Notes: generated by a model not told the origin, from the letters alone. Shown: positions 1 to 64,000, numbered from the stretch's first letter. The stretch is 64,000 nucleotides of DNA from an uncultured Planctomycetota bacterium (GCA_903901045.1 CAIUPP010000153.1:1-64000), one strand, 5' to 3'. A program made the numbers and translations.

Positions 1-200
1 GCACGGTGGCGGCCGAGATGCTGATCGAGCGGATCACCCACGGATGGCGTCCTGTGGAGAAGCGCGAGATCAAGGCGAAGCTCATTATGCGCCGGAGCGT
101 CGGTCCCGCGCCCAAATCTGCGCTCGATCTGGCGGGCGCTTACGCACCCAGCAGCGCGCCCAATTCTGGCCCAGCCGGGGCCGATCCTGGGGCCAAATGA
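1..200 (+). CDS. LacI/GalR-family transcriptional regulator, C-terminal end only (truncated by window edge)
   Basis: The reading frame is open from the left edge and stops at 198-200. It reads TVAAEMLIERITHGWRP then a stretch ending AKLIMRRSVGPAP. This matches the last helix and strand of the periplasmic-binding-protein-like ligand domain of LacI/GalR regulators, whose usual ending is 'AaelLleri...P...v.l...LivR.St'. The DNA-binding domain lies outside the window. The ~25 residues after RRSVG are a low-complexity Ala/Pro/Gly tail. It is probably the last native chromosomal gene before the island. The family call rests on a short stretch. Confidence 0.5.
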   Translation, partial: TVAAEMLIERITHGWRPVEKREIKAKLIMRRSVGPAPKSALDLAGAYAPSSAPNSGPAGADPGAK

Positions 201-204
201 TCTT

Positions 205-525
205 TGGGGCGCTTCGCATGCCGATGGCATCGTCAGGAGCCCTGGAAATACACTCCTGCAAAGAGATGCGAGTGGTGTCAACGTAATTGGTTTCGATACA
301 TGTTGCGGTCGCAATATGCCTGGAAACCAACAACGTGGATATTCGGCCGACATGGTGCTTGGGGGGGGGATTCGTCTCGGCGGCATGAGATATTTGACTC
401 CCTCACAAAATGTCGTTACATTAATGGATAGTTGCGGCAGAAGACGATCCCATAGTTTTCTTGGAGGCAGAGCATACAAGCGTAGGCAAGAGTATGCCGA
501 CCGGATGGCGCGTAAGCCGTCCTAG
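205..525 (+). pseudogene. Possible prepilin-like C-terminal remnant
   Basis: An open frame without a convincing start runs to the stop at 523-525. It contains GYSADMVLGGGIRLGG followed by LTPSQNVVTLMDSCG, which resembles the late part of the abundant PVC prepilin-type proteins, where a phrase like 'PS.tvlmaDs' precedes the H-x9-DG motif. No leader peptide or RBS is visible. It lies between the LacI fragment and the primase gene and may mark the island border. The assignment is weak; it could be a spurious ORF. Confidence 0.2.
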
Positions 526-638
526 GCTGAGCCAACCCACCTCCTACGATTTGGCGGGTGGCCCAATGTTCAGTCCAGTTTCCACAAAAATATGAAACTG
601 GTCTATGGGTCACTTTTTCCAATGATAGGAGGTTTCGC

Positions 639-3341
639 ATGGCTGCTAATGAGAATAACTCGTCCCCGCTCCTTCCGTATGATGCTACGTCGGGTTCCCC
701 GTCCGGTTCGGCCGTTCCAGGCACCGTCCCCCTCAGTCCGGCCGATCATTTTCTCCTGCAGGATCGTTATGGCCTCGCGCCTGAAACGATCCGTGCCGCT
801 CAACTCTTCACGATTCGGGACCAACCCCACCTCGACCAACTGGGCGCCGTAATCAGCTTTTCCGAGTTGCCCTCCACCATCGCCATTCCCTACCCATCCA
901 ACGGCCACGGGGCAACCCTCTGGCGCATGTTGGGGCAGTCGCTGCCGGGGATGCTGTATCCGCTTTACAATGCGTCTCTGTCTAACAAACAACCTACCGC
1001 GATTGTGACCGACGACGAGCTCAGGGCGCTGGTGCTTTCCCAGCGGGGTCACCGCGCCTTGGCCTTGCCTGGTCTACAGAGTCATCTGCGCCGTGTTGCC
1101 GAAATGGCCGACCAGTTGAAGGCAACCGGCGTGCAGAAGGCCATTCTCCTTTTCGAGACCGACCGCGAGAAGGATGGCGCTGCCGAGGTGACGCGCGACA
1201 GCACCAGCCTCGCGCTGGCCTACGCCTTTGCCTTGGAGAAACGCGGCCTGGAGGTGGCTATTGCGCGGCTGCCGGAGAAATATCTGACGGCGACCGCGGC
1301 GGAGGACGGTGACGCGTACCTGAAGACTGACATTGCCGACGCCTTTCTCAAGGGGTTGAGCCCGGAGGAGTTCAAGGAGTGCCTTGAGAAAGCCGTCAGC
1401 TTCTGGGCGTATCCCGCGCCGGCGCACGTCAAAGCCGTGGCGATGTGGCGTGCGGAGCGGGAGGGAACGCTTGATCGTCTGGAGGATATCAAGCGGTTGC
1501 TGGAGCGCGAGCCTGCGGTCATGGTCCACCGCACCATCGCCGAGTTGGCAAGCTGGTGTCGCGGGGCCTGCTACGATACGAATAGCGCGGAGTACAGCAA
1601 GGTGCTTACGGACAGCATCTCCCGAAAGTTGTACAAGGCGGTCAAAGACATCTTGCCCGGCATGCGCCTGGCGAGTGTCCGCCAGATGGTTGAAACGGCC
1701 AAGGGTACCCGCGAGTCGAATGAGGGCCCGAAGCCCATGTCACTCGCGGATTTCCGGCTGGACGTCCAGGACGGCAAAGTGTATCGCACGGGCAGTCACG
1801 GCCAAGGTCGGACGCTGGTCTGCAATTTCGTTCCCAAGCACGTGCGCACCGGCCATATCTCCTATCTGGGCGGCAAGCTTTTGCCCCTGCATGAGGTTGA
1901 CATGGAGTTCGGGAAGATGGCCGAGGAGATTACCGTTCGCATCTATGGCTCTCTATTCGACCCCGAAGCCTACAGTCATGCCAGCGGTGGGAAGCTCGTC
2001 GTCAACCGTGCGCAGGATTTCCGGACACTCATGGCGTATCTGATTGACGATGAGGAGATACTCGCTTTAGATGAGCAGCTCAATAGGACGTTGTACGTCG
2101 GCATCGTCGAGGACCACCTCGGACACTACGTTGTCAGCGACGGGGTTGAATTCCCGGGCGGGACCGAGGAATGTCCCTACGCGGGAAAGCGATTCAACCG
2201 CACCGGGGATATGCGCTTCTTCGAACGTGCCGCCAAGCTTACGACCAACGGGGTTTCGGAAATCATCATGGTGGCCACCCTTGGGGCGCCCATCAAGGCG
2301 GCCACAAAGCGCTGGCCGAATACCGGTGGTGAGGGCGATACCACCTCCGGCAAAAGCACCTTGCTCGAGCGCGTTTTGAATCCGTTGGGAATCACATCCT
2401 TCGGACCCTCTCACTGTAGGACGGCGTATCGCATCCGCAAGATGGTAATCAATACAAACCTGCCAGTAGCCCTCGATGAGGCCGGACGCCTCGGCAGAAG
2501 CATGCGCCACATCCTTGTGGACGTCCTTAACGAAGGGTATGGTATCACGCCCTCGACGCATGGCGAGGGGCAGAGGATGTGCGTCATCAGCGCGCCGGTC
2601 ATCCTTTTTGGACAAGACCTGCCGTTCAACGATCTGGCGCTCTCGACGAAAATCATCAAGGTCACGCTCGACCCCGCCTGCCGGGACCCGAAGGCATTGG
2701 AAGCGCTGATGGCTTCGGAGTCATCGTTCCCCACGCGCCGCTGGCTGGAATTTCTTGCCGAGTACATGAGCACCCACGACGTCAATCGCGAGATCCACGA
2801 GCGCACCGAAGTCATGCGCGAACGCGTCTTCGGCACCGGCGTGCCACCGGCGGCCAATGCAGAGCGTTTCATCTGGAACTGGGCGGCAGTCTCCTACGCG
2901 GGGGACATCCTCGTGGCCTTTGGTGCACCGGTGAGCGATGCGTTCCAGGTCAATCTGGTTAACGCGGCGAAAGCGCATGCCGATGAACTTTATGGGGAAA
3001 TGGACGGGCGTCACTCGATCGGCCGGCGCGTAGTCCATGACGTGATGGAACTCCTGGCCACGCCCGATTTCAAGCCGCCGTTCTCGCTCTTGCTCGATGA
3101 TCGCGGGCTCTTCTTCCACGTCGAAGGGGCGCTGAGATATCTGGAAAGCAAAGGGTACCGCTACGACGTAAGTAATGCGCGGGTGGTCACGCACCTGCTT
3201 CGGGAGTTGGGGACGCCGGGGCACCGCGAGCGGGTCGGTAACGTACAGATACGGTTGTTCCACGTTCCGGCGGAAGCGCTACGCGCCCTTGGTTACGATA
3301 TGCCCGATTCCGGTCGGGTGCCAGGAAACACGGCCCAGTGA
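639..3341 (+). CDS. Primase-helicase-like protein (Toprim-like region plus P-loop ATPase)
   Basis: A 900-residue protein. I chose the ATG at 639 because AGGAGG lies at 627-632 with a 6-nt spacer; an upstream in-frame start at 558 has no RBS. Around residues 170-180 LLFETDREKDGAAEV looks like the acidic loop of a Toprim/DUF3854-type primase domain. Near residue 570 GDTTSGKST is a Walker A loop, and LPVALDEAGR about 45 residues later fits Walker B. The N-terminal phrase SPADHFLLQDRYGLAPETI is typical of these plasmid/phage primase-helicases. It would act in replication of an integrated element. It stands alone, with no recognisable rep or integrase partner nearby, so it may be a remnant of an element or an accessory ATPase. 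Function is inferred from motifs. Confidence 0.6.
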   Translation: MAANENNSSPLLPYDATSGSPSGSAVPGTVPLSPADHFLLQDRYGLAPETIRAAQLFTIRDQPHLDQLGAVISFSELPSTIAIPYPSNGHGATLWRMLGQSLPGMLYPLYNASLSNKQPTAIVTDDELRALVLSQRGHRALALPGLQSHLRRVAEMADQLKATGVQKAILLFETDREKDGAAEVTRDSTSLALAYAFALEKRGLEVAIARLPEKYLTATAAEDGDAYLKTDIADAFLKGLSPEEFKECLEKAVSFWAYPAPAHVKAVAMWRAEREGTLDRLEDIKRLLEREPAVMVHRTIAELASWCRGACYDTNSAEYSKVLTDSISRKLYKAVKDILPGMRLASVRQMVETAKGTRESNEGPKPMSLADFRLDVQDGKVYRTGSHGQGRTLVCNFVPKHVRTGHISYLGGKLLPLHEVDMEFGKMAEEITVRIYGSLFDPEAYSHASGGKLVVNRAQDFRTLMAYLIDDEEILALDEQLNRTLYVGIVEDHLGHYVVSDGVEFPGGTEECPYAGKRFNRTGDMRFFERAAKLTTNGVSEIIMVATLGAPIKAATKRWPNTGGEGDTTSGKSTLLERVLNPLGITSFGPSHCRTAYRIRKMVINTNLPVALDEAGRLGRSMRHILVDVLNEGYGITPSTHGEGQRMCVISAPVILFGQDLPFNDLALSTKIIKVTLDPACRDPKALEALMASESSFPTRRWLEFLAEYMSTHDVNREIHERTEVMRERVFGTGVPPAANAERFIWNWAAVSYAGDILVAFGAPVSDAFQVNLVNAAKAHADELYGEMDGRHSIGRRVVHDVMELLATPDFKPPFSLLLDDRGLFFHVEGALRYLESKGYRYDVSNARVVTHLLRELGTPGHRERVGNVQIRLFHVPAEALRALGYDMPDSGRVPGNTAQ

Positions 3342-3804
3342 CAGATGTCGTATCAGACGGGCGGGCCTCATGTGACCGATGAGCGTCTCGTATAACCGCG
3401 CTTCTGGAGAGGACTTAGGGATGCTGTGACAGTTGTGACGACCATCTGCGCATGGGCCTGGGGACGGAGGCGGGCTTCGCTTGGACGTCCGGAAGGAGGG
3501 ATATCTACACTGACGGCCGCGGCGGTGGCCCACACCGCGAAAACAAGCGTCACAATGTCACAGCGTGCGCAAGTTATTGCGCGTCCTTGCGTTCCGCCGT
3601 GACAGTCGGCCGCGAATACGGCGCGCCCCTGTTCTTCCTTGCTCTTGAGATGGGCACGCACCGCCGCGGACTGGCCGGGTCGGCCCATTTTCGGAAGCGG
3701 GGCGACGAAAGAATCGCTCGAAGGGTGCTTGGCCATTAAGTCTGTGGCACCGCGTGGTGACGGGACCAGAGAATCATCCCCTTCGCCTCCAACAGTTTGC
3801 CTTG
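3342..3804. other. Intergenic spacer between convergent genes, with repeated TGTGACA/TGTCACA words
   Basis: No convincing gene. The spacer lies between the stops of the primase-helicase (+) and the UvrD-like gene (-). TGTGACA or its complement recurs near 3424, 3553-3560 and 3600, sometimes as close pairs. I see no clear terminator with a T-tract. Short ORFs here lack RBS and recognisable motifs. Confidence 0.4.
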
Positions 3805-5880
3805 TCACCCCCGCAAATCGTCCAGAAACTCCGAGCCTGGCTCGACACCTGTAACGAGCAGATGGTCCCGTGCACGAGTGCAGGCGACGTAGAGCAGGTG
3901 GCGCTCGGTGTCGTACACCTCCCGCAGATCGGCATCGTCGCCGACGGTCTCAATGCGTTCCTGCAAGGGGATGATTTCGTCGTCGCAGGCCATCACCGCC
4001 ACGGCGCGGAACTCCAGTCCCTTGGCCAGGTGCATGGTGCTGATCGAGACGTGACCGCTGGTCGTCTCGACGTTCTCATCGAGAATCTTGAAGGGCAACC
4101 CTGACTCTTTGACCGCACCTTTTGCGCGGTCCAATTGCCCTGCCGAGCGCACGAAGACGCCGAACTCGTGCGGGAGGACTCCGGCTTTCGCCTGCTCAGC
4201 AAGCCATGTCCCAACGGATTTCATTTCCTCATTCTCAGTCGGGAGCACGCGGATGATGGGTGCCGGGCCGTTGAAAACCGAGATGGTATCGCTACGGTCT
4301 TCGCTGGTGCCGTCCACATCGGTTACCTCCGGGCCGAGCAATCGGTCGGCTTGCTGGCGGATCTGGTGGGACGTGCGGTAGTTGACGCGCAAGGTGCGGG
4401 AGCGCCCCCGAATGTCCACGCCGAGGGATTTCCAAGAGAAGGGCTGCTGAAAGATACGCTGGCCGAGGTCCCCAGCAAAGAATAGAGCGTTGGGACGGTC
4501 GTCACCCAAGGCGGCAAGGAATCTCAGTTGGGAGATACTGATATCCTGGGCTTCATCCACCACGGCAAAGTCAAAGGGTGGGTTCTTGCTTCGGGCCAGT
4601 GCGGATACCATTGCAGTGAACACGGCGGCCTGGGTCATGAGGCCCCGCTCCTTCAATCCGCGGCGGACCCGCTCGAAGATGGACCACAGCAACGCTCGTT
4701 GCGCCTCGGGTAGCCTGGTCTTGCGGCCGAGGCGGGCGACATCGCGATAAGACTCCCATGTTGCCAACTGCCAGGCATCCACCACCTGTTCCCATTCGGT
4801 GAGGAGAAAATGCAGCCTGAATTTGTGACCGCCCACCGCCTTCGATGCTTCGCTGAGCAGTTCCCGCAGAACATTGCCGCTGGCCAGGTTCACCGGCCCA
4901 CAGTGCGATTTGTAGAGGCGGAGACCGATGGCATTCAAGGAATAAACGTCAATGCGTTCCGCAAGACGCGGCTGGCTGCCGACCAGTCGCTTTAGCTTGG
5001 TGTGAAGCGCGTTCGCCAGCGTGTCGGAAAAGGTCGTGAGCAGGACCCGCGCGTTTGGGTGCGCCTGCGCCAGACGGGCGGCCCGATGCAGCGCCACGAT
5101 GGTCTTGCCGGTGCCGGCGGAGCCGGAGACGCGGGTTGGTCCGGTGTAGTCCCGCTCCACCCACTGGCGCTGTTTGGGATGCAGGAAGACCGTCCATTTC
5201 TCCCAAGGGAAATCGAGGGCGCGTTGCAGTTCCTCGACGTTGGTCATCACGCGGAAGCGGCGCTGGGCATCGGGATGATCGAAAGGATTCGTGACCAGCA
5301 TCGCCGGTTTCGCCATACGTGGCTTTCCACCCGTGGCGAGTTCCAGCAGGGCTTCGGCCGCTTCAGCGGGCAGGCGCTCCGCCAGCAGGAGGAGGCTGTC
5401 CTCAGTGGCCTGACGCACATCGTTCAGCCACTCAGCCGGCACGCCGTAGCCCAGCAGTTCTTCGTCGGGCTTGTCGGCGAAAAGAGGCGGCTTGGACGGC
5501 GCGGGTATTTCTGCCTGCACATAGACCGGGATGACGACCTCTTTCGTCGTCTCGCGGATTTCCACCAACTGCGCGGCCCCGGTCTTGGGATGGGTTTCCA
5601 GCTTCCTCCGCGCAGCCCAGTCGTAGGCTTTGTCGTGGTGATCCACGTAGCAAAGCAGCAGACTGCCCGGCGTCTTGTGAACGATGATGCGGATGTCGGC
5701 ATTCACTCGCACCGACCAGAAGTTCTTGTCCCTCGCCTTGTCGAGCTTGTGGAAGCTCAGGCCCGGATTCGCCGGGTTCATCTGCAAGTCAAAGGCCGTC
5801 GTCTTGACGGCCTTCTGCTCGTCGCCGGTCAGGCGCGCGAGGCTGTCGGTGAAAGTGTCGGCGATGCGGAAGTCCATCAT
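3805..5880 (-). CDS. RelE/ParE-like domain fused to UvrD/Rep superfamily 1 helicase
   Basis: A 691-residue protein, last gene of the minus-strand operon. Start chosen at ATG 5880 directly after GGGGAA; the longer frame begins with TTG at 5892. Residues 1-90 resemble a RelE/ParE mRNA-interferase fold: MMDFRIADTFTDSLARL, then NFWSVRVNADIRIIVHK and LLLCYVDHHDKAYDWA. The rest is an SF1 helicase: SGSAGTGKT Walker A (about 253-260), VVDEAQDIS Walker B, YRTSHQIR, STMHLAKGLEFRAVAV and LYVACTRARDHLLVTG near the end. Fusions of this kind are known among UvrD-like proteins; what the toxin-like part does there is unclear. The start overlaps the stop of the HerA gene, so translation is probably coupled. 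In this setting it may process DNA ends or act as an effector. Confidence 0.8.
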   Translation of the reverse strand: MMDFRIADTFTDSLARLTGDEQKAVKTTAFDLQMNPANPGLSFHKLDKARDKNFWSVRVNADIRIIVHKTPGSLLLCYVDHHDKAYDWAARRKLETHPKTGAAQLVEIRETTKEVVIPVYVQAEIPAPSKPPLFADKPDEELLGYGVPAEWLNDVRQATEDSLLLLAERLPAEAAEALLELATGGKPRMAKPAMLVTNPFDHPDAQRRFRVMTNVEELQRALDFPWEKWTVFLHPKQRQWVERDYTGPTRVSGSAGTGKTIVALHRAARLAQAHPNARVLLTTFSDTLANALHTKLKRLVGSQPRLAERIDVYSLNAIGLRLYKSHCGPVNLASGNVLRELLSEASKAVGGHKFRLHFLLTEWEQVVDAWQLATWESYRDVARLGRKTRLPEAQRALLWSIFERVRRGLKERGLMTQAAVFTAMVSALARSKNPPFDFAVVDEAQDISISQLRFLAALGDDRPNALFFAGDLGQRIFQQPFSWKSLGVDIRGRSRTLRVNYRTSHQIRQQADRLLGPEVTDVDGTSEDRSDTISVFNGPAPIIRVLPTENEEMKSVGTWLAEQAKAGVLPHEFGVFVRSAGQLDRAKGAVKESGLPFKILDENVETTSGHVSISTMHLAKGLEFRAVAVMACDDEIIPLQERIETVGDDADLREVYDTERHLLYVACTRARDHLLVTGVEPGSEFLDDLRG

Positions 5881-7964
5881 TTCCCCTGCCAATCATCCGC
5901 GATAGGCGTCCAGTCAGCTTTACGCTCGACGATGTTCCCTTCTTCGTCCGCCCCTGTCCACACGTTCCAGAAATCCGGATCATCCGAATGCGGCTGCTGT
6001 GTCTTTGGCAGATCGTCAATTTTCACCAACACAGGAAGTTCTGATGCCCAGCCGAGCAGAATCGCATTCTGAGACGGGAGTGATGGCAGTTCGCGAAGCA
6101 GGCCGCGCAGGTTGTCGGGAACCAACCGGTGCACAATCTCTTGGTCACGGTCGTTGCTGATTCGATGTAGCAGAAAAGTGTTGCATTGCGAGAGCACCGT
6201 CGGCGAAAGCTCCGAGGGTCGCTGAGATGCGAGCACAAGGCCAAGTCCGAACTTGCGCCCCTCGCGAGCGATACGCTCGAAGACCTGGCAGCAAATCGTA
6301 GCCGCGTCGTAGTTTTCGACGTCGTCTTTGTAGCGCTTGATAAAGGTATGGGCCTCTTCCATCACGAGCACCGTTGGCAACACCATCGCATTTAGCTTCC
6401 GGTAGCGCTGAAGTGACTCGAAGATCATTCGGGCGGTGACTGCGGCTACCACATGAACAACCTCTGTCGGCACGAGCGACAGGTCTAGGATAACGAGTTC
6501 GCCTTGTGTCGCGTCGGGCCCACCGACATAGTCATCCAACCACTGTTTCAAGGTGATCGCGCCACTATCACCGACAACAGAATTGATCTTGGTATCGGAA
6601 AGGAAGGTACGAATCCTGGAAATCAAGAAGTCCAGGAACTGACTGACGTTCTCTTGTGCGGACAGAAGCTGCAAGTGATCGGCCAAATCCGCACCTCTGA
6701 ACGCCACAGGGACATCCTCGTCAGGTCCGTCCTGATAGATGATTCCGCCCAACCCGCGCAACGCCGTATTGAGAGCGTCGGTGATCTTAATGACCTGCGC
6801 TTCAGTGAAGGCGCGGTAGAACTCGATTGTCTTACCGTTTTTCTCAAAGGTATTAAATGTTGCCTGCAGCGACTGCATAATCGCATCTGTGATTGGTCCA
6901 AGGCCACTGTCCGGAAACTCGCCACTCTTGGATTCCAGATCGTCCTGGATCGCTTTCAACCGGAAACCGAATTTGCTTTCATCCGTCTTGATTGCCCCTG
7001 ATCGAAGGTCCCGTTGAACGGTGATCAGCGTCGAAGAAAGGTATCGACGTAGTTCCAGTTTCTTTTCTTCCACCGTCGGTTCTGCGTCCCCAACACGTCC
7101 AGCCTTCACTTCGCGAAGGGCGCGTTTGAGCAAGGGCCGCTGCATCTTCGCGCTGGCCTGCGTAAACGACGCCCACTCCGAGCTGTTCCAGAACCATAGC
7201 GGCACCTGCAGGGCGCGTTCTCCGACATTGGGGCTGACCTTGAAGATTCTGGCCTTCAAATTGGGTTCGGTGCCGCCAAATGCTCGTGCATACTCCCCGT
7301 TCGGGTCTAGCACGACAAAACGTGCATTGGGTTCATCTCTACCTTTACGCTGGGACTGCGCCGCTTCCAATGACCAGCGGATCAGGCCGGCGACGGAGCA
7401 TGACTTGCCGCTCCCGGTGTTACCAAGCACCGCTAGATGGCGGCCAAACAAACGATCGGGATTGATGCGGACCTCAGCATTACTCGCCAGTGGACTGGTG
7501 CCAATGCGGACGCGCCTTTGCTCGCCAGATTCGACAATGGAGCGCAGCTGTTTTTCTGTGGGGAGCAGCACCGCCGAACCGACCGAGGGCAGCGCATCGG
7601 CTCCCCGGCGAAACACGTAACGTTCTTCGCGCCCAGACTGGTTTCGGAGCGTACCAACTGGATTAAGGCTCATCTTGCGCAACGGGTAAGGCAGGTCAAT
7701 CAAGCCGAAGTCCTGAACGCCCCGGCGCTTGGGGAAGGCCGAGCGTTCAATGGTAAGCCACTCGATTTGCCCGACGAGGTAGCCATCATCCACCGGCAAC
7801 AGCACATAGCCGTTCACCCGGGGAAAAGGACGCACGCCACCCGCATTGAGCGCCACCGAATCAGGCGCCTCAATATCCAGTAGCACCTTCACTTCGTCCG
7901 GCGAGACGAATTCAACTGTGCCGATACGCAGACTCTCGGCATGGGCAAAAGGCGTATGACTCAT
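5877..7964 (-). CDS. herA: HerA-like (DUF87) hexameric DNA translocase ATPase
   Basis: A 695-residue protein. An N-terminal beta-barrel (HAS-barrel-like) segment, SLRIGTVEFVSPDEVKVLL, precedes the FtsK/HerA ATPase core. GNTGSGKS at 181-188 is Walker A, FVVLDPNGEYARAF follows as in HerA, VLPTVLVMEEAHTF is Walker B, and REGRKFGLGLVLASQRPS with LSQCNTFLLHRI is the HerA C-terminal signature. HerA ATPases form hexamers that pump DNA and partner with nucleases or SIR2 proteins. The start codon overlaps the SIR2 stop by 4 nt (ATGA), which argues for a stoichiometric complex. SIR2-HerA pairs are an established anti-phage system that depletes NAD+ (also called Nezha), and I infer the same role here. 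Confidence 0.88.
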   Translation of the reverse strand: MSHTPFAHAESLRIGTVEFVSPDEVKVLLDIEAPDSVALNAGGVRPFPRVNGYVLLPVDDGYLVGQIEWLTIERSAFPKRRGVQDFGLIDLPYPLRKMSLNPVGTLRNQSGREERYVFRRGADALPSVGSAVLLPTEKQLRSIVESGEQRRVRIGTSPLASNAEVRINPDRLFGRHLAVLGNTGSGKSCSVAGLIRWSLEAAQSQRKGRDEPNARFVVLDPNGEYARAFGGTEPNLKARIFKVSPNVGERALQVPLWFWNSSEWASFTQASAKMQRPLLKRALREVKAGRVGDAEPTVEEKKLELRRYLSSTLITVQRDLRSGAIKTDESKFGFRLKAIQDDLESKSGEFPDSGLGPITDAIMQSLQATFNTFEKNGKTIEFYRAFTEAQVIKITDALNTALRGLGGIIYQDGPDEDVPVAFRGADLADHLQLLSAQENVSQFLDFLISRIRTFLSDTKINSVVGDSGAITLKQWLDDYVGGPDATQGELVILDLSLVPTEVVHVVAAVTARMIFESLQRYRKLNAMVLPTVLVMEEAHTFIKRYKDDVENYDAATICCQVFERIAREGRKFGLGLVLASQRPSELSPTVLSQCNTFLLHRISNDRDQEIVHRLVPDNLRGLLRELPSLPSQNAILLGWASELPVLVKIDDLPKTQQPHSDDPDFWNVWTGADEEGNIVERKADWTPIADDWQGK

Positions 7965-9388
7965 GCTTTGCCCTCTCCGGCCGCCGGGCTAGCCTCGGCT
8001 TTCCCTTCACTGTCGCCCTGGGCAGTTCCCCAACGGGATTTGAGTAGTTCTGCCATCCGGAATGTAGTGCGGTCGATGGCGGGTTTTGGCAGATAGTGGT
8101 CCACCAGTGCTCGGAATTCGCCGATGTGGTCGCCGACCAGTAAGCTGATCTGTGCATGCCGCCCGAGTCGTTCATAGGTCTTCATGATTCGGTTCAGCGG
8201 GTCATTGTAGGCGATGACGACCAAGTGAGTGGAGGGAATGGTGAGCATGTCCTCGATCACTCGGTTGATGTGCTCATCCCCGAAACTGTAGCCGAAGGCT
8301 ACCAGCGTGTGGTTTGGACGACATGCTGCCGCAGCAAAGTCGCGGAACAGCTCGATATAGGGGTAGGCGGCGGTTTCGCGGTCCTTGGCCGCATTGGGAT
8401 AGATCATGAGTTGTATCGCACTGGCGGCCGCGGTGCCTGACGCGTTCAGATAGGGATCCAGACTCTTTGCGCCGAATGGAATGCCCAAACGCCGGATGCT
8501 TCGCTCGCATTCCACCCAGTCCACCGAGCCGTGCAGTTTGGTGAAGCGCGCCACGCCCTCCAGATAACGAGGCTCGCCTCGAATACCTGGTGGGTTGTAA
8601 TGCATGTCCAGGTCGAGTCGGGAGGAGCGGAAGATCGGTGCGAGAGAGCCAACAAATCGATCAAGCAGGTGCATGCCGGCCACCTCGGCGCCTGCCTCAA
8701 TCAATCGGTCGTAGTTGGTTGTGAACAGATGCAGCCGGTCGCGGGTACCTGTTCGGCTGGCAAAGCTCATCAGAAAACTGACGAGGTAGTTGTAGGCGTC
8801 CTCGCGCTTCCCTTCGTCGGCGGCGATCAATTCGTGTTCGCCACTGAGAATGCTAGCCGCAAACTCTGCAAGTACCTCGGCTAACCTATCGCTCAGCGCG
8901 TCCGCTTTCGTGCGAGTCTGCTCGTCACTTGAGCCAAGAATGGTCAACCCCCGCAGCAATTCGTTGGCGACGCGAATCTGGTCTTCGATATTACCTGGAT
9001 CCCGTCCGGCGGCTTCTGCTGATCTCTTGCTCTCAACATCGATGAGATCTTGGAATTCACCGAAATCCGCCGCGTCCATTCCCGGAAGTGCTTTACTTGT
9101 CGCGAGGTGATGGACAGCATGGGTTAGACCGGAGCCCATGAGCAGCGACAGGTGCTCGGATTGGCACAATGCCGTTAGCCAAGGTTCGATTCGTGGCCGC
9201 AGTTTGTCGGGGCCAAATACGTCGCTCGGCTTAGCCCAAGAACAAGTCGATCCTTCGCAAAGCTTGAACTTCGGAGCATCGACAGTTGACTCCTCTTCCC
9301 GCACAAAGAAGACCGGCTTAGGATCATCCCGGCATTTCAGTATGTTCCTGGCCAGAGTCTTCGTTTCTCCGCCCGTTTCCTCAGTCAT
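7961..9388 (-). CDS. SIR2-like (SIR2_2) NADase-type defence protein
   Basis: A 475-residue protein with the SIR2 Rossmann signatures: LLMGSGLTHAVHH (GSG at 85-87), LFTTNYDRLIEAGAE (TTNYD at 223-227), FTKLHGSVDW with the catalytic-type His at 286, and AFGYSFGDEHIN (366-375). The TTNYD/KLHGS/GYSFGD set is that of the SIR2_2 group used in Thoeris ThsA, DSR and SIR2-HerA systems, where it hydrolyses NAD+ on infection. The first ~75 residues, containing CEGSTCSW, are an extension I do not recognise. The gene starts inside the stop of the methyltransferase gene (4-nt overlap) and ends inside the start of the HerA gene, so the module is translationally coupled on both sides. NAD+ cleavage is inferred from the family. 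Confidence 0.88.
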   Translation of the reverse strand: MTEETGGETKTLARNILKCRDDPKPVFFVREEESTVDAPKFKLCEGSTCSWAKPSDVFGPDKLRPRIEPWLTALCQSEHLSLLMGSGLTHAVHHLATSKALPGMDAADFGEFQDLIDVESKRSAEAAGRDPGNIEDQIRVANELLRGLTILGSSDEQTRTKADALSDRLAEVLAEFAASILSGEHELIAADEGKREDAYNYLVSFLMSFASRTGTRDRLHLFTTNYDRLIEAGAEVAGMHLLDRFVGSLAPIFRSSRLDLDMHYNPPGIRGEPRYLEGVARFTKLHGSVDWVECERSIRRLGIPFGAKSLDPYLNASGTAAASAIQLMIYPNAAKDRETAAYPYIELFRDFAAAACRPNHTLVAFGYSFGDEHINRVIEDMLTIPSTHLVVIAYNDPLNRIMKTYERLGRHAQISLLVGDHIGEFRALVDHYLPKPAIDRTTFRMAELLKSRWGTAQGDSEGKAEASPAAGEGKA

Positions 9389-12240
9389 TTCACACCTCCG
9401 TCCACCTTAAACACCTTCATGACCTCGTCCCCTAAGTGGTTGATAACCTTGACGGCAATCCTCCCGGACTTGGGCTTCTCGAACGGCCTGGAGGTGTCGC
9501 TGTGTAGCGTCGCCCAGGCTTCGGCGTTGATCTCGGCCTTCAGGGTAGTCTTCAGGGCGCTGTAGGGGTCGTTGGCGCCGAGGAAATAGGCGTGGCGGAC
9601 GAAGAAACTTTCTTCGTTATAGTCGGTGTCAATGAACCAGCAGGCGATGCCTGCGGCGCTATCGCTGCGGACTTCGCCGGTGCTGGGGTCGAAGACATCC
9701 ACGCCGTTCACCTTGATCATCAGCTTTGAACCGTCCGAAACCCGGTAGGTTTCTTTGCCGTCAACCATCACCTTTAGACTCTTTCCGTCGAGACCGAGAA
9801 TGTCGATATCCGGCTCGCCGAAAATGACGAAGAGGTTGCCTTTGCCGGTGTTCTTGAGGTCCTCGGCCATGTGCAGGTCGGCGTTCATGCGGGCTTTGAG
9901 CACAGGGATGCGGCCCAGCTTGCTGAACTCCGTGGCGTGCGCCTCGTAGTTGAAGGCACAGGCGATCAGCACATCGAAACCGGCATCGCCCGCCTCGCGG
10001 GCGGCGGCGACGAGATCGGCGCGCTGGACGGTGCCGAACTCGGGGCCGATGAAGATGGCAGCGCGCTTCTCCGCCGCGCCTTCAAGGTAACGGCCCTCGG
10101 CGCAGACGAGGTCACCGGGCCAGGGGGTGAGAGCGGTGAATGTGATCCGATCCTCCTTGTGCGCCTGCTGCACCCCGGCGATCTTGAGGTTCTCCAGAAT
10201 CATCTGGGCGAAGTTCTTCTTCCCGCCGTAACCGAGCTTCGCCTCTGCAAGGCTGTCAATCAACTCGTCGTTCTCATCCACGCCCAGCATGCGGTGCGGA
10301 GAGAGGCTCTCCACGGTGAAGGGACCGGCCACACGCACTTTCTTCTTGTCGTCGTAGGGCTTGTCGTAGAGGTATTCAAACTCGGCCTTGGCGGCGATGG
10401 AGGCGTCCATCTCCGTCTGGCGGGCGATGCGGGCCTTCCACCAGTCGGCGTGCAGCTTTTTCGTCGCGTCCGGCCACTTGGCCTCGGTCTCACGCGGAAT
10501 CTCCCACTCCTGCCAGCTCTTTTTGAGCGTGGTGTTCAGCGACTGGCGCAACGGCTCCAGCCTTGCCTGCCACTTCTCCCAGATGACATCAATCTCAGCG
10601 TTGTTGGCAATGGACTTGAGCGTGATGTGCGGTACACGCTCATAGACGAAGCCATGGCGAATATCACCCTGCACTGGCTGCGAACTCGGCGTAGTGTGCG
10701 TGACCTCCGCTTCTTTGATCTGGCCTTCGCGGGAATCGACCAGCAGGTAGAACGGATAGCGCGCGCCCATGATGCGGGCACGAGCCAGCGCCAGCGCCAC
10801 GCGCGAAGTGTCAACGGTGATCCAACGGCGGCCCCATTGCTCGGCAACATAGGCGGTGGTGCCGGAACCGCAGGTCGGGTCGAGCACTAGGTCGCCGGGG
10901 TCGGTCGCCATGAGGATGCAGCGTTGGATCGCGTCAGGCTGAGTCTGGACTATGTAGAGCTTCTCCGACCCAAACCCGCTTGAACGAATGTCATCCCAGA
11001 GGGAAACCCGCGGTCTATATGGATAGTCGGCGTGAAAATTCTTCCACATCAACGTTGTGCCAACGGCCCACATACGTCCAGCTTTTTCCACCCGAGCCAG
11101 CCCGACGTCCCCTGTCGACCATCCGCGCGCGCCTGGAGGATGATACTTCGCATCGCAGAATTTGTATGGAAAGCGAGATGAGTCCCCACCAGTTTGCGAA
11201 GTGAGAGTCACCATGCGAAGAAATTGTCCATCGGGTATCGGATCCTGTTTGGTCTTCTGTCTGAATGTTAGGTCGTGAATTCTCCCGTTCTGATCCTGCA
11301 CGCAGATGTACCGATGCGTCGGATTGTCAATTGGTGGCCGCTCCTCGAACAATGAACGGTATTTCACTATAGCAAGGTTCTTTGCATACCACAGCAGGTA
11401 ATCGTTTACGCCGGCGAGGAGTTCTGAACTCTGTGACGCAGCTTTGGTGAGAGTAATCTGGGCGCCAAAGTTCGCGTCGCCAAAGACTTCATCCATGACC
11501 GCCCGGACACGGTGGACATTTTCATCGCCGATCTGCACGAAGATGGAGCCGGAATCGGTGAGAAGATCGCGGGCAACGGTGAGACGGTCGCGGAGATAAG
11601 TGAGGTAGCTGTGGATGCCATCGCGCCAGGTATCGCGGAAAGCTTTAACCTGCTCCGGCTCGCGGGTGATGTGGCCGGCGTTGCCGTCCTTCACGTCGCG
11701 GCTGGTGGTGGACCACTGGAAGTTGCTGTTGAACTTGATGCCGTAAGGCGGGTCGAAGTAGATGCACTGCACCCGCCCGCGCAGACCCTCACGCTCGGCC
11801 AGGCTGGCCATGACTTGGAGGGAGTCGCCGAGGATCATGCGGTTGGACCAATTCTGGTCGTGGGCGTAGAACTCCGTCTTGTCCGCGCCCTTGGGCATGC
11901 CGTTGAAGTCGGCAAAGAGATCGGCCTGAACGCCGTCAGTCCTGGACTTGGTCTCCTTGGTCTGGCTCAGGAGGTCGTCTATCAGCACCTTGGGGTGGAC
12001 CTTTTCCTGGATGTAGAGCGGTGGGGCGTGGACGACAAGGTCGCTCCAGTCCTGCTCATCCTTCCCGCGCCAGACGAGCTGGGGATCAAGGTCGGTGTTG
12101 CGGGGATACTTCAGCGGGCGGGGAGTGGCATCGTCCTGCTTGAGCACGGATTGGTGCTCGGCAGTGGGAATGTTCTTCCGCTTGTCGGCGTCGTGCTTGA
12201 TTGTTTCGACGGTTTTGTGAGTGGTGGGCTTTCTTGCCAT
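9385..12240 (-). CDS. mod: Type III-like site-specific DNA adenine methyltransferase (Mod)
   Basis: A 951-residue protein. CIYFDPPYGIKF (DPPY at 163-166) is catalytic motif IV of amino-methyltransferases. LVLDPTCGSGTTAYVAEQWG near residue 455 is the AdoMet-binding motif I. With motif IV before motif I this is the beta class used by Type III Mod subunits and N6-adenine enzymes. The long middle and C-terminal parts would carry target recognition. An RMILGDSLQVMASL segment before DPPY is the usual Mod/YhdJ lead-in. The ATG follows the res stop by only 2 nt. It should both protect the host and give Res its specificity. The ~950-residue length is well above a minimal Mod and agrees with the large BPTD_3080-type R-M systems (named from memory). 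Confidence 0.88.
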   Translation of the reverse strand: MARKPTTHKTVETIKHDADKRKNIPTAEHQSVLKQDDATPRPLKYPRNTDLDPQLVWRGKDEQDWSDLVVHAPPLYIQEKVHPKVLIDDLLSQTKETKSRTDGVQADLFADFNGMPKGADKTEFYAHDQNWSNRMILGDSLQVMASLAEREGLRGRVQCIYFDPPYGIKFNSNFQWSTTSRDVKDGNAGHITREPEQVKAFRDTWRDGIHSYLTYLRDRLTVARDLLTDSGSIFVQIGDENVHRVRAVMDEVFGDANFGAQITLTKAASQSSELLAGVNDYLLWYAKNLAIVKYRSLFEERPPIDNPTHRYICVQDQNGRIHDLTFRQKTKQDPIPDGQFLRMVTLTSQTGGDSSRFPYKFCDAKYHPPGARGWSTGDVGLARVEKAGRMWAVGTTLMWKNFHADYPYRPRVSLWDDIRSSGFGSEKLYIVQTQPDAIQRCILMATDPGDLVLDPTCGSGTTAYVAEQWGRRWITVDTSRVALALARARIMGARYPFYLLVDSREGQIKEAEVTHTTPSSQPVQGDIRHGFVYERVPHITLKSIANNAEIDVIWEKWQARLEPLRQSLNTTLKKSWQEWEIPRETEAKWPDATKKLHADWWKARIARQTEMDASIAAKAEFEYLYDKPYDDKKKVRVAGPFTVESLSPHRMLGVDENDELIDSLAEAKLGYGGKKNFAQMILENLKIAGVQQAHKEDRITFTALTPWPGDLVCAEGRYLEGAAEKRAAIFIGPEFGTVQRADLVAAAREAGDAGFDVLIACAFNYEAHATEFSKLGRIPVLKARMNADLHMAEDLKNTGKGNLFVIFGEPDIDILGLDGKSLKVMVDGKETYRVSDGSKLMIKVNGVDVFDPSTGEVRSDSAAGIACWFIDTDYNEESFFVRHAYFLGANDPYSALKTTLKAEINAEAWATLHSDTSRPFEKPKSGRIAVKVINHLGDEVMKVFKVDGGVK

Positions 12241-12242
12241 GA

Positions 12243-15200
12243 CTATTTGCCTTCGGTTGCCGGTTGCGTGGTTGCGGTGGCAATCATCTTGTTGAACTCG
12301 GTTTCGATCTTGGCCTTGAGGTCGGTCTCCATCTGATACACGTCAGTGAACTCGGCGAAGGCCCAGCGTCCATATTCTTTGAGGTTGTTCACGCCGGGCA
12401 CCCAGTAGGTATCCATGGTGGACTTCTTCTCCTTCGCGTCCTCACGCCGGTAGCCTTTGATCTCGACGACGAGGTGCAGGAGGTCGTCGGGGCCGTGGCC
12501 GTCGTCCACGAGTACGATGAAGTCCGGCAGATACTTCCGGGTCTCCGAGCCATAGCGATACGGCACTTCGAGACCGAGGTTGTGATTCTTGACGTAGGCG
12601 CGGACCTTGTGGTGCGACTCTGCCACACGGCAGAACTCGGCTTCCCAATCACTGTCGAGCACGACCCAGTTGACGTGACAGCTCTTGGAACTGGTTTCCC
12701 AGCGGTCGGTGCGGGAGGTGTTGAAGCGGACGTGGGCGCTGGATCCGGCAGGATTGTAGGGGTCGAGCAGGGCTTTGATGGGGCGCTTGCCTTCCAACGC
12801 GCGGGTGATGCCGGCGGTGATGCGGTTGCAGGCCATGTCCGCCAGTTCCTGATACATGAGTTGGGCGGGATAGGTGCCGCCTTTGCAGACCAGACACGTG
12901 TCGAGCCATTGCTTGGTGATGCGCTTGAGCTGGCCGAAGAGATGGAGCTTCGGCTCTTCGCCAGGGTCGCGCCATTTCGTGTAAAGCAGGCGCTGGGTGA
13001 CGTGGAAGAGCAACGTGGAAGGCCGCATGTCGCCCAGGTGTTCGAGGTTCAGGTCCACGCCTTCCCCGATGATGCCGGAGTTTCGCGTGATGGACGGCCC
13101 AACGAGGTCGGGGGTGAGTTCGAAGATGGACTCGTCATTGAAGCTCGCTGTGAGGCGTTCCTCCGGAAGTTCGACGCGGTAGCCTTCGACCCGTGGGAAT
13201 CGGATTTCGAGAGCGTCGCGCTCTGGGCGGATGGCTTTGACTTGAACCGTCTCACGCGGCGGTTGCGGCGGGGCGATCACGGGCTTGGCCGTGAAATCGA
13301 AGGGAATGCCGAAGACATCGGCGTATTCGACATTGAAGAGGCCCTCTTCGTTGAGGTCGTAGGACTGGCGGCGAAGCGCGCGTCCGATGACCTGCTCGCA
13401 CAGGAGCTGGGTGCCAAACGCGCGGATGCCCAGAACGTGAGTGACGGTTCTCGCGTCCCACCCTTCTGTAAGCATCGAAACGGAGACGACGCAGCGGATG
13501 GAGCCGCCGAGTTGCCCGTGTTTGCCGACAGTGTTCATGACCTCGCGCAGCAATTCCTGGTCGGTGATGTTCTCCGCGGAGCGGGCGTCCCCGGTGCGCT
13601 CGATGATCTCGCGGCGAAAGCGTTCGATCTCGTCAGCGGCCATGCCTCGGAAGTTGTCGTCGAGCACGTCACCGGCTTCGAGTTGCTCACTATCGATGAG
13701 TATGGTGTTGGGCCGCGGGAGCGGATTGCCGTGTTCGTCAAAGTTGCGGAACAGGGCGAGGCGGCCGTTTTCCAACGTGGAGGTGCCGTCTTCGTTTTGC
13801 CGGTGGAAGCCGGAAATAAAGTCATACACCAGCTTCGAGATGGCGGTATTCTGGCAAACGATGATGAAACAGGGCGGGACTTTAATGCCCTTGTCCTGCC
13901 AAAGCTGGAAGGTCTTCTCGTAGTGGCCGTAGAGAGCTTCGAGCGCGGTTTGCAGGCGGGTGGGAAGTTTGAGCGGATCCAGTTCGCCTCCCTTGTTGCG
14001 CCCTTTCTTGGGCATGTCTTTGCGGATGTTCTTCCAAAGGTCGCGGTAAACCGGCATTTCATCGCCGGGGATGTTTTCCGCCACGGGGACGCGCGGCAGC
14101 TTGACGATCCCGCACTCGATAGCGTCCATGAGCGAGAAGTCGCTCATCGTCCACGGGAACAGGGTGCCCTCGACATAACCCGAGCCGCTGAGGAAGAACG
14201 GGGTGGCCGAGAGGTCAATGACGCGGGCCAAACCGAGCTTGCGGTTCACCGCTTCCAGGCCGGAAATCCAAAGGCGGGCGGCTTCTTTGTTCTTCTCAGC
14301 TTCCTTCTTTTCGTCACCTTTCAGTCCTTCATCGTTGCTATCGGCAGCGCCGGCTTTTTCCCGGTAGCAATGATGCGCTTCGTCGTTGAACACCAGGATG
14401 GTTTTCATGCCCATGAGATCGGGCATGACCCGCTGGAGCATCTGACCCTCGGTTTCCGTAGTGTTCAACTCCTCCCCGGTGCGCCCTTTGAGCAGCGAGC
14501 GGCCGCCGGCGGAGAGTTCGATGCGCTCGCGCCGCTTGAAAGCGTGGTAGTTGGTGATGACGATCTTGGCGCGATTCACGTCGTCGAGCATGTCGCTCGG
14601 CACCAATTCGCGGTCCGCGTAGTAACTGTCCGGGTCGTTTGGCTGGAGGACGCGCAGGCGTTCCTTGATGGTGATGCCCGGTGTAACGACGAGGAAGCCA
14701 CGCGTGAAGTGTTTGCTGCCGGGGCGTCGCACGGCGTTGATGGTCTGCCATGCGATGAGCATGGCCATGACAGTGGTCTTTCCTGCGCCGGTGGCAAGCT
14801 TTAGCGCCAGACGCATGAGTTCCGGGTTTGCCGCTTGATTGGCCCTCGCCAGGTGTTCCAGAAGGTCCTTTCCGGCTTTCCCCGATCGTGGCGCCACCTC
14901 GGTCAGCCAGATGACGGTTTCCGCTGCCTCCACCTGGCAGAAGAAGGGGCGAATGTCGCTGAACTTGTGATGCCGCCAATGCTGGAGAAGGCGCGCCGTC
15001 TCAGGCGTCACCTGCCAGTCGCTGGGATTTGGCAACATCCGCCACCGGTCCACATGCCGCCGCACCTCGTTGATATTCTCGGAGGTCGGATCATACTGTT
15101 GCTCCTGGGTCGAAAGCCCCTTGCCTTCGTCGAAGACGATGGCCTGCTGGCTCTCTGGGCCCTTCCGTTTCTTCGGCTTTGGGATCGGTGTAATGAACTC

Positions 15201-15323
15201 CGCCCGGCGGCGGCGCTCAATAATCCGCTCTGTCGGCTGTCCGCTTGCATCGAGTTCCCAGTATCGAGCCGGATACTTATAGGGAGAGTTCAGGATGGGG
15301 TGCTCAAAGAATGGGTTGGACAT
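12243..15323 (-). CDS. res: Type III-like restriction endonuclease, DEAD/DEAH helicase with C-terminal PD-(D/E)xK nuclease (Res)
   Basis: A 1026-residue protein, first gene of the minus-strand operon. The start at 15323 (MSNPFFEHPILNSPY) has GAGGAG 9 nt upstream; longer in-frame starts at 15353 and GTG 15386 have poorer sites. LKLATGAGKTTVMAM (ATGAGKTT at 177-184) is Walker A and LVFNDEAHHCYREK near 310 is the DEAH box. VSVSMLTEGWDARTVTHVLG and EQVIGRALRRQ are motifs V and VI. Close to the C-terminus YLPDFIVLVDD, then VVEIKGYRRED, give the PD...ExK nuclease centre. It cleaves DNA together with the downstream Mod. The same transcript continues into SIR2, HerA and UvrD genes, which is not the usual two-gene Type III arrangement. 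Confidence 0.88.
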   Translation of the reverse strand: MSNPFFEHPILNSPYKYPARYWELDASGQPTERIIERRRRAEFITPIPKPKKRKGPESQQAIVFDEGKGLSTQEQQYDPTSENINEVRRHVDRWRMLPNPSDWQVTPETARLLQHWRHHKFSDIRPFFCQVEAAETVIWLTEVAPRSGKAGKDLLEHLARANQAANPELMRLALKLATGAGKTTVMAMLIAWQTINAVRRPGSKHFTRGFLVVTPGITIKERLRVLQPNDPDSYYADRELVPSDMLDDVNRAKIVITNYHAFKRRERIELSAGGRSLLKGRTGEELNTTETEGQMLQRVMPDLMGMKTILVFNDEAHHCYREKAGAADSNDEGLKGDEKKEAEKNKEAARLWISGLEAVNRKLGLARVIDLSATPFFLSGSGYVEGTLFPWTMSDFSLMDAIECGIVKLPRVPVAENIPGDEMPVYRDLWKNIRKDMPKKGRNKGGELDPLKLPTRLQTALEALYGHYEKTFQLWQDKGIKVPPCFIIVCQNTAISKLVYDFISGFHRQNEDGTSTLENGRLALFRNFDEHGNPLPRPNTILIDSEQLEAGDVLDDNFRGMAADEIERFRREIIERTGDARSAENITDQELLREVMNTVGKHGQLGGSIRCVVSVSMLTEGWDARTVTHVLGIRAFGTQLLCEQVIGRALRRQSYDLNEEGLFNVEYADVFGIPFDFTAKPVIAPPQPPRETVQVKAIRPERDALEIRFPRVEGYRVELPEERLTASFNDESIFELTPDLVGPSITRNSGIIGEGVDLNLEHLGDMRPSTLLFHVTQRLLYTKWRDPGEEPKLHLFGQLKRITKQWLDTCLVCKGGTYPAQLMYQELADMACNRITAGITRALEGKRPIKALLDPYNPAGSSAHVRFNTSRTDRWETSSKSCHVNWVVLDSDWEAEFCRVAESHHKVRAYVKNHNLGLEVPYRYGSETRKYLPDFIVLVDDGHGPDDLLHLVVEIKGYRREDAKEKKSTMDTYWVPGVNNLKEYGRWAFAEFTDVYQMETDLKAKIETEFNKMIATATTQPATEGK

Positions 15324-16095
15324 CTGAACCTGCTCCTCTGTCAGCATGGCCATGCGTCCCGCCGGCACGTTGGGATGATATCCCACTGCAAGCCCACGCT
15401 TGCCCGACTTGGTCTTCCGACATGCGTTTCACACGCGGTCTTCACTGACCGGGCATCCTAGCCGTTCCTGGCGCAGGTTGTCAATGGCCGATGGCGAAGC
15501 GTGGCAATACTTAATTTCGTGAGGGAAACCTGTCATCATAAGGAGGACTTTCCTGCGACCGATTCCCAGCTTAATTTCGGGCCGGTTTGAGGGTAATATA
15601 AGATGAACTCGACGAATTCATTGCCCCTTTGCAGGGGCATTTCCGCCGTGCCCCACACCTTAATATGGGGGTGACAATCGGGTACTATACCTTGAGTGGG
15701 CAAATAGCTGTCAGGAACCTACCCCGGCGCTTCGACCGAAGAGTTACCTGATGGCAGCTATCTTAGCCCTGCTTCATTTCGCCCCCCGCGCCGGTTATCA
15801 TATCGTAGATGGGCGGCATAGCCATCCACCTGTCTCAGAAGCCCTCAACAGCCCCCCTGAAATCCTCCGTACCCCCGTACTGAAAAGCCGACGTTCCGGG
15901 ACGAAATGGCACCCATTTTGGACGAAATTGCGCCTCAGCACCCCGACTTTTCTGCCCATTCCCAGGCACTTCCGCGACGGTCATCCAGCGCCAAGCCCCC
16001 ATCTAAATTGCGTCCGGTGAAGCGGTTACAATAAGTAACGGAGCCCGATTTACTATGCAGCAGGGCCTTTCCGGCCTGCGCATCAGGCACCGTTT
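15324..16095. other. Intergenic region upstream of the res operon
   Basis: No gene that I can support. It must contain the promoter for the minus-strand res-mod-SIR2-HerA-UvrD operon and the 3' end region of the exported-protein gene at 16096. It is visibly less GC-rich than its neighbours around 15500-15720. A short ORF at 15751-16020 has no RBS and no recognisable motif. Confidence 0.4.
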
Positions 16096-17334
16096 CTACC
16101 GCGCCCCTCCAGCAAGCGTCTCGGAAACCACGGGCGGCGCGCTGGGGTTGTAGTACACTTGATAGACGTGCGCGTCGACTCTGAGCTGTTGTGCCTCGTC
16201 CAATTTTGCGTACCAGCTTTCGGCACACAGAGTGACGCCCTTGCTTCCCCAATATGCGCCCGCTAATCCGCCCAGGCATGAACCTACCGGCACTGTCACC
16301 GGCGCCAATGGTCCCCCCAACGTACCGACGGATGCGCCCACAATGGCCCCCGCCGCGCCGACGCCGACGCCGCCAAGAAAACCCGCTTGCGAGACCACGA
16401 ATTGGCGCGTAGTCATTCCACCGGTTTGCCAGTCGAGAACGCAAAAGCCCTCGTAGAGAGCAAGACCGGTCCAGCCCATGCGTTGGGATACCCTGGCAAG
16501 ACCGCTACGGGCGAAGCAGGAAGCCGCCTCCGATGTTGCGAACGCTCCCATGGAGCCCAGCAGGGATGCGTGTTGCGAGACGACCATCCACTCATGGAGG
16601 GACGCGGGGTCGTCGGCAAGGTTCCCGAACGCGTCCCATGTGCTCTGGCCTTCCTGCATGGCGAACCATACTCCCAGGAGTGAGCCGGCCATCCCGATTC
16701 CCCGTGCGCCTGGACCGCGCAAGACGGCGACGCGGGTTGCGACGGCGCGCATTTGCTGCGTCGGCAAGTCGGTTGCGCGGATTGACTCCCTTGCGACCGA
16801 CAAAGAGCCACGGCGATCCACCCACACCGGCAGCTCCTTAGGCAACCCGCGCGTGCGTTCGACTTCCGCTATGACCTGATTCGCCTCGCGGCGCATCCTC
16901 CCGGTGATGTTCTCACCGTCAACTCCCGCCTTGTTGGCCGCCACATCTGCGATCTTGTGCAGCCTCGCCACATTCAATTCCGCCTGCCCCACGGTTCCAT
17001 CACCGCTGAACACTTGGGCCACCCGTTCCGGATTATGGCGAAGGTGTCCGTGGTTGGTTGGATGCACCGGCGTGCCCGTGGTGTGATTCACGAATTCGCC
17101 GGTTCTCGTCGCCGGGTTGTCTATCCAGCGGTTGATGGCTTCCACGCGCTCGGGACTAAGGCTTTTTGCGCCGCCTTGACTGGCTGGAGTTTCCAGCAGC
17201 AGTTTTCCAAGCGCGTCATGAGCTTCGCCGGCCATGCCCCAAGCCTTCGGAGCTACCGCGGCGGTTAACAGCGCAGTCAAACAGATGACCACTTGCCATC
17301 GCTGTGGTCTCATTCGGAGAGTGATGTTATTCAT
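16096..17334 (-). CDS. Exported protein with glycine-rich hydrophobic segment, function unknown
   Basis: A 412-residue protein. I chose the ATG at 17334 because it gives a clean signal peptide (positive start RMRPQR, hydrophobic core VVICLTALLTAAVA, then PKAWG-M) and overlaps the upstream lipoprotein stop by 8 nt. The mature N-terminus has HTTGTPVHPTNHGHLRHNP, a His-rich stretch. Residues ~330-390 form a Gly/Ala-rich run (GVGVGAAGAIVGASVGTLGG, then SCLGGLAGAYWGSKG) of the glycine-zipper type that can insert into membranes. It is cotranscribed with the lipoprotein. Pore formation is only a possibility raised by the glycine zipper; I do not recognise the family. Confidence 0.6.
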   Translation of the reverse strand: MNNITLRMRPQRWQVVICLTALLTAAVAPKAWGMAGEAHDALGKLLLETPASQGGAKSLSPERVEAINRWIDNPATRTGEFVNHTTGTPVHPTNHGHLRHNPERVAQVFSGDGTVGQAELNVARLHKIADVAANKAGVDGENITGRMRREANQVIAEVERTRGLPKELPVWVDRRGSLSVARESIRATDLPTQQMRAVATRVAVLRGPGARGIGMAGSLLGVWFAMQEGQSTWDAFGNLADDPASLHEWMVVSQHASLLGSMGAFATSEAASCFARSGLARVSQRMGWTGLALYEGFCVLDWQTGGMTTRQFVVSQAGFLGGVGVGAAGAIVGASVGTLGGPLAPVTVPVGSCLGGLAGAYWGSKGVTLCAESWYAKLDEAQQLRVDAHVYQVYYNPSAPPVVSETLAGGAR

Positions 17335-18925
17335 CGCCAATCCCTCGCTTGGGCTGTTCCGTGGCCTTCTCAGCGACCCACTCCTGAAGGGCGCTCTTGT
17401 CTTCAAGCAGTTTCCACCCGGTTTCGTAAGCACGGTTATAGAGTTGGGAAACCGAAAGGTCGAGCAATCCCGGGTTGACCGGAGTCAGATACTTGTCCAT
17501 TGCGGCCGCGACCTGCTTGTAGTCCGCGTCCAGCCATTTTTCGCCATGCACCGACGCTTGCTTTTTGGTTCGCTCACGGACTTCTGCCACTTCGGCCTTG
17601 AAGTCTTTAATGCACCGCAGGACCCATCTCTGATAATCGAGCGTCCGCGCCGCCATGATGGCGTCGATTCGGGCTTGCGTACGCTTGTTGAGGTCCCTCA
17701 GGTCATCGGTAACCTTGCCCGAAACACCTTTCTCAAGGGAGAGCGACAATTGTTGCGCGGTGCATGATTGAAGGATCTGGTTGAGCCCGGCCATCTTCAG
17801 CCGCCAATCCGGAAGAGCTTCAACGCGCTCCATGTCTCTACCGAGGGCCTCAATTTGCGCCGCAGACTGGAGATTGATGACCTGCGTCCGAAGAACCGCG
17901 CGCAGTTGGATAATTGCACCGTCGGTATCACCTTTTGTAAACGACTCCAAGCCCACCCACGCAGCGGACAACCGATCTATATCCTTTCCTGCAAGCGCCG
18001 TTGTAGCCTCATCGCAAGCGGCCTTCCTCTTCTCGATGGCGACGGCCGCAGCCACTTTGCCCTTCACCGCGGTCAGACGTTCCACGAGCACCCTGTCTAC
18101 ACCGGCACCGGAAGACTCCAGGAGATCCTCGATGGTGTCGAGCAGTTTGGCCTGATCAACACCCTGTGGGTTGGCCGATGACAGGATCGTTTCCAAAGCA
18201 TCGGCTGCCCATTGCAAGGCGCTCAAACGAGGGAGTGTTTCCTTGTCTGCCCAAGGGGGGACCGACTTCGCGGTGGCGTTCAGTTCGTCCCGGTACTTGC
18301 CGAGGGCCGCCTGCGAAGCGGGCCACTCATTCGGGTTCTTGACCATGGACTCGAGCCGCGCGAGCTGCTGCTCAAGTTCCGGGGGGATCTGTATGGGAAT
18401 GTATCTGCCTACGGCGCGATCCAGAATGGCATTCTGGTTGGACAAGTCGCGTGCTACGTCATCGGCGAACTTGTCCATGTTCACCCTGACCTTAGCGAGG
18501 TCCGCCTCATGCTCCTGGAAGAAGGCGTGCTGGGCCATGACGGCGTAGCGGGATTCGAGGGGCGTTAGTCGCGCGGCGTGATCGAAGCAGGTTCTGGCCT
18601 GGTGGTTGTCTCCCAGAAGGAGATAGCATAGCCCCTGATCGTAATAGAGGGCCGCCCGCTTCTCGGGTTCCAGTTGCGGCGCTATGGTCGCCTCGTTCAG
18701 GGCGGCCAGTGCTTGTGTTGCGCTCGCAGAATACTCTGCGACAGGTTTTCCACCGGCCTGTTGCTCAAGGGCCTTGCCCAAGGCGCTCTGCGCTTCGCCG
18801 GCTTTCCCTTGATCGCCGACGATCGCCATTTCGTGGGCGCCTCGTTCAACGAATCGAACCTGAGCACAGGAAGCCATCAACAACGTCGCCGCTGCCGCCG
18901 TCAGGAAGATTGCCCTCCGAAACAT
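17327..18925 (-). CDS. Lipoprotein with helical/TPR-like repeats, function unknown
   Basis: A 532-residue protein. It starts MFRRAIFLTAAAATLLMASC, a lipoprotein signal peptide with lipobox LMAS-C. Residues ~60-125 (ALAALNEATIAPQLEPEKRAALYYDQGLCYLLLGDNHQARTCFD in part) look like a TPR pair. The rest is almost wholly helical and probably coiled coil. GGGGGA precedes the ATG. The stop lies inside the first codons of the next gene, so the two form a cell-envelope pair. Nothing ties it to a known pathway. Confidence 0.65.
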   Translation of the reverse strand: MFRRAIFLTAAAATLLMASCAQVRFVERGAHEMAIVGDQGKAGEAQSALGKALEQQAGGKPVAEYSASATQALAALNEATIAPQLEPEKRAALYYDQGLCYLLLGDNHQARTCFDHAARLTPLESRYAVMAQHAFFQEHEADLAKVRVNMDKFADDVARDLSNQNAILDRAVGRYIPIQIPPELEQQLARLESMVKNPNEWPASQAALGKYRDELNATAKSVPPWADKETLPRLSALQWAADALETILSSANPQGVDQAKLLDTIEDLLESSGAGVDRVLVERLTAVKGKVAAAVAIEKRKAACDEATTALAGKDIDRLSAAWVGLESFTKGDTDGAIIQLRAVLRTQVINLQSAAQIEALGRDMERVEALPDWRLKMAGLNQILQSCTAQQLSLSLEKGVSGKVTDDLRDLNKRTQARIDAIMAARTLDYQRWVLRCIKDFKAEVAEVRERTKKQASVHGEKWLDADYKQVAAAMDKYLTPVNPGLLDLSVSQLYNRAYETGWKLLEDKSALQEWVAEKATEQPKRGIGDE

Positions 18926-19340
18926 GACCGTCCCCCTTCAATAAAGAGCGCCGCCACAGGTCGTTGCCCGACTGGCAGGCCTATCACAGCCTCGTCTGGA
19001 ACAACGCCTGGGCGGCGCCCCTTACGGAGCGCCGCATCCAGGTGGGTTGAATCCAGACAAAGTGCTGGACCCGAGGGTCCAGGTGATAGTTTGCCAGTCG
19101 GATCATCCCCGCCCGATACGGTCGCGTATCAAGTCGGTTCTGGGATTGTCAATTCATTCGATCTGTGTCGGCATTGCCTCCTACGAGTGTATCGGCCGCA
19201 CGGCTGCGGCCACGGTCAAAAGTATAACATCCCCCTCTGACAATGTCAGCACCGTCGGCGAACCCGGTGGCGCTGTTGCGTCCCTGCGGTATGGTTGCCG
19301 CGTATCCCTGACACCTTGAGTTTGAAGAAAGGAATGATCC
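18926..19340. promoter_or_regulatory. Spacer with candidate promoter and operator for the ubiquitin-like operon
   Basis: No gene is supported. At 19196-19213 GGCCGCACGGCTGCGGCC can fold into a hairpin. TATAAC at 19223-19228 is a fair -10 element, without an obvious -35. Just downstream, at 19237-19249, CTGACAATGTCAG is a perfect 6-bp inverted repeat around one base, well placed to be an operator. An AAAGGAA ribosome site precedes the ATG at 19341. Which protein binds the palindrome is unknown; the nearest repressor gene is at 27.8-28.5 kb. Confidence 0.35.
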
Positions 19341-19781
19341 ATGCAGGTCGAGACAGGACTCAATCCGAATTGCTCGGAGGCCGTATTCCGTTTCTACACG
19401 GAGGATCCGAAGGTCGCGCACAAGATTCTCCAGGCCTTTGCCGACGAAGTGGCGGGGGCCAATCGTCGTCCGGCCAAGACCGTGCCCGCATTCCGGAAGA
19501 TGGAGGAGATCGAGAAGGTCTCCTTCAGCGCCTGCGCCGGGATGGGCGAGCCGGTGACCAAATGCATCTGGGAACCGAAGCGAAAGGCGTTCGTGTTGTG
19601 CATCGGCAACAACGACATTGCCCCCGATGGCAAAGGGTGCAATACGGTTCGCGGACTCGGCGTCCGCGTGGATGAGGCGGAGACGTGCAAAGACCTGTTG
19701 ACTTACGCCCGCGACTGCACCTGCGGGAGCGTTTTCTTCGACGAGCCGGCTGAGGCGGCCACGGAAGGAGGTGGTACCTGA
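19341..19781 (+). CDS. Small Cys-containing protein, first of two paralogues, unknown function
   Basis: A 146-residue protein, first gene of the ubiquitin-like operon. It begins MQVETGLNPNCSEAVFRFY. The next gene begins MQITIGLQPNHSEYMRLVA, so the two share an N-terminal module and are probably tandem paralogues. It has eight or so Cys, including CAGMGEPVTKC and CTCG near the end, and finishes TEGGGT. The stop overlaps the next start by one base (TGATG), which indicates coupled translation. I do not recognise the family. Its position before a radical SAM gene makes a substrate or partner role for that enzyme possible, but this is speculation. Confidence 0.6.
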   Translation: MQVETGLNPNCSEAVFRFYTEDPKVAHKILQAFADEVAGANRRPAKTVPAFRKMEEIEKVSFSACAGMGEPVTKCIWEPKRKAFVLCIGNNDIAPDGKGCNTVRGLGVRVDEAETCKDLLTYARDCTCGSVFFDEPAEAATEGGGT

Positions 19782-20338
19782 TGCAAATCACCATCGGCCT
19801 CCAGCCAAATCATTCGGAATACATGCGGCTCGTTGCCACGCTCGCGGACAAGAAGTCGGCGAAGACCGTGTACGTGGACTTCGTCCGGCATCTGGGGAAG
19901 CTATTCGCCCGCGCGGACAACTTCAACTGCTCCGGGTTCGGGAGAAACTTCAAGACGAGGAAGGAATTCCATACCTGGAAGAAGAAGGAATGGGACCCGG
20001 TCGCAGACGAGCGTTGCACGCTATCGATTCAGAAGCGCGACGGTCGCATCTGCGTCTCCGGCAACTATGGGCTCATATTGGACGACTGGTCTCGCGAAGA
20101 GACGGCGATAGCGCTGGACGGAGCGGTCATAGCGCTGCGGGTCTACACGGCCGGCTACGGCCTGGATCACGTGGAAGAGTGGCTCGTTGGGCGGGGGGCA
20201 TCCGTTCAAACTTCAGTGGAGGGCGAGGAGTATGGATTCAGCTCGTTTGACGACGCTCTTGAGCAAGTCGAAACTCCGGTTGGGAAGAGAGGGGCTGGTG
20301 GCGTACGAGCCAGGGACGGCGACCACCCTCCGGCTTGA
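19781..20338 (+). CDS. Small protein, second of two paralogues, unknown function
   Basis: A 185-residue protein with the N-terminal motif MQITIGLQPNHSE shared with the preceding gene. It is coupled to that gene by a one-base stop/start overlap. The middle part, ERCTLSIQKRDGRICVSGNYG, looks beta-rich. The 3' end overlaps the radical SAM gene by about 107 bp. The last ~35 residues (from about SFDDALEQ) may therefore be real C-terminus or overrun, or the radical SAM start may lie further in. It is part of the 19341-27001 operon. Function unknown. Confidence 0.55.
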   Translation: MQITIGLQPNHSEYMRLVATLADKKSAKTVYVDFVRHLGKLFARADNFNCSGFGRNFKTRKEFHTWKKKEWDPVADERCTLSIQKRDGRICVSGNYGLILDDWSREETAIALDGAVIALRVYTAGYGLDHVEEWLVGRGASVQTSVEGEEYGFSSFDDALEQVETPVGKRGAGGVRARDGDHPPA

Positions 20339-21173
20339 CCGGGAAGAGACGGTCCGGCTGCTGCAACGCGAAGTGCCATTCGAAAGTCTGGACGATCCAT
20401 GCGAGGTAGTCCACCTGGAGATCAGCAACCGTTGCAACATATCCTGCCCGTATTGCTATGTGGGGGCCAAGGCGGGCAGGGAGCTGTCCACCGGTCAGTG
20501 GAAACGCATCCTCGACGACCTGGTTAGCTATGGGGTCTTTCAGGTTACATTCGGCGGCGGAGAGCCGACGTTGCGGGACGACCTGAAGGAACTCGCGCTC
20601 CACGCCAGGCGGCGCGGTCTGAACCTCTGCATGACGACCAACGGGAAGATTCTGCCGCAGATCGGGCCGGACACGCTCTGCCTCTTCAATCAGGTCAACG
20701 TCTCCTATCACGGGGACGATTTGATGGTATGGAAAGCACTGGACCATTTGGAGCGGTGCAATGTGGCACGCGGCGTCAACTTCGTTGCTCTGCCCCCGTT
20801 CATGCCGGAGCTGTCCCGCATGGCGCTGGTGTCGGAGATGTTCGATGCGGAGCTTCTCATGCTCACCGCTAAGGGGGTGCCCGACGCCGTTCCGGCGGCG
20901 CGCGTGATGGCCGAGGCGCGGAAGTTTCACGAACAGGGCGTCCGTGTGGCCGTGGATGGGCTGACCTGTTCGGGGGAGCTGCCGGACTTCTGCATGCAGA
21001 AACGGCGGTTCTGCGACGTGGACTCCCTGGGGAACGTCATGCCGTGCTCGTTTGTCCGAACGCCGATAGGCAATCTGCTCGATAAGCCATTTGCCGAGAT
21101 ATGGAGATCTCGCGGTGAGCAGGTGGCATGTCCCTTCGCACAGGAGGACAACGCTCATGCAATACGAAAATGA
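20232..21173 (+). CDS. Radical SAM enzyme with SPASM/Twitch-like C-terminal cysteines
   Basis: A 313-residue protein; ATG 20232 has GGAGGG at 20218-20223, 8 nt upstream. HLEISNRCNISCPYCYVGA carries the CxxxCxxC cluster (C68, C72, C75) that binds the 4Fe-4S/SAM centre, and TFGGGEPTLRDDL is the following GGE SAM motif. Near the end CMQKRRFCDVDSLGNVMPC plus IGNLLDKPFAEIW is the usual tail that binds an auxiliary cluster in peptide-modifying enzymes of the SPASM/Twitch type. Such enzymes cross-link or otherwise alter peptide side chains. Here the gene lies inside an operon with Ubl, E1, E2 and JAB genes, and right after two small paralogues. It may modify one of those proteins; the substrate is not shown by the sequence. 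Confidence 0.82.
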   Translation: MDSARLTTLLSKSKLRLGREGLVAYEPGTATTLRLDREETVRLLQREVPFESLDDPCEVVHLEISNRCNISCPYCYVGAKAGRELSTGQWKRILDDLVSYGVFQVTFGGGEPTLRDDLKELALHARRRGLNLCMTTNGKILPQIGPDTLCLFNQVNVSYHGDDLMVWKALDHLERCNVARGVNFVALPPFMPELSRMALVSEMFDAELLMLTAKGVPDAVPAARVMAEARKFHEQGVRVAVDGLTCSGELPDFCMQKRRFCDVDSLGNVMPCSFVRTPIGNLLDKPFAEIWRSRGEQVACPFAQEDNAHAIRK

Positions 21174-21185
21174 AAGGAGATTCTG

Positions 21186-21695
21186 GTGAGCCGCAACTGG
21201 CCAAAGCACGACTACACGGTCAGGGACATCAAGACCTTCCGAGGCATGGAAGGCGAAGGGTTCAACGCCACGCTCTGCCGCGACGGACGGAAGGTCGCTT
21301 CCGTGATTGACGACGCCACGGGGGGCGATGTGCATTTCCAGTGGGCTGACGCCCGCTCGCGCGGCGCGGAGGAAAAGCGTCTGCTGGAGTTCGTGAAGAC
21401 GTTGCCCAGGGAACGGTGGGAGGACACAGAGTATGACGTGACGTCCGACGTATTCCTTGCCGCTCTCGTGGACGAGGCCCAGACCGAGAAACGGCTCAGG
21501 CGCCTTTTCAGGAATGAGACGCTATTCCGCCTCAAGGGCGACCGGACGGACGACGACAAATGGCGCATACTCAAGGTGCCATTCTCTCTAAGCGTCAAGG
21601 CGCAGCTTGTGAAGACCTACGGCGACAGTCTCACCCATGTCCTCAACGAGGACTATCCCCACCTGAACCCCCGGAGCAGGAAGCAATCTCCTTGA
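21186..21695 (+). CDS. Conserved hypothetical protein, 169 residues
   Basis: GTG start at 21186 with AAAGGAG at 21172-21178 overlapping the end of the radical SAM gene. The N-terminus, DIKTFRGMEGEGFNATLCRDGRKVASVIDDATGG, looks like a small beta-sheet module that recurs in accessory-region proteins. The remainder is charged and probably helical. It has no catalytic motif I can name. Tight spacing shows it belongs to the operon. Confidence 0.6.
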   Translation: MSRNWPKHDYTVRDIKTFRGMEGEGFNATLCRDGRKVASVIDDATGGDVHFQWADARSRGAEEKRLLEFVKTLPRERWEDTEYDVTSDVFLAALVDEAQTEKRLRRLFRNETLFRLKGDRTDDDKWRILKVPFSLSVKAQLVKTYGDSLTHVLNEDYPHLNPRSRKQSP

Positions 21696-21769
21696 CCGCC
21701 TCGGTCAGGACCAACCATCCGGCGGTAAGTCAGCAGGAAGTTGACTGGACTCTCTGGAAAGGAGGTGCC

Positions 21770-22399
21770 ATGCACGCCATCTACACATTCCTGATGCAAC
21801 TGCCGGCCAATCGCTGCACCAAGGAGTTGAAAGAGGAGGCGTCCTCTCAGTTCGAGACGCAGTACGCACCGCTCTGCGACGAAAACAACTGGTATCAGGA
21901 GACGGCGCTGGTTACCAGGACCGGGCGCGTCATCCAGCTCTGCGACAACGGCGACTGGCGCGGCCGTGACTCCTGGTACGGCGTGATCAGGAAGGTCGAG
22001 CCGAAGAAGCGCTGGGACTGGGCATGGAAGTTTGCCCTGGAGTGCGTTTCGACCGACGCCGAGCTGTTCAACATTCCCTCCATTGGGATTCTGCCCGACC
22101 CGGAAGGGGGGAGCAGGAAGATCGAGCAGATGTCGTTCGACGAGCTTCTGAACGCGATCCGGGAATGGATCCCGAAAACACTGTCGAGGGCCTATTCGGA
22201 GATCAAGCCCAGGAAGAAGGGAGAGGATACGTTCCTGACCGATCATGCGCGGCAGAAACGCTCGGCGGTCTTCGAGATCCTGAACGAATGTTCGCGGCCG
22301 CCGTTCGCCTGGCCGCGCAGCCCCTACGAGTACCGGGCATTCGCGCTATGTGAACCGGAGAAGGGAAACGCGGTGATGTTCGTGGATATCCATACGTAG
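21770..22399 (+). CDS. Hypothetical protein, 209 residues
   Basis: ATG 21770 is preceded by AAAGGAGGT (21758-21766), a near-perfect ribosome site; the longer in-frame ORF from 21560 lies over the previous gene and is unlikely. The protein has a segment RTGRVIQLCDNGDWRGRDSWYGVIRKV followed by a Trp-rich WDWAWKFALECV, then a charged helical C-terminal half. It is not recognised. It lies in the ubiquitin-like operon between the 169-residue protein and a zinc-ribbon protein. Confidence 0.6.
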   Translation: MHAIYTFLMQLPANRCTKELKEEASSQFETQYAPLCDENNWYQETALVTRTGRVIQLCDNGDWRGRDSWYGVIRKVEPKKRWDWAWKFALECVSTDAELFNIPSIGILPDPEGGSRKIEQMSFDELLNAIREWIPKTLSRAYSEIKPRKKGEDTFLTDHARQKRSAVFEILNECSRPPFAWPRSPYEYRAFALCEPEKGNAVMFVDIHT

Positions 22400-22440
22400 G
22401 CGGCAGGTCCGTTTCACATTCATTTGTTGAGGGTAACCCC

Positions 22441-22899
22441 ATGGCCCACGATGCCGAACAGAGCAATGCCGAGCGGGCCGTGCGCGCGGAGCAAGCCGTG
22501 CGGCATTACTCCCGCACGCCCGGTTACAGCGGGAAGGCGGATTACGAGGCCGACATCACCGACCTGCTTACCGACCTTCGGCATTTCTGTGTTGCCATCG
22601 GGTTGAAATTCGACGAAATAGCCCGGAGGTCCAAGCGCCATTATGAAGCGGAGAGCAAGGGCCCCAACAGGCGGAGAATGCGTAACGAAACCGGCAAACT
22701 CGCGTGTCCGAGCTGCGGCGCGCGTCTCGATTATCACCCGGACCAGGACGGATCGTGCGACTGGGAGTGCCCCCATTGTGGGTGGCGTCGGCACGATCCC
22801 GGTCCCGCTCCAAAGCATCAAGAAGGAGAAAGAACACATGGCGGCACTGACGCTCGGCGAAAAGGGCCACTGGCGCGACCGTATCGCGAAGCGGATTGA
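22441..22899 (+). CDS. Small zinc-ribbon protein
   Basis: A 152-residue protein. Residues 88-115 contain CPSCGARLDYH then WECPHCGWRR, two CxxC knuckles of a zinc ribbon. The N-terminal part is helical (HDAEQSNAERAVRAEQAVRHY, then DITDLLTDLRHFC). The 3' end overlaps the next gene by 62 nt, so the last ~20 residues may not be conserved. Zinc-ribbon proteins recur near prokaryotic ubiquitin-like operons; here it could be an adaptor, which is inference. Confidence 0.6.
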   Translation: MAHDAEQSNAERAVRAEQAVRHYSRTPGYSGKADYEADITDLLTDLRHFCVAIGLKFDEIARRSKRHYEAESKGPNRRRMRNETGKLACPSCGARLDYHPDQDGSCDWECPHCGWRRHDPGPAPKHQEGERTHGGTDARRKGPLARPYREAD

Positions 22900-23392
22900 C
22901 CAGCGCATCGAAACGGTCGTGGCCAAGTCCGACCCCACATTTCTACAGCGCGTGGAGAGAGAGGCCCAGGAACGCGCGTATAGGAGTCTCGGCATTGACG
23001 CGCAGCAGGGCGAACTGGAGGCGGTCCAGAAGCAGAAGGAGGAACTCGACCAGCGTGAGAGGCGGCTCTCCGCCGAACAGAGCGCCATCGTTAACGGGAC
23101 CTCCATCGAAAAGGCGATAGACGCGGGCGACTATTACCACAGCGACAGCGTCGAAAACGCCGTAAACGCCAGGGCCAAGGCGTTGGAGTCTGAGATCCTG
23201 GCTGAGTCGGAGCTTGGTTGCCGAATCCTCTCGCTGCGCGAGGAAAAGGACAACCTTCTGGACACCGTCTGGTTGGCCACGTCCAGCAGTCAGATCAAGG
23301 AGCTTTGGGAGCAGGTCAACGCGCTGCTCGAAATCAAACCGACGGCGCTGGAAGAGAAGGCGCTGAAGATTGCGCCGGTGGAAGAGGAGTGA
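22838..23392 (+). CDS. Coiled-coil protein, 184 residues, unknown function
   Basis: ATG 22838 with AAGGAGA 8 nt upstream; the in-frame ORF from 22643 lies over the zinc-ribbon gene and is discarded. The sequence is rich in Glu, Gln, Lys and Arg with heptad-like spacing, for example GELEAVQKQKEELDQRERRL, and later ESEILAESELGCRILSLREE. It is cytoplasmic and has no recognisable motif. It lies in the ubiquitin-like operon and could be a scaffold. Confidence 0.6.
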   Translation: MAALTLGEKGHWRDRIAKRIDQRIETVVAKSDPTFLQRVEREAQERAYRSLGIDAQQGELEAVQKQKEELDQRERRLSAEQSAIVNGTSIEKAIDAGDYYHSDSVENAVNARAKALESEILAESELGCRILSLREEKDNLLDTVWLATSSSQIKELWEQVNALLEIKPTALEEKALKIAPVEEE

Positions 23393-23427
23393 CGCGTTCC
23401 ACCGCTGGACGAGGAAAGGAGGTTTCT

Positions 23428-23712
23428 GTGGTCGCACCCCTGACTCAACCCGGACCGCGGCCTGCGGAGATAAGGCTGTTGCCGCAGGAGCGCGAGGGAG
23501 AATGCCGGTTCGAAGGACAGTTTGTGACTACGAGCCATGCGATGGAGCGGTTCGGACAGGCGATCATCCTGGCCGCGCTGCTCGTGTTGCGCATGCGGCT
23601 GCAGGACGGGGCTTCGCTCGACTACCTTCAGGTATTTGAGATCGATGGGGCGCGCTTGTGGATCATTGACGACGGCGCCGTCACCACCGCACTGCTACCA
23701 TCGGATTACTGA
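23428..23712 (+). CDS. Small hypothetical protein, 94 residues
   Basis: GTG start at 23428 with AAAGGAGG (23415-23422) 5 nt upstream; the longer frame from 23218 overlaps the coiled-coil gene. The protein is VAPLTQPGPRPAEIRLLPQ at the start and LQVFEIDGARLWIIDDGAV near the end, alpha/beta and compact. It is followed by a strong terminator-like hairpin at 23745. Not recognised. Confidence 0.55.
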   Translation: MVAPLTQPGPRPAEIRLLPQEREGECRFEGQFVTTSHAMERFGQAIILAALLVLRMRLQDGASLDYLQVFEIDGARLWIIDDGAVTTALLPSDY

Positions 23713-23744
23713 ACAGTCGAACCGTTGTGAATGTCGTGGTTCTG

Positions 23745-23776
23745 CCACGGTCCGCAGGGTGCGGCCGTGGTTTTTT
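23745..23776 (+). terminator. Intrinsic-terminator hairpin just before the ubiquitin-like gene
   Basis: CCACGG-t-CCGCA (23745-23756), a GGG loop, then TGCGGCCGTGG (23760-23770), an 11-bp stem with one bulged T, followed by six T (23771-23776). It meets all criteria of a rho-independent terminator yet lies inside a same-strand gene series, 27 nt before the Ubl start. It may separate or attenuate transcription between the upstream genes and Ubl-E2-JAB-E1. Confidence 0.8.
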
Positions 23777-23802
23777 CGTTTCTGCTCGGAAAGGAGCATC
23801 GT

Positions 23803-24069
23803 ATGAGAGTCGAAATCTTTCGTTTGACGGGCGAGCCGGTGAGCATCGAGGTGAAGGAGAACGGCACGGTGCGCGACGTGTTCAGCGCCGACGGGTCGGG
23901 CAAGGTGCTCGGGCACGACGGCACGCTGATGGAGGCGGCTGAGGAGCAGTACGGCTCGATCAGCCAACTCGGCACCCTGCGGGTCAACGGCGCCTCGGCG
24001 ACGTTGGACACCTCCGTCCGGGCCGGCGCGACCATCCTCATCATCCCCAAGGTCGAGGGCGGCCGCTGA
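23803..24069 (+). CDS. Ubiquitin-like beta-grasp protein with C-terminal Gly-Gly-Arg
   Basis: An 88-residue protein; ATG 23803 is preceded by AAGGAG. MRVEIFRLTGEPVSIEVKEN gives the first beta hairpin, TVRDVFSADG the helix start, and LRVNGASATLDTSVRAGATI then LIIPKVEGGR the last strands. This is the layout of ubiquitin/MoaD/ThiS beta-grasp proteins. It ends EGGR: the di-glycine is followed by one Arg, so exposure of Gly-Gly would need removal of one residue. The downstream JAB protease is the obvious processing enzyme, and the E1-like enzyme would adenylate the exposed glycine. It is the modifier of the operon. It is flanked by hairpins on both sides, which may allow its dosage to differ from that of the enzymes. 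Confidence 0.82.
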   Translation: MRVEIFRLTGEPVSIEVKENGTVRDVFSADGSGKVLGHDGTLMEAAEEQYGSISQLGTLRVNGASATLDTSVRAGATILIIPKVEGGR

Positions 24070-24084
24070 ATCGCGGGCACGAAC

Positions 24085-24116
24085 CGGGTCGGTCCCGCCG
24101 TTGCGGGGCCGGCCCG
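24085..24116 (+). terminator. Hairpin (attenuator-like) between Ubl and E2-like genes
   Basis: CGGGTCGGTCCCGC (24085-24098), loop CGTT, GCGGGGCCGGCCCG (24103-24116): a 14-bp stem with two G-U pairs. The following ATTCTCTTCT is only a partial T-tract, so it is better read as an attenuator or mRNA-stabilising hairpin than as a full terminator. Confidence 0.55.
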
Positions 24117-24139
24117 ATTCTCTTCTGGAGGCAAACCCA

Positions 24140-25555
24140 ATGCAGATTCCCGATGTCATCATCGAGACGTGGCCCAACATGGTCCTGCCGCAAAGTGAGG
24201 TCAAGGCGGTATTGCAGTACCTGGCGCATAAGGCGAAGAAGCCTGTCACATTCCGGTGGTACGCGGAGGATGAAGGCTATTCCGACCAGTCCGTCAGCGT
24301 CAGAGTCTTCGTCAATGACGACCTCGCCGCCACGTACAACCCCAGTCACGTCATGATCAATGGACAGTCCTACGCCGTGGCTTCCGTGCAGCGCGGCATG
24401 GCCGCGGCCCTGGTCCGGACGGAGTGGACGAAGATCGCGGATGAGGAGGGTCAACTCATCGGCTGCGTCGACCACAATCGCATCATCCTCCCGTTGGAGA
24501 TCACTGTTTGTGACAACGACGCCGCACGGGCGATTCTGGCCTATGTGGTGGAGAAAGCCGTTGACCTCCTCGACTTTGACGTAGCCGACATGGTCAGGAA
24601 GCGCGAGGAGGACTTTGCCCGGCATTTCGGCGAGGCGTTCCGGAAGAGCGTCAAGACCCGCCTGGAATCGAGACAGGAGGAATTCGACACCCGCAAGCGC
24701 GAGGCGGAGCAGGCGTACTACTCCGTGCTCGAATTCGAGCGCGACCGGCCGGTTCTCGAAGAGGAACTCGCCTTCCTCACGGGTCTCGCGGAGAAATCCT
24801 GCGCCAGGATGGCGCGCCGGCAAGTTCAGGCGTTGCTTCAGGTTCAGAGCAGCGGCCAGTACACGCATATTGCCTTCGACGGCGAGGGGGTTCTGCGCGC
24901 AACCACCGCGCCGGTCACCATTGAGCACGAAGGTTATGAAATCCCTCTGGGCCGGTACGAGGTGGAGATCCCTGCCACGGGGGACATTCGGATCAAGGCA
25001 TTGGACGACCATCCCAATGCCGACCATCCCCATCCGCATGTCGCCCACGACAATCGTCCCTGCCTCGGCAACATCTCAGGGGACGTCGCCAAGTTGATCG
25101 GGAAGATGCGCTATGCCGAAACCCTCCAACTGCTCCATTCCTTCCTGAGCGCCTACAACCCGGAGAATCCGTACGAGAAGATCGGACATTTTGATCCCCT
25201 GGGGCGGTATGAGGACGAAGAGAGCGACCCCTGTGAGGATTGTGATGACAAGGCCAGTCCGTACTGCATCTTCGGTTGCGAACACAACAATGAATGCTAC
25301 ACCTGCGCGGACTGCTATGACCTCAGAGCGGAATACTGTTTCGAGGAGTGCGAACACAACGCCGACCACGAAAGATTCCACCCGTGCGAGGCATGTGCGC
25401 GCAAAGGGGAGGAGCGTTGTTACCTGGAGTGCCGATACAACAAGGAATGGGAGCTTCAGAACCCCTGCGATGCATGCGAAGAAGAGGAATGCACCCATGA
25501 GGAGTGCCCCTACTTCACGCGCAAAAAGGAGACGGAACATGCACAAGCAACGTGA
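24140..25555 (+). CDS. E2-like (UBC fold) conjugating protein with N-terminal extension and Cys-rich repeat tail
   Basis: A 471-residue protein, start at ATG 24140 with GGAGG upstream. Residues 1-145 are an unrecognised alpha/beta region, and 150-230 a helical, likely coiled-coil linker. Residues ~240-345 look like an E2: IPLGRYEVEIPATG strands, then DHPHPHVAHDNRPCLGNI, where HPHPHV matches the E2 'HPNV' and C308 in PCLG matches the catalytic cysteine. The helical RYAETLQLLHSFLSAYNPENPY follows, as in E2 enzymes. Residues 363-460 carry four ~25-residue repeats of type 'PCxxC...C...C.hN' (DPCEDC, YTCADC, HPCEAC, NPCDAC), probably zinc binding and perhaps treble-clef or RING-like. The stop overlaps the JAB start by 17 nt. 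It should carry the Ubl as a thioester; this is inferred. Confidence 0.75.
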   Translation: MQIPDVIIETWPNMVLPQSEVKAVLQYLAHKAKKPVTFRWYAEDEGYSDQSVSVRVFVNDDLAATYNPSHVMINGQSYAVASVQRGMAAALVRTEWTKIADEEGQLIGCVDHNRIILPLEITVCDNDAARAILAYVVEKAVDLLDFDVADMVRKREEDFARHFGEAFRKSVKTRLESRQEEFDTRKREAEQAYYSVLEFERDRPVLEEELAFLTGLAEKSCARMARRQVQALLQVQSSGQYTHIAFDGEGVLRATTAPVTIEHEGYEIPLGRYEVEIPATGDIRIKALDDHPNADHPHPHVAHDNRPCLGNISGDVAKLIGKMRYAETLQLLHSFLSAYNPENPYEKIGHFDPLGRYEDEESDPCEDCDDKASPYCIFGCEHNNECYTCADCYDLRAEYCFEECEHNADHERFHPCEACARKGEERCYLECRYNKEWELQNPCDACEEEECTHEECPYFTRKKETEHAQAT

Positions 25556-26345
25556 TGAGAAACCCACGCTACTGGACGAGCCGGAGGCGCCGTTCCTCCG
25601 GAATGCCCGGAAGCCAGCATGGCCTTCGGGAGTCTCAGTCTCAAAGTCTCAAACTCTCAAGTGCTTCGTCCCGGAAGATCTCCGGGTTATCCTGGCGAAG
25701 GAGGCCTTTGAGCAGCTCTTTGGGTATGCCTACTCCACAAACCGGGAGATCAGCTGCATGGGCGTTGTCCGGCGTCAAGGCAGCACCTTCACCTTGGAGC
25801 GGTTCCACTTGGTGGGCCAGGAAGGCGGAAGCGCGCATACGGAGATGGATCCCGCCGCCCTGGGTACTCTCATCGAAACACTCCTGGGGGAGGGGAAAGC
25901 CGATGAGGCCAGGGCAATCAAGTGCTGGGCGCACAGCCATCCCGGGATGGGCTGCTTCTGGTCGAAAACCGACGACGACACGTGCCGGCTCTTGGCGACC
26001 GACTTCTTGGTAAGTTTGGTCGTGAGCGACGGCTTCGCCATTCGCGCCAGGGTTGACGTCGGCGGGCCGGTGCCGTTCACCGTGGACGAGGTGCCGGTGA
26101 TCCTACAGGTTTCCCCCGATGAGGAGGCATTGAAACGTTATGGGCAGGAGGTTGCGGAAAAGGTTAAGGAGGCGGTCGGTCTTCCGGTGGGGAAAACGCC
26201 CGGTCCTGAGAACGCCGGCGGTTTGTTTGACGATGATCTCCGGTCGGACTACTACGGCCGGACGGGGTTTCTCGAAGAGGACGAGACCGCCGTGCTGGAT
26301 GCGGCTGTGGACGACAGAGACCCCTTCTGGGAGATGACGCCATGA
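25539..26345 (+). CDS. JAB/JAMM metalloprotease (ubiquitin-like deconjugase or processing protease)
   Basis: A 268-residue protein; ATG 25539 follows AAGGAG with a 7-nt spacer. The JAMM centre is complete: NREISCMGVV supplies E70, and AHSHPGMGCFWSKTDD supplies H132, H134, S142 and D145 in the pattern HxHx7Sx2D. Residues ~150-200 complete the JAB fold (FLVSLVVSDGFAIRARVDV). The C-terminal ~70 residues are acidic and probably disordered. JAB proteins in bacterial ubiquitin-like operons trim the Ubl C-terminus and cut isopeptide-linked conjugates. Here the Ubl ends GGR, so trimming one Arg is the simplest prediction. The stop overlaps the E1-like start by 4 nt (ATGA). Confidence 0.88.
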   Translation: MHKQRDEKPTLLDEPEAPFLRNARKPAWPSGVSVSKSQTLKCFVPEDLRVILAKEAFEQLFGYAYSTNREISCMGVVRRQGSTFTLERFHLVGQEGGSAHTEMDPAALGTLIETLLGEGKADEARAIKCWAHSHPGMGCFWSKTDDDTCRLLATDFLVSLVVSDGFAIRARVDVGGPVPFTVDEVPVILQVSPDEEALKRYGQEVAEKVKEAVGLPVGKTPGPENAGGLFDDDLRSDYYGRTGFLEEDETAVLDAAVDDRDPFWEMTP

Positions 26346-27001
26346 CCGAAACGGCCTCACGTTTTCTCCGGCAGCTGGATATCCTGCCGCCGGAGAAGCT
26401 TTCGTTTCCCATCACCGTCGTCGGCGCCGGGGCGATTGGATCGGCTGCGGTCATCACGCTGACGAAGATGGGCTGCACAAACCTTATGGTCTGGGACGAC
26501 GACGTGCTAACCGAGCACAATGTCCCCAACCAGATGTGCGCCCTGGATGCGGTTGGCTTTCCCAAGGTTGAGGCGCTGGCCACGCTCGTCATCGAACTCA
26601 CCGGCACGTCCATTCAGACGCGGCGCGAACGTTACCGAGGGCAGCGGCTGGACGGAGTCGTCATCGCCGCCACCGACAATATGCAGGCCAGACAGGAGAT
26701 CTGGAAGCGCGCGAAGATGAACCGGTCCGTGCCGCTCCTGATTGACGCCCGGATGGGCGCGGAGTTTGCCCGCATCTACACAATACACCCCTCCAACCTG
26801 GACGAGGTGGACTTCTACGAGTCAAACCTGCATCCCGATGGAGAGGCAGAGCGCCTGCCGTGCTCCGCCCGGGCGATCATCTATTGCCCGACGGTCATTG
26901 GCGGCCTGATTGCCTTGCAGGTCAAGGCGCACGCCTTGGGCCAGCCGCTCAGACGTGAAATCCTCTTTGACCTACCCCGCCTGCAACTCATCACCCAGTG
27001 A
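26342..27001 (+). CDS. ThiF/E1-like adenylating enzyme, compact
   Basis: A 219-residue protein. ITVVGAGAIGSAAVITL (GAGAIG at 28-33) is the nucleotide-binding loop. WDDDVLTEHNVPNQ (51-64) is the E1/ThiF motif that normally reads 'D..E.sNl.RQ', here with Asn in place of the Arg. VIAATDNMQARQ (107-118) is the 'caDn...R' motif. C174 in ERLPCSARA and C182 are the candidates for a thioester cysteine. There is no CxxC zinc pair and no ubiquitin-fold C-terminal domain, so it is smaller than MoeB or eukaryotic E1. It should activate the Ubl at 23803. It is the last gene before a strong terminator. Confidence 0.82.
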   Translation: MTETASRFLRQLDILPPEKLSFPITVVGAGAIGSAAVITLTKMGCTNLMVWDDDVLTEHNVPNQMCALDAVGFPKVEALATLVIELTGTSIQTRRERYRGQRLDGVVIAATDNMQARQEIWKRAKMNRSVPLLIDARMGAEFARIYTIHPSNLDEVDFYESNLHPDGEAERLPCSARAIIYCPTVIGGLIALQVKAHALGQPLRREILFDLPRLQLITQ

Positions 27002-27042
27002 CCGGCAAGGTCACACTCTCCCGTTCCGCGCCTTTTCCATTT

Positions 27043-27094
27043 GCGCCGGCCGCCATGGTGCCCGTGCATCGTGGTGGCCGGCGCTTTTCTCTTT
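27043..27094 (+). terminator. Intrinsic terminator closing the ubiquitin-like operon
   Basis: GCGCCGGCCGCCA (27043-27055) pairs with TGGTGGCCGGCGC (27072-27084) around a 16-nt loop. TTTTCTCTTTT follows. It begins 42 nt after the stop of the E1-like gene and marks the likely end of the Ubl-E2-JAB-E1 transcript. The stem has one G-T pair. Confidence 0.8.
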
Positions 27095-27111
27095 TCGGAG
27101 ACTAATGCCCC

Positions 27112-27180
27112 ATGTGGCTTCTGATCGTCATCATCGTCTTGATTGTTCTGTATTTGCTCGGACGCGGCTGCTCACTATGA
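27112..27180 (+). CDS. Putative 22-residue single-span membrane micropeptide
   Basis: ATG 27112 to TGA 27178-27180 encodes MWLLIVIIVLIVLYLLGRGC then SL. It is almost entirely one hydrophobic helix with a small basic/Cys tail. CGGAG lies 11 nt upstream, a long but possible spacing. The stop overlaps the AAGGAG site of the DUF4230 gene, so coupling is plausible. Ending exactly at the next ribosome site and encoding an ideal membrane span argue against chance, but the evidence is limited. Confidence 0.4.
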   Translation: MWLLIVIIVLIVLYLLGRGCSL

Positions 27181-27192
27181 AGGAGTCCTGTT

Positions 27193-27798
27193 GTGCAAGA
27201 CGAAGTCAAGGCCCGTCTCATTGTGGCGCTGGTGAAATTTGCGGTGGTACTGGGCGTTCTGGCCGGGATCGGCTACTACATTTATCACGCCGTCCGTACG
27301 CCGCCCAAACCCACCACGAAGGAACTAATCGAAGTGATTCGTTCCGAGGAACTGTCGTTTCTGGTGACCGACCGGCTGGTTACCAAAGCTGTGGTCGAGT
27401 CGAAGGAGAACAACCTGTTTCTGGGCGTGCGCGAAGGCTACCTGATTGCTACCGTGCGCATCTACTTTGGCATCGATCTCAAGAGCCTTCCCGAAGATGC
27501 CGTGCAGGTCACCGATGGCATCATCTATATCATGGTGCCGGAGCCCCGCGAATTGGATTTCAGCGTGGACCTGGATTCGGCGCGCTTCCTGTCCAAACGG
27601 TCCGGGCTGGTTGTCCTGCGCGACTTCCTTCAGGACCTGAACTTCCAGCAAGAGCTCGAGCGGCAACTCCACCAGGCCGCCCAGGAGATGCTGCGTAACG
27701 AGAAACTTTTGCCGGGCCGGGAGGAGATCGTCAAGCGGCTGAACGGATGGGCGCCGGCTCTGAGCAGCCGGTGCAACATGAAGGTCATTTTTCGTTAG
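27193..27798 (+). CDS. DUF4230-family membrane-anchored protein
   Basis: A 201-residue protein with GTG start at 27193 and AAGGAG 7 nt upstream. Residues 12-32 (VKFAVVLGVLAGIGYYIYHAV) are a membrane anchor. The domain from TTKELIEVIRSEELSFLVT through GYLIATVRIYFGIDL and DGIIYIMVPEPRELDFSVD fits DUF4230, a family of membrane-tethered proteins of unknown role. It follows the terminator at 27043 and the micropeptide, so it may form its own small unit with the latter. Confidence 0.75.
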   Translation: MQDEVKARLIVALVKFAVVLGVLAGIGYYIYHAVRTPPKPTTKELIEVIRSEELSFLVTDRLVTKAVVESKENNLFLGVREGYLIATVRIYFGIDLKSLPEDAVQVTDGIIYIMVPEPRELDFSVDLDSARFLSKRSGLVVLRDFLQDLNFQQELERQLHQAAQEMLRNEKLLPGREEIVKRLNGWAPALSSRCNMKVIFR

Positions 27799-27823
27799 CG
27801 GTGGGGCCGGGTGTTCGGACTGA

Positions 27824-28483
27824 TCACATCGCCCGCCAGACCAGGCCCAGGACCTGCCCGACTTCCTCCACCTGGCCGCGGATCGCCGCGCCATCGTCCA
27901 GTCGGACAAACGCGCCTCGGGGTGTGCGCCGGGCCAGGACAAGTTTCCCGGCTTCCTTTCCCTTTGTGGAATGCCGAAGCACGACGATCTGACGAGACGT
28001 CGGTTTCGCCTTCTGGTCCATCAGGAGCAAATCCCCCCGGCGCAGCGACATTGCCGGCGCGTCGTAAGGAAGCTCCAGCACGTAGGGCAGAGTGGCCTCG
28101 GCCAGCAGCGGCACCGCATGCCCGGCGACCTCCGTACCGTATCCCGTGCGCGCCGGCGACTGAGCCGGGTCGCCCAGGCACGGTTCCGAGAGGGTATGCT
28201 TCAAGGACGGAGGGATTGCGGGCCCGACGAGCGGCTTGGCCATTGTCCCTTCGCCATGAAGCAGCCAACGGGAGTTGACGGCGAACTCGTCGGAGAACCG
28301 CCGCGCAAACAGTTCGGACAGAAGCCTGTGGCCGTTTTTGACGTCACTCAAGTACCCCTGTGGCACCGCAAGGCACTCGGCAATCTCCAACTGGGTCTGT
28401 CCCTTGGCGGTTAGTTCGTTCAACACCTGCACCAGCCGCTCCTGGCGCTGTTTTCGGACCTCTTCCGACGTTGGCTGGGGCAT
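27824..28483 (-). CDS. XRE-type repressor with degenerate S24 (LexA-like) C-terminal domain
   Basis: A 219-residue protein; the start at 28483 has GAGAGG upstream. Residues 29-53 (GQTQLEIAECLAVPQGYLSD) form a helix-turn-helix. The C-terminal half has the S24 layout, with DAPAMSLRRGDLLLMD at 141-156 where active LexA/CI proteins have 'GdSM.P.i..GD'. The nucleophilic Ser is replaced (DAPAM) and I see no catalytic Lys in the LVLARRTPRG strand. It is therefore probably not self-cleaving and may respond to a ligand or partner. It faces the resolvase/recombinase genes across a spacer with a promoter-embedded palindrome that is a good candidate operator. Confidence 0.75.
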   Translation of the reverse strand: MPQPTSEEVRKQRQERLVQVLNELTAKGQTQLEIAECLAVPQGYLSDVKNGHRLLSELFARRFSDEFAVNSRWLLHGEGTMAKPLVGPAIPPSLKHTLSEPCLGDPAQSPARTGYGTEVAGHAVPLLAEATLPYVLELPYDAPAMSLRRGDLLLMDQKAKPTSRQIVVLRHSTKGKEAGKLVLARRTPRGAFVRLDDGAAIRGQVEEVGQVLGLVWRAM

Positions 28484-28527
28484 ATCATGCCTCTCGAAAA
28501 AAAGTTTCCCAAAACCTCGAAATCCTC

Positions 28528-28556
28528 TTGACAATTACCGGGAAGGTAATTACCAT
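28528..28556 (+). promoter_or_regulatory. Promoter with operator palindrome between repressor and recombinase module
   Basis: TTGACA (28528-28533), 17-nt spacer, TACCAT (28551-28556) gives a good sigma-70-type promoter reading toward 28620. The spacer itself is ATTACC-GGGAA-GGTAAT (28534-28550), a perfect 6-bp inverted repeat filling the region between -35 and -10. Binding there would block RNA polymerase. The divergent repressor is the likely ligand. Confidence 0.65.
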
Positions 28557-28619
28557 TATCTTAACGGTATGTAACAGGGTAGCAAACTAGGACACCTTTT
28601 ACAAGAGGAGGAGGGAAAC

Positions 28620-28955
28620 ATGGACGCTAGGAAACGCAGTTGCGTGCCGGTTGGCTATGTTCGTTGCTCGACGCTTCGCCCCGGTCCGTTGGCCGAGCAG
28701 GTCGGCGCCATCGTCGCACTGGCGAGGCGTGGCGTGCCGCTCAAAGCATTGGCCGCCGACTTCAGCAACGGCCGAACGGTTAACCGAGCGGGTCTTCGCG
28801 GTCTGCTCGAAGCGGCCAAGGGTGGCCTTGTCAGCGAAGTCGTCGTGAGTCACCCGTCTCGGTTGGCACGTTCTTACGCCAAGCTGGAGGATCTTCTGCG
28901 GCAGTTCGACGCGCTCGGCGTGCGAGTCACGTTCGCCTCGCAGGTGACCCGGTAA
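28620..28955 (+). CDS. Orphan serine-resolvase catalytic domain
   Basis: A 111-residue protein with AAGAGGAGGAGGG before the ATG. VPVGYVRCSTLRPGPLAEQ has the catalytic-type Ser (S17) of resolvase/invertase N-terminal domains. VVVSHPSRLARSYAKLEDLL is the 'v...d..D.RLaR' helix that carries the active-site arginines. There is no C-terminal DNA-binding domain. It may be a regulatory or helper subunit for the large recombinase 500 bp downstream, or a degenerate copy. Same operon and orientation. Confidence 0.7.
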   Translation: MDARKRSCVPVGYVRCSTLRPGPLAEQVGAIVALARRGVPLKALAADFSNGRTVNRAGLRGLLEAAKGGLVSEVVVSHPSRLARSYAKLEDLLRQFDALGVRVTFASQVTR

Positions 28956-28967
28956 TAGGTGGATACC

Positions 28968-29429
28968 ATGGTCACCAACAACTCTACAGCATCGGAAGTT
29001 CTGAACACCGTTAAGCGTGAAGCGCAGGCCGCCGCGGTGGCGGCCTGCCGCTTCCTTGACCGGATCGGGTTTCCCAAAAGTCCTGTGCCTCTCGGATTCG
29101 CGCTGAGTCTTGCCGCGCGCGTTCGCTTCGTTCAATGGGACGCGATGGGATGGGGCCACCTCGTTCCGCCGGAGTGCAAACCGACTGAGGAGCATTTGGC
29201 GCGATTCATGCAGGATGCGGCTGATGGTCATCCGGTTGAAGCGGCATGGTCGAATACGCCGTCGGCGTTCCGAGAGTACTTCACCGCGTTGGTTTATCGC
29301 ACGGCATGGTCGGGCAGAACAGAACTCCGCGCGCCGGTGGCCGTCAACCGTGTCCGGCGTTTCAGCCCGGTGGAGTTGGACACGCTGGCGGCCTTTCTGT
29401 GGAAGTACCGGCGCGCCGGTCGCAACTGA
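28968..29429 (+). CDS. Hypothetical protein in recombinase operon, 153 residues
   Basis: ATG 28968 has AGGTGG at 28957-28962; an in-frame GTG at 28959 is possible. The sequence is mixed helical with several Trp (VRFVQWDAMGWGHLVPPECK, YRTAWSGRTEL). It has no motif I can name. It sits between the small resolvase domain and the large serine recombinase and may be a directionality or accessory factor, purely by position. Confidence 0.5.
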   Translation: MVTNNSTASEVLNTVKREAQAAAVAACRFLDRIGFPKSPVPLGFALSLAARVRFVQWDAMGWGHLVPPECKPTEEHLARFMQDAADGHPVEAAWSNTPSAFREYFTALVYRTAWSGRTELRAPVAVNRVRRFSPVELDTLAAFLWKYRRAGRN

Positions 29430-29460
29430 ACGAAAGAATGAACATGAAAGGAGAGAGGTC

Positions 29461-31533
29461 ATGGCTGCGCGCAAGAAGCACCGGGGGTTGATATACATCC
29501 GGCGCAGCACCTCGCGCCAGGAATTGAGTTTGCCCGCCCAACTGGAGTGGGCCCTGAAAGAAGCGGCGAAGCTTGGCGTTGTCGTCGACGCCTCATTGGC
29601 CGACTTGCAATTCATGCAGGAGAAAGGCCTCGTGTCCTACAAGTCCATCCGTCTCGACGACGGGCGAACTGGCGCCGACATGGAGCGGCCCGGGTTCATG
29701 GCCTTGCAGAAGGATGCCGTCGCCGACAAATCCATCAGCCACATCTTCATCCACAAGCGCGACCGTCTGGCCCGCCCGCAAGAGGTGACGGACATGATTC
29801 AGATCGAAAAGAAATTGCGCTATGCGGGTATCACGATCTGGCTTTCCGGTAAAGTCGGCGAACCGCTCGACGTCGGTCAGGCCAACCCGGTCGTCGATAT
29901 GGAACTGTACTTCGAGTATTACGAGAGTGGAGAGTACCTGCGCAAGCTGTCGGAACGCGTGGTCACCGCGCAGAAGACTCTGGCTGAGGGCGGCTTTCGC
30001 ACCGGCGGGAAGCCGCCGTACGGTTTTGGCCGGATTCTTGTTGACTCCAGTGGCAAGACACTCCAAGACCTTCCGCCCGGCCGACGCGTGCGCCAGCCTG
30101 GTTGCCACGTGCGTATCGTGGTGACCGACCCGGAGAAGATCAAGAACTGGGTCATGATCCTGGATCTCCGTAAGCAGGGATGGGGGATCAAGCGCATCGC
30201 CGCGCATTTGAACAAGCTCGGCATCCCCAGTCCGGACGTCGGCTGCGTCCGCAAAGACCACGGCATCGCCCACTATGTCAGCGGAAGGTGGTCGCCGGGA
30301 ACGGTGGCGGAACTGTGTCGCAATTCCGCGATCATCAGCGTCCAGCAGTTTGGCCGCCGCCTCGAAGGTGAGCACCGCCGCCACGGCGCCGACGGGTTCC
30401 GGCTCTTACAGGAGTCCGATCGCAACGCCCTCGGCAAGGCCAAGATGGTTAACAACGACCCCGCACGCTACATCGTCCGCCCGATCGGCATCAAGGAACA
30501 GTACGATCCTTTGGAGTGGGAGAGACTCCAGGCCGAGATTCACCGGCGTGGGACCCTGCAGCGTGGCATCCCGCGCACGAGGAATCCTGCTCGTTTCCCT
30601 CTTGCCTGCCGGGTGATTGACCTCACTGACAACTGCGGATCCGTCATGTACGGCCGAATCCATGGCAAACGGCTTATCTATGTTTGCGGACAATACAACC
30701 GCACCGCCGGGGCTGAATGCGCCGCCAACGCGGTCGATGCCGAGGCTCTCCTGCGCTTCAGCCTAGAGACTATCCGGCAAGTCATTGGACTGAATGGCGA
30801 AGATCGGCAGGAACTCAAACGCCTCTTGATGGAACAGGCTCAAAAAGAGCAGGTCGAGCCGGACCGTTCCCTTGAAATCAAACGTGACTTCCTGCAACGC
30901 GACATCACTCAAACGAAGGAGAACCTCGCCGTCGCCCAACGGCGGATGACCATTGAAAAGGATGACGCACGGTACCAAGCGTTGGCGGAGGAATTTGACC
31001 GCATCCGAAAGTACCTCCTTGACCAGGAGCAGCAGCTACACACACTGGAACAGAAGGCGCCAACGTTGGTGGTGGACTATGACCCGGATAAGGAAGTAGC
31101 CGCCGCCATGTCCCTTCTCGGAGAGGTCGACCGCATCACCGGCGACAGGGACGCTCGGGCCGAGATCAACGCGCTGTTGACGCGCTTGGGGATTCGAATC
31201 GGCTTGAACTTCGCCGCGGCGATCAAGGGCAAAGAGCGCGTGGTGCGAAAACTGGTCAACGGAATTATGGTATTTGGAAACAACGATCTTCCGGTGCCGA
31301 TTCATGGCAAGGACCGTGTCGAGCCCGCCGACGGGAATGGCCATGACGGCAAGAGTGCTAACCACGGTGAAAATGGAAAGGGAGGTGAGCAGGGAAAGAA
31401 TGCTGTCTCTGAAAACGCCGCAGCGGGAACCGGCTCGGAGCCGATTCCCGCCGTATCTGGCGTTCACTTCTGTGAACGTCGCCCACGAGAGGGCATTTCG
31501 TCCACAAAGGATGGTCGGGGCGGCGGGACTTGA
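29461..31533 (+). CDS. Large serine recombinase (integrase)
   Basis: A 690-residue protein; ATG 29461 follows AAGGAGAGAGGT. RGLIYIRRSTSRQELSLPAQ holds the nucleophilic Ser (S16) of the resolvase domain, and IFIHKRDRLARPQEVTDMI the arginine helix. GGKPPYGFGR starts the recombinase domain, and later regions include a zinc-ribbon-like segment (CRVIDLTDNCG, then VCGQYNRTAGAEC) and a long coiled coil around 450-560. Such enzymes integrate and excise phages and islands. The last ~100 residues are low-complexity (Gly, Glu, Asn). The last codons and stop lie inside a tRNA-Pro 3' fragment (31512-31563), suggesting that the gene end is adjacent to, or was altered at, an att-like junction. Confidence 0.88.
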   Translation: MAARKKHRGLIYIRRSTSRQELSLPAQLEWALKEAAKLGVVVDASLADLQFMQEKGLVSYKSIRLDDGRTGADMERPGFMALQKDAVADKSISHIFIHKRDRLARPQEVTDMIQIEKKLRYAGITIWLSGKVGEPLDVGQANPVVDMELYFEYYESGEYLRKLSERVVTAQKTLAEGGFRTGGKPPYGFGRILVDSSGKTLQDLPPGRRVRQPGCHVRIVVTDPEKIKNWVMILDLRKQGWGIKRIAAHLNKLGIPSPDVGCVRKDHGIAHYVSGRWSPGTVAELCRNSAIISVQQFGRRLEGEHRRHGADGFRLLQESDRNALGKAKMVNNDPARYIVRPIGIKEQYDPLEWERLQAEIHRRGTLQRGIPRTRNPARFPLACRVIDLTDNCGSVMYGRIHGKRLIYVCGQYNRTAGAECAANAVDAEALLRFSLETIRQVIGLNGEDRQELKRLLMEQAQKEQVEPDRSLEIKRDFLQRDITQTKENLAVAQRRMTIEKDDARYQALAEEFDRIRKYLLDQEQQLHTLEQKAPTLVVDYDPDKEVAAAMSLLGEVDRITGDRDARAEINALLTRLGIRIGLNFAAAIKGKERVVRKLVNGIMVFGNNDLPVPIHGKDRVEPADGNGHDGKSANHGENGKGGEQGKNAVSENAAAGTGSEPIPAVSGVHFCERRPREGISSTKDGRGGGT

Positions 31534-31563
31534 ACCCGCGACCTCCAGACCCCCAGTCTGGCG
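31512..31563 (-). pseudogene. 3' part of tRNA-Pro(GGG) with encoded CCA
   Basis: Read on the minus strand: CCAGA-CTGGGGG-TCTGG is an anticodon arm with GGG anticodon, followed by AGGTC, a GCGGG-TTCAAGT-CCCGC T-arm, CGCCCCG acceptor strand, A and CCA. The 5' half (D-arm and 5' acceptor) is missing and replaced by insertion-sequence DNA. Positions 31521-31563 (43 bp) recur identically at 44761-44803. Confidence 0.75.
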
Positions 31564-31836
31564 TACCTGGGCCATTAGTGATTTGTGGGTATAGAGTTAT
31601 GGCGACGGCGTATCGGCAAGTGACCGAAATGGTGCTCGGAGGTTAAGTGATCTTCGATCTGTGGTGGAAGGGAGATAGCTGTAGCCGGATACTCACGCCA
31701 CTCAAGATCAACGACCGCCCCGATCCCTTGGCAATCGGGTGCTGGACAAGAGTTTCGTCCCCTTGGCAAAAGGCGAAGTGCGGTGCCGGGAACGGTTGAG
31801 AGGACTTGTCAGGTCCTATTATCGGGCGGCGGCATA
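31554..31836 (+). mobile_element. Internally deleted derivative of the rve-type insertion sequence
   Basis: The left part (AGTCTGGCGTACCT, cattag, then CAAGTGACCGAAATGGTGCT) matches the non-coding left region of the copies at 41.5 and 38.5 kb. The right end encodes RLRGLVRSYYRAAA followed by TAA (to 31836), the same C-terminal phrase as the two full transposases (LGGLIRSYYRTAA, LGGLIKAYYRAAA). Nearly all of the transposase gene is missing. It is therefore a MITE-like deletion derivative. Confidence 0.65.
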
Positions 31837-31991
31837 AGGCCGCCATCTGGCCGACAGTTACCACCTTGCACACGGTAGTCTGCTCACTCTATACTGTGGC
31901 CCGATGCAGGGAACTCCCGGCGAAAGGGTAGTGCCATGACACGGCCTGTGACGGCACGCGCAAATGTCAAGACTTTTGGAGGGCAGGCAAC

Positions 31992-33044
31992 ATGATGACG
32001 TTCCGCGGAACTCGCCTCCAGAACCTGCGCCTTCCGCTGGGAACGGTGTGGCTTCTTGAAACGCTGGCGGAATCCAAGGGACGACAGGCGCTCTTCGAGA
32101 AACAGTCCCCCCAGATTCTAAAGGCCCTGCGGGAGATGGCTCTCGTCGAAAGCGCGGAATCCTCGAACCGCATTGAGGGCGTCACTGTCGAACCTGCTCG
32201 ATTGCGCCCACTTGTGCTCGGCAACACGCGCCCGCGCGACCGGTCGGAAGAGGAACTTGTGGGATATCGCAGGGCGCTGAACTGGATGCACACGCAGCAT
32301 GAAAAGATACCGGTGACGCCGGAGACCTGCTTGCGGCTTCACGCACTGGCTCAGGGCGGAACAAGCGGGGACGCGGGCCGGTGGAAGGAAAGACCGAATG
32401 ACATTATCCAGTTCCATGCGGACGGCCGGCATGTGGTTCGCTTCCGTCCAGTTCTTCCAGATCAAGTCCCCGCCGCAATGGACGAATTGTGCCTGGGGTA
32501 TAGGCACGCCATTGACCAACTTCGCGTTACCCCGCTTGTGGCGACGGCCGCCCTCATTCTGGACTTCCTCTGCATCCACCCCTTCCGCGACGGAAACGGG
32601 CGGGTGTCCAGGCTCCTGACCGTGCTGGCGCTCTATCATCACGGACACGACGTCGGTCGTTACATTAGCCACGAGCGAATTGTGGAGCAGACCAAGGAGG
32701 ACTATTACGAGGCCCTCCAGCGCAGTTCCACCGGCTGGCATGAAGGAAAGCACGACATGCTTCTGTGGTTCAGTTATCTGCTTTCAACGTGGCGCATGGC
32801 CTACCGGGAATTCGAGGAGCGCGCCGGGCGGGAACGACCGCCGCGCGGCTCCAAGGCCGACCTGGTTGCCCACGCCCTGGAACACGTTGTGAGTCCGTTC
32901 GGCATCGCCGATATCGAGAGACTCTGCCCCAGCGTCAGCCGGGACATGATTCGCATCGTCATGAACCGATGGCGCGATGAGGGCCGAATCGAGATCGTAG
33001 GGCGAGGTCGCGACGCAAAGTGGCGTCACACAGGCAAAAAGTAG
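31992..33044 (+). CDS. Fic-family protein (AMP transferase type) with C-terminal winged helix
   Basis: A 350-residue protein; GGAGGG 8 nt before ATG 31992. IHPFRDGNGRVSR (HPFRDGNGR at 196-204) is a complete Fic active site with catalytic His. ESSNRIEGV (S58...E62-G63) fits the N-terminal inhibitory alpha-helix motif [S/T]xxxE[G/N], so the protein is self-restrained (class II arrangement). The last ~65 residues (LVAHALEHVVSPFGIADIER, then RWRDEGRIEIVGRG) look like a winged helix. Fic proteins transfer AMP to target proteins, and such stand-alone forms occur in defence and toxin islands. The next gene is a 96-residue protein of unknown role. Confidence 0.85.
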   Translation: MMTFRGTRLQNLRLPLGTVWLLETLAESKGRQALFEKQSPQILKALREMALVESAESSNRIEGVTVEPARLRPLVLGNTRPRDRSEEELVGYRRALNWMHTQHEKIPVTPETCLRLHALAQGGTSGDAGRWKERPNDIIQFHADGRHVVRFRPVLPDQVPAAMDELCLGYRHAIDQLRVTPLVATAALILDFLCIHPFRDGNGRVSRLLTVLALYHHGHDVGRYISHERIVEQTKEDYYEALQRSSTGWHEGKHDMLLWFSYLLSTWRMAYREFEERAGRERPPRGSKADLVAHALEHVVSPFGIADIERLCPSVSRDMIRIVMNRWRDEGRIEIVGRGRDAKWRHTGKK

Positions 33045-33047
33045 GAC

Positions 33048-33065
33048 TACCACGATAACGTGGTA
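33048..33065. repeat. Palindrome downstream of the Fic gene
   Basis: TACCACG-ATAA-CGTGGTA, 7-bp perfect arms. There is no T-tract, so it is more likely a protein-binding site or mRNA hairpin than a terminator. It lies 3 nt after the fic stop and 86 nt before the next ORF. Confidence 0.4.
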
Positions 33066-33150
33066 ATAAATGTGGGAGTTCCCGTTACATTGAAAAGATG
33101 CATCGTGCCGTTACAGGTAATATGATTTTTGCCAAGAAAGACTCCCGGCC

Positions 33151-33441
33151 ATGTCAAAGAAGAATACCTCTATCACGAACTCCGCTGAACCGACAGCGCT
33201 CGCCAAGGAGGTCCTCGACAGGCATTTCCCAGGCGGGTTCACGGTTCGTGATGAAGCCAATGCACTAACGGCCTTTGCCTTTCGCAATGGGATGCTGGAG
33301 AAGCTTCACGCGGGCGCACCCTCGCCGTTGCTGTCGGATACCTCCCTGAGTCGCATCACCGACAGCGAGATGAAGACGTTGATGATCGAGGCGTCGGAGA
33401 AACTGGCGAAGCTTCTGGACTTGCGCGACAGAAACCCTTAG
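33151..33441 (+). CDS. Small hypothetical protein, 96 residues
   Basis: ORF following the Fic gene on the same strand. It reads TALAKEVLDRHFPGGFTVRD near the start and SEMKTLMIEASEKLAKLLDL near the end, both helical. Composition is normal for a soluble protein. It has no recognisable motif and a poor ribosome site. It may be a Fic-associated factor. Confidence 0.45.
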   Translation: MSKKNTSITNSAEPTALAKEVLDRHFPGGFTVRDEANALTAFAFRNGMLEKLHAGAPSPLLSDTSLSRITDSEMKTLMIEASEKLAKLLDLRDRNP

Positions 33442-33556
33442 GCGTACAGGGAGTTTGTCCATGCCTACGGCGTGTTTCATTGCGCTGCATGGAAACGGTG
33501 ATGTGAGCGCCCGCTAGACTCCACAAGACCGCACTTTGCTACCGTGCGGCCTCCTC

Positions 33557-33702
33557 CCGCCAGACTCCGCGCCCACCTCGCTGGTGCTGGAGGTCAGGAC
33601 ACTATAGTCAACTCCTGTCATCTCCTGACAATTTGGCGGTCTGCAAATAGATGGACGGAACTCATTTTGTATTAGGAGATAGCTTCTGCTGGCTTGAACC
33701 CT
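33557..33702 (+). repeat. Cassette-border repeat, copy 1 (~145 bp)
   Basis: Begins CCGCCAGACTCCGC and contains ACTATAGTCAACTC and the fully conserved inverted repeat TGTCATCTCCTGACA (33616-33630). It is clearly related to 38281-38668 and 41290-41683 but stops after GAACCCTT, without the tRNA-like part. No coding potential. Confidence 0.7.
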
Positions 33703-33721
33703 TGCCGTCCCGGCAGGCCAA

Positions 33722-34009
33722 TCAGAAGCGGACGATTCCCAACTCATTCGAGCTTTCACTATCCTCGTCTGGATACTCAACGCCCGCCTGCTCACACAAG
33801 TCTCTCAACACTGCTTCCCGGTTCACCTCAGGCGATTCCGGCTCGTAGGCGAAGCAAAGGAACACCTCCTCTCCCTGTTCGTCCGCTCGCGTGAGGTTGC
33901 AGAGGGGCTCCTGGCCCGGATCATTGTGCTTGCGGCAGGAGGCGCACAGGTCCGGCATGGGCGTCAAATCCGGGTTGAATTCCGTACCGTCGTCATTGAA
34001 GTAGCGCAT
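33722..34009 (-). CDS. Small Cys-containing protein, 95 residues
   Basis: ATG 34009 begins 2 nt after the stop of the CcbP-like gene, so the two are coupled. MRYFNDDGTEFNPDLTPMPD is followed by CASCRKHNDPGQEPLCNLTR and FLCFAYEP, four Cys that could bind a metal. The C-terminus is acidic. The family is not recognised, though MRYFND.G...NPDL.p.P.lC..C resembles small proteins often annotated next to CcbP-like genes. Confidence 0.6.
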   Translation of the reverse strand: MRYFNDDGTEFNPDLTPMPDLCASCRKHNDPGQEPLCNLTRADEQGEEVFLCFAYEPESPEVNREAVLRDLCEQAGVEYPDEDSESSNELGIVRF

Positions 34010-34011
34010 GG

Positions 34012-34371
34012 TTAGAGTTCGTATCCCATTGCGACCCAGTAATGCCAATCATCCATCGCTTGTCGGATCTTCTTGCTAGCCTTGACGGAGACCAGTTGCG
34101 AGAGTGGAACCGCCAGCGTCGCCTCGTTCCATGACGCGTTGACAAACATCTCGTGCTCGCATTCTTCTTCGGGCGCCATGCTGACCACTTCCACGCCGTT
34201 ACCCACCTTCAGCGGCGAGATCGGCCTGCGCTTGGCGCACTTGGCACGAAACGGAAAGCGAAGATGGTCTTCAAGGTAATAATACCACCCCATAGCCTGC
34301 TCTTCAGGGGTGTACGCGTCAACGATGATGTCCATCGTGATTCGTCGTTCCCGCGTCTCATCCCGCTTCAT
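34012..34371 (-). CDS. CcbP-like putative calcium-binding protein
   Basis: A 119-residue acidic protein. AYTPEEQAMGWYYYLEDHLR then FPFRAKCAKRRPISPLKVG, VEVVSMAPEEECEHEMFV and ATLAVPLSQL match my recollection of the CcbP (Calci_bind_CcbP) pattern, first described as a cyanobacterial calcium-binding protein and common in bacteria. The ATG at 34371 is used; MDIIVD at 34335 is an alternative. It forms a pair with the 95-residue protein downstream. Its role in an island is unknown. Confidence 0.65.
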   Translation of the reverse strand: MKRDETRERRITMDIIVDAYTPEEQAMGWYYYLEDHLRFPFRAKCAKRRPISPLKVGNGVEVVSMAPEEECEHEMFVNASWNEATLAVPLSQLVSVKASKKIRQAMDDWHYWVAMGYEL

Positions 34372-34509
34372 GGCTGAAGGCCCTTTTCGGAGTCACGCTC
34401 GTAGAGAACACTCCCTCGTTTGAAGAACCCTTGCATGGAGTATAATCCAGCACGCACAGATGGGCAATCACGTTACGAACCATCGGCTGACGCAGGGGCC
34501 GCATACCGC

Positions 34510-36240
34510 TCATTTGATCTTTTGTAGCCGTTTGATGAGATTGCGTTTGCGGCGTTGGCTGGAACGAATGCCTTCAACGTACCGCTGGAAGTCCACCCCT
34601 TGATTCGCTCCGCGCATCAGTCGCGAGAGCACGCTGAGCAACTCGGCGGCCTGAGCATAGATGTTGTCGCCCAGTCCCTGGACTAGGCGGTCCACTTCCG
34701 CCCGATAGACGGGGATGGCATCCTCCGGGTGGCGGTTCTCCCGTCGCTTGGCCAAGTCGAGCATCTGGCTGGCGGACGCCCCGCCATGTCGCGCCTCCTG
34801 CCAGGCGGCCTCCACGTCCTTTTCCCAAACGAAGATGTCAACCAGCAGCGACCACTGCGCGTGTGGATCGCCATGCCATTGCCCTTGCGGCTTGGGCTGC
34901 CCCCTGACGAAGGCGAGCGCTTTTTCGCGCCAAACAGGCCACTGCGCCACACTCTCAGCATGTCTTTTCAAGTGTTGATAGTTGTCCACGGAAGGACTTG
35001 ATGCGAAGAGGCGCCATATCACCTCCATGGCCTCATCGTGACGCTTGCGCCGGTGGTATTCGTCCGCAAGGAACTCGCTTAGGCCTCCATCCGGGCGAGC
35101 GGGGAAGGCCGCCACTCCTTTCTCGGCCCACTCCAGTGCTTTATCACGCTGACGAGCCTTCCTGTAAAGCTCGGCGATGGTCAGGAACTGGCGCGGCGAG
35201 GAGAGGTCGCGGCCCTTGATCGCGACGAGACCCTCCAGGTCACCCCGGAGTTCCGCCAGCGATTCCATAATTCCAGACAGCGTGAAACGGCGCCCATCGT
35301 AACTCCCTCTCTGCCCCGGTTCCAGTGGCGGCATCTTGTCCCACGCTCCCTGTGCCTCCTTCTCATAGGCCGCGAGCCCCTTTGCGCCCAGAACTTCCGC
35401 GTAGGTCTCCACTGCACCGGAGAAGCCGCCGTATCCGGACGACATCTCCCATTGGAAGAGGCGTAGTGCGAGGGCTTCGGGGTCGGGTTTCGCAGTCTCG
35501 CATGCTTCCAGGTGTATTTCTTGGAGGCGTTCCATGATGCCACCCGAGTAGCCGCCGGAGTCGTCCATGTTTCCCATCGCCCGCTCCAATCGGCGCAAGG
35601 CGTGTTCGGCGAGCTCAATCGCCGCCTCCGCCTGGCCTGGGAGCAACCGTGCAATGGCCTCGACCGCTTCGCCCACGCCATCCGCAAAGCCGGGAGCCTC
35701 GCGCCAATCCACGAAGCCGTCGGTGCGCGTGGCCTCGTCAATCATCGTCCGGACCGCGTCGGCGTCTGCGCCGCCCGCCTTGTGCTCGGCGGCACGCAGG
35801 AAGAGACGCCTGCGCAGCGCATCGTCGTGCATGGCCTGTTGCACGATGGTCTCGACAAGATCGGATACGGGCTGGTTTGCGAGGTACTTGCGCACATCGT
35901 CGTAGGTGGCTGTACGACGCCTGGAGGGCCGAGAGCGCGTCGAAGTCTGGCCGACATCGGTCGCCTCCTTCCCGCCCGATGCAATCCACTCCAGGCCCAC
36001 GGCGACACAGTGTTTGCAGAAGACCCCGTCATCCCCCATAGGGCAAGTGCACTTGCCGATTAGCCGCCGCCCCGGTTTGCTCAGTGTTATGTGATATTGT
36101 GCCTGGCCGATGACTACCCCGACGATGTTGTCGCCATCCGAGGTCACTTCCAGCACGTTGCCGCTCCGGAAATACTCCGTGCCGCGGTGCCATGAACGCG
36201 GGGTGGTGGCGTTCTTCAACTGGTCATGCGTCAGATTCAT
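34510..36240 (-). CDS. SWIM zinc-finger protein
   Basis: A 576-residue protein. LIGKCTCPMGDDGVFCKHC contains C64-x-C66-x8-C75-x-H77, the SWIM pattern. The SWIM domain is at the N-terminus after the usual RGTEYFRSGNVLEVTSDGDN lead-in. The remaining ~480 residues are helical, repeat-like (DUF6880/TPR-like), with YRKARQRDKALEWAEKGVAA resembling a TPR. SWIM fingers bind DNA or proteins. The ATG overlaps the TGA of the degenerate TOTE remnant. Confidence 0.8.
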   Translation of the reverse strand: MNLTHDQLKNATTPRSWHRGTEYFRSGNVLEVTSDGDNIVGVVIGQAQYHITLSKPGRRLIGKCTCPMGDDGVFCKHCVAVGLEWIASGGKEATDVGQTSTRSRPSRRRTATYDDVRKYLANQPVSDLVETIVQQAMHDDALRRRLFLRAAEHKAGGADADAVRTMIDEATRTDGFVDWREAPGFADGVGEAVEAIARLLPGQAEAAIELAEHALRRLERAMGNMDDSGGYSGGIMERLQEIHLEACETAKPDPEALALRLFQWEMSSGYGGFSGAVETYAEVLGAKGLAAYEKEAQGAWDKMPPLEPGQRGSYDGRRFTLSGIMESLAELRGDLEGLVAIKGRDLSSPRQFLTIAELYRKARQRDKALEWAEKGVAAFPARPDGGLSEFLADEYHRRKRHDEAMEVIWRLFASSPSVDNYQHLKRHAESVAQWPVWREKALAFVRGQPKPQGQWHGDPHAQWSLLVDIFVWEKDVEAAWQEARHGGASASQMLDLAKRRENRHPEDAIPVYRAEVDRLVQGLGDNIYAQAAELLSVLSRLMRGANQGVDFQRYVEGIRSSQRRKRNLIKRLQKIK

Positions 36241-36481
36241 CTTGTCTTTCTACCTCGATTCGCCAGGGTTCGCAAGATGGCATCAAGGACTTCGGCCAAA
36301 TGTGTGCCGACGTCCTCGGCCAGGAACCGCAATACAATGTAACCGTTCTCCTGCAGCAAGAAGTCCTTCCGCCGGTCTCGAAACGGCGGGAATAGACGTC
36401 TTCGCGCCCGCGAAAGAGACTGCGGAAGAGGGCGATCTTGGCCGCGGGCGGAGAGTGGTGGTTGACAACATCAGTTGTCAT
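36239..36481 (-). pseudogene. Degenerate TOTE-type conflict-system gene: primase N-terminus joined to nuclease C-terminus
   Basis: Starting at ATG 36481 (minus) the frame reads KIALFRSLFRGREDVYSRRF, which is the opening of the archaeo-eukaryotic primase domain of TOTE systems. About 36375-36385 the frame changes; the next frame reads RRKDFLLQENGYIVLRFLAE then DVGTHLAEVLDAILRTLANR and a TGA at 36239-36241. That tail is what one expects at the C-terminus of the large helicase/endonuclease of the same kind (DUF559-like end). Everything between is lost, so this is an internal-deletion remnant of a formerly much larger gene or pair. Confidence 0.65.
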
Positions 36482-36494
36482 AGTCTTCGGTGGC

Positions 36495-37382
36495 TCACGG
36501 CGTTCGAATGGACTGAGCGATGTCCTGAGCGATCTTGAACGCGCGCTCAAGATCGAAGGAGCGGTAGTCGCGTTCCCGGAGGACTGGCTTCAGATTTGCC
36601 TCGACTTGACGGAGCAATTGCTCCTTTCGCTTCTCCGAAACGTTCACCGGATCATTGCATGGCATTGCCAACTTTTGCTGGACCATCCGCATGAAGTCCT
36701 CGTCGCCCGGTTTGAAGAGCGACATCCGAACAGCGTAGTCCAAGTCGTAGTAGTCACGAATGGCCGGTTCTCGTCGAGTCAAGGCCGCCCGGACCTTTTC
36801 GGCGAACGCCTCCATGCTGGCAATGCACTTGACCTGAAGCGTTGGCACGGCTGCTTTGCCCGTAATAGGGTCGAGGAGAATGGTCGTGGCTTCCCCCACA
36901 TGGACGGGTTGCAGGATGGGTTCGCGCAGAGCAATCTCACACTTGATACTTTCGGCTTGGCCGGTCAGCACGGATACATATTCCGCTGCGCTGACGTACT
37001 GCGTTGAGTTGTTCGCGCCCCGAAGCGGTTCGGCGAGCCGAAAGCAGGGCAGTCGTTTCGGCATCGCCAGCCAGAGCGTCTTCAAGGGCGCGGCCAGCGC
37101 GCTACGCTTGGCACGAGGCGCGTCGGCAGGGACGGAAATGGCAAAGTCGAGATCCTCGCTCAAACGATAGAAGCCTGCGTGGATCTTGGCGAGGCATGTG
37201 CCGCCTTTAAAGACTAGACCGTCCGCCTCGCGCGCAAACAACGCCAGGAGGACCGTGCAGAAGTAGTCCTTCTCGATTAGGCGCACGGGGAACTTCGTAG
37301 TGGCGGCGGTATAGTTAAGCGCCTCACGGAACATAGCCGCATCTTCATGATTGTTGATCGTTGGTGCATCACGTTTGGTCAT
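36495..37382 (-). CDS. abiEii: AbiEii/AbiGii-type nucleotidyltransferase toxin (first AbiE pair)
   Basis: A 295-residue protein. GLVFKGGTCLAKIHAGFYR (KGGTCL at 59-64) and RLSEDLDFAI (75-81) form the nucleotidyltransferase signature GS/GGT...DxD. VKCIASMEAFAEKVRAALTRREP is the following AbiEii block. AbiEii toxins transfer nucleotides, blocking growth in infected cells. It overlaps the upstream antitoxin gene by 14 nt, as usual for a Type IV toxin-antitoxin pair. Confidence 0.85.
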   Translation of the reverse strand: MTKRDAPTINNHEDAAMFREALNYTAATTKFPVRLIEKDYFCTVLLALFAREADGLVFKGGTCLAKIHAGFYRLSEDLDFAISVPADAPRAKRSALAAPLKTLWLAMPKRLPCFRLAEPLRGANNSTQYVSAAEYVSVLTGQAESIKCEIALREPILQPVHVGEATTILLDPITGKAAVPTLQVKCIASMEAFAEKVRAALTRREPAIRDYYDLDYAVRMSLFKPGDEDFMRMVQQKLAMPCNDPVNVSEKRKEQLLRQVEANLKPVLRERDYRSFDLERAFKIAQDIAQSIRTP

Positions 37383-38169
37383 TGATCACCAACCCCCAGC
37401 GACGGTTCAGTTTGCCGCGCTTCGGATACACAGGAACATACGGGATCAGGCTGCTCGACGGTCGGAGCGCCCGTTCAAGCTTCGAGCACAGCATGGGTGG
37501 GACTCCCTCGGCGTCCAGAAGCGCGCCGATCCGCCGGATGGTGCTCTGGTTGCCGTATCGCAGCGTCACACGCACAAGGTCCACCGCGCTGACGCGCTCG
37601 GCAGCCAACTCCTTCCGAATCCAGCCATACGCCCTGGGTAAGCCGTTGAACCTGGACCAGTCATACACGGCGTCCATCAGCGTCCTGACCCGCGAGGAAT
37701 AGACGGCGGTCAACCCGTCGGGCGTCTTGAGCTCCTCGGTGTCGCCGAGTCGTGGATTCTGCACCCTGATCAAGGTGAGCGCCACAGAACCGACGGTCCG
37801 TTCGCCAGACAGATGGTTGTTGTAGGCGTACACTCGCGCCGGGACCTGCTCGTCGAAGCCATAGCGGTTGAAGGCGTTCGGGCCGCAGATCTGGTAGAGG
37901 CCGCCCTGGTCGCCGATCAACGCGCTGATGGCGAGGGCTTCACTGGGGGTCCACTGGCCGCCCAACGGCAGCCGTGGCGGGACTAGGTACACACCGCGCC
38001 GTACCCGCGCGATCACATCGGCCCGCGCCAGGCGCGAGAGCAACTCGCGCTCTTGCTTGGTCGTGATGCGCAGCGGCGCGACCAGATCGCCCGTCTGGAG
38101 CGTGCGGGTGTTCCGCAGTTGGACATAGGCCATGAGTTGCGCTTCGTATTTTCCGAAATTCCTCTTCAT
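37369..38169 (-). CDS. abiEi: AbiEi-like antitoxin/autorepressor (first AbiE pair)
   Basis: A 266-residue protein with start at ATG 38169, 8 nt after a clean -10. The N-terminal winged helix (LVAPLRITTKQERELLSRLA, RVRRGVYLVPPRLPLG) and the GGLYQICGPNAFNRYGFDEQ segment match AbiEi antitoxins. These neutralise AbiEii and repress their own promoter. A 25-bp perfect palindrome covers the -35 region. Good agreement of all elements. Confidence 0.82.
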   Translation of the reverse strand: MKRNFGKYEAQLMAYVQLRNTRTLQTGDLVAPLRITTKQERELLSRLARADVIARVRRGVYLVPPRLPLGGQWTPSEALAISALIGDQGGLYQICGPNAFNRYGFDEQVPARVYAYNNHLSGERTVGSVALTLIRVQNPRLGDTEELKTPDGLTAVYSSRVRTLMDAVYDWSRFNGLPRAYGWIRKELAAERVSAVDLVRVTLRYGNQSTIRRIGALLDAEGVPPMLCSKLERALRPSSSLIPYVPVYPKRGKLNRRWGLVINDQT

Positions 38170-38176
38170 GACGTGT

Positions 38177-38213
38177 ATTATACTTTGCGTAGATTGCTTG
38201 TCAAGCAATCTAC
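38177..38213 (-). promoter_or_regulatory. Promoter and operator of the first AbiE pair
   Basis: On the minus strand TTGACA (38199-38204), 16-nt spacer, TATAAT (38177-38182). A perfect inverted repeat with 11-nt arms (GTAGATTGCTT / AAGCAATCTAC) around GTC covers 38189-38213 and overlaps the -35. AbiEi proteins are known to bind such inverted repeats. The -10 ends 7 nt before the start codon, so the mRNA would be nearly leaderless. Confidence 0.78.
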
Positions 38214-38280
38214 CAGAAATGGAGTGCATACTGTCAGGGCGGCTGCTCCGACTAATCACTCATGCCGATCAGAGCCTCTG

Positions 38281-38668
38281 CCGCCAGACTCCGCACTCGC
38301 CTCGATGGTGCCGGACGACAGGCCACTATAGTCAACGTCTGTCATCTCCTGACAAATTGGCAATCTAAAAGTAAGTTGACGGAACTCGTTATTAAGTCGC
38401 CAGATAGCGTCTGTTGACGTGAACCCTAGATGCCCAGACTGGGAGTCCGGCCGTCGCGGGTAGTCCAAATCCTAACCCCTGTTGGAGTAAGGTGTTAAGT
38501 ATCACCGCAGCCAATCCCCCCCAGGCTGGCGACCTCAATCATTAGTGCTTGCAGGTACGCCAGTTACGACGATGGGCCTTTGGCAAGTGACCAAAATGGT
38601 GCTCGGATGTTAAGCGATTTCCGGCCTACAGTAGAAGGAAAAGAGCTGTAGCCCCGGGTACACCCGCC
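38281..38668 (+). repeat. Cassette-border repeat, copy 2, with tRNA-Pro-like stretch and IS left end
   Basis: Closely matches 41290-41683 over its whole length. Order: 145-bp border repeat with TGTCATCTCCTGACA at 38340-38354; a degenerate tRNA-Pro stretch CCCAGACTGGGAGTCCGG then CCGTCGCGGGTAGTCCAAATCC (~38431-38471); CAATCATTAG; and the IS left region AAGTGACCAAAATGGTGCT. The IS transposase does not follow; IS66 remnant DNA does. Confidence 0.7.
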
Positions 38669-38779
38669 ATCCCTGTAGGAAGGGCGCGATAAAAGCAGTT
38701 TCTCAATTGCCGTCAAGAGGCGACTCGTATGACGGCAACACTGTCTTGAGGGGCCTCTGCTCGAACATGGGCGGACGAC

Positions 38780-39586
38780 GTACCTCTTGCCTTTCCGTGA
38801 GCCGGCGTCCAGAATTCACCTCCTCGTTGGTCTCTTGTCCATATACAACCACCTCACAGAGAACATGCGGCATGGCAGCCACGTGCATGTTGACGAGACG
38901 AAGGTCACGACGATCGGCTCTGCGGGGCAAGGGCAGACTGGGTATGTATGGGCCTTCACGAACTTGAAGGACGTGGTCTACACCTACAGCGCCAGCCGTG
39001 AGGGAGTTACCCTGAAGAGCGTCCTCGGCGACTTCCACGGTGTGCTTGTGTCCGACTTCTACGCAGCCTACGACAGTGTGGACTGCCCACACCAGAAATG
39101 TCTGATCCATCTTGTGCGGGACATGAACGCCGACCTGTTCCGGAACCCGCTTGATACAGAGATGGTCCGAATAGGACAAGAGTTCACGTCACTCCTCAAG
39201 GGGATCGTTGAGGGCATTGACAGACATGGCCTGCGGAAGACTCGGCTGAAGCGTTACAAGCACGAAGCCGTGCGCTTTCTTGACGGCGTGGAGGCAATGG
39301 GGTTGACGTCGGACGTGGCCATTGGCTACCAGAAGCGATTCAAGAAGAACCGGGACTCACTCTTCACGTTCCTTGATTACGACGGAGTCCCATGGAACAA
39401 CAATCGCGCGGAGCATGCCATCAAGCAATTCGTTCATCTTCAGGAAGGATTCGCTCATCCTCCTCGCCCCAGGGCATCCAGGCATACCTGGTCTTGCTCA
39501 GCATCGTTGAAACACTGAAGTTGCGGCGTATGAGTCCGATCAAGTTCTTCACGGCAGCTACTATGGATATGAGCGGACTCGATTGA
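38780..39586 (+). pseudogene. IS66-family transposase remnant
   Basis: Frame from 38787 reads NHLTENMRHGSHVHVDETKV, GYVWAFTNLKDVVYTYSASR, VLVSDFYAAYDSVDCPHQKC and LIHLVRDMNADLFRNPLDTE, the central DDE domain of IS66 transposases, and WNNNRAEHAIKQFVHLQEGF carries the last acidic residue. At about 39460 the frame is lost and continues in another frame as IQAYLVLLSIVETLKLRRMS to a stop at 39586. The N-terminal third is absent, cut at the border repeat. Inactive. Confidence 0.82.
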
Positions 39587-39643
39587 CCATCGCCCATTGC
39601 AGGGTGTTTGGCATGGTTGTCAGAACGGGCAATATCCCGGCCA

Positions 39644-40558
39644 TCAACGCCACGGACCGGGCGGTGTCCACTTTCCACCAAAGCCTTTCCCCGCTGCCAG
39701 CGCATCGGCGACAGGTTGAAGAAAACCGCTGACCGCTTTAACGACTTCCGCAAAGTCCGCCGGAGGACTCTCAAGGCGGGTTCTTCGAATGAAGGCGCGC
39801 CATTGAGCCTGTTTCGCGGGGGCGTCGGCAAATACGGGAGTGAATGCGTCCGGCTCGGCGGATATCGCGGTCTTGCGGTGAGCGAACGTCTTTGATATGG
39901 CCGCCGACAGTGTCGTGCCGTCGAATTCGTACTGACGGCAGAGCAGCCAGATGTCGAAGAAGTCCTTCATCCGGCTGTTCAGCAACCCAAGCTTGACCAT
40001 CGCCTCGAACTTCTCTGCCATGGCGCTTTCCCGACTGTACGTGCGTAGCTTGGGCGCGGGCAGGTCCAGAAGAGTCGGGTATTCGGTTGAGACAGGCGCG
40101 GGATAGACGACGTCACCGAAGCCTACATCGACCTGAATGTTGATTCTGGCGTTGCCCAGCATTCCACGCAGCTGTATTCGCACGCCGGCGTAGTCGGCGT
40201 CCTCAGCGATACGCTCGCCTGTCACCGTTTCCGGGTCAAAAGCAAGGCCGTCTGGTTCCACTTTCTCGTTGCAGGCGTCACGGGCAACGGCAGTAAGTGT
40301 CTCGACGCTGTTGTCCAGGCGCCCCAAAAGGTCAATGTCCATCGTGGGTCTGGACAGCGGGGCTTTCCAGACACCCAGCATCAGTGCCCCCTTCAGGACG
40401 AACTTCTCCCCGTGCTTGGAATGGGCAAGCCGGTACAGAAACCGCTCCATCGCATAGTACTGAAGTAGTTCATTGAAAGGACGGCCCGTTTCCTTGGCCA
40501 GGTTGAGCAGCCGCTGGTGAATCGAGGCGGCTATGTTCTTGAGGGGGCGCTCGGTCAC
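39644..40558 (-). CDS. abiEii: AbiEii/AbiGii-type nucleotidyltransferase toxin (second AbiE pair)
   Basis: A 304-residue protein with GTG start at 40558, overlapping the antitoxin stop by 4 nt (GTGA). EKFVLKGALMLGVWKAPLSR (KGALML at 56-61) and PTMDIDLLGR (71-80) give the nucleotidyltransferase G..L...D.D signature. The ~200 residues after it (ESAMAEKFEAMVKLGLLNSR, MKDFFDIWLLCRQY) are the AbiEii helical block. It is a different subfamily from the toxin at 36495, so the two pairs are not recent duplicates. Confidence 0.85.
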   Translation of the reverse strand: MTERPLKNIAASIHQRLLNLAKETGRPFNELLQYYAMERFLYRLAHSKHGEKFVLKGALMLGVWKAPLSRPTMDIDLLGRLDNSVETLTAVARDACNEKVEPDGLAFDPETVTGERIAEDADYAGVRIQLRGMLGNARINIQVDVGFGDVVYPAPVSTEYPTLLDLPAPKLRTYSRESAMAEKFEAMVKLGLLNSRMKDFFDIWLLCRQYEFDGTTLSAAISKTFAHRKTAISAEPDAFTPVFADAPAKQAQWRAFIRRTRLESPPADFAEVVKAVSGFLQPVADALAAGKGFGGKWTPPGPWR

Positions 40559-41169
40559 AGGATGCTCTCCAGGTACGGCCGCATGACTGCCTCCACCCGA
40601 CAGATGCACGCGAAGCGCAGAAGGGCTTTCACGTCCAGCCTCTTGCTCTGACGGTAACGCTTCAGCGCCTCAAGCGCAACGTCCAGCCCGATCTTGTGCC
40701 GGTACTTGAAGGAGTCCGCCAGTGTCTTCTCTGGGCAGTACACACGTACCGTCACTCCGTCAATGGTGTGGGACTCGACTCCTTCAGCGAAGGCGTCGCT
40801 CGTGAACCAGAAAAGGCGAAGAGGGGGATAGGCCAGCTTGGGCGGCTTCGAGCCGCGCTCCATTGCCAGGTAGACCTCATGAGGAACCTGACTCGTCATC
40901 TCATGAAATGCGAGTGCGGAGATGAGACAGATCACTCCTTTGGGGACGCGGGCTGCCACTGCGCTGAGGTCCGGGTTGGTCAGGGGAGTGCTCTGCGCCA
41001 TCCGATACAGCCCACGTCCGACCTGTTCCAGATCTCCGGCATCGCGCAGGGCGTACAGGACGCGCGGATGAATGCCCAGTCGAAGGACGTCTCTGGTCCT
41101 GAGGAGTCCCTTGCTCTGCCGCAGGATGGACTTGGCCCGGTCAGCGCTGCTCTTTGCTGGAGACTTCAC
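40555..41169 (-). CDS. abiEi: AbiEi-like antitoxin (second AbiE pair)
   Basis: A 204-residue protein. The N-terminal winged helix reads RAKSILRQSKGLLRTRDVLR then LYALRDAGDLEQVGRGLYRM. ICLISALAFHEMTSQVPHEV and VRVYCPEKTLADSFKYRHKI are typical of the AbiEi family with the abortive-infection fold. It starts at ATG 41169. I looked for a palindrome upstream and found none as clear as that of the first pair. Confidence 0.82.
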   Translation of the reverse strand: MKSPAKSSADRAKSILRQSKGLLRTRDVLRLGIHPRVLYALRDAGDLEQVGRGLYRMAQSTPLTNPDLSAVAARVPKGVICLISALAFHEMTSQVPHEVYLAMERGSKPPKLAYPPLRLFWFTSDAFAEGVESHTIDGVTVRVYCPEKTLADSFKYRHKIGLDVALEALKRYRQSKRLDVKALLRFACICRVEAVMRPYLESIL

Positions 41170-41289
41170 GGAACACCTCTGGATACAATGGTCATCACAT
41201 GTTCACAAACGGTGACTATTCTATCCAGGTACTTGCCCCAGGTCAAGGTCCGGCTCAGGTGAAACTCCCCTCGCGTTGATCAGACCTCC

Positions 41290-41683
41290 CCGCCAGACTC
41301 CGCACCCACCTTGATGGTGCCGGACGACAGGCCACTACAGTCAACGTCTGTCATCTCCTGACAAATTGACAATCTACACGTAAGTGGACGGAACTCGTTA
41401 TCACGTCGCTAGATAGCATCTGTTGACGTGAACCCTGGATGCCCAGACTGGGAGTCTGGCCGTCGCGGGTAGTCCAAATCCTAACCCCTGTTGGAGTAAG
41501 GTGTTAAGTATCACCGCAGCCAATCCCCTCAGTCTGGCGTACCTCAATCATTAGCTATTGCACGGCAACGAGTTACAACGATATGGTTTCGGCAAGTGAC
41601 CAAAATGGTGCTCGGATGTTAAGCGATTTCCGGCCTGCGGTGGAAGGAAAAGAGCTGTAGCCGGGTACGCCCGCCGTTCAAGA
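41290..41683 (+). repeat. Cassette-border repeat, copy 3, leading into a complete IS
   Basis: Same order as copy 2: border repeat with TGTCATCTCCTGACA at 41349-41363; tRNA-Pro-like CCCAGACTGGGAGTCTGG then CCGTCGCGGG (~41433-41475); TCAGTCTGGCGTACCT and AAGTGACCAAAATGGTGCT, the IS left region. Here the transposase gene follows at 41841. Copies 2 and 3 are direct repeats about 3 kb apart. Confidence 0.72.
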
Positions 41684-42910
41684 TAGACGACCGCTCCGGT
41701 CGCATGATACCCCCTGTACGTAATGGCAATTGCCCGCCCTTGGGATTGCCTTTCCTTCAGAGAGGCCTCAAAATATAGGCACCTCGGCACTGCACCCCTG
41801 ATTGGAGTCATTCCAGCCTTTTTGAAGGAATCAGTCACCCATGAGCCACGCCTTCCAGGCTCTCCTGTGGATGCTCTTCCAGTACCTCGCTCCCCGGCAC
41901 AACGCTCAAATCCGGTTCCTCAAGGCGCAGATCGAAATCCTGCGCCGACGCCTACCGGGGGAGCGCATTGTACCACGCCCGGAGGAGAAAGCCGAATTGC
42001 TGCGAATCGGAGCGGAATTCGGACAGCAGGTCAAGCCGGTCCTGGAGATCGTGAAGCCGGAGACGTACCGCCGGTGGATGAATGATGCCAAGAAGGGAAA
42101 GCAGCCAAAGTCTTCTGGCCGGCCACGCCTCAGTCAGGAACTGCGGAATCTGGTGGTACGGATGGGAAAGGAGAACCTGCTCTGGGGCTACCGTCGGATC
42201 GTGGGCGAACTGAAGAAACTCGGCTATGCCATCGGTCACGCCTCTGTTCGACGGATTCTTCTGGAGGAGGGAGTACATCCCACGCCGGAGAAGAAGCAGC
42301 ATCGCCAGCCGCCGATGCCTTGGAACCAGTTCATCGCATCCCACATGGAGAGCCTGGTTGCTTGCGACTTCTTTATAAAGACTGTCCACACGTGGCGCGG
42401 AAAATTCCAGGCGTACTGTCTTGTGTTTCTGCACTTGGAAACACGTAAGGTCTTCTGCAGCCCGGCCACGTTCAACCCGGACGAGAAGTGGGTCATGCAG
42501 CAGGCGCGCAACGCCGCCATGTGGATGCAGGATGAAGATATCAAGCCGATGATGCTCTTGATGGATCGGGACACGAAGTTCACTGTGCAGTTCAGGTACT
42601 TCTGGAAGAAGACGGGTGTGCGGCCGAAGCGGCTGCCTGTCGGGGCGCCAGATGCGAACGCATACTGCGAATCCTTCCTCTCTCGATTGAAAGGGGAGTG
42701 CCTGAGCCACTTCGTCATCTTCTCCCTGCGGCAGATGGATTACGTCGTCGGAACCTGGGTCAACTATTACCTGCACGACCGACCGCACCGCGGGGTAGGA
42801 AACAGGGTTCTCGATCCGAACTTTCGGTTGGACACAACGGGTACAGTTGTCTGCCGAGAACAACTGGGGGGACTGATCAGATCATACTATCGCACGGCTG
42901 CGTGATTGAT
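41538..42910 (+). mobile_element. Rve-type insertion sequence, copy B (with transposase)
   Basis: Bounded on the left by the region shared with the other copies (AGTCTGGCGTACCTCAATCA), with ~300 bp of leader DNA before the transposase at 41841, and on the right shortly after its stop at 42905. Terminal inverted repeats are not evident by eye, so the exact ends are approximate. Confidence 0.55.
41841..42905 (+). CDS. Rve (integrase core) transposase, IS copy B
   Basis: A 354-residue DDE transposase. ESLVACDFFIKTVHTWRGKF holds the first Asp, MLLMDRDTKFT the second, and ANAYCESFLSRLKGECL the Glu. The N-terminal half has RPRLSQELRNLVVRMGKENL and WGYRRIVGELKKLGYAIGH, the HTH_21-like block of IS3/IS481-type enzymes. 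I cannot assign the exact IS family. It is about 80% alike by eye to the copy at 45177. It appears intact. Confidence 0.85.
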   Translation: MSHAFQALLWMLFQYLAPRHNAQIRFLKAQIEILRRRLPGERIVPRPEEKAELLRIGAEFGQQVKPVLEIVKPETYRRWMNDAKKGKQPKSSGRPRLSQELRNLVVRMGKENLLWGYRRIVGELKKLGYAIGHASVRRILLEEGVHPTPEKKQHRQPPMPWNQFIASHMESLVACDFFIKTVHTWRGKFQAYCLVFLHLETRKVFCSPATFNPDEKWVMQQARNAAMWMQDEDIKPMMLLMDRDTKFTVQFRYFWKKTGVRPKRLPVGAPDANAYCESFLSRLKGECLSHFVIFSLRQMDYVVGTWVNYYLHDRPHRGVGNRVLDPNFRLDTTGTVVCREQLGGLIRSYYRTAA

Positions 42911-43018
42911 AGTACTTGACTGCCGCAGACCAAGCTGGGCTGAATAGCCAGAGGACAGCATCCTCGCCTCGAACTTTCTCTCTCAGTGTCGGTACAATGG
43001 CAGCGGCGCAAGATGCGG

Positions 43019-44760
43019 CTACAAGTCCCACCGGATCGAACTGACATCTTGGCCGAACCCGCTCTCTTCAAGCTTCTTTTCCCAGTTCCTGCCCAGCGTA
43101 GAATTCACTAGCTCTGCCATCAGGTATTTCCGTTTCCACGGAGCAGTCTCCACGTTCATCTTCAAATTCACGGTTTCATCCCAGAGAAGAAGTCGTCGAT
43201 CTGCTACGGCACGACACAGTTGTTGGGCCGCCCAAGCCTCTTCCTCGGTGCCTGCGAGAAACATCTGTATGTACCAGTGCCTTGACCATTTCTCCGCCCA
43301 CCATTCTTCCACGGCGATCCGTGCCGCCTGTCGGACATGTGCGTTGGTATCTTCAAGCGAGATTCGGCGTATGTCCCCCTCACATTCCGTCCCTGACCAG
43401 CCAAGCAATCGCGCGCCAATCGCGCGTTTTTGTGGATTCGAATCACCTAGTAGTGTTTGGGCCAACCCTCCCACGTCACCTCCGGATTGGCGTATGGCAA
43501 TCGCCCATTCAAATGCCTCCTTGTCTGATGAGTACTGACCGGCCTTGTTCTTCAGGTAATCGGCTACTTCAGGGATATGAGCGTGTTTGGCTACCTCGTA
43601 CCGCCACATTTCTGCATGAGCGTCCCCTGTCACAAGATGCATGTATGAATCCAGCACCATCGCGTCAATCACTCTGAATGCCGTTGATACGTCATGATCT
43701 AGCATAACTACCGCGAGTTCCCACGCCGCTTCTGAAAAGAGGAATCGAAAATCGTGTGATTGACGTCCTGTCCCCGCTGCTAGCTGGCACAACTCTTCAA
43801 TGAACTCCGGACGATGTTTGAGAAGAAATCTGAGGTTGCTCACCGAGGTGAAAGCTTGGGCCGCGTGAGCGCGCTCTCCCTCCATGAAACGAAAGACATC
43901 CAACAAGTTAGACTCTAGCGCAGTCTCGGAACATTTCGACCTCCAGTCCATGCGAGATCGAATGGCCGCGCGTATGGCTGCGGCATATTCATCAACACGA
44001 TCCACCTCATTTCGCGCGGCCAGAAGAGTCGCTACCAACCAGATGGGTATCTTGCCGGCCAATTCATCCATAGGGGGCACAGTCAGGTGCTCAGCATGTG
44101 CGTATAGAAAACTCGGCAACCACCCACGCCACCAGTACAGTTCATTGGACAGCATGTCCAGTGTCGTAATGCCCAGCCAAATCTTCACCGCGTCTTCGCG
44201 GTCACCGACTGTTGCTAGAACTCCCACTGCGGCATGACGTACCCCATGGTCCGGCGATTCTACGAACCGCCGTGCAGTCTTCCTGGCAGTCTCGGGATCA
44301 TGGGACGCGCAAGATGACAGAGCGTACAGTAGTGACGCTTGGTCCTTCGTGTCGGCGGAGGCCTCTATCATCTGTGTCAGTTGAGAAACCAATTCTGAAG
44401 ACCCACACGCGTACCACACGGTATGGCTCAGGCTCGACGCAAGTTGACGCACAAACCGCGAGGGCGCGTTCAACAGGGCATTGTGCGCCTCTTTGAGTGT
44501 GGGGGCGGACATTATGTAGCTCTTGAGAAGTTGTTGGCCCCAGTAGTCCTTTTCCGGTTCGGCCTCGTGTTCGAGAAAGCGTTGAAGGCATTGCCCAAGG
44601 GCACGATGTTCTGCCGCCCCCAGAATGACTGCCGGTCCTTCGGCGAGCGCGCCACCGAGATACCGTGGAGTCTCCAGTCGTTCGATAGATTCCACTTGCG
44701 CCCTCATCGCGGATGCGGCTGATTCGGGTGCCGTGCGCAAGAGCAGTGGTAGGATTCTCT
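43019..44760 (-). pseudogene. HEAT-repeat-like protein, 5' truncated at a tRNA-Pro/IS junction
   Basis: The frame runs to a stop at 43019 and is open through 44760, where it enters tRNA-Pro fragment sequence (its translation gives the telltale QTGGLEVAGSSPAE). About 580 residues of native-looking protein remain: helical repeats such as SHDPETARKTARRFVESPDH then GVRHAAVGVLATVGDRED, and later TNAHVRQAARIAVEEWWAEK. These are HEAT-like. No start with RBS is seen inside, so the N-terminal part, possibly an enzymatic or NTPase domain, was lost. It may have been the C-terminal solenoid of a larger defence protein; that is a guess. Confidence 0.6.
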
Positions 44761-44803
44761 CGGCGGGACTTGAACCCGCGACCTCCAGACCCCCAGTCTG
44801 GCG
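44761..44803 (-). pseudogene. tRNA-Pro(GGG) fragment, second identical copy
   Basis: Forty-three bases identical to 31521-31563: T-arm, variable region and anticodon arm of tRNA-Pro(GGG) on the minus strand. The acceptor end differs here (TCTCT instead of the CGGGG seen at 31.5 kb), so the copy is shorter at that end. The IS left region follows on the other side. Confidence 0.75.
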
Positions 44804-46262
44804 GCTCGCGGTCATTAGTGATTGTGGGATATAGTGTTACGACTTGGCATGTATGTCTTACTGACCAAAATGCGACTATTTGTGCTGACCCCTAAACCCC
44901 AAACAATTACCTACGGCTATCAGGCGTGCTCAGCGCATATCAGCAGTTATCTACAGTGCTCAGGTCTCAGAAAGCGACAAAGTTCCAGCAGTTATCAGTG
45001 ATGATCTACAGTTATCAGCATTTCCATCGTTCCCTGAGTTTTCGCCATTCTCCGGGCCCGTCGTCGCCGCAACACCTTGGTTTGTCTTTTGTCCAGAGGG
45101 GTTCCAGAATATAAGCATGTCGGCGCTGCACCCCCGATGGGCGTCATTTCAGCCTTTTCGAAGGAATCACTCACCCATGAGCCATGCCTTTCAGACGGTC
45201 CTGTGGATGTTCTTCCAGTACTTTGCTCCGCGCCATAATGCTCAAATCCGGTTCCTGAAGGCCCAGATCGAGATTCTGCGCCGGCGCCTCCCAACGGAAC
45301 GGATTGTACCACGTCCGGAGGAGAAGGCGGAGCTGCTGCGGATTGGTGCGGAGTTCGGCCAGCAGGTCAAGCCGGTTCTGGGGATCGTGAGACCGGAGAC
45401 GTACCGAAGGTGGGTGAACGACGCGAAACGGGGCAAGCAGCCGAAGAAGTCCGGCAGGCCGCGGCTCAGCCAGGAGCTACGGGACCTGGTAGTACGCCTT
45501 GGGAAGGAGAACCTGCTGTGGGGTTACCGTCGAATAGTGGGGGAGTTGAAGAAGCTCGGCTGCGTCATTGGCCACAGCTCGGTTCGGCGGATACTGGTCG
45601 AAAGGGGGGGCCACCCCGCGCCGGAGAAGAAGCAGCACCGTCAGCCACCCATGCCCTGGAACCAGTTCATCGCATCCCACATGGAGAGCCTGGTCGCGTG
45701 CGACTTCTTCACCAAGCCAGTCTACACATTCAGGGGAAAGTTCGATGCCTATGTTCTGGTCGTCATTCACCTTGCCAGTCGCAAGGTCTTTTGCAGCCCG
45801 GCCACGTTCAACCCGGACGAGAGGTGGGTGATGCAGCAGGCGCGCAACGCCGCTATGTGGATGCAGGACGAGGGGATCAAGCCTATGATGCTGCTCATGG
45901 ACCGGGACACGAAGTTTTCCGCGCGTTTCCGATACTTCTGGAGGAAGGCGGGTGTGCGGCCGAAGCGAATCCCTGTCAGGGCGCCTGACGCGAACGCCTA
46001 CTGCGAAAGTTTTCTCAGCCGCCTCAAAGGTGAGTGTCTGAACCACTTCGTTGTGTTCTCGCTGAGGCAGATGGATTACATTGTTCAGACGTGGGTTGAC
46101 CATTTTCTGCACGAACGCCCGCACAGAGGGAAAGGAATCGGCAACCGCGTCCTCGATCCGAACTTTCGCCCACAACGGCAGGGGGTGGTCTGCTGCAAAG
46201 AACGGCTCGGCGGTCTCATCAAGGCATACTATCGCGCTGCGGCGTGAGTCGGAGGGCGCACT
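44804..46262 (+). mobile_element. Rve-type insertion sequence, copy C (with transposase)
   Basis: Left region TCATTAGTGATTGTGGGATATAG resembles that at 31.57 kb. The leader (44880-45110) is AT-richer and has repeated CAGTTATC words (44944, 44990, 45011). The transposase gene follows at 45177, and its stop at 46247 is near the right end. Ends are approximate. Confidence 0.55.
45177..46247 (+). CDS. Rve (integrase core) transposase, IS copy C
   Basis: A 356-residue protein; ATG 45177 gives MSHAFQTVLWMFFQYFAPRH, aligned with the start of copy B, so the longer frame from 45117 is rejected. The catalytic triad is preserved: LVACDFFTKPV, LLMDRDTKFSARF, YCESFLSRLKGECL. One difference is the insertion KGI in HRGKGIGNRVLDPNF against HRGVGNRVLDPNF in copy B. 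Appears intact. Confidence 0.85.
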   Translation: MSHAFQTVLWMFFQYFAPRHNAQIRFLKAQIEILRRRLPTERIVPRPEEKAELLRIGAEFGQQVKPVLGIVRPETYRRWVNDAKRGKQPKKSGRPRLSQELRDLVVRLGKENLLWGYRRIVGELKKLGCVIGHSSVRRILVERGGHPAPEKKQHRQPPMPWNQFIASHMESLVACDFFTKPVYTFRGKFDAYVLVVIHLASRKVFCSPATFNPDERWVMQQARNAAMWMQDEGIKPMMLLMDRDTKFSARFRYFWRKAGVRPKRIPVRAPDANAYCESFLSRLKGECLNHFVVFSLRQMDYIVQTWVDHFLHERPHRGKGIGNRVLDPNFRPQRQGVVCCKERLGGLIKAYYRAAA

Positions 46263-46530
46263 CGGGAGGCAGTTGACATATCTGTTGACTTACGGTTGAC
46301 ATATAGGGTATCTTACCGCCATGAGCTATCAGCCCACATTCACAGTTACCCTGCGGGTTGCATCATAACTATGCCCGCGCGCGGCATGGACCAGCCCAGT
46401 ACCAGCACCTTTCTTGTTCAGCCCACACTCTGCCCACAAAGCCCGCTGGAGCGTCTTCCCGAGCAATGGGGCGCAGCGCTGCTTGGGCTTGACACGCGAA
46501 TCCCCTACCCGTTCTCCTCCACGGAGCCCC
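46263..46530. other. Spacer at the right edge of the island, with GTTGAC repeats
   Basis: GTTGAC occurs at 46272, 46284 and 46295, spaced 12 and 11 bp, i.e. about one helical turn, and two of them continue as GTTGACATAT. They could form a stack of binding sites or -35-like elements. Otherwise I see no gene. Confidence 0.35.
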
Positions 46531-47502
46531 CTACAAACCCGAAATTCCGAGCTTGGCCGCCCGGCCTTTGACGTAAGCCGCGTTTCCTTCCGGTCCGTCG
46601 CACGTCGTCCAGCCCGGCCCTCGCACGATTCCGTCGCCGTTGCTACAGACAAGAACGGTCGTTTCGAACGCGGCGAAGAGGCGGCGGAACATTTCGCGCG
46701 CGGGAAGTGTATCTCCATATTTCATACCCATACGTTGAAGGACCACGAGGTCCTTCCTTTCGTCCCGAAGGCCCATGGAGCAGAATCCCGCGCAGAGATT
46801 CGTGGCCGGGTCGTACTCCGGACAGGGCGGACAGACCATGCAGCAGCCGTTGACGAGCGTGATCGGAATTTGTGGGTTCTGATGAATCACGTCTATCGGC
46901 TCATAGAGATTGTCCGGCGCTATCGGCGCCAGGGTCCCCATACGCCCATAGAAGCAGGTCATGCACATGAGGTGATGCGGGCGGATGCGCAGGGTGGATG
47001 CCTCATAGACAGTTCGCGCGGAGTCCCGTTTCGTGCGCTCCATCTCATCGAAGGTCCGCCGCCGAATGAAAGTGTCAAAGCCGAGTGCAAGGCCTTTTTC
47101 GTAGAACCCGCTTTCAGCGCGTGGGCAACCGGCCCACTCCGGGGAGGATGGCCCGTCGCAATCGCAGATGCCGTGGGTAGTATTGACGTGTTCGTACAGA
47201 CGGCGAACCAAGTCGGTGGCCGGCCACGTATCGCCCGGCATCATGCCGAGACGCATGAGGATTTCCAAGTCTCGCTTGACGTTGAAGAGTTCGCCGCCGG
47301 GCGTGTCTTCGGCGGGTCCGGGATTCTGAAAACGGAAGAGGGAGTTGACGTTGCACCGCAAGCGGACCGGCAGGAGGGGATTCCCGCGGATAGCGTGGAA
47401 TATCTCGTTGAGCCGGAGGTTGCCCATGTCAGCGGTCGCACCCTCGCCGAGCTTGCAGACTATGCACATGAGCTGATACGGTCTGATTTTCAGAATGCTC
47501 AC
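46531..47502 (-). CDS. Cys-rich protein with duplicated IRPxxLMC domain (DUF1284-like)
   Basis: A 323-residue protein; GTG 47502 (SILKIRPYQLMCIVCK) has GGAGAG 6 nt upstream, better than the GTG at 47514. It is an internal duplication: LKIRPYQLMCIVCK near the start and LRIRPHHLMCMTCFYGRMG in the middle, each followed by a stretch such as NLYEPIDVIHQNPQIPITLV and by several Cys (CCMVCPPC; CDCDGP). DUF1284 proteins share the 'RPHHLlC' opening. Many Cys suggest metal or Fe-S binding. It is divergent from the sialidase-like gene across a region with a palindrome, so it may share regulation. Function unknown. Confidence 0.6.
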   Translation of the reverse strand: MSILKIRPYQLMCIVCKLGEGATADMGNLRLNEIFHAIRGNPLLPVRLRCNVNSLFRFQNPGPAEDTPGGELFNVKRDLEILMRLGMMPGDTWPATDLVRRLYEHVNTTHGICDCDGPSSPEWAGCPRAESGFYEKGLALGFDTFIRRRTFDEMERTKRDSARTVYEASTLRIRPHHLMCMTCFYGRMGTLAPIAPDNLYEPIDVIHQNPQIPITLVNGCCMVCPPCPEYDPATNLCAGFCSMGLRDERKDLVVLQRMGMKYGDTLPAREMFRRLFAAFETTVLVCSNGDGIVRGPGWTTCDGPEGNAAYVKGRAAKLGISGL

Positions 47503-48140
47503 CGTACTCTCCACGTGGCGTAGCGGTGCGGTTGCGTCATAATGACCACTCGCATTAGCGTACCTTGTTCTGGAGCGTCACTTCCCGACAGAGCAGTCGC
47601 ACGACCGTCGCGATGATTGACAGGGTGGCCCGGCTAGGCGCGACTGCGATTGTACGTTCTCTAGGTATATGTTATAAACGTTATACTATGGCTTAGTCAA
47701 ATGTGCGGGCAAGGCCGGACGGGCTCCGGGTAAGTGCCTGGCAAGTACGTTCACTCGCTTTTCTGACCTGATGTCGAGTGCTGTGACGCGGCGCGGAGTA
47801 GACTTCCGATAGGCGCAGTCTCTTGGCTTCAAGGCCATGCGGATGAGATTCGTCCCAACGTGGTTCCTTCTCGATTATGTTTTGGTGAGCAATCATTCTC
47901 TGCCGAGGGCTGCACGAGGGTCGTTCACCACGGCGTCAGTTTGGTTGCGCAGAATGATCCGGGAATAGGACGGAGAATGTCCCTATCAATACTAGGGGCA
48001 AGAGCAATTCCCGATGGGTATAATACGCGTTTGCAGGACTCAACTCCGACGCAGGAAACCATGAGTACGTACGGCACAGACCGTTCCATACGGTTCAGAA
48101 CCATGTGGGACCCAGGGCATTGTTATAGGAGAAAAGAAGG
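47503..48140. promoter_or_regulatory. Divergent intergenic region with palindromic operator candidate
   Basis: At 47671-47686 GTTATAAACGTTATAC contains ATAA-N3-TTAT, the same pattern as at 49607-49622 and 59891-59906. TATAAT at 48019 (GGGTATAATACG) is a likely -10 for the sialidase-like gene, 120 nt upstream. No further gene is supported; the ORFs here lack start sites and motifs. Confidence 0.45.
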
Positions 48141-49295
48141 ATGCAACTGCACGACGTCAAACGTACGTTCATCTATCATTCGCCACAATACCCGGGCTAC
48201 ACCTGTTGGTGCGGCCTTTGGACTATGCCGGACAACAGCGTGATGTGCTCTTTCCATCAGGCCACCGGGCCGGTCGAAGGACGTCCTAAGGCGCCGCCCG
48301 AGGTGCGGACACGTCTCAGCTGGCCGCCGCTCTGGCATCCCGAAGGCGAAGCGTATGACATGACCGGGCTGGACTTTCAGGTGATCCATCTGCGAAGCTT
48401 TGACTATGGCGTCACATGGAGAATGGCCGGTTCAGAGCATTTCCAGACGTGCCTGAATGGTTTCACCTGTGAGCCGGAGGTAGCACTACCGGACGGTTCC
48501 ATACTTCGCGGCGTGTTTGGACCTTATCTGCCGTACAATGACATTCCGCGCACCGGGTATTTGCAGCGGTCGACAGACGGGGGCGCAACCTGGGGCAGAT
48601 CGCAATTGTTCTATGACCATCCCGGTCAGATGGTGTGGCCGCGGCGCATTCGGCCCCTTCGCGACGGACGCCTCCTCATGGGCTGCGGGCTGTACTTCAC
48701 CGAGTACTCCAAGAGTACTCGTGACGCGTGGAGTAAGGATATGACCCAGGCGCTCTTCCTGTCCGAGGATGGCGGCAAGTCGTGGCAGGGGCCAGTGTAC
48801 GTCTGCCCGGAGCGGCAGCGCCGCGAGTTTCACGGGGAGGAGTTTGACTGGGCGGAACTGCCGAACGGCGACCTTCTCATCATGATCCGGGCCGAAACGG
48901 TGCCGGGGTTCGACACCAAAGACCCTGGCCAAAGCCGCCGGCAGACGCGGTTGGTGAAGAAAGGATCCTCGTGGGAGTCCACATCTGTTGCTGGAACACC
49001 ACTGCCGCCCAGCGGGCACCCGGAACTGCTGCTGCTGCGCGATGGAACAGTGCTGCACATTGACACGAGCGGCATCGCCTGGACAACTGACGGCGGAGAG
49101 CGTTGGACGAATTTCCAACTTCCTCCGCCGTCGAACAAAGCGGGTTGGACTCAGCCAGGCGCGGCATATTACCCGCGCTCCGTCCAGATGGCAAATGGCG
49201 AAGTTCTCTGCATTGGCCATGTCGGCGGCGATAATGCATATGGAAGCGTGGACCAAGCCATCGTCGGGCTCAGGTTCTTCGTCAACGCCTCATGA
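48141..49295 (+). CDS. BNR/Asp-box sialidase-like protein
   Basis: A 384-residue protein. Asp boxes (S/T-x-D-x-G-x-x-W) occur as SFDYGVTW (86-93), STDGGATW (144-151), SEDGGKSW (~210) and TTDGGERW (~325), one per blade of a six-bladed propeller. FTCEPEVALPDGSIL and VWPRRIRPLRDGRLLMG are the strands expected between them. AGGAGA and GAAGG precede the ATG. No signal peptide is visible, so it may be cytoplasmic or have lost it. Sialidase or exo-glycosidase activity is inferred; related proteins may be non-enzymatic. A lyase of the DHDPS/NAL family lies in the same cluster. Confidence 0.72.
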   Translation: MQLHDVKRTFIYHSPQYPGYTCWCGLWTMPDNSVMCSFHQATGPVEGRPKAPPEVRTRLSWPPLWHPEGEAYDMTGLDFQVIHLRSFDYGVTWRMAGSEHFQTCLNGFTCEPEVALPDGSILRGVFGPYLPYNDIPRTGYLQRSTDGGATWGRSQLFYDHPGQMVWPRRIRPLRDGRLLMGCGLYFTEYSKSTRDAWSKDMTQALFLSEDGGKSWQGPVYVCPERQRREFHGEEFDWAELPNGDLLIMIRAETVPGFDTKDPGQSRRQTRLVKKGSSWESTSVAGTPLPPSGHPELLLLRDGTVLHIDTSGIAWTTDGGERWTNFQLPPPSNKAGWTQPGAAYYPRSVQMANGEVLCIGHVGGDNAYGSVDQAIVGLRFFVNAS

Positions 49296-49833
49296 TTGGT
49301 TGCGCGGGTTGTGCTCGGTAGAAGGTTTGCTGAGCGTGGTGCTGCTGGCAGGAAGATGTTCTATTGTCATCTGCACGAGAGTTGGATGGGGGAGAATCGT
49401 AATCTGGCTTCGCACGCTAGCGAGCGTGTGCGGGTGGCGTTTCGAACGAGCAAGCCGCCGGCCACGGGAAGGGGCGGACTCCGCGAAATCGAACGCATAC
49501 TCGGAGATGCGGGTATGTCCCAAGCCCGCAAGGGGGGCGCCCTGTGGAACGACCGAATCGCCAATGAGGAAGGAATTCATGAAGTTGACATGTGAATCCA
49601 CATACTGATATAATCGTTATAACCTAAAGTTCTGGTCTTATGTCGTTGAGGTGGGCTGTGCAGTGGTAATTGACCAGACAGAAGTGCCTTGCGACAACCC
49701 GTGAAGCTGCACGGCTGCCAGTAATTGAGCCTGCATGGGTGACGCAGTACGTCCGTGCCAGGGAAATGCTTGCGGTCACATCTGCCGGGCATGTCATTCA
49801 AATTTGTTATGTTGGTGGGCAAGGGAAGAACTT
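49296..49833. promoter_or_regulatory. Intergenic region with second operator-like palindrome
   Basis: GATATAATCGTTATAA (49607-49622) contains ATAA-TCG-TTAT, as in the regions before the sialidase-like and prepilin-type genes. It is ~210 nt before the M24 gene. A 99-residue ORF here (49296-49595) is not supported by RBS or motif and may be a decayed fragment. Confidence 0.4.
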
Positions 49834-51012
49834 ATGGGCTCGCTCACACGGCTGTCATTCAGTCCGGCAGAGTACCGGAGAAGATGGGAGACAGTGCAGG
49901 AAGTGATGGCGGCACAAGGGATTTCTGCGCTGGTCCTGAGCAACCTCTCAAACATCTGCTACCTGTCCGGTTTTCAGACGATCGGTTCGTATGGATATGG
50001 TGTATATGCGTTGATCGTTCCGCTCAGAGGGGAACCGGTCCTGTTCGCGTCGGATTTCGAGAGCCACAATGCGGATATCTTTTCCCCGCTGAGTGAAATT
50101 GTGCGCTATCGGGTGCAGGACCAAGTTACGAGTTCGCCCATCGAGCGCTTGGCGCAGCTAATGAAGGAACGCAGTTGGGACGTAGGACGGATCGGTTGCG
50201 AGACGGAGCATTTCGGCCTCACCGGCCAGCAGTTCCATGTGCTTCGAACACGGCTGACTGGGGCACAATGGGTGGATGCCGCTGTGGTGGTCGAGAGTAT
50301 CAAGTTGGTGAAGAGTGTCGAGGAGATTGCCGTCGTGAAGCGGGCGGCGGAATTGACGACGTCCGGGATGCTGGAGGGCATGCAGGCGGCAAGAGAAGGG
50401 GCCTCCGATAACGACATTGCGGCGGCGGCGTACGCGAAAATCGTTTCTGATGGAGGAGAGTATTTCAGCCTGCAGCCGGTTATCACCTCCGGGCGGCGCT
50501 CCGGAATACCGCATTCGACGTTCCGGCGCGAGCGACTGAAACGCGGCGATGTGCTCTTCATGGAAGTCAGCGCCGCTTTCGAGCGATACTCCGCTCCGGC
50601 GCTTCGGGCAGTCTCGATTGGGCAGCCGTCGGAAGAAGTTTGCCGCGCCTTTGAAGCATGTAAGGCGAGTGTGACCACGACCATGGCGAATCTGCGGTCC
50701 GGTGCAAGCACGCGCGAGGCGGCTCGTCGCGCGGGCAAAGCGTTGCGGGCCATCGCACCGGACCTGGTCTGGCATGGTTACTACGGGTACTCCGTCGGGC
50801 TGGCCTTTCCTCCTATGGGAAACGATTGCATGGTCCTGGGAGACATCACCGAGGAGACGGACTACGAATTGCGCGCCGGGATGGTTTTTCACATCAACAC
50901 CTCTCTTCGCAAGATTGGAGAATTTGGCGTGACAATGGGCGATACAGTGCTTGTAACGGAGACCGGTTGTGAGACTCTGACCCGCCTCCCGCAGGAGTTG
51001 AGCATGCGGTAA
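49834..51012 (+). CDS. Creatinase/DoeA-like M24 (pita-bread) hydrolase without metal-ligand set
   Basis: A 392-residue protein; start ATG 49834 with AGGGAAG upstream, because the longer frame from 49735 begins with Cys-rich non-homologous sequence. Domain 1 (LVLSNLSNICYLSGFQTIGS) and the pita-bread domain (SIKLVKSVEEIAVVKRAAEL; HGYYGYSVGLAFPP; GMVFHINTS; MGDTVLVTETGCETLT) are as in M24. The segment GDVLFMEVSAAFERYSAPAL has E/S where metallopeptidases have D...D, as in creatinase and ectoine hydrolase DoeA, which need no metal. So it probably hydrolyses a small C-N compound and is not a peptidase. It lies in the carbohydrate/amide catabolic cluster. Confidence 0.75.
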   Translation: MGSLTRLSFSPAEYRRRWETVQEVMAAQGISALVLSNLSNICYLSGFQTIGSYGYGVYALIVPLRGEPVLFASDFESHNADIFSPLSEIVRYRVQDQVTSSPIERLAQLMKERSWDVGRIGCETEHFGLTGQQFHVLRTRLTGAQWVDAAVVVESIKLVKSVEEIAVVKRAAELTTSGMLEGMQAAREGASDNDIAAAAYAKIVSDGGEYFSLQPVITSGRRSGIPHSTFRRERLKRGDVLFMEVSAAFERYSAPALRAVSIGQPSEEVCRAFEACKASVTTTMANLRSGASTREAARRAGKALRAIAPDLVWHGYYGYSVGLAFPPMGNDCMVLGDITEETDYELRAGMVFHINTSLRKIGEFGVTMGDTVLVTETGCETLTRLPQELSMR

Positions 51013-51079
51013 GTGGAGGGCGATTCACTTCGTCGGCGGCGAACAGAAGGGCGTTGCGAATGGTTGGCAAGGATTTGGC

Positions 51080-53227
51080 ATGAGAGAACTCTGGAGTGTG
51101 GTGCTCTTGGCGGCAGCGATGGGGGGATGCAGTGCATCATTCATCGTGAACCCGGAAGGCGGAAGGACTCGTGAGCAGTCCCTCGCGGCGGCGAACCCGG
51201 TTGAGTATACGATGGAAGTCAAAGTGCAGAACCCGTGGATGTTCGGAATGAGCGGCGAAACCGGCAATGAAATCCTGGCGCATGTTGTGCTGAACGTCTC
51301 GGAGGAGCAAAGGAAAGCGGGGGTCCTGAGCGTTCGATTGTTCTCGCAGGAGACGGGCAAATTGGCGCTGAACCAGGAAATCCGAGGCCCGGCGATAGCC
51401 ACTGACTTGAAGTCACGCGCAGGCAGCCTTCCATGGGGGGCCTATGAGCTGCGCGCGGAGTTCAGAGCCGTGGGGAACCAGCCGTCCCTCTCCGTGATCA
51501 GTCGCGCCATCATTCTTCCGGGAGGGAAGCAGCAGATCAAGGTGCTGAACAATTTCGTGAGCGAACTGATGAATGCCCGGGAGCGCGGACTTCTTGGCGT
51601 CAGGGAGATCTCGTTTATGAACCCGCGCGACGGATGGTGCTTCTTCTCAATGGAGGGCAAAGCGTGCGTCCGGCTCGATGGGACTAGAGAGCCGATTCTT
51701 CCGGCCCGGGAATGGGTGAGACCGGAAGAGGCCATGCAGTACTTGAAGGCGGGCCGCCACACGCTGCGCATCGTGACAAACGCGGAGGAACCGCTGCAGC
51801 AGTTGATCGTGCGTTCGATTCCAGCGCTGCACTACTATATGTACAACGGGAACCCCTATATCGCTCCGCACGGACCGTACGACTGGGAGTTTCTCAAGAA
51901 ATACGTCCTGGCCAACGTGAATGTGATGGTCGGGTTCGATGATCCGCGGGAGGAGCATATCAGACTGTGGAAAGAAACGGGCCGGAAGTGGCTTGGACAT
52001 GCGGAAGCCCCGTACGTGCGTCCGGACGACCCAAACGCCGTCGAGGAGGTGTACAAGTCCTGGACAGAGAGCATAGGCTATCGGCACCATCTCATGGACG
52101 GCGCCCTGGCGGATGAGTTCACCAGCGGCGACGACGCGGTCTACGATGTCTGGCGCGCGGCCGTGGAGAAACTCAATGCCAACTATAAAGGGAAGAGTTT
52201 CTCGCCTTTCAGCGCCGGTGGAACTTGCCTGTTCGGACCGGACCGCAGCCGCCAATTCGGACGCGTGGCCATCGCAGGCGGCGGCAATCATTTCCCCGAG
52301 TACTACCTGCAGGAACAAGCCACCGAAGAGGCGGCGAAGGTGGACATCCACAATTCGCTGGTCCAACGAGTTGCGCTTTGGGATGAAGCAATTCCCGGCA
52401 TTCTGCCGCGCGTGGTTGCCGTGCTTAGCTACATGTCCGCGCCGTCACAGAGTCAGAACCTCCATCCCACGACGAACTTCAAAGTGTTCATGGATATGCA
52501 GATGCAGGCCCTGGCGACTGACCCGTCGCTCTTCGGCCTCGGCGGCGTGCTTTGGTACCGCGAAAGTTATTCCGATGCGGAGAACATTCGCTGGGGCAGT
52601 CAGCTTTTCAGGCATTACTGCATCGAAGGCCGGACGACACGCGCTACGAATGATCCATACGCGCTGACCCAGTTGGAGAATCCCGACTTTGACGACGGGG
52701 TGCGCGGGTGGACCCTTGATCCCGCTGCGGAAGGCGGCATCAGGGCCGGCAAGTGCGACAGGTTTGGCTACCTGCAATGCCGCGCTTTTACGTCCGCCTT
52801 TGGCAACTATGCTCTCATTTCCACGAGGAACGTCACGAAGCCGAACGTGTTTCGCCAGACGATCAAGAACTTGGAACCCGGCCACCTCTATTCCATGAAG
52901 ATGATTACGGGCGACTATAAGGACCTCCTCAACTGCGTCTCCCGCAAGGACGACCATGCGATCTCCATCTCAATCACCGGCGCGGATATTCTGCCGGGGC
53001 CGCATCATGCCTTCCAGTTCGCGATGTGGAGCCGAGGCCATGATGCGGCAGGATTCAGCGATGAGCACCCGTATTGGTTCAACTATCACTGGCGCGTCTT
53101 CCGGGCCAACGGCACAACCGCGGAACTCGCGATCTCGGATTGGAGAGGTCCACATGATGCGGGTGGGCCGGTAGGACAGGAGTTGGCCTACAACTTCATT
53201 GAGGTTCAACCATATCTGGAAGAGTAG
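51080..53227 (+). CDS. Putative glycoside hydrolase-like lipoprotein, paralogue A
   Basis: A 715-residue protein. MRELWSVVLLAAAMGGC is a lipoprotein signal with lipobox AMGG-C. The central part carries conserved stretches shared with the next gene: QQIKVLNNFVSELMNARERG (the other has LMNAKERD), FMNPRDGWCFF, LMDGALADEFTSGDD (the other LMDGVICDEFTTSND) and LGGVLWYRESYSD. A TIM-barrel-like order with paired acidic residues (DGALADEF) suggests a hydrolase. A jelly-roll-like tail (NPDFDDGVRGWTLDPAAEGG) fits a carbohydrate-binding module. It lacks the N-terminal CBM9-like domain of its partner. Not assigned to a GH family. Confidence 0.6.
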   Translation: MRELWSVVLLAAAMGGCSASFIVNPEGGRTREQSLAAANPVEYTMEVKVQNPWMFGMSGETGNEILAHVVLNVSEEQRKAGVLSVRLFSQETGKLALNQEIRGPAIATDLKSRAGSLPWGAYELRAEFRAVGNQPSLSVISRAIILPGGKQQIKVLNNFVSELMNARERGLLGVREISFMNPRDGWCFFSMEGKACVRLDGTREPILPAREWVRPEEAMQYLKAGRHTLRIVTNAEEPLQQLIVRSIPALHYYMYNGNPYIAPHGPYDWEFLKKYVLANVNVMVGFDDPREEHIRLWKETGRKWLGHAEAPYVRPDDPNAVEEVYKSWTESIGYRHHLMDGALADEFTSGDDAVYDVWRAAVEKLNANYKGKSFSPFSAGGTCLFGPDRSRQFGRVAIAGGGNHFPEYYLQEQATEEAAKVDIHNSLVQRVALWDEAIPGILPRVVAVLSYMSAPSQSQNLHPTTNFKVFMDMQMQALATDPSLFGLGGVLWYRESYSDAENIRWGSQLFRHYCIEGRTTRATNDPYALTQLENPDFDDGVRGWTLDPAAEGGIRAGKCDRFGYLQCRAFTSAFGNYALISTRNVTKPNVFRQTIKNLEPGHLYSMKMITGDYKDLLNCVSRKDDHAISISITGADILPGPHHAFQFAMWSRGHDAAGFSDEHPYWFNYHWRVFRANGTTAELAISDWRGPHDAGGPVGQELAYNFIEVQPYLEE

Positions 53228-53257
53228 AAGTCAGGAATTCGCCGGACTCATTCATGA

Positions 53258-53282
53258 AGTGTCGTTTCGTGGAAACGACACT
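53258..53282. repeat. Perfect hairpin between the two paralogous lipoprotein genes
   Basis: AGTGTCGTTTC, loop GTG, GAAACGACACT: 11-bp stem with 3-nt loop. No T-run follows, so it probably modulates mRNA stability or attenuation between the genes instead of terminating transcription. Confidence 0.5.
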
Positions 53283-53306
53283 CCCAAGCAGAAAAGGATC
53301 GGAATC

Positions 53307-56300
53307 ATGCTATTGCGACTGGCTTTGGTGGTGGCCTTTGCCGCTGGTGGCTGCACATGTGGAGTGGTCAGCGAACGGCAGGGTACGCCCACGGGAACTG
53401 TGGTTCATGCGATTCGCGCCGTGAAACCACCCGTGCTCGACGGCCGGCTTGACGACCCCTGCTGGAGGAACGCGCAGGAGATATCGGGGTTCGTAGCCTA
53501 TGGCACGACCAATCCGGCGCAGCGGCAATCGCTGGGGTATGTCTGCTTCGATGATCAAAACCTGTACATCGGCATGAAGTGTCTCATGCCTGCGGGGGCC
53601 AAACCGATAGGCGAACTGCGCCCCGGTCATGACGCGGCGATCTTCGGCGGCGACGATATCGTGGAGATCATGGTGGACCCCGGCAAGTCGGGAACGGACT
53701 ACTTCCAGTTCTGCACAAATGCGTACGGTGCGCGGTACGACACGGCCCGCCACGGCGGCGGGAGCGTAGCGGACGCGAAATGGAATGGCGATTGGCAGGC
53801 GGCCGGGCACATTGACGAGGGTTACTGGACCATCGAAGTAGCCATTCCCTATTACGTGATGGGCATTACGTCGCAGACCGGCGCCACGTGGGGCCTTAAC
53901 CTGTGCCGCGACGCCGCAATGAGCGGTTCATTTGAGCTTTCGTCAATTCTCCGGAACGGGAATTTCAACGCGGCCCCCGATTTCGTGACGCTGGAAGGTA
54001 TCACGGCCGATTTCCACCAGTTCGCCATGCAGATCGGCGCCCCGAAGGCGCAGCTCACCTTGGGAGAGCCGCCGCAACTGGCGCTGAACGTGCCCATTAC
54101 CAATAGCACCGGCAAGAACCGGGGAGTGCGGATTGACCGCCACTTCGTTGAGGCGGGTGCGGAGAAGACTGCCTCAAGTTCCGTGACTTTGAGGCGCGAT
54201 GAGATATTCATCCTGCCCATCGGGACGGTCGGCGTGGAGGACGTTCTGGACCGTGGCAACGAAGTCTATTACAGGGCTGCGCTGCCTCAGACTCACACGA
54301 TAGTAGTGAAGGACGAGGCCAATGGTGCATTCCTGTCTTCCTCCCCAGTGAGTCAAACCATCCACCGGGCCATGGCGCTCACGGTGAACCCGGCCTGGCA
54401 TCCAAACATGACAAACAAAGCGACTGAGGCTGTCACCGCTCGCGTGACCGTGGACATCGCCGATACTCAACGCCGCGCCGGTTCCCTTCGTGTGACGCTC
54501 GTGGCGAAGGAGTCAGACCAAGGTTTTGCGGAGAAAACCTTTGCTGCGCCGGAGGAGACGACGGATGTCTGCTTCCCGGCCACCGGCATTCCCTGGGGCG
54601 CCTATGAGATGCGCGCGGTGTTGTTCGACCAGACCGGAAAGAAATTGCTGGCTGCGCACGCCCCGGCGCTGATCCTGCCCGGCGGCAAGCAGCAGATCCG
54701 CGTGTTGAACAATTTTGTCAGCGAACTGATGAACGCCAAAGAACGTGATCTCCTTGACGCCGGCGAAATTCCGTTCATGAACCCGCGCGATGGGTGGTGT
54801 TTCTTTGCCCTCCAAGGCGGGGCGCAGATCAGACTCGACGGGGCGGCGGACCCAATTCTGCCGGTTGCCGCCTGGGGCAATCCAAACGAGGCGATGCGGT
54901 ACCTGAAGGCCGGACGGCATACCTTGTCCGTCACGTGCTCGGAGGGTGCTAAGCTTGAGCAAGTCGTCGTTCGTTCTATCCCGGCACTGCTATTCGACTA
55001 CTATGGGTCCGTACCGCCACTGGCAGGCTTTGGCCCCTGGGACTGGGAGTTCATGGGCAAGCACATCCTGCCCCACATCAACACAATGATTGACGCGGGC
55101 GTTCCACGAGAACCCGGGCACATCGAGATGTGGAAGAAAATAGGACGGAGCTGGATAGCGCAAACGGGGCGCCTGGACATTGACGCGTTGCAGCTTGACC
55201 CGGCAAGTCCGGATGCGGCGGACAAGGTCTGCAAAGTGTGGGAGCAGAGTCCCGGCTATCAGCACCCCTTGATGGACGGGGTGATCTGCGATGAGTTTAC
55301 CACCAGCAATGATCCCATCTATGACGTGTACACCCGTGCGGTCGAGAAACTGAATGCCAAGTTCCCAAACAGGACCTTCAGCCCCTACAACGCCTGGATC
55401 TGGGGCTTGGACAAGAGCGGCAAACTGGCGCAGGCGTCCATCTCCGGCGGCGGGTATTGCGCTCCGGAGTATTACCTCGAAGCAATGTCTGGTCGGGCTA
55501 CCGCTGAGGGGAATATCCGCAGGACCTTGACGCAGGCCGTGCGAAAATGGAACGAACACATGCCGGGCGTCAACCCGCGCGTGATCGTCGTCCCCAGCTA
55601 CTTCAGCAGTGGATCCATGTGCTCGGACGTCTCCGACGGAAATTACCGCGTGTTCATGGACATGGAGATTCAAGCCCTGGCTACGGACCCTGGCTGTTTC
55701 GGTTTGGGCGGGCTCCTGTGGTATCGCAGCAGCTACACAGACCGCGAGTACGTCCGCTGGGCGGCGCAGTTGTTCCGGCATTACGGTATCGAAGGCCACA
55801 CGGAATCTGCGACGCAGGAACCTTATGAACTTACACACGTGAAGAATCCCGAGTTCGCCGCAGGCGCTGAAGGATGGGATTTCCAGCAGGCTGAAGAGGG
55901 CGCCATTCGATGCGGCAGTTTCCCCGGCTACGGTTTCGCCGAGGGGCGCTACTTCTATCGTTCGACGGTCGGCGACACGTTCCTGATCACCAAGCGCAGC
56001 GCCAAGGGCCCCAACATCGTCCGCCAGGAGATGAAGGATCTGACGCCGGGGAAGCTGTATAGTCTGCGGATGATCACTGGCGATTACGGCGATCTTGTCA
56101 AGGGCAGCTCTCAACGGCAACTGCACGCCATTTCCATCACGTTTGACGGCGCCGAAGTCCTGGAAGGGCCCCGGAATTCATTCCAAAATGCGTACGTGGG
56201 CACGGGGTCCTGGAAGCAGTCCGGCAAGTTCTTCGCCCAGGAGAACCCGCTGTGGGTGAACTTCCACTGGCGTGTCTTCCGCGCAAAAGGCAAGACGGCC

Positions 56301-56405
56301 ACGCTGGTCCTCTCTGACTGGTCCTCCGGGAAGGAACCAGGGGGTCCGACCGGCCAGGAACTCATTTACAACTTCGTCAAGGTTCAGCCGTACTTTGCCG
56401 AATAG
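53307..56405 (+). CDS. Putative glycoside hydrolase-like lipoprotein with CBM9-like N-terminal domain, paralogue B
   Basis: A 1032-residue protein; ATG 53307 (MLLRLALVVAFAAGGCTCG, lipobox AAGG-C) is used instead of the frame start at 53199, which lies inside the previous gene. Residues ~30-240 resemble a CBM9-like sugar-binding domain: KPPVLDGRLDDPCWRNAQEI, FDDQNLYIGMKC, GDDIVEIMVDP, GYWTIEVAIPYYVMGI. From ~430 it parallels paralogue A along its whole length (NNFVSELMNAKERDLL, LMDGVICDEFTTSND, LGGLLWYRSSYTD). It may have the same activity with added binding. Substrate not deduced. Confidence 0.62.
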   Translation: MLLRLALVVAFAAGGCTCGVVSERQGTPTGTVVHAIRAVKPPVLDGRLDDPCWRNAQEISGFVAYGTTNPAQRQSLGYVCFDDQNLYIGMKCLMPAGAKPIGELRPGHDAAIFGGDDIVEIMVDPGKSGTDYFQFCTNAYGARYDTARHGGGSVADAKWNGDWQAAGHIDEGYWTIEVAIPYYVMGITSQTGATWGLNLCRDAAMSGSFELSSILRNGNFNAAPDFVTLEGITADFHQFAMQIGAPKAQLTLGEPPQLALNVPITNSTGKNRGVRIDRHFVEAGAEKTASSSVTLRRDEIFILPIGTVGVEDVLDRGNEVYYRAALPQTHTIVVKDEANGAFLSSSPVSQTIHRAMALTVNPAWHPNMTNKATEAVTARVTVDIADTQRRAGSLRVTLVAKESDQGFAEKTFAAPEETTDVCFPATGIPWGAYEMRAVLFDQTGKKLLAAHAPALILPGGKQQIRVLNNFVSELMNAKERDLLDAGEIPFMNPRDGWCFFALQGGAQIRLDGAADPILPVAAWGNPNEAMRYLKAGRHTLSVTCSEGAKLEQVVVRSIPALLFDYYGSVPPLAGFGPWDWEFMGKHILPHINTMIDAGVPREPGHIEMWKKIGRSWIAQTGRLDIDALQLDPASPDAADKVCKVWEQSPGYQHPLMDGVICDEFTTSNDPIYDVYTRAVEKLNAKFPNRTFSPYNAWIWGLDKSGKLAQASISGGGYCAPEYYLEAMSGRATAEGNIRRTLTQAVRKWNEHMPGVNPRVIVVPSYFSSGSMCSDVSDGNYRVFMDMEIQALATDPGCFGLGGLLWYRSSYTDREYVRWAAQLFRHYGIEGHTESATQEPYELTHVKNPEFAAGAEGWDFQQAEEGAIRCGSFPGYGFAEGRYFYRSTVGDTFLITKRSAKGPNIVRQEMKDLTPGKLYSLRMITGDYGDLVKGSSQRQLHAISITFDGAEVLEGPRNSFQNAYVGTGSWKQSGKFFAQENPLWVNFHWRVFRAKGKTATLVLSDWSSGKEPGGPTGQELIYNFVKVQPYFAE

Positions 56406-56423
56406 CCAGAGAGAGGCGCATCG

Positions 56424-57245
56424 ATGACCGACGCCATGGCAATGACGCAGACTGCCTCCATCCGGGCGATCGACGTTCACGCGCATGTGGGCTGGTACCG
56501 GCGCGGCGTCAACGCGCACATGGACAGGTTCTGCAGCGCAACGGCGAAAGTGATTTCGGACCGCGCGCGCCGGGCGCGAATCCGCTGGACCATGGTGTCG
56601 CCTTTACGCGCGTTGCTGCCCCGCGGACATGGAGATGTTCTCGCCGGCAACGAGGAGGCGCGAAAGGCCGTTGCGTCGACTCGCAACCTCCTCATGTGGG
56701 CGGTGCTCAGTCCTCACAACCCGGCAAGCTTTTCACAGGTCGCGGAACTGCTGACGCTGAGAAAGTGCGTCGGCATCAAGATTCACCCAGAGGAACACCT
56801 GTATGCTATTCGGCGCGAGGGGAAGGCCCTCTTCGAATTTGCCGCGCGTCATCGCGCCGTCATCCTGACCCATAGCGGCGAGAAGAACAGCATGCCCGCG
56901 GAATTTGTGAAGTGGGCCGATCGCTTCCCGGAGGTGCGTCTGATCCTGGGGCACCTCGGGTGCGGTTGGGACGGCGATCCGACCCACCAGGTCCGCGCGG
57001 TGCAACGGTCGAAGCGGGGAAACGTTTTCGTGGATACCTCCAGCGCGATGAACGTGACGCCCGGCCTGATCGAATGGGCGGTGGGGGAGATCGGCGCCGA
57101 GAAGGTTCTGTTCGGGACCGATTCGCCCTGCTATTTCGCCCCCATGCAACGCGCACGCATTGACTTTGCTGAACTTCGTGACAGCCAGAAGCGACGCATC
57201 CTGGTCGAGAACGCCTGTGCTCTTTTCGGTTTGAAGAAAGGTTAG
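56424..57245 (+). CDS. Amidohydrolase (amidohydrolase_2 type)
   Basis: A 273-residue protein. IDVHAHVGWY supplies the HxH metal pair, VILTHSGEKN and LILGHLGCGW the next His residues, and VLFGTDSPCYFAP the Asp. This is the order in the compact metal-dependent hydrolases of the amidohydrolase_2 group, which cut C-C or C-N bonds of small acids. Spacing to the lyase gene downstream is 3 nt, so they are cotranscribed. Confidence 0.82.
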   Translation: MTDAMAMTQTASIRAIDVHAHVGWYRRGVNAHMDRFCSATAKVISDRARRARIRWTMVSPLRALLPRGHGDVLAGNEEARKAVASTRNLLMWAVLSPHNPASFSQVAELLTLRKCVGIKIHPEEHLYAIRREGKALFEFAARHRAVILTHSGEKNSMPAEFVKWADRFPEVRLILGHLGCGWDGDPTHQVRAVQRSKRGNVFVDTSSAMNVTPGLIEWAVGEIGAEKVLFGTDSPCYFAPMQRARIDFAELRDSQKRRILVENACALFGLKKG

Positions 57246-57248
57246 AAC

Positions 57249-58202
57249 ATGAGCAGATTGACGGCCAAGAGACTTCATGGAATATGGGCCGGCGTTACGA
57301 TGGCATGGGGTGCCGATTTTCGCTTTGACGAGAAATCTTACGTGAAGAATATTGAGAGGATGCTCGCGGCGAAGGTTCATGGTATTTACACGACCGGCAG
57401 CACAGGCGAATTCTATGCCATGGAGATCGACGAATTCAAACGGATGGTGGACATCCAGGCGGAGCTTTGCGGCAGGGCGGGCATGCCTTTGCAGATCGGT
57501 TGCTGCACTGACGCGACCGCCAAGACATTGAAGCTCGTCGAGTACGCCGCAGGCAAGAGGCAGGTTGGCGCTGTCCAAGTGGCCATTCCGTATTGGATGG
57601 AGTTGACTGACCGGGAATTGCTGAAGTTCTTCAAAGACATCTATTCGGCCTGCTCTGGGATTCCCATGGTTCACTACAACATTCCGCGGGCCAAACGCTT
57701 TCTGAACGGAAACGACTATCTAAAGTTGCTGGAAGTCGCGCCTAGCCTGATTGGGGTCAAGTACTGTTATGCTGGGAGCAATTTCGGGGCATTGCAGGAG
57801 GCAACTCGCCTGACACCCAGCCTCTCCTACTTCGTCGGGGAGAACGTTCTGGCCTCAGCGATGCTGATCGGGGCGCGCGGCAGCTATAGCTCCATGATCG
57901 CCACGAACCCGCGCTATATGCTGAAGCTGTATGCCGCGGCGAAGACCGGCCGGTGGGAGCAGGCGATCAAGATGCAACGGCGCCTTTCGCAATTCTTTGC
58001 TGAACTGGATGGCTTTATTGAGTCGCGTGGTGAGGGGGGGATTGATCCGGTTGCTGACAAAGGTCTTGCCGTCGCCTGCGGTTGTTTTGTGGGATCGCAG
58101 CGTTGCCGTCCGCCGTACATCGGCTGGAGTGACAAGACGGTCCTGGCTACCCGCAAGTGGCTCAAAGAAAAGTATCCCGAATTTCTCTATTCCGGGGTAT
58201 GA
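57249..58202 (+). CDS. Dihydrodipicolinate synthase/N-acetylneuraminate lyase-family protein
   Basis: A 317-residue (beta/alpha)8 lyase. TTGSTGEFYAM (GSTGEF at 50-55), MVHYNIP (Y143) and LIGVKYCYAG with the Schiff-base Lys (K171) are all present. The family cleaves or forms C-C bonds with pyruvate or related keto acids. With a sialidase-like gene nearby, N-acetylneuraminate or a similar keto sugar is possible, but there is no specific evidence. Confidence 0.88.
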   Translation: MSRLTAKRLHGIWAGVTMAWGADFRFDEKSYVKNIERMLAAKVHGIYTTGSTGEFYAMEIDEFKRMVDIQAELCGRAGMPLQIGCCTDATAKTLKLVEYAAGKRQVGAVQVAIPYWMELTDRELLKFFKDIYSACSGIPMVHYNIPRAKRFLNGNDYLKLLEVAPSLIGVKYCYAGSNFGALQEATRLTPSLSYFVGENVLASAMLIGARGSYSSMIATNPRYMLKLYAAAKTGRWEQAIKMQRRLSQFFAELDGFIESRGEGGIDPVADKGLAVACGCFVGSQRCRPPYIGWSDKTVLATRKWLKEKYPEFLYSGV

Positions 58203-58250
58203 TGTGAAGGAACTGTGACCTATTGGGTACTTTCAAAGGAGGCTGAGGAG

Positions 58251-58940
58251 ATGATCAGGCAAAGTCTGGTTGGAGCCGTTATCGCGGTCGCTCTCGCCGC
58301 AGGCGTCGTTCAGGCTGCGGACACCGGCTATACGGCTGCATGGTCCAGCGCGCCCAGCGTCGAAGGATTCACCAATCCATCGGGTGAAATCACGAACCCG
58401 GGCACTGGAGGCAACCCGGGCGGGTTCCTGCGAGCTACTCGCACTGGCAGCGTGAACGTTAATGTATGTCCTATCCCCTTCTTGCGCGAAGACTTGGGGA
58501 AGACCTTCGGCACTGGAGCTGGCACGATCAGCTTCGATGTGAAGGCTCTCGACAGTTATGAGATTCCGGAAATCCATCTTGCCCTGACAGATGGCTCCTC
58601 TTCGTTCACTTACATCATTACCACGCAGAACGTGGTAGGACATCCGCAGACCGCCGTCGATGGCTGGGTGCACTACTCGATTCCGTGGCAGGCGACCTGG
58701 GACAACGCCGAAGCCATAGCCAGGAAGTGGAGGATTGATGCGCCGACCGGGGAGTGGGCGAAGGTAATCAAGACTCCAAAGTATTCTGTTCTGAGTGTCA
58801 TCGGTTCCGGAAAGGGACCAACTAATCAGACCGTCGGGATTGACAACTTCCGTATCGATGCTGGAGCAGCGGTTGATCCGGCCAAACTGGCGCCTGCTGC
58901 GGCGGACGCCGCCACTCCGCCCGGTGCAAAGGCACAATAG
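58251..58940 (+). CDS. Secreted protein with beta-sandwich (carbohydrate-binding-like) domain
   Basis: A 229-residue protein; ATG 58251 with AAAGGAGG just upstream. MIRQSLVGAVIAVALAAGVV then QAADTGY is a signal peptide with AxA cleavage site. The mature part, GGFLRATRTGSVNVNVCPIP then FLREDLGKTFGTGAGTISFD and a TVGIDNFRIDAG ending, looks like the laminin/CBM-type beta-sandwich found in PVC secreted proteins. An Ala/Pro tail follows. Role likely binding of extracellular polysaccharide. Confidence 0.65.
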   Translation: MIRQSLVGAVIAVALAAGVVQAADTGYTAAWSSAPSVEGFTNPSGEITNPGTGGNPGGFLRATRTGSVNVNVCPIPFLREDLGKTFGTGAGTISFDVKALDSYEIPEIHLALTDGSSSFTYIITTQNVVGHPQTAVDGWVHYSIPWQATWDNAEAIARKWRIDAPTGEWAKVIKTPKYSVLSVIGSGKGPTNQTVGIDNFRIDAGAAVDPAKLAPAAADAATPPGAKAQ

Positions 58941-59086
58941 CAGGGGATTGCGGCCGGAATTGCACGGCGCGTGCTATGCCGATGCGCTGGCCGCGAATGT
59001 CCGGACTGCATTCTGTGCTGCGCCGATATGTGTTATAGTACGCACGTCCTGGAAGTCAGTGATTACTGCCGGAGGTTGACAGAACT

Positions 59087-59758
59087 ATGCCCCACGAATT
59101 CCGTCCCATGCAAGTTGAGCGCGCCGTGGCCGAAATCCGCGGCCGGATTCGAGCCAGGGAGTACGCCTCCGGCATGCACCTGGTGCTGCGCGCGCTCGCC
59201 GAGTCGCTGGACATGAGCATCATTCCCGTTCGTGACGCTCTTGCGGAATTGGAGCAGGAGGGGCTGGTTGAGGGGGAGGCAGGGCGGGGGTGGCGCGTAG
59301 CCGCATACAACCCCGAGAGTCTGCGGAGTCTGGCCGAACTGCGAGAGGCGCTGGAGTGTCAGGTGGCTCGCTTGTGTGCTGCTCGGGCAACGGAGGAGGA
59401 ACTTGAGGAGCTCGGGTTGATGGCCCGGCAAGCGGATCGTGCGGACCAGTCGAAGGATATAGCCACGATTGCCGAGTTGGAAATGAGATTTCATTTGAGG
59501 CTCGCGGCCATTGCTCGGAGTGACAAGCTACGCAGAGCGATCGAGCGCGCGCATGTGCTGCAGTTGGCTTTTGACCCCATTGAGCACGATCCGATCAGGG
59601 ACGAAACGCATGTGCGGTTGGTGCGTGCGATTTCGCGGCGGGATGCGGACGCTGCTGAGCGGGAAATGCGGAAGCACTGCGCAGGTACGGCGGAGGCATT
59701 GGGAGTCGAGCCGGAGAAGAAGAAAAGGTGTGTAAAATCGGGCGCTGGGACGAAATGA
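59087..59758 (+). CDS. GntR-family (FadR/FCD) transcriptional regulator
   Basis: A 223-residue protein. The winged helix reads RGRIRAREYASGMHLVLRAL then AESLDMSIIPVRDALAELEQ EGLVEGEAGRGWRVA, typical of GntR. The C-terminal FCD domain has LEMRFHLRLAAIARSDKL, DETHVRLVRAISRRDADAAE and REMRKHC, giving the His/Asp-type metal-binding positions. FCD regulators sense small acids. It is likely to control the neighbouring catabolic genes through the repeated palindrome ATAANNNTTAT, which is inference only. Confidence 0.85.
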   Translation: MPHEFRPMQVERAVAEIRGRIRAREYASGMHLVLRALAESLDMSIIPVRDALAELEQEGLVEGEAGRGWRVAAYNPESLRSLAELREALECQVARLCAARATEEELEELGLMARQADRADQSKDIATIAELEMRFHLRLAAIARSDKLRRAIERAHVLQLAFDPIEHDPIRDETHVRLVRAISRRDADAAEREMRKHCAGTAEALGVEPEKKKRCVKSGAGTK

Positions 59759-60091
59759 GTTCGAATGGCAAAGGCGTTATTTTTCAAGGAAATGCTTGAC
59801 AAGTCTACGCCGGGGTGGCAGAATATCGTCAAGTATTGAACGCGCTGGGGAGGACAGGGTAGTCCCAGCGGTGGTTTATGGGGATTGGATGTTATAACGC
59901 TTATACGTAACGGTTTTGCAGCATTCCTCGGGTGCAGTATGAGTGGAAGGAACGCTTGGGAAGGGAGGTGACCTCGGGTACGAGTGATTCGGGGCGAGGC
60001 GGACGTTTTTCGCACGTGGTAGTCAGGAATGAGTTTCGAACGTGCTGCATAGGATCTTCTCGGCAAGGTGGGGCTATTGGAGGATACTTCA
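59759..60091. promoter_or_regulatory. Intergenic region with third operator-like palindrome
   Basis: GTTATAACGCTTATAC (59891-59906) with ATAA-CGC-TTAT core. It follows the GntR gene and precedes the prepilin-type gene by ~185 nt. GGAGGA at 60079-60084 is the ribosome site for the latter. No gene is supported here. Confidence 0.4.
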
Positions 60092-61462
60092 ATGAACATG
60101 CGGCGCTGGCTATCGGCGTTTACGCTGATTGAGTTGCTCGTCGTGATAGCTATCATAGCCATTTTGGCCGGAATGCTTTTGCCTGCGTTGGCTGCGGCTC
60201 GCGAGAAGGCGCGGCGGACGGCTTGCATCAACAACATGACCCAGTTCTCGAAGGCGCTGGAAAGCTACTGCAGCGACTATAGCCAATACTTCCCGTCCGG
60301 CCCGGACTGGGGCGCCAACGGCGGATACCGTGCGGGCAAGGTCGGGAGTACCATAGACTACGCTGTGAGCGCTTTTATGTCCGCCAATCAGGGCATCGTC
60401 AAGAAGACTGTGGCTGGGACTTCGTACACGGTTTGGCAGCCTACGATGGATACAACGCCGGGTTCCGGCAATCAATTGGGGCTGGCGGCGATCAGCCCGA
60501 AGTTCTTCTACCAGACCATCTACACCGGCGTAGTCGGCCTTACCGACACTGTCGGGAACGGCACGCGCCCGACTACAGTTGGTCCTATGCAAACAGCCCC
60601 GATCGGCCTCGGCTTTCTTCTCGATGGCGGCTACATGGGAGACGCCAAGGCATATTACTGCCCCACGATTGGCGATACCGAAACGCCCAAGCTGTTTCTG
60701 GGGGGAAATGCTGCCAGGCAAGGCGACCCGATTCGCACGCCCAAGGGGATCAAGTCACTTGGCGGTTTCGATGCGAAGAGCCTGACTTGCGGGGACTACA
60801 CTTGGCATATTGCGACATGGCAAGGTTACAACTTGATAGAGGGCGAGACGGTCTTCAGCCAGTACAACTACCGCAATGTTCCCAGCTTTGCCCAGGGCAA
60901 CTACTCGGATATGTGGAGCGATGCGGCCAACTACGCTTTGCGGAGGACTGCGACCGGCGCTGCGCTGCCCAGTGACGGCACGCTCTCGGCGACGGCTGAG
61001 CCGGTTCAGATGGGCTACACTGTTCCGAGCGTCAAGGTCTACTTGGGCGCCCCGATGTTCAAGACACAGAAGATCCTCGGGAATCGCGCGATCGTCACCG
61101 ATACGTGGTCCAGAACGTCAACGTTGGATGAGAGAAATAACAGCGCCAAGGTCGCCGGAAACGGTTACTACGGGCACCGCGACGGTTACAATGTCCTGTA
61201 CGGCGACTGGAGCGTCAAGTGGTACGGCGACCCGCAGCAGAAGATCATCTGGTGGCCGGACGCTGGGACGGCTTACAACACTTATCAGGGCGCTATCGTG
61301 TTCGGTTCGCTGGCCGTGGCGCAAGTGGACTGCTGGGGGTCCACGTTGGGGGCTGGCAATTACCCAGTCGGCGGGTACGCCTCCAGCAATGGAAACACGC
61401 AGATCTGGCATCAATTTGACGTGGCGGGCGGCATTGACGTGACGGCGCCAGCCCATCAGTAA
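60092..61462 (+). CDS. Prepilin-type (Type II secretion/pseudopilin-like) protein
   Basis: A 456-residue protein with ATG 60092 after GGAGGA. It starts [18 protein letters not shown], then [19 protein letters not shown]: a prepilin leader with Phe at +1 and Glu at +5, then a hydrophobic helix. Near the C-terminus [20 protein letters not shown] is the H-x9-DG-type motif of PVC proteins with this leader. Such proteins are abundant in Lentisphaerota and Planctomycetota and are presumed surface-exposed pseudopilins or substrates. Together with the adjacent glycosidases it suggests extracellular polysaccharide handling. Confidence 0.9.
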
Positions 61463-61494
61463 GATGGTTGCAGAGACTTTGTAGCGCAAACACA

Positions 61495-61529
61495 AGCCCT
61501 GGGCGACGGCCCATGCGTTGCCCAGGGCT
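61495..61529 (+). terminator. Hairpin downstream of the prepilin-type gene
   Basis: AGCCCTGGGC (61495-61504) and GCCCAGGGCT (61520-61529) form a 10-bp perfect stem with a 15-nt loop. TTTCCTCCCTG follows, a weak T-tract. It is 32 nt after the stop. Confidence 0.55.
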
Positions 61530-61552
61530 TTCCTCCCTGTATGGCCCCCGGA

Positions 61553-61783
61553 ATGAAATCAAACGTAGCCAATCCGTCAGTCCATGTGCAGCACCCGCTC
61601 CGGCTGGACGGCTGCTATCAATTGCTGGACTGTCCCGCCGGCGAAACCAGGACGCTCTTCCTGGACCTGGCGGACGCCTCCACGCGAATGGCTCTCGACA
61701 ATGTCGGGCTTGTGATGATCCACTCCCCGAACGCGCGGGGAGGGCGGACATTCCTGGCGGGTCCCGTTGTCCTCATCAGATAG
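61553..61783 (+). CDS. Small hypothetical protein, ~76 residues
   Basis: Frame 61541-61783 with possible starts at 61541 or 61553. QHPLRLDGCYQLLDCPAGET then RTLFLDLADASTRMALDNVG and RGGRTFLAGPVVLI look like a compact beta domain. The gene lies 27 nt before the glycosidase start and on the same strand. The ribosome site is poor. It could be a short separate protein or a fragment of a longer gene. Confidence 0.4.
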   Translation: MKSNVANPSVHVQHPLRLDGCYQLLDCPAGETRTLFLDLADASTRMALDNVGLVMIHSPNARGGRTFLAGPVVLIR

Positions 61784-61810
61784 GAACAGGTATTCCAAAG
61801 GAAGCATGCG

Positions 61811-64000
61811 GTGAATATGTCAGGCATGTTTGATCCTCACTGGCACAGCGCCATTGCGCGCCGCCCGGTCTTCCCAGTGGACTATTGGACCGGCACGCCT
61901 TCTATAACCAAGGAGGGGCGGCGGGACATCTCTTCCGATGTTCAACACATCCTGTCCTACGCCGACCCGATTTTCTTCCGATCCCTGTACGCCACAACCT
62001 CCACGGCGTTGCTGAACAAGCGACCGGGGTGGTTCTCTATCCCGAACGTACTGGGGGCATCGGACGCCCAGTTGGCTGCCTGGCAGGCGCAGATGCGGCG
62101 GCGGCTTGAACCGGTCCTAGCACCGTACCGCAAGGAGGGGGTCCAACTTCATATTCCGCTGCAACTCATGATGAACTCGGGCGGGATGGACTACACCCCT
62201 GCGTGGTACCATGCAGCAGTACCCGACTGGGAGGAATGCGATTATTCCGGAACGCCGCTGAGTCAGTTGCCCAAGGGGGGCAGGATGGAGAACCTGGCTT
62301 GCACGATGCCTTGCCTGTTCCATCCGATGCTCTACAAGGCGCTGGATCGAGTCTTCAAAGCGCTCTCCTTTCTGAAGGAAGAGCCTTGCTTCGTGGGGTT
62401 CCACATTGACAATGAATTGAACCTGGGTGACCACCGCGATCTGGCCCGCGTCGGCGGGAACAAGCACACGCAAACCGCGTTTCGCGAGTTTCTCAAGGGC
62501 GTTTACCCCACAGTCCAGCGCCTCAACCGGGCGGCGGGGACGGCGTATCGCTCCTTCGGCGAAGTGGAGATTTGTGACGACAATTGGCTGGTTCAGGTCA
62601 TGGCGGCGAGGTTCCGCTCGACATGGATCGAAGGGGTGTATTTGAGCCGTTGCGCCGCGCTCATCAAGAAGCACCTTCCCCATGCCGTGACCATCTCCCG
62701 CTGCCAGACTGCGCATGCGCTCAACGAGTATGGCGACGGGAGAGAAGTCTTTGACACGGACGTAACCCGGTTCAAAGAGAGCCAACTGGACGTTCTGGCG
62801 TGGAACCATCTCTGGCAACCAGGCGCGCTGATGGATTCCCGCGAGTTCAACGCGCCCATACCCGCCGGTTTTGGCGCATTCAATCTGACCGGAAGCCTGC
62901 TGCGTGGCACGGGTAAGATGCTCGGCATCCCCGAGTTCCACGCGCAGCGGCATGTTCGGTATCAGTGGTGTCCGCCGCGGGCCGAGGAACTGCTGAACTA
63001 CATTTACCGCGGGTTGCACTTCAATTTCCGGATGCTCATGCTTCATTCCTGGGACCGGGAGAACATCGCCGCCGCGTCGGGGGTGATCTATAGCGAACCG
63101 TTTGGGGCGGTCTATTCGAAGCATCCGGGCACGTTGCGGATGATCGCTCAGTTGCGCAGCGAATTGGACCGAAGCCGGCCGTTTGAGACTTTCGGAAAGC
63201 CGATCCTGCCGCCCATGGGGATATTGCTGACGCGCCAGGCGCGTAACTTCCCGGGCATGGGCGGTTGGATGTACGGAAACCTGCTATGCCAACTCAGCTT
63301 CGCTCTGGAACGTCCGGAGACTGGCGACTATGAAGTGGTCGAAGAGCAGACGTGTGATCTCGCGGACGCCCTACGACAGTTCAAGGGGATGGTTGTTGCA
63401 GATGCCTGCCTGACAGCACACACGCGGAACTTGCTGTCGCGCTTCGTCGGGAAAGGGGGAAAGTTGCTGGTGATGGGCGCACCGGCGGCTGTGGGCCCGG
63501 ACTACCTGCCCGCCCTCCTCAGCGGCGCGTACCCCATACATGCGCCTGACGACACCTTGAGTAAATCAGCGGACCGCGGAATGTTGAGACCCATTCGGTG
63601 CAGGATTGGGCGGAAACACCCCGTGCTGGAGGGACTGCCCATTCTGACCGTCCGGGGGGCAGTGCCGGTCCGGCCGAAAGCCGGGTCCTCCATCCTGTCA
63701 CGAGCCGTCGGCGGCCGGGCCATTGTCGCCGCTAACGCCAACGTCGTTTACATCAGCGGGGCAGTCACGGATGCGAAACAATTGCGGAGACTCCTGACGA
63801 ATTTCCGCCTCTGGTGCGGGGGCAAGGCGTCGGATTTGTTCATGAGCCGATTTGAGAACGCAACCGTGGTTCAGAACTGGGATACCTCGAACCACCGTCC
63901 GGATGGCTCTGTCATCAACAAGACGCCATGGACCGGCCGTGTGCCATTGGCAGGAAGCGATTCAGGCGCTATACGGGAAATGCGCGAGGACCATATTTGG
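61811..64000 (+). CDS. Glycoside hydrolase, GH42-like (beta-galactosidase-like), 3' end outside the window
   Basis: An open frame of 730 codons from GTG 61811 (AAGGAAG 6 nt upstream; ATG 61817 is the alternative) to the window edge with no stop. It carries YADPIFFRSLYATTSTALLN, CFVGFHIDNELNLGDH and VYPTVQRLNRAAGTAYRSFG, which follow the GH42 order: DNE is the acid/base pair, then the 'F..WL...Y.tl..LN..WGT' stretch. Later VVADACLTAHTRNLLSRFVG then KGGKLLVMGAPA resembles the Rossmann-like trimerisation domain of GH42 enzymes. The last gene of the cluster. Confidence 0.72.
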   Translation, partial: MNMSGMFDPHWHSAIARRPVFPVDYWTGTPSITKEGRRDISSDVQHILSYADPIFFRSLYATTSTALLNKRPGWFSIPNVLGASDAQLAAWQAQMRRRLEPVLAPYRKEGVQLHIPLQLMMNSGGMDYTPAWYHAAVPDWEECDYSGTPLSQLPKGGRMENLACTMPCLFHPMLYKALDRVFKALSFLKEEPCFVGFHIDNELNLGDHRDLARVGGNKHTQTAFREFLKGVYPTVQRLNRAAGTAYRSFGEVEICDDNWLVQVMAARFRSTWIEGVYLSRCAALIKKHLPHAVTISRCQTAHALNEYGDGREVFDTDVTRFKESQLDVLAWNHLWQPGALMDSREFNAPIPAGFGAFNLTGSLLRGTGKMLGIPEFHAQRHVRYQWCPPRAEELLNYIYRGLHFNFRMLMLHSWDRENIAAASGVIYSEPFGAVYSKHPGTLRMIAQLRSELDRSRPFETFGKPILPPMGILLTRQARNFPGMGGWMYGNLLCQLSFALERPETGDYEVVEEQTCDLADALRQFKGMVVADACLTAHTRNLLSRFVGKGGKLLVMGAPAAVGPDYLPALLSGAYPIHAPDDTLSKSADRGMLRPIRCRIGRKHPVLEGLPILTVRGAVPVRPKAGSSILSRAVGGRAIVAANANVVYISGAVTDAKQLRRLLTNFRLWCGGKASDLFMSRFENATVVQNWDTSNHRPDGSVINKTPWTGRVPLAGSDSGAIREMREDHIW

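Follow-up and report, generated by a model that had tools for sequence, protein, structure and literature searches.

Gene organization

The window, as we call the whole 64,000-nucleotide (nt) stretch of DNA from an uncultured Planctomycetota bacterium, carries a series of 12 genes (g1–g12) at positions 19341–27001, all on the plus strand. From its sequence, the series appears to be a ubiquitin-like (Ubl) conjugation operon with Ubl, E1, E2 and JAB genes and an embedded radical SAM gene, parts of which stay together in diverged copies. A preliminary description had listed a Ubl, an E2-like enzyme, a JAB protease, a compact E1-like enzyme and a radical SAM/SPASM enzyme in one directional series; all are present, as is every other part that it named, and the series also contains three genes that it left out, g4, g5 and g8.

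The first gene, g1 (19341–19781), encodes a small Cys-rich protein of 146 amino acids, the putative radical SAM partner, with copies on contigs C132 and C108 of the same genome and viral homologues near radical SAM genes. The second, g2 (19781–20338; 185 amino acids), is a possible paralogue of g1; the two had been described as paralogous small proteins, and both are there, but their kinship is weak and only suggestive (HHalign probability 36–40%). The radical SAM/SPASM gene g3 (20232–21173; 313 amino acids) is followed by g4 (21186–21695; 169 amino acids), g5 (21770–22399; 209 amino acids) and g6 (22441–22899). The g4 protein and the N-terminal part of g6 are related to the phage protein families phrog_17767 and phrog_3963, respectively, and their neighbours in phages gave no functional clue. 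A zinc ribbon had been assigned to g6, which does have CxxC motifs but scores below the Pfam cut-offs, and we refer to it as zinc-ribbon-like. A coiled-coil-like protein (g7, 22838–23392; 184 amino acids) and a 94-amino-acid protein (g8, 23428–23712) complete the upstream part, and the conjugation core consists of the Ubl (g9, 23803–24069), E2-like (g10, 24140–25555), JAB (g11, 25539–26345) and E1-like (g12, 26342–27001) genes.

Strong stem-loops with T-rich runs lie before the Ubl gene (23745–23776, plus strand), before the E2 gene (24085–24116) and after the E1 gene (27043–27084), the first of them being a weak site in a simple scan. The shape of this pre-Ubl stem-loop is kept in all four copies of the core in this genome, with a sequence that differs between the C60 and C12 copies and those of the window and C65. 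The stem-loops may have a role in setting the Ubl level or in splitting transcripts.

Downstream of the series are genes for a DUF4230 protein (27193–27798, plus strand) and, by eye, an XRE-type repressor-like protein (27824–28534, minus strand), both also found in the C65 copy, and a resolvase fragment with a large serine recombinase (28620–31533, plus strand), which are mobile-element genes. Overall, the window resembles an island of defence and mobile-element genes. Type III restriction-like genes, a Fic protein (Pfam) and AbiE-like genes (by eye) were seen at 9388–15386, 31992–33044 and 36498–38259.

Conjugation core

The Ubl is a single domain of 88 amino acids that ends in VEGGR, in line with the GGR terminus described for it, and it has a weak profile match to the Ubls of its relatives. 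All four copies in this genome retain the GG, which is followed by a variable tail of one or two residues (GGR, GGCR, GGAQ and GGAQ); distant Ubls mostly have EGA at the end, with a short and variable tail or none. The JAB protein has the full JAMM site reported earlier, with HSHPGMGCFWSKTD intact and an upstream E whose surroundings match those in relatives, and the pattern E...HxHx7Sx2D is the same in 29 of 29 sequences. Because the Pfam scores of the two proteins fall just under the cut-offs (ThiS, 20.4 versus 22.5; Prok-JAB, 19.7 versus 25), their identities rest on motifs and relatives. The compact E1-like enzyme passes the ThiF cut-off (54.2 versus 28.1), and its residues G28, G30, D52, N60, K75, D112 and C174 are invariant (n = 14 sequences), so that the adenylation residues are kept.

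The E2-like protein (471 amino acids; HPHV...C308LG) bears out the assignment of C308, which lies within the site HPHVAHDNRPCLG ten residues past H298; H298, P299, H300, C308 and G310 are invariant in an alignment of 42 sequences. The H298-to-C308 spacing is that of the HPN...C motif of eukaryotic E2s such as UbcH5b, and UBE2W also has HPH. An AlphaFold model of residues 225–471 reached a pLDDT above 90 across most of the core, and in a structural search the best 50 rows were all E2s or E2 complexes (Z of 7.3–8.4, values near 8 being rated as modest in the notes of the tool). A Foldseek search of the PDB alone returned nothing at E < 0.001, the best hit being an E2 at E = 0.026, and the Pfam E2 families matched neither the window protein nor any of the 42 family members. 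A full-length model from 7 sequences (mean pLDDT of 47) was set aside. The C-terminal tail is Cys-rich, conserved across the alignment and putatively zinc-binding; it is modelled mostly at a pLDDT below 60, and its profile hits to RING, B-box and FYVE chains were weak.

Copies within the genome

Parts of g1–g12 recur, at 57–98% identity, on five further contigs of the genome. The radical SAM gene is on C153 (the window), C132 and C108, and the E2 gene is on C153, C65, C60 and C12. C132 and C108 carry g1–g4 and the first half of g5; its second half and the genes that follow are on C60 and C12, of which C12 ends inside the E2 gene. In both left halves g5 breaks at codon 94/95, where an inserted element starts; on C132 this element has tandem tyrosine recombinases, and a matching inverted-repeat end precedes the second half of g5 on C60 and C12. 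The element, which we take to resemble RIT-type elements, was located at L019 1–2037, L020 1–290, L009 1–157 and L010 4010–4158 with repeats TTATGTGGAG and CTCCACATAA, at the same g5 insertion place in two copies. Joining the split halves would give four copies, of which three have the radical SAM block and one, that on C65, lacks it. The whole order stands on a single contig in the window only; for the other two copies with the block, a connection between radical SAM and Ubl depends on joining contigs at the split g5.

The C65 copy has Ubl, E2, JAB and E1 but lacks the radical SAM block. Between the window and the copies, dN/dS is mostly 0.05–0.4 (0.13–0.19 for radical SAM) and dS mostly 0.2–2, with a dS of about 1 relative to the other copies of the block; the copies have diverged under purifying selection. 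Given these dN/dS values and the 57–98% identity on other contigs, the recurrence of the series is more than chance. In flanking composition these contigs are more like one another than like two other genomes, which speaks against gross contamination.

Several further features were seen in the copies. In the comparison of C65 with the window (L008 11189–12942 with 23803–25555), the Ubl is 98% identical (dS of 0.19) and the E2 79% identical (dS of 0.82), a contrast that suggests recombination between copies. At the position of g1–g8, upstream of the C65 Ubl, is a gene for a 205-amino-acid protein (L008 10404–11018) that is sigma-factor-like by eye and has no Pfam match. Beside the C108 copy (L020 6893–19460) are genes for a phage-type integrase, an AAA ATPase and two HerA-like ATPases; AAA or HerA-like relatives were also noted by eye in L011, L116 and L120, and such genes are possibly a shared element backbone.

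Distant relatives

A search with an E2 profile found 51 of 397 genomes of one class and 26 of 298 of another, with up to four copies each. The mobile-element E2–JAB–E1 family delimited by profile A5 has an E2 core with HPH...C, a Cys-rich E2 tail and the gene order E2, JAB, E1; the window shares all of these traits, its three genes being adjacent in that order with the Ubl upstream. Among 75 genomes of the window's own class, the E2 profile found this genome only, a sparse occurrence that suits horizontal spread. In 27 of 43 distant loci (a raw proportion) a serine or tyrosine recombinase was found no more than about 20 kb away, and recombinases are also beside the window and C65 copies.

Radical SAM, g1, g2, g4 and g6 were found by profile search in none of 63 distant loci, some on short contigs for which absence is weak. 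The protein encoded directly after E1 in three distant loci is 45–54% identical to g7, relatives of g8 lie near E2 in four, and two genes located upstream of g1 on C132 and C108 (U1 and U4) recur upstream of Ubl in the second class. With U1 and U4 upstream and relatives of g7 and g8 in distant Ubl loci, the radical SAM block appears inside a conserved frame. The preliminary description had named homologous Ubl operons always free of radical SAM as what would refute it, and on this point the outcome is split: the gene was never found in the distant homologues examined, but copies in this genome carry it.

Loci L053–L092 have a DUF1257-like protein, a TOPRIM-like protein (by eye) and a 498-amino-acid AAA ATPase upstream of the Ubl, and L142–L148 have g7-like proteins also in genomes without a listed E2 match. 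Scans of genome contigs gave no match with the E2 alignment and one, at 29%, with the JAB alignment; plasmid searches with E2, g1, g7, E1 and g6 and a phage record search with E2 gave no match.

Radical SAM enzyme and its putative small partner

The assignment of g3 as a radical SAM/SPASM enzyme holds: it has a CxxxCxxC core and a SPASM domain and passes both Pfam cut-offs (60.4 versus 29.5 bits for radical SAM, 29.6 versus 21.5 for SPASM). Its overlap with g2 by 107 nt recurs in all three copies and suggests coupled translation. A search of 294 genomes of the phylum with the radical SAM profile (E = 1e-40) found this genome only; in plasmids, radical SAM matches were only TIGR04347 proteins of Halobaculum (27–28%).

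Scanning viral contigs with g1 identified three contigs in two lineages, two of them with an identical g1 sequence. Each has a radical SAM relative, directly adjacent to g1 in two of the three and separated from it by one small gene in the other. A separate viral scan with radical SAM recovered the same three contigs; the viral radical SAM sequences were part of its alignment, making this a co-occurrence and not a blind discovery. Viral and window proteins are 46–53% identical for radical SAM and 44–50% for g1, in which the motifs NPNCSEAVFRFYT and YARDCTCG are fully or nearly invariant. E1 and E2 profiles had no match in the three viral records, which may be fragments, and searches of phage records with the viral g1 and viral radical SAM gave no match.

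Comparison with known systems

Class 6d operons, which we take to be PRTRC cassettes, are among the closest known systems, and PRTRC membership was rejected, the window E1 being far under the PRTRC_ThiF cut-off (32.9 versus 144.75 bits). Class 6d of Iyer et al. (2006) comprises Ubl–JAB–E1–E2 operons, and such clusters are highly mobile (PMC1779556). The window is like class 6d in having Ubl, JAB, E1 and E2 as separate genes, whereas its E2 has a His before the Cys that class 6d E2s lack (PMC1779556). The radical SAM block is a further difference. The bacterial E2/RING systems of Burroughs et al. (2011) reportedly contain a Cys-rich zinc-type domain along with E2, E1, JAB and Ubl; in the window the Cys-rich tail is instead fused to the E2, as a candidate RING only, and radical SAM and g1 are present.

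BilABCD and CBASS Cap2/Cap3 share E1, E2 and JAB functions with the window, and Bil also has a Ubl. CBASS Cap2/Cap3 has E1 and E2 combined in one protein; in the window E2 and E1 are separate genes, which argues against CBASS membership, and no cGAS-like gene was seen in the series. The Bil Ubl has two Ubl domains (PMC11354881), unlike the one-domain window Ubl, which speaks against Bil membership. The g3 enzyme resembles the maturases SkfB and PqqE, its best sequence matches among solved structures, in its CxxxCxxC core and SPASM domain, but its partner is a protein of 146–194 amino acids and not a short peptide. It falls below the cut-offs of the NCBIfam radical SAM families listed, including viperin (pVip; 47.9 versus 180 bits), for which membership was rejected. 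A Ubl operon with radical SAM was found nowhere in the part of the literature that was searched; within that reach, the earlier impression that this composition had not been described stands.

Discussion

We consider it probable, although well short of certain, that a mobile element has brought together two modules, one being a Ubl-conjugation core and the other a radical SAM enzyme with a small partner on which it acts. In the first module, JAB would trim the Ubl to its GG end, and E1 would adenylate the Ubl and probably load it on C174, from which it would pass to C308 of the E2. The Cys-rich E2 tail may help to release the Ubl onto a target, and JAB may also take it off again. In the second, the radical SAM/SPASM enzyme would modify g1, its dedicated Cys-rich partner, and perhaps also g2 in this genome. 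Because the g1–radical SAM pair occurs in phage-like DNA in which no tagging genes (E1 or E2) were found nearby, the enzyme probably acts on g1, and not on the Ubl; the most likely substrate is g1, perhaps with g2, and subunit or carrier are alternative roles for g1. The viral records are few, come from two lineages and are maybe fragments, which counts against a division into two modules, and the linkage kept at a dS of about 1 could reflect a functional tie between them. The context leads us to guess that the system may help to maintain the element or take part in conflicts with phages or other elements.

The genes g1–g8 might instead be passive mobile-element cargo beside an unrelated Ubl operon, a reading that the phage-like g4 and g6 and the stem-loop with a T-run between g8 and Ubl would suit. 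We judge it unlikely, since relatives of g7 and g8 are located in distant Ubl loci, and diverged copies have the same order and are under purifying selection. The preliminary description had also raised the idea that radical SAM acts on the small proteins, which fits better than Ubl modification. A stronger form of the two-module reading would make the modified g1 and g2 either targets of the Ubl cascade or its effectors. The conserved g1 beside radical SAM, the g2 overlap in three copies and the long co-retention of the block with the Ubl core are consistent with this form, but g1 and g2 are putative conjugation targets only, and any activity of the C65 copy must be independent of them; we regard this form as improbable. 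It is very doubtful that radical SAM alters the Ubl ahead of conjugation, as originally proposed, or modifies E2 or E1 as part of the conjugation mechanism: its block does lie between U1 and U4 and Ubl–E1 in the inferred copies and its linkage to Ubl has been retained, but it is missing from C65 and the 63 distant loci and accompanies g1 in records without an E1 or E2 match.

Under the two-module reading, what radical SAM does becomes a question about a specific partner and no longer about the Ubl, and the pair, being only two genes, is directly testable. The window shares the pair with phage-like elements, and we found no description of it in the literature searched. The comparison also describes a family of bacterial E2–JAB–E1 systems that is common, often accompanied by recombinases and marked by a Cys-rich E2 tail. 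If the modified small protein were a Ubl substrate or effector, two protein-modification chemistries would converge on one target.
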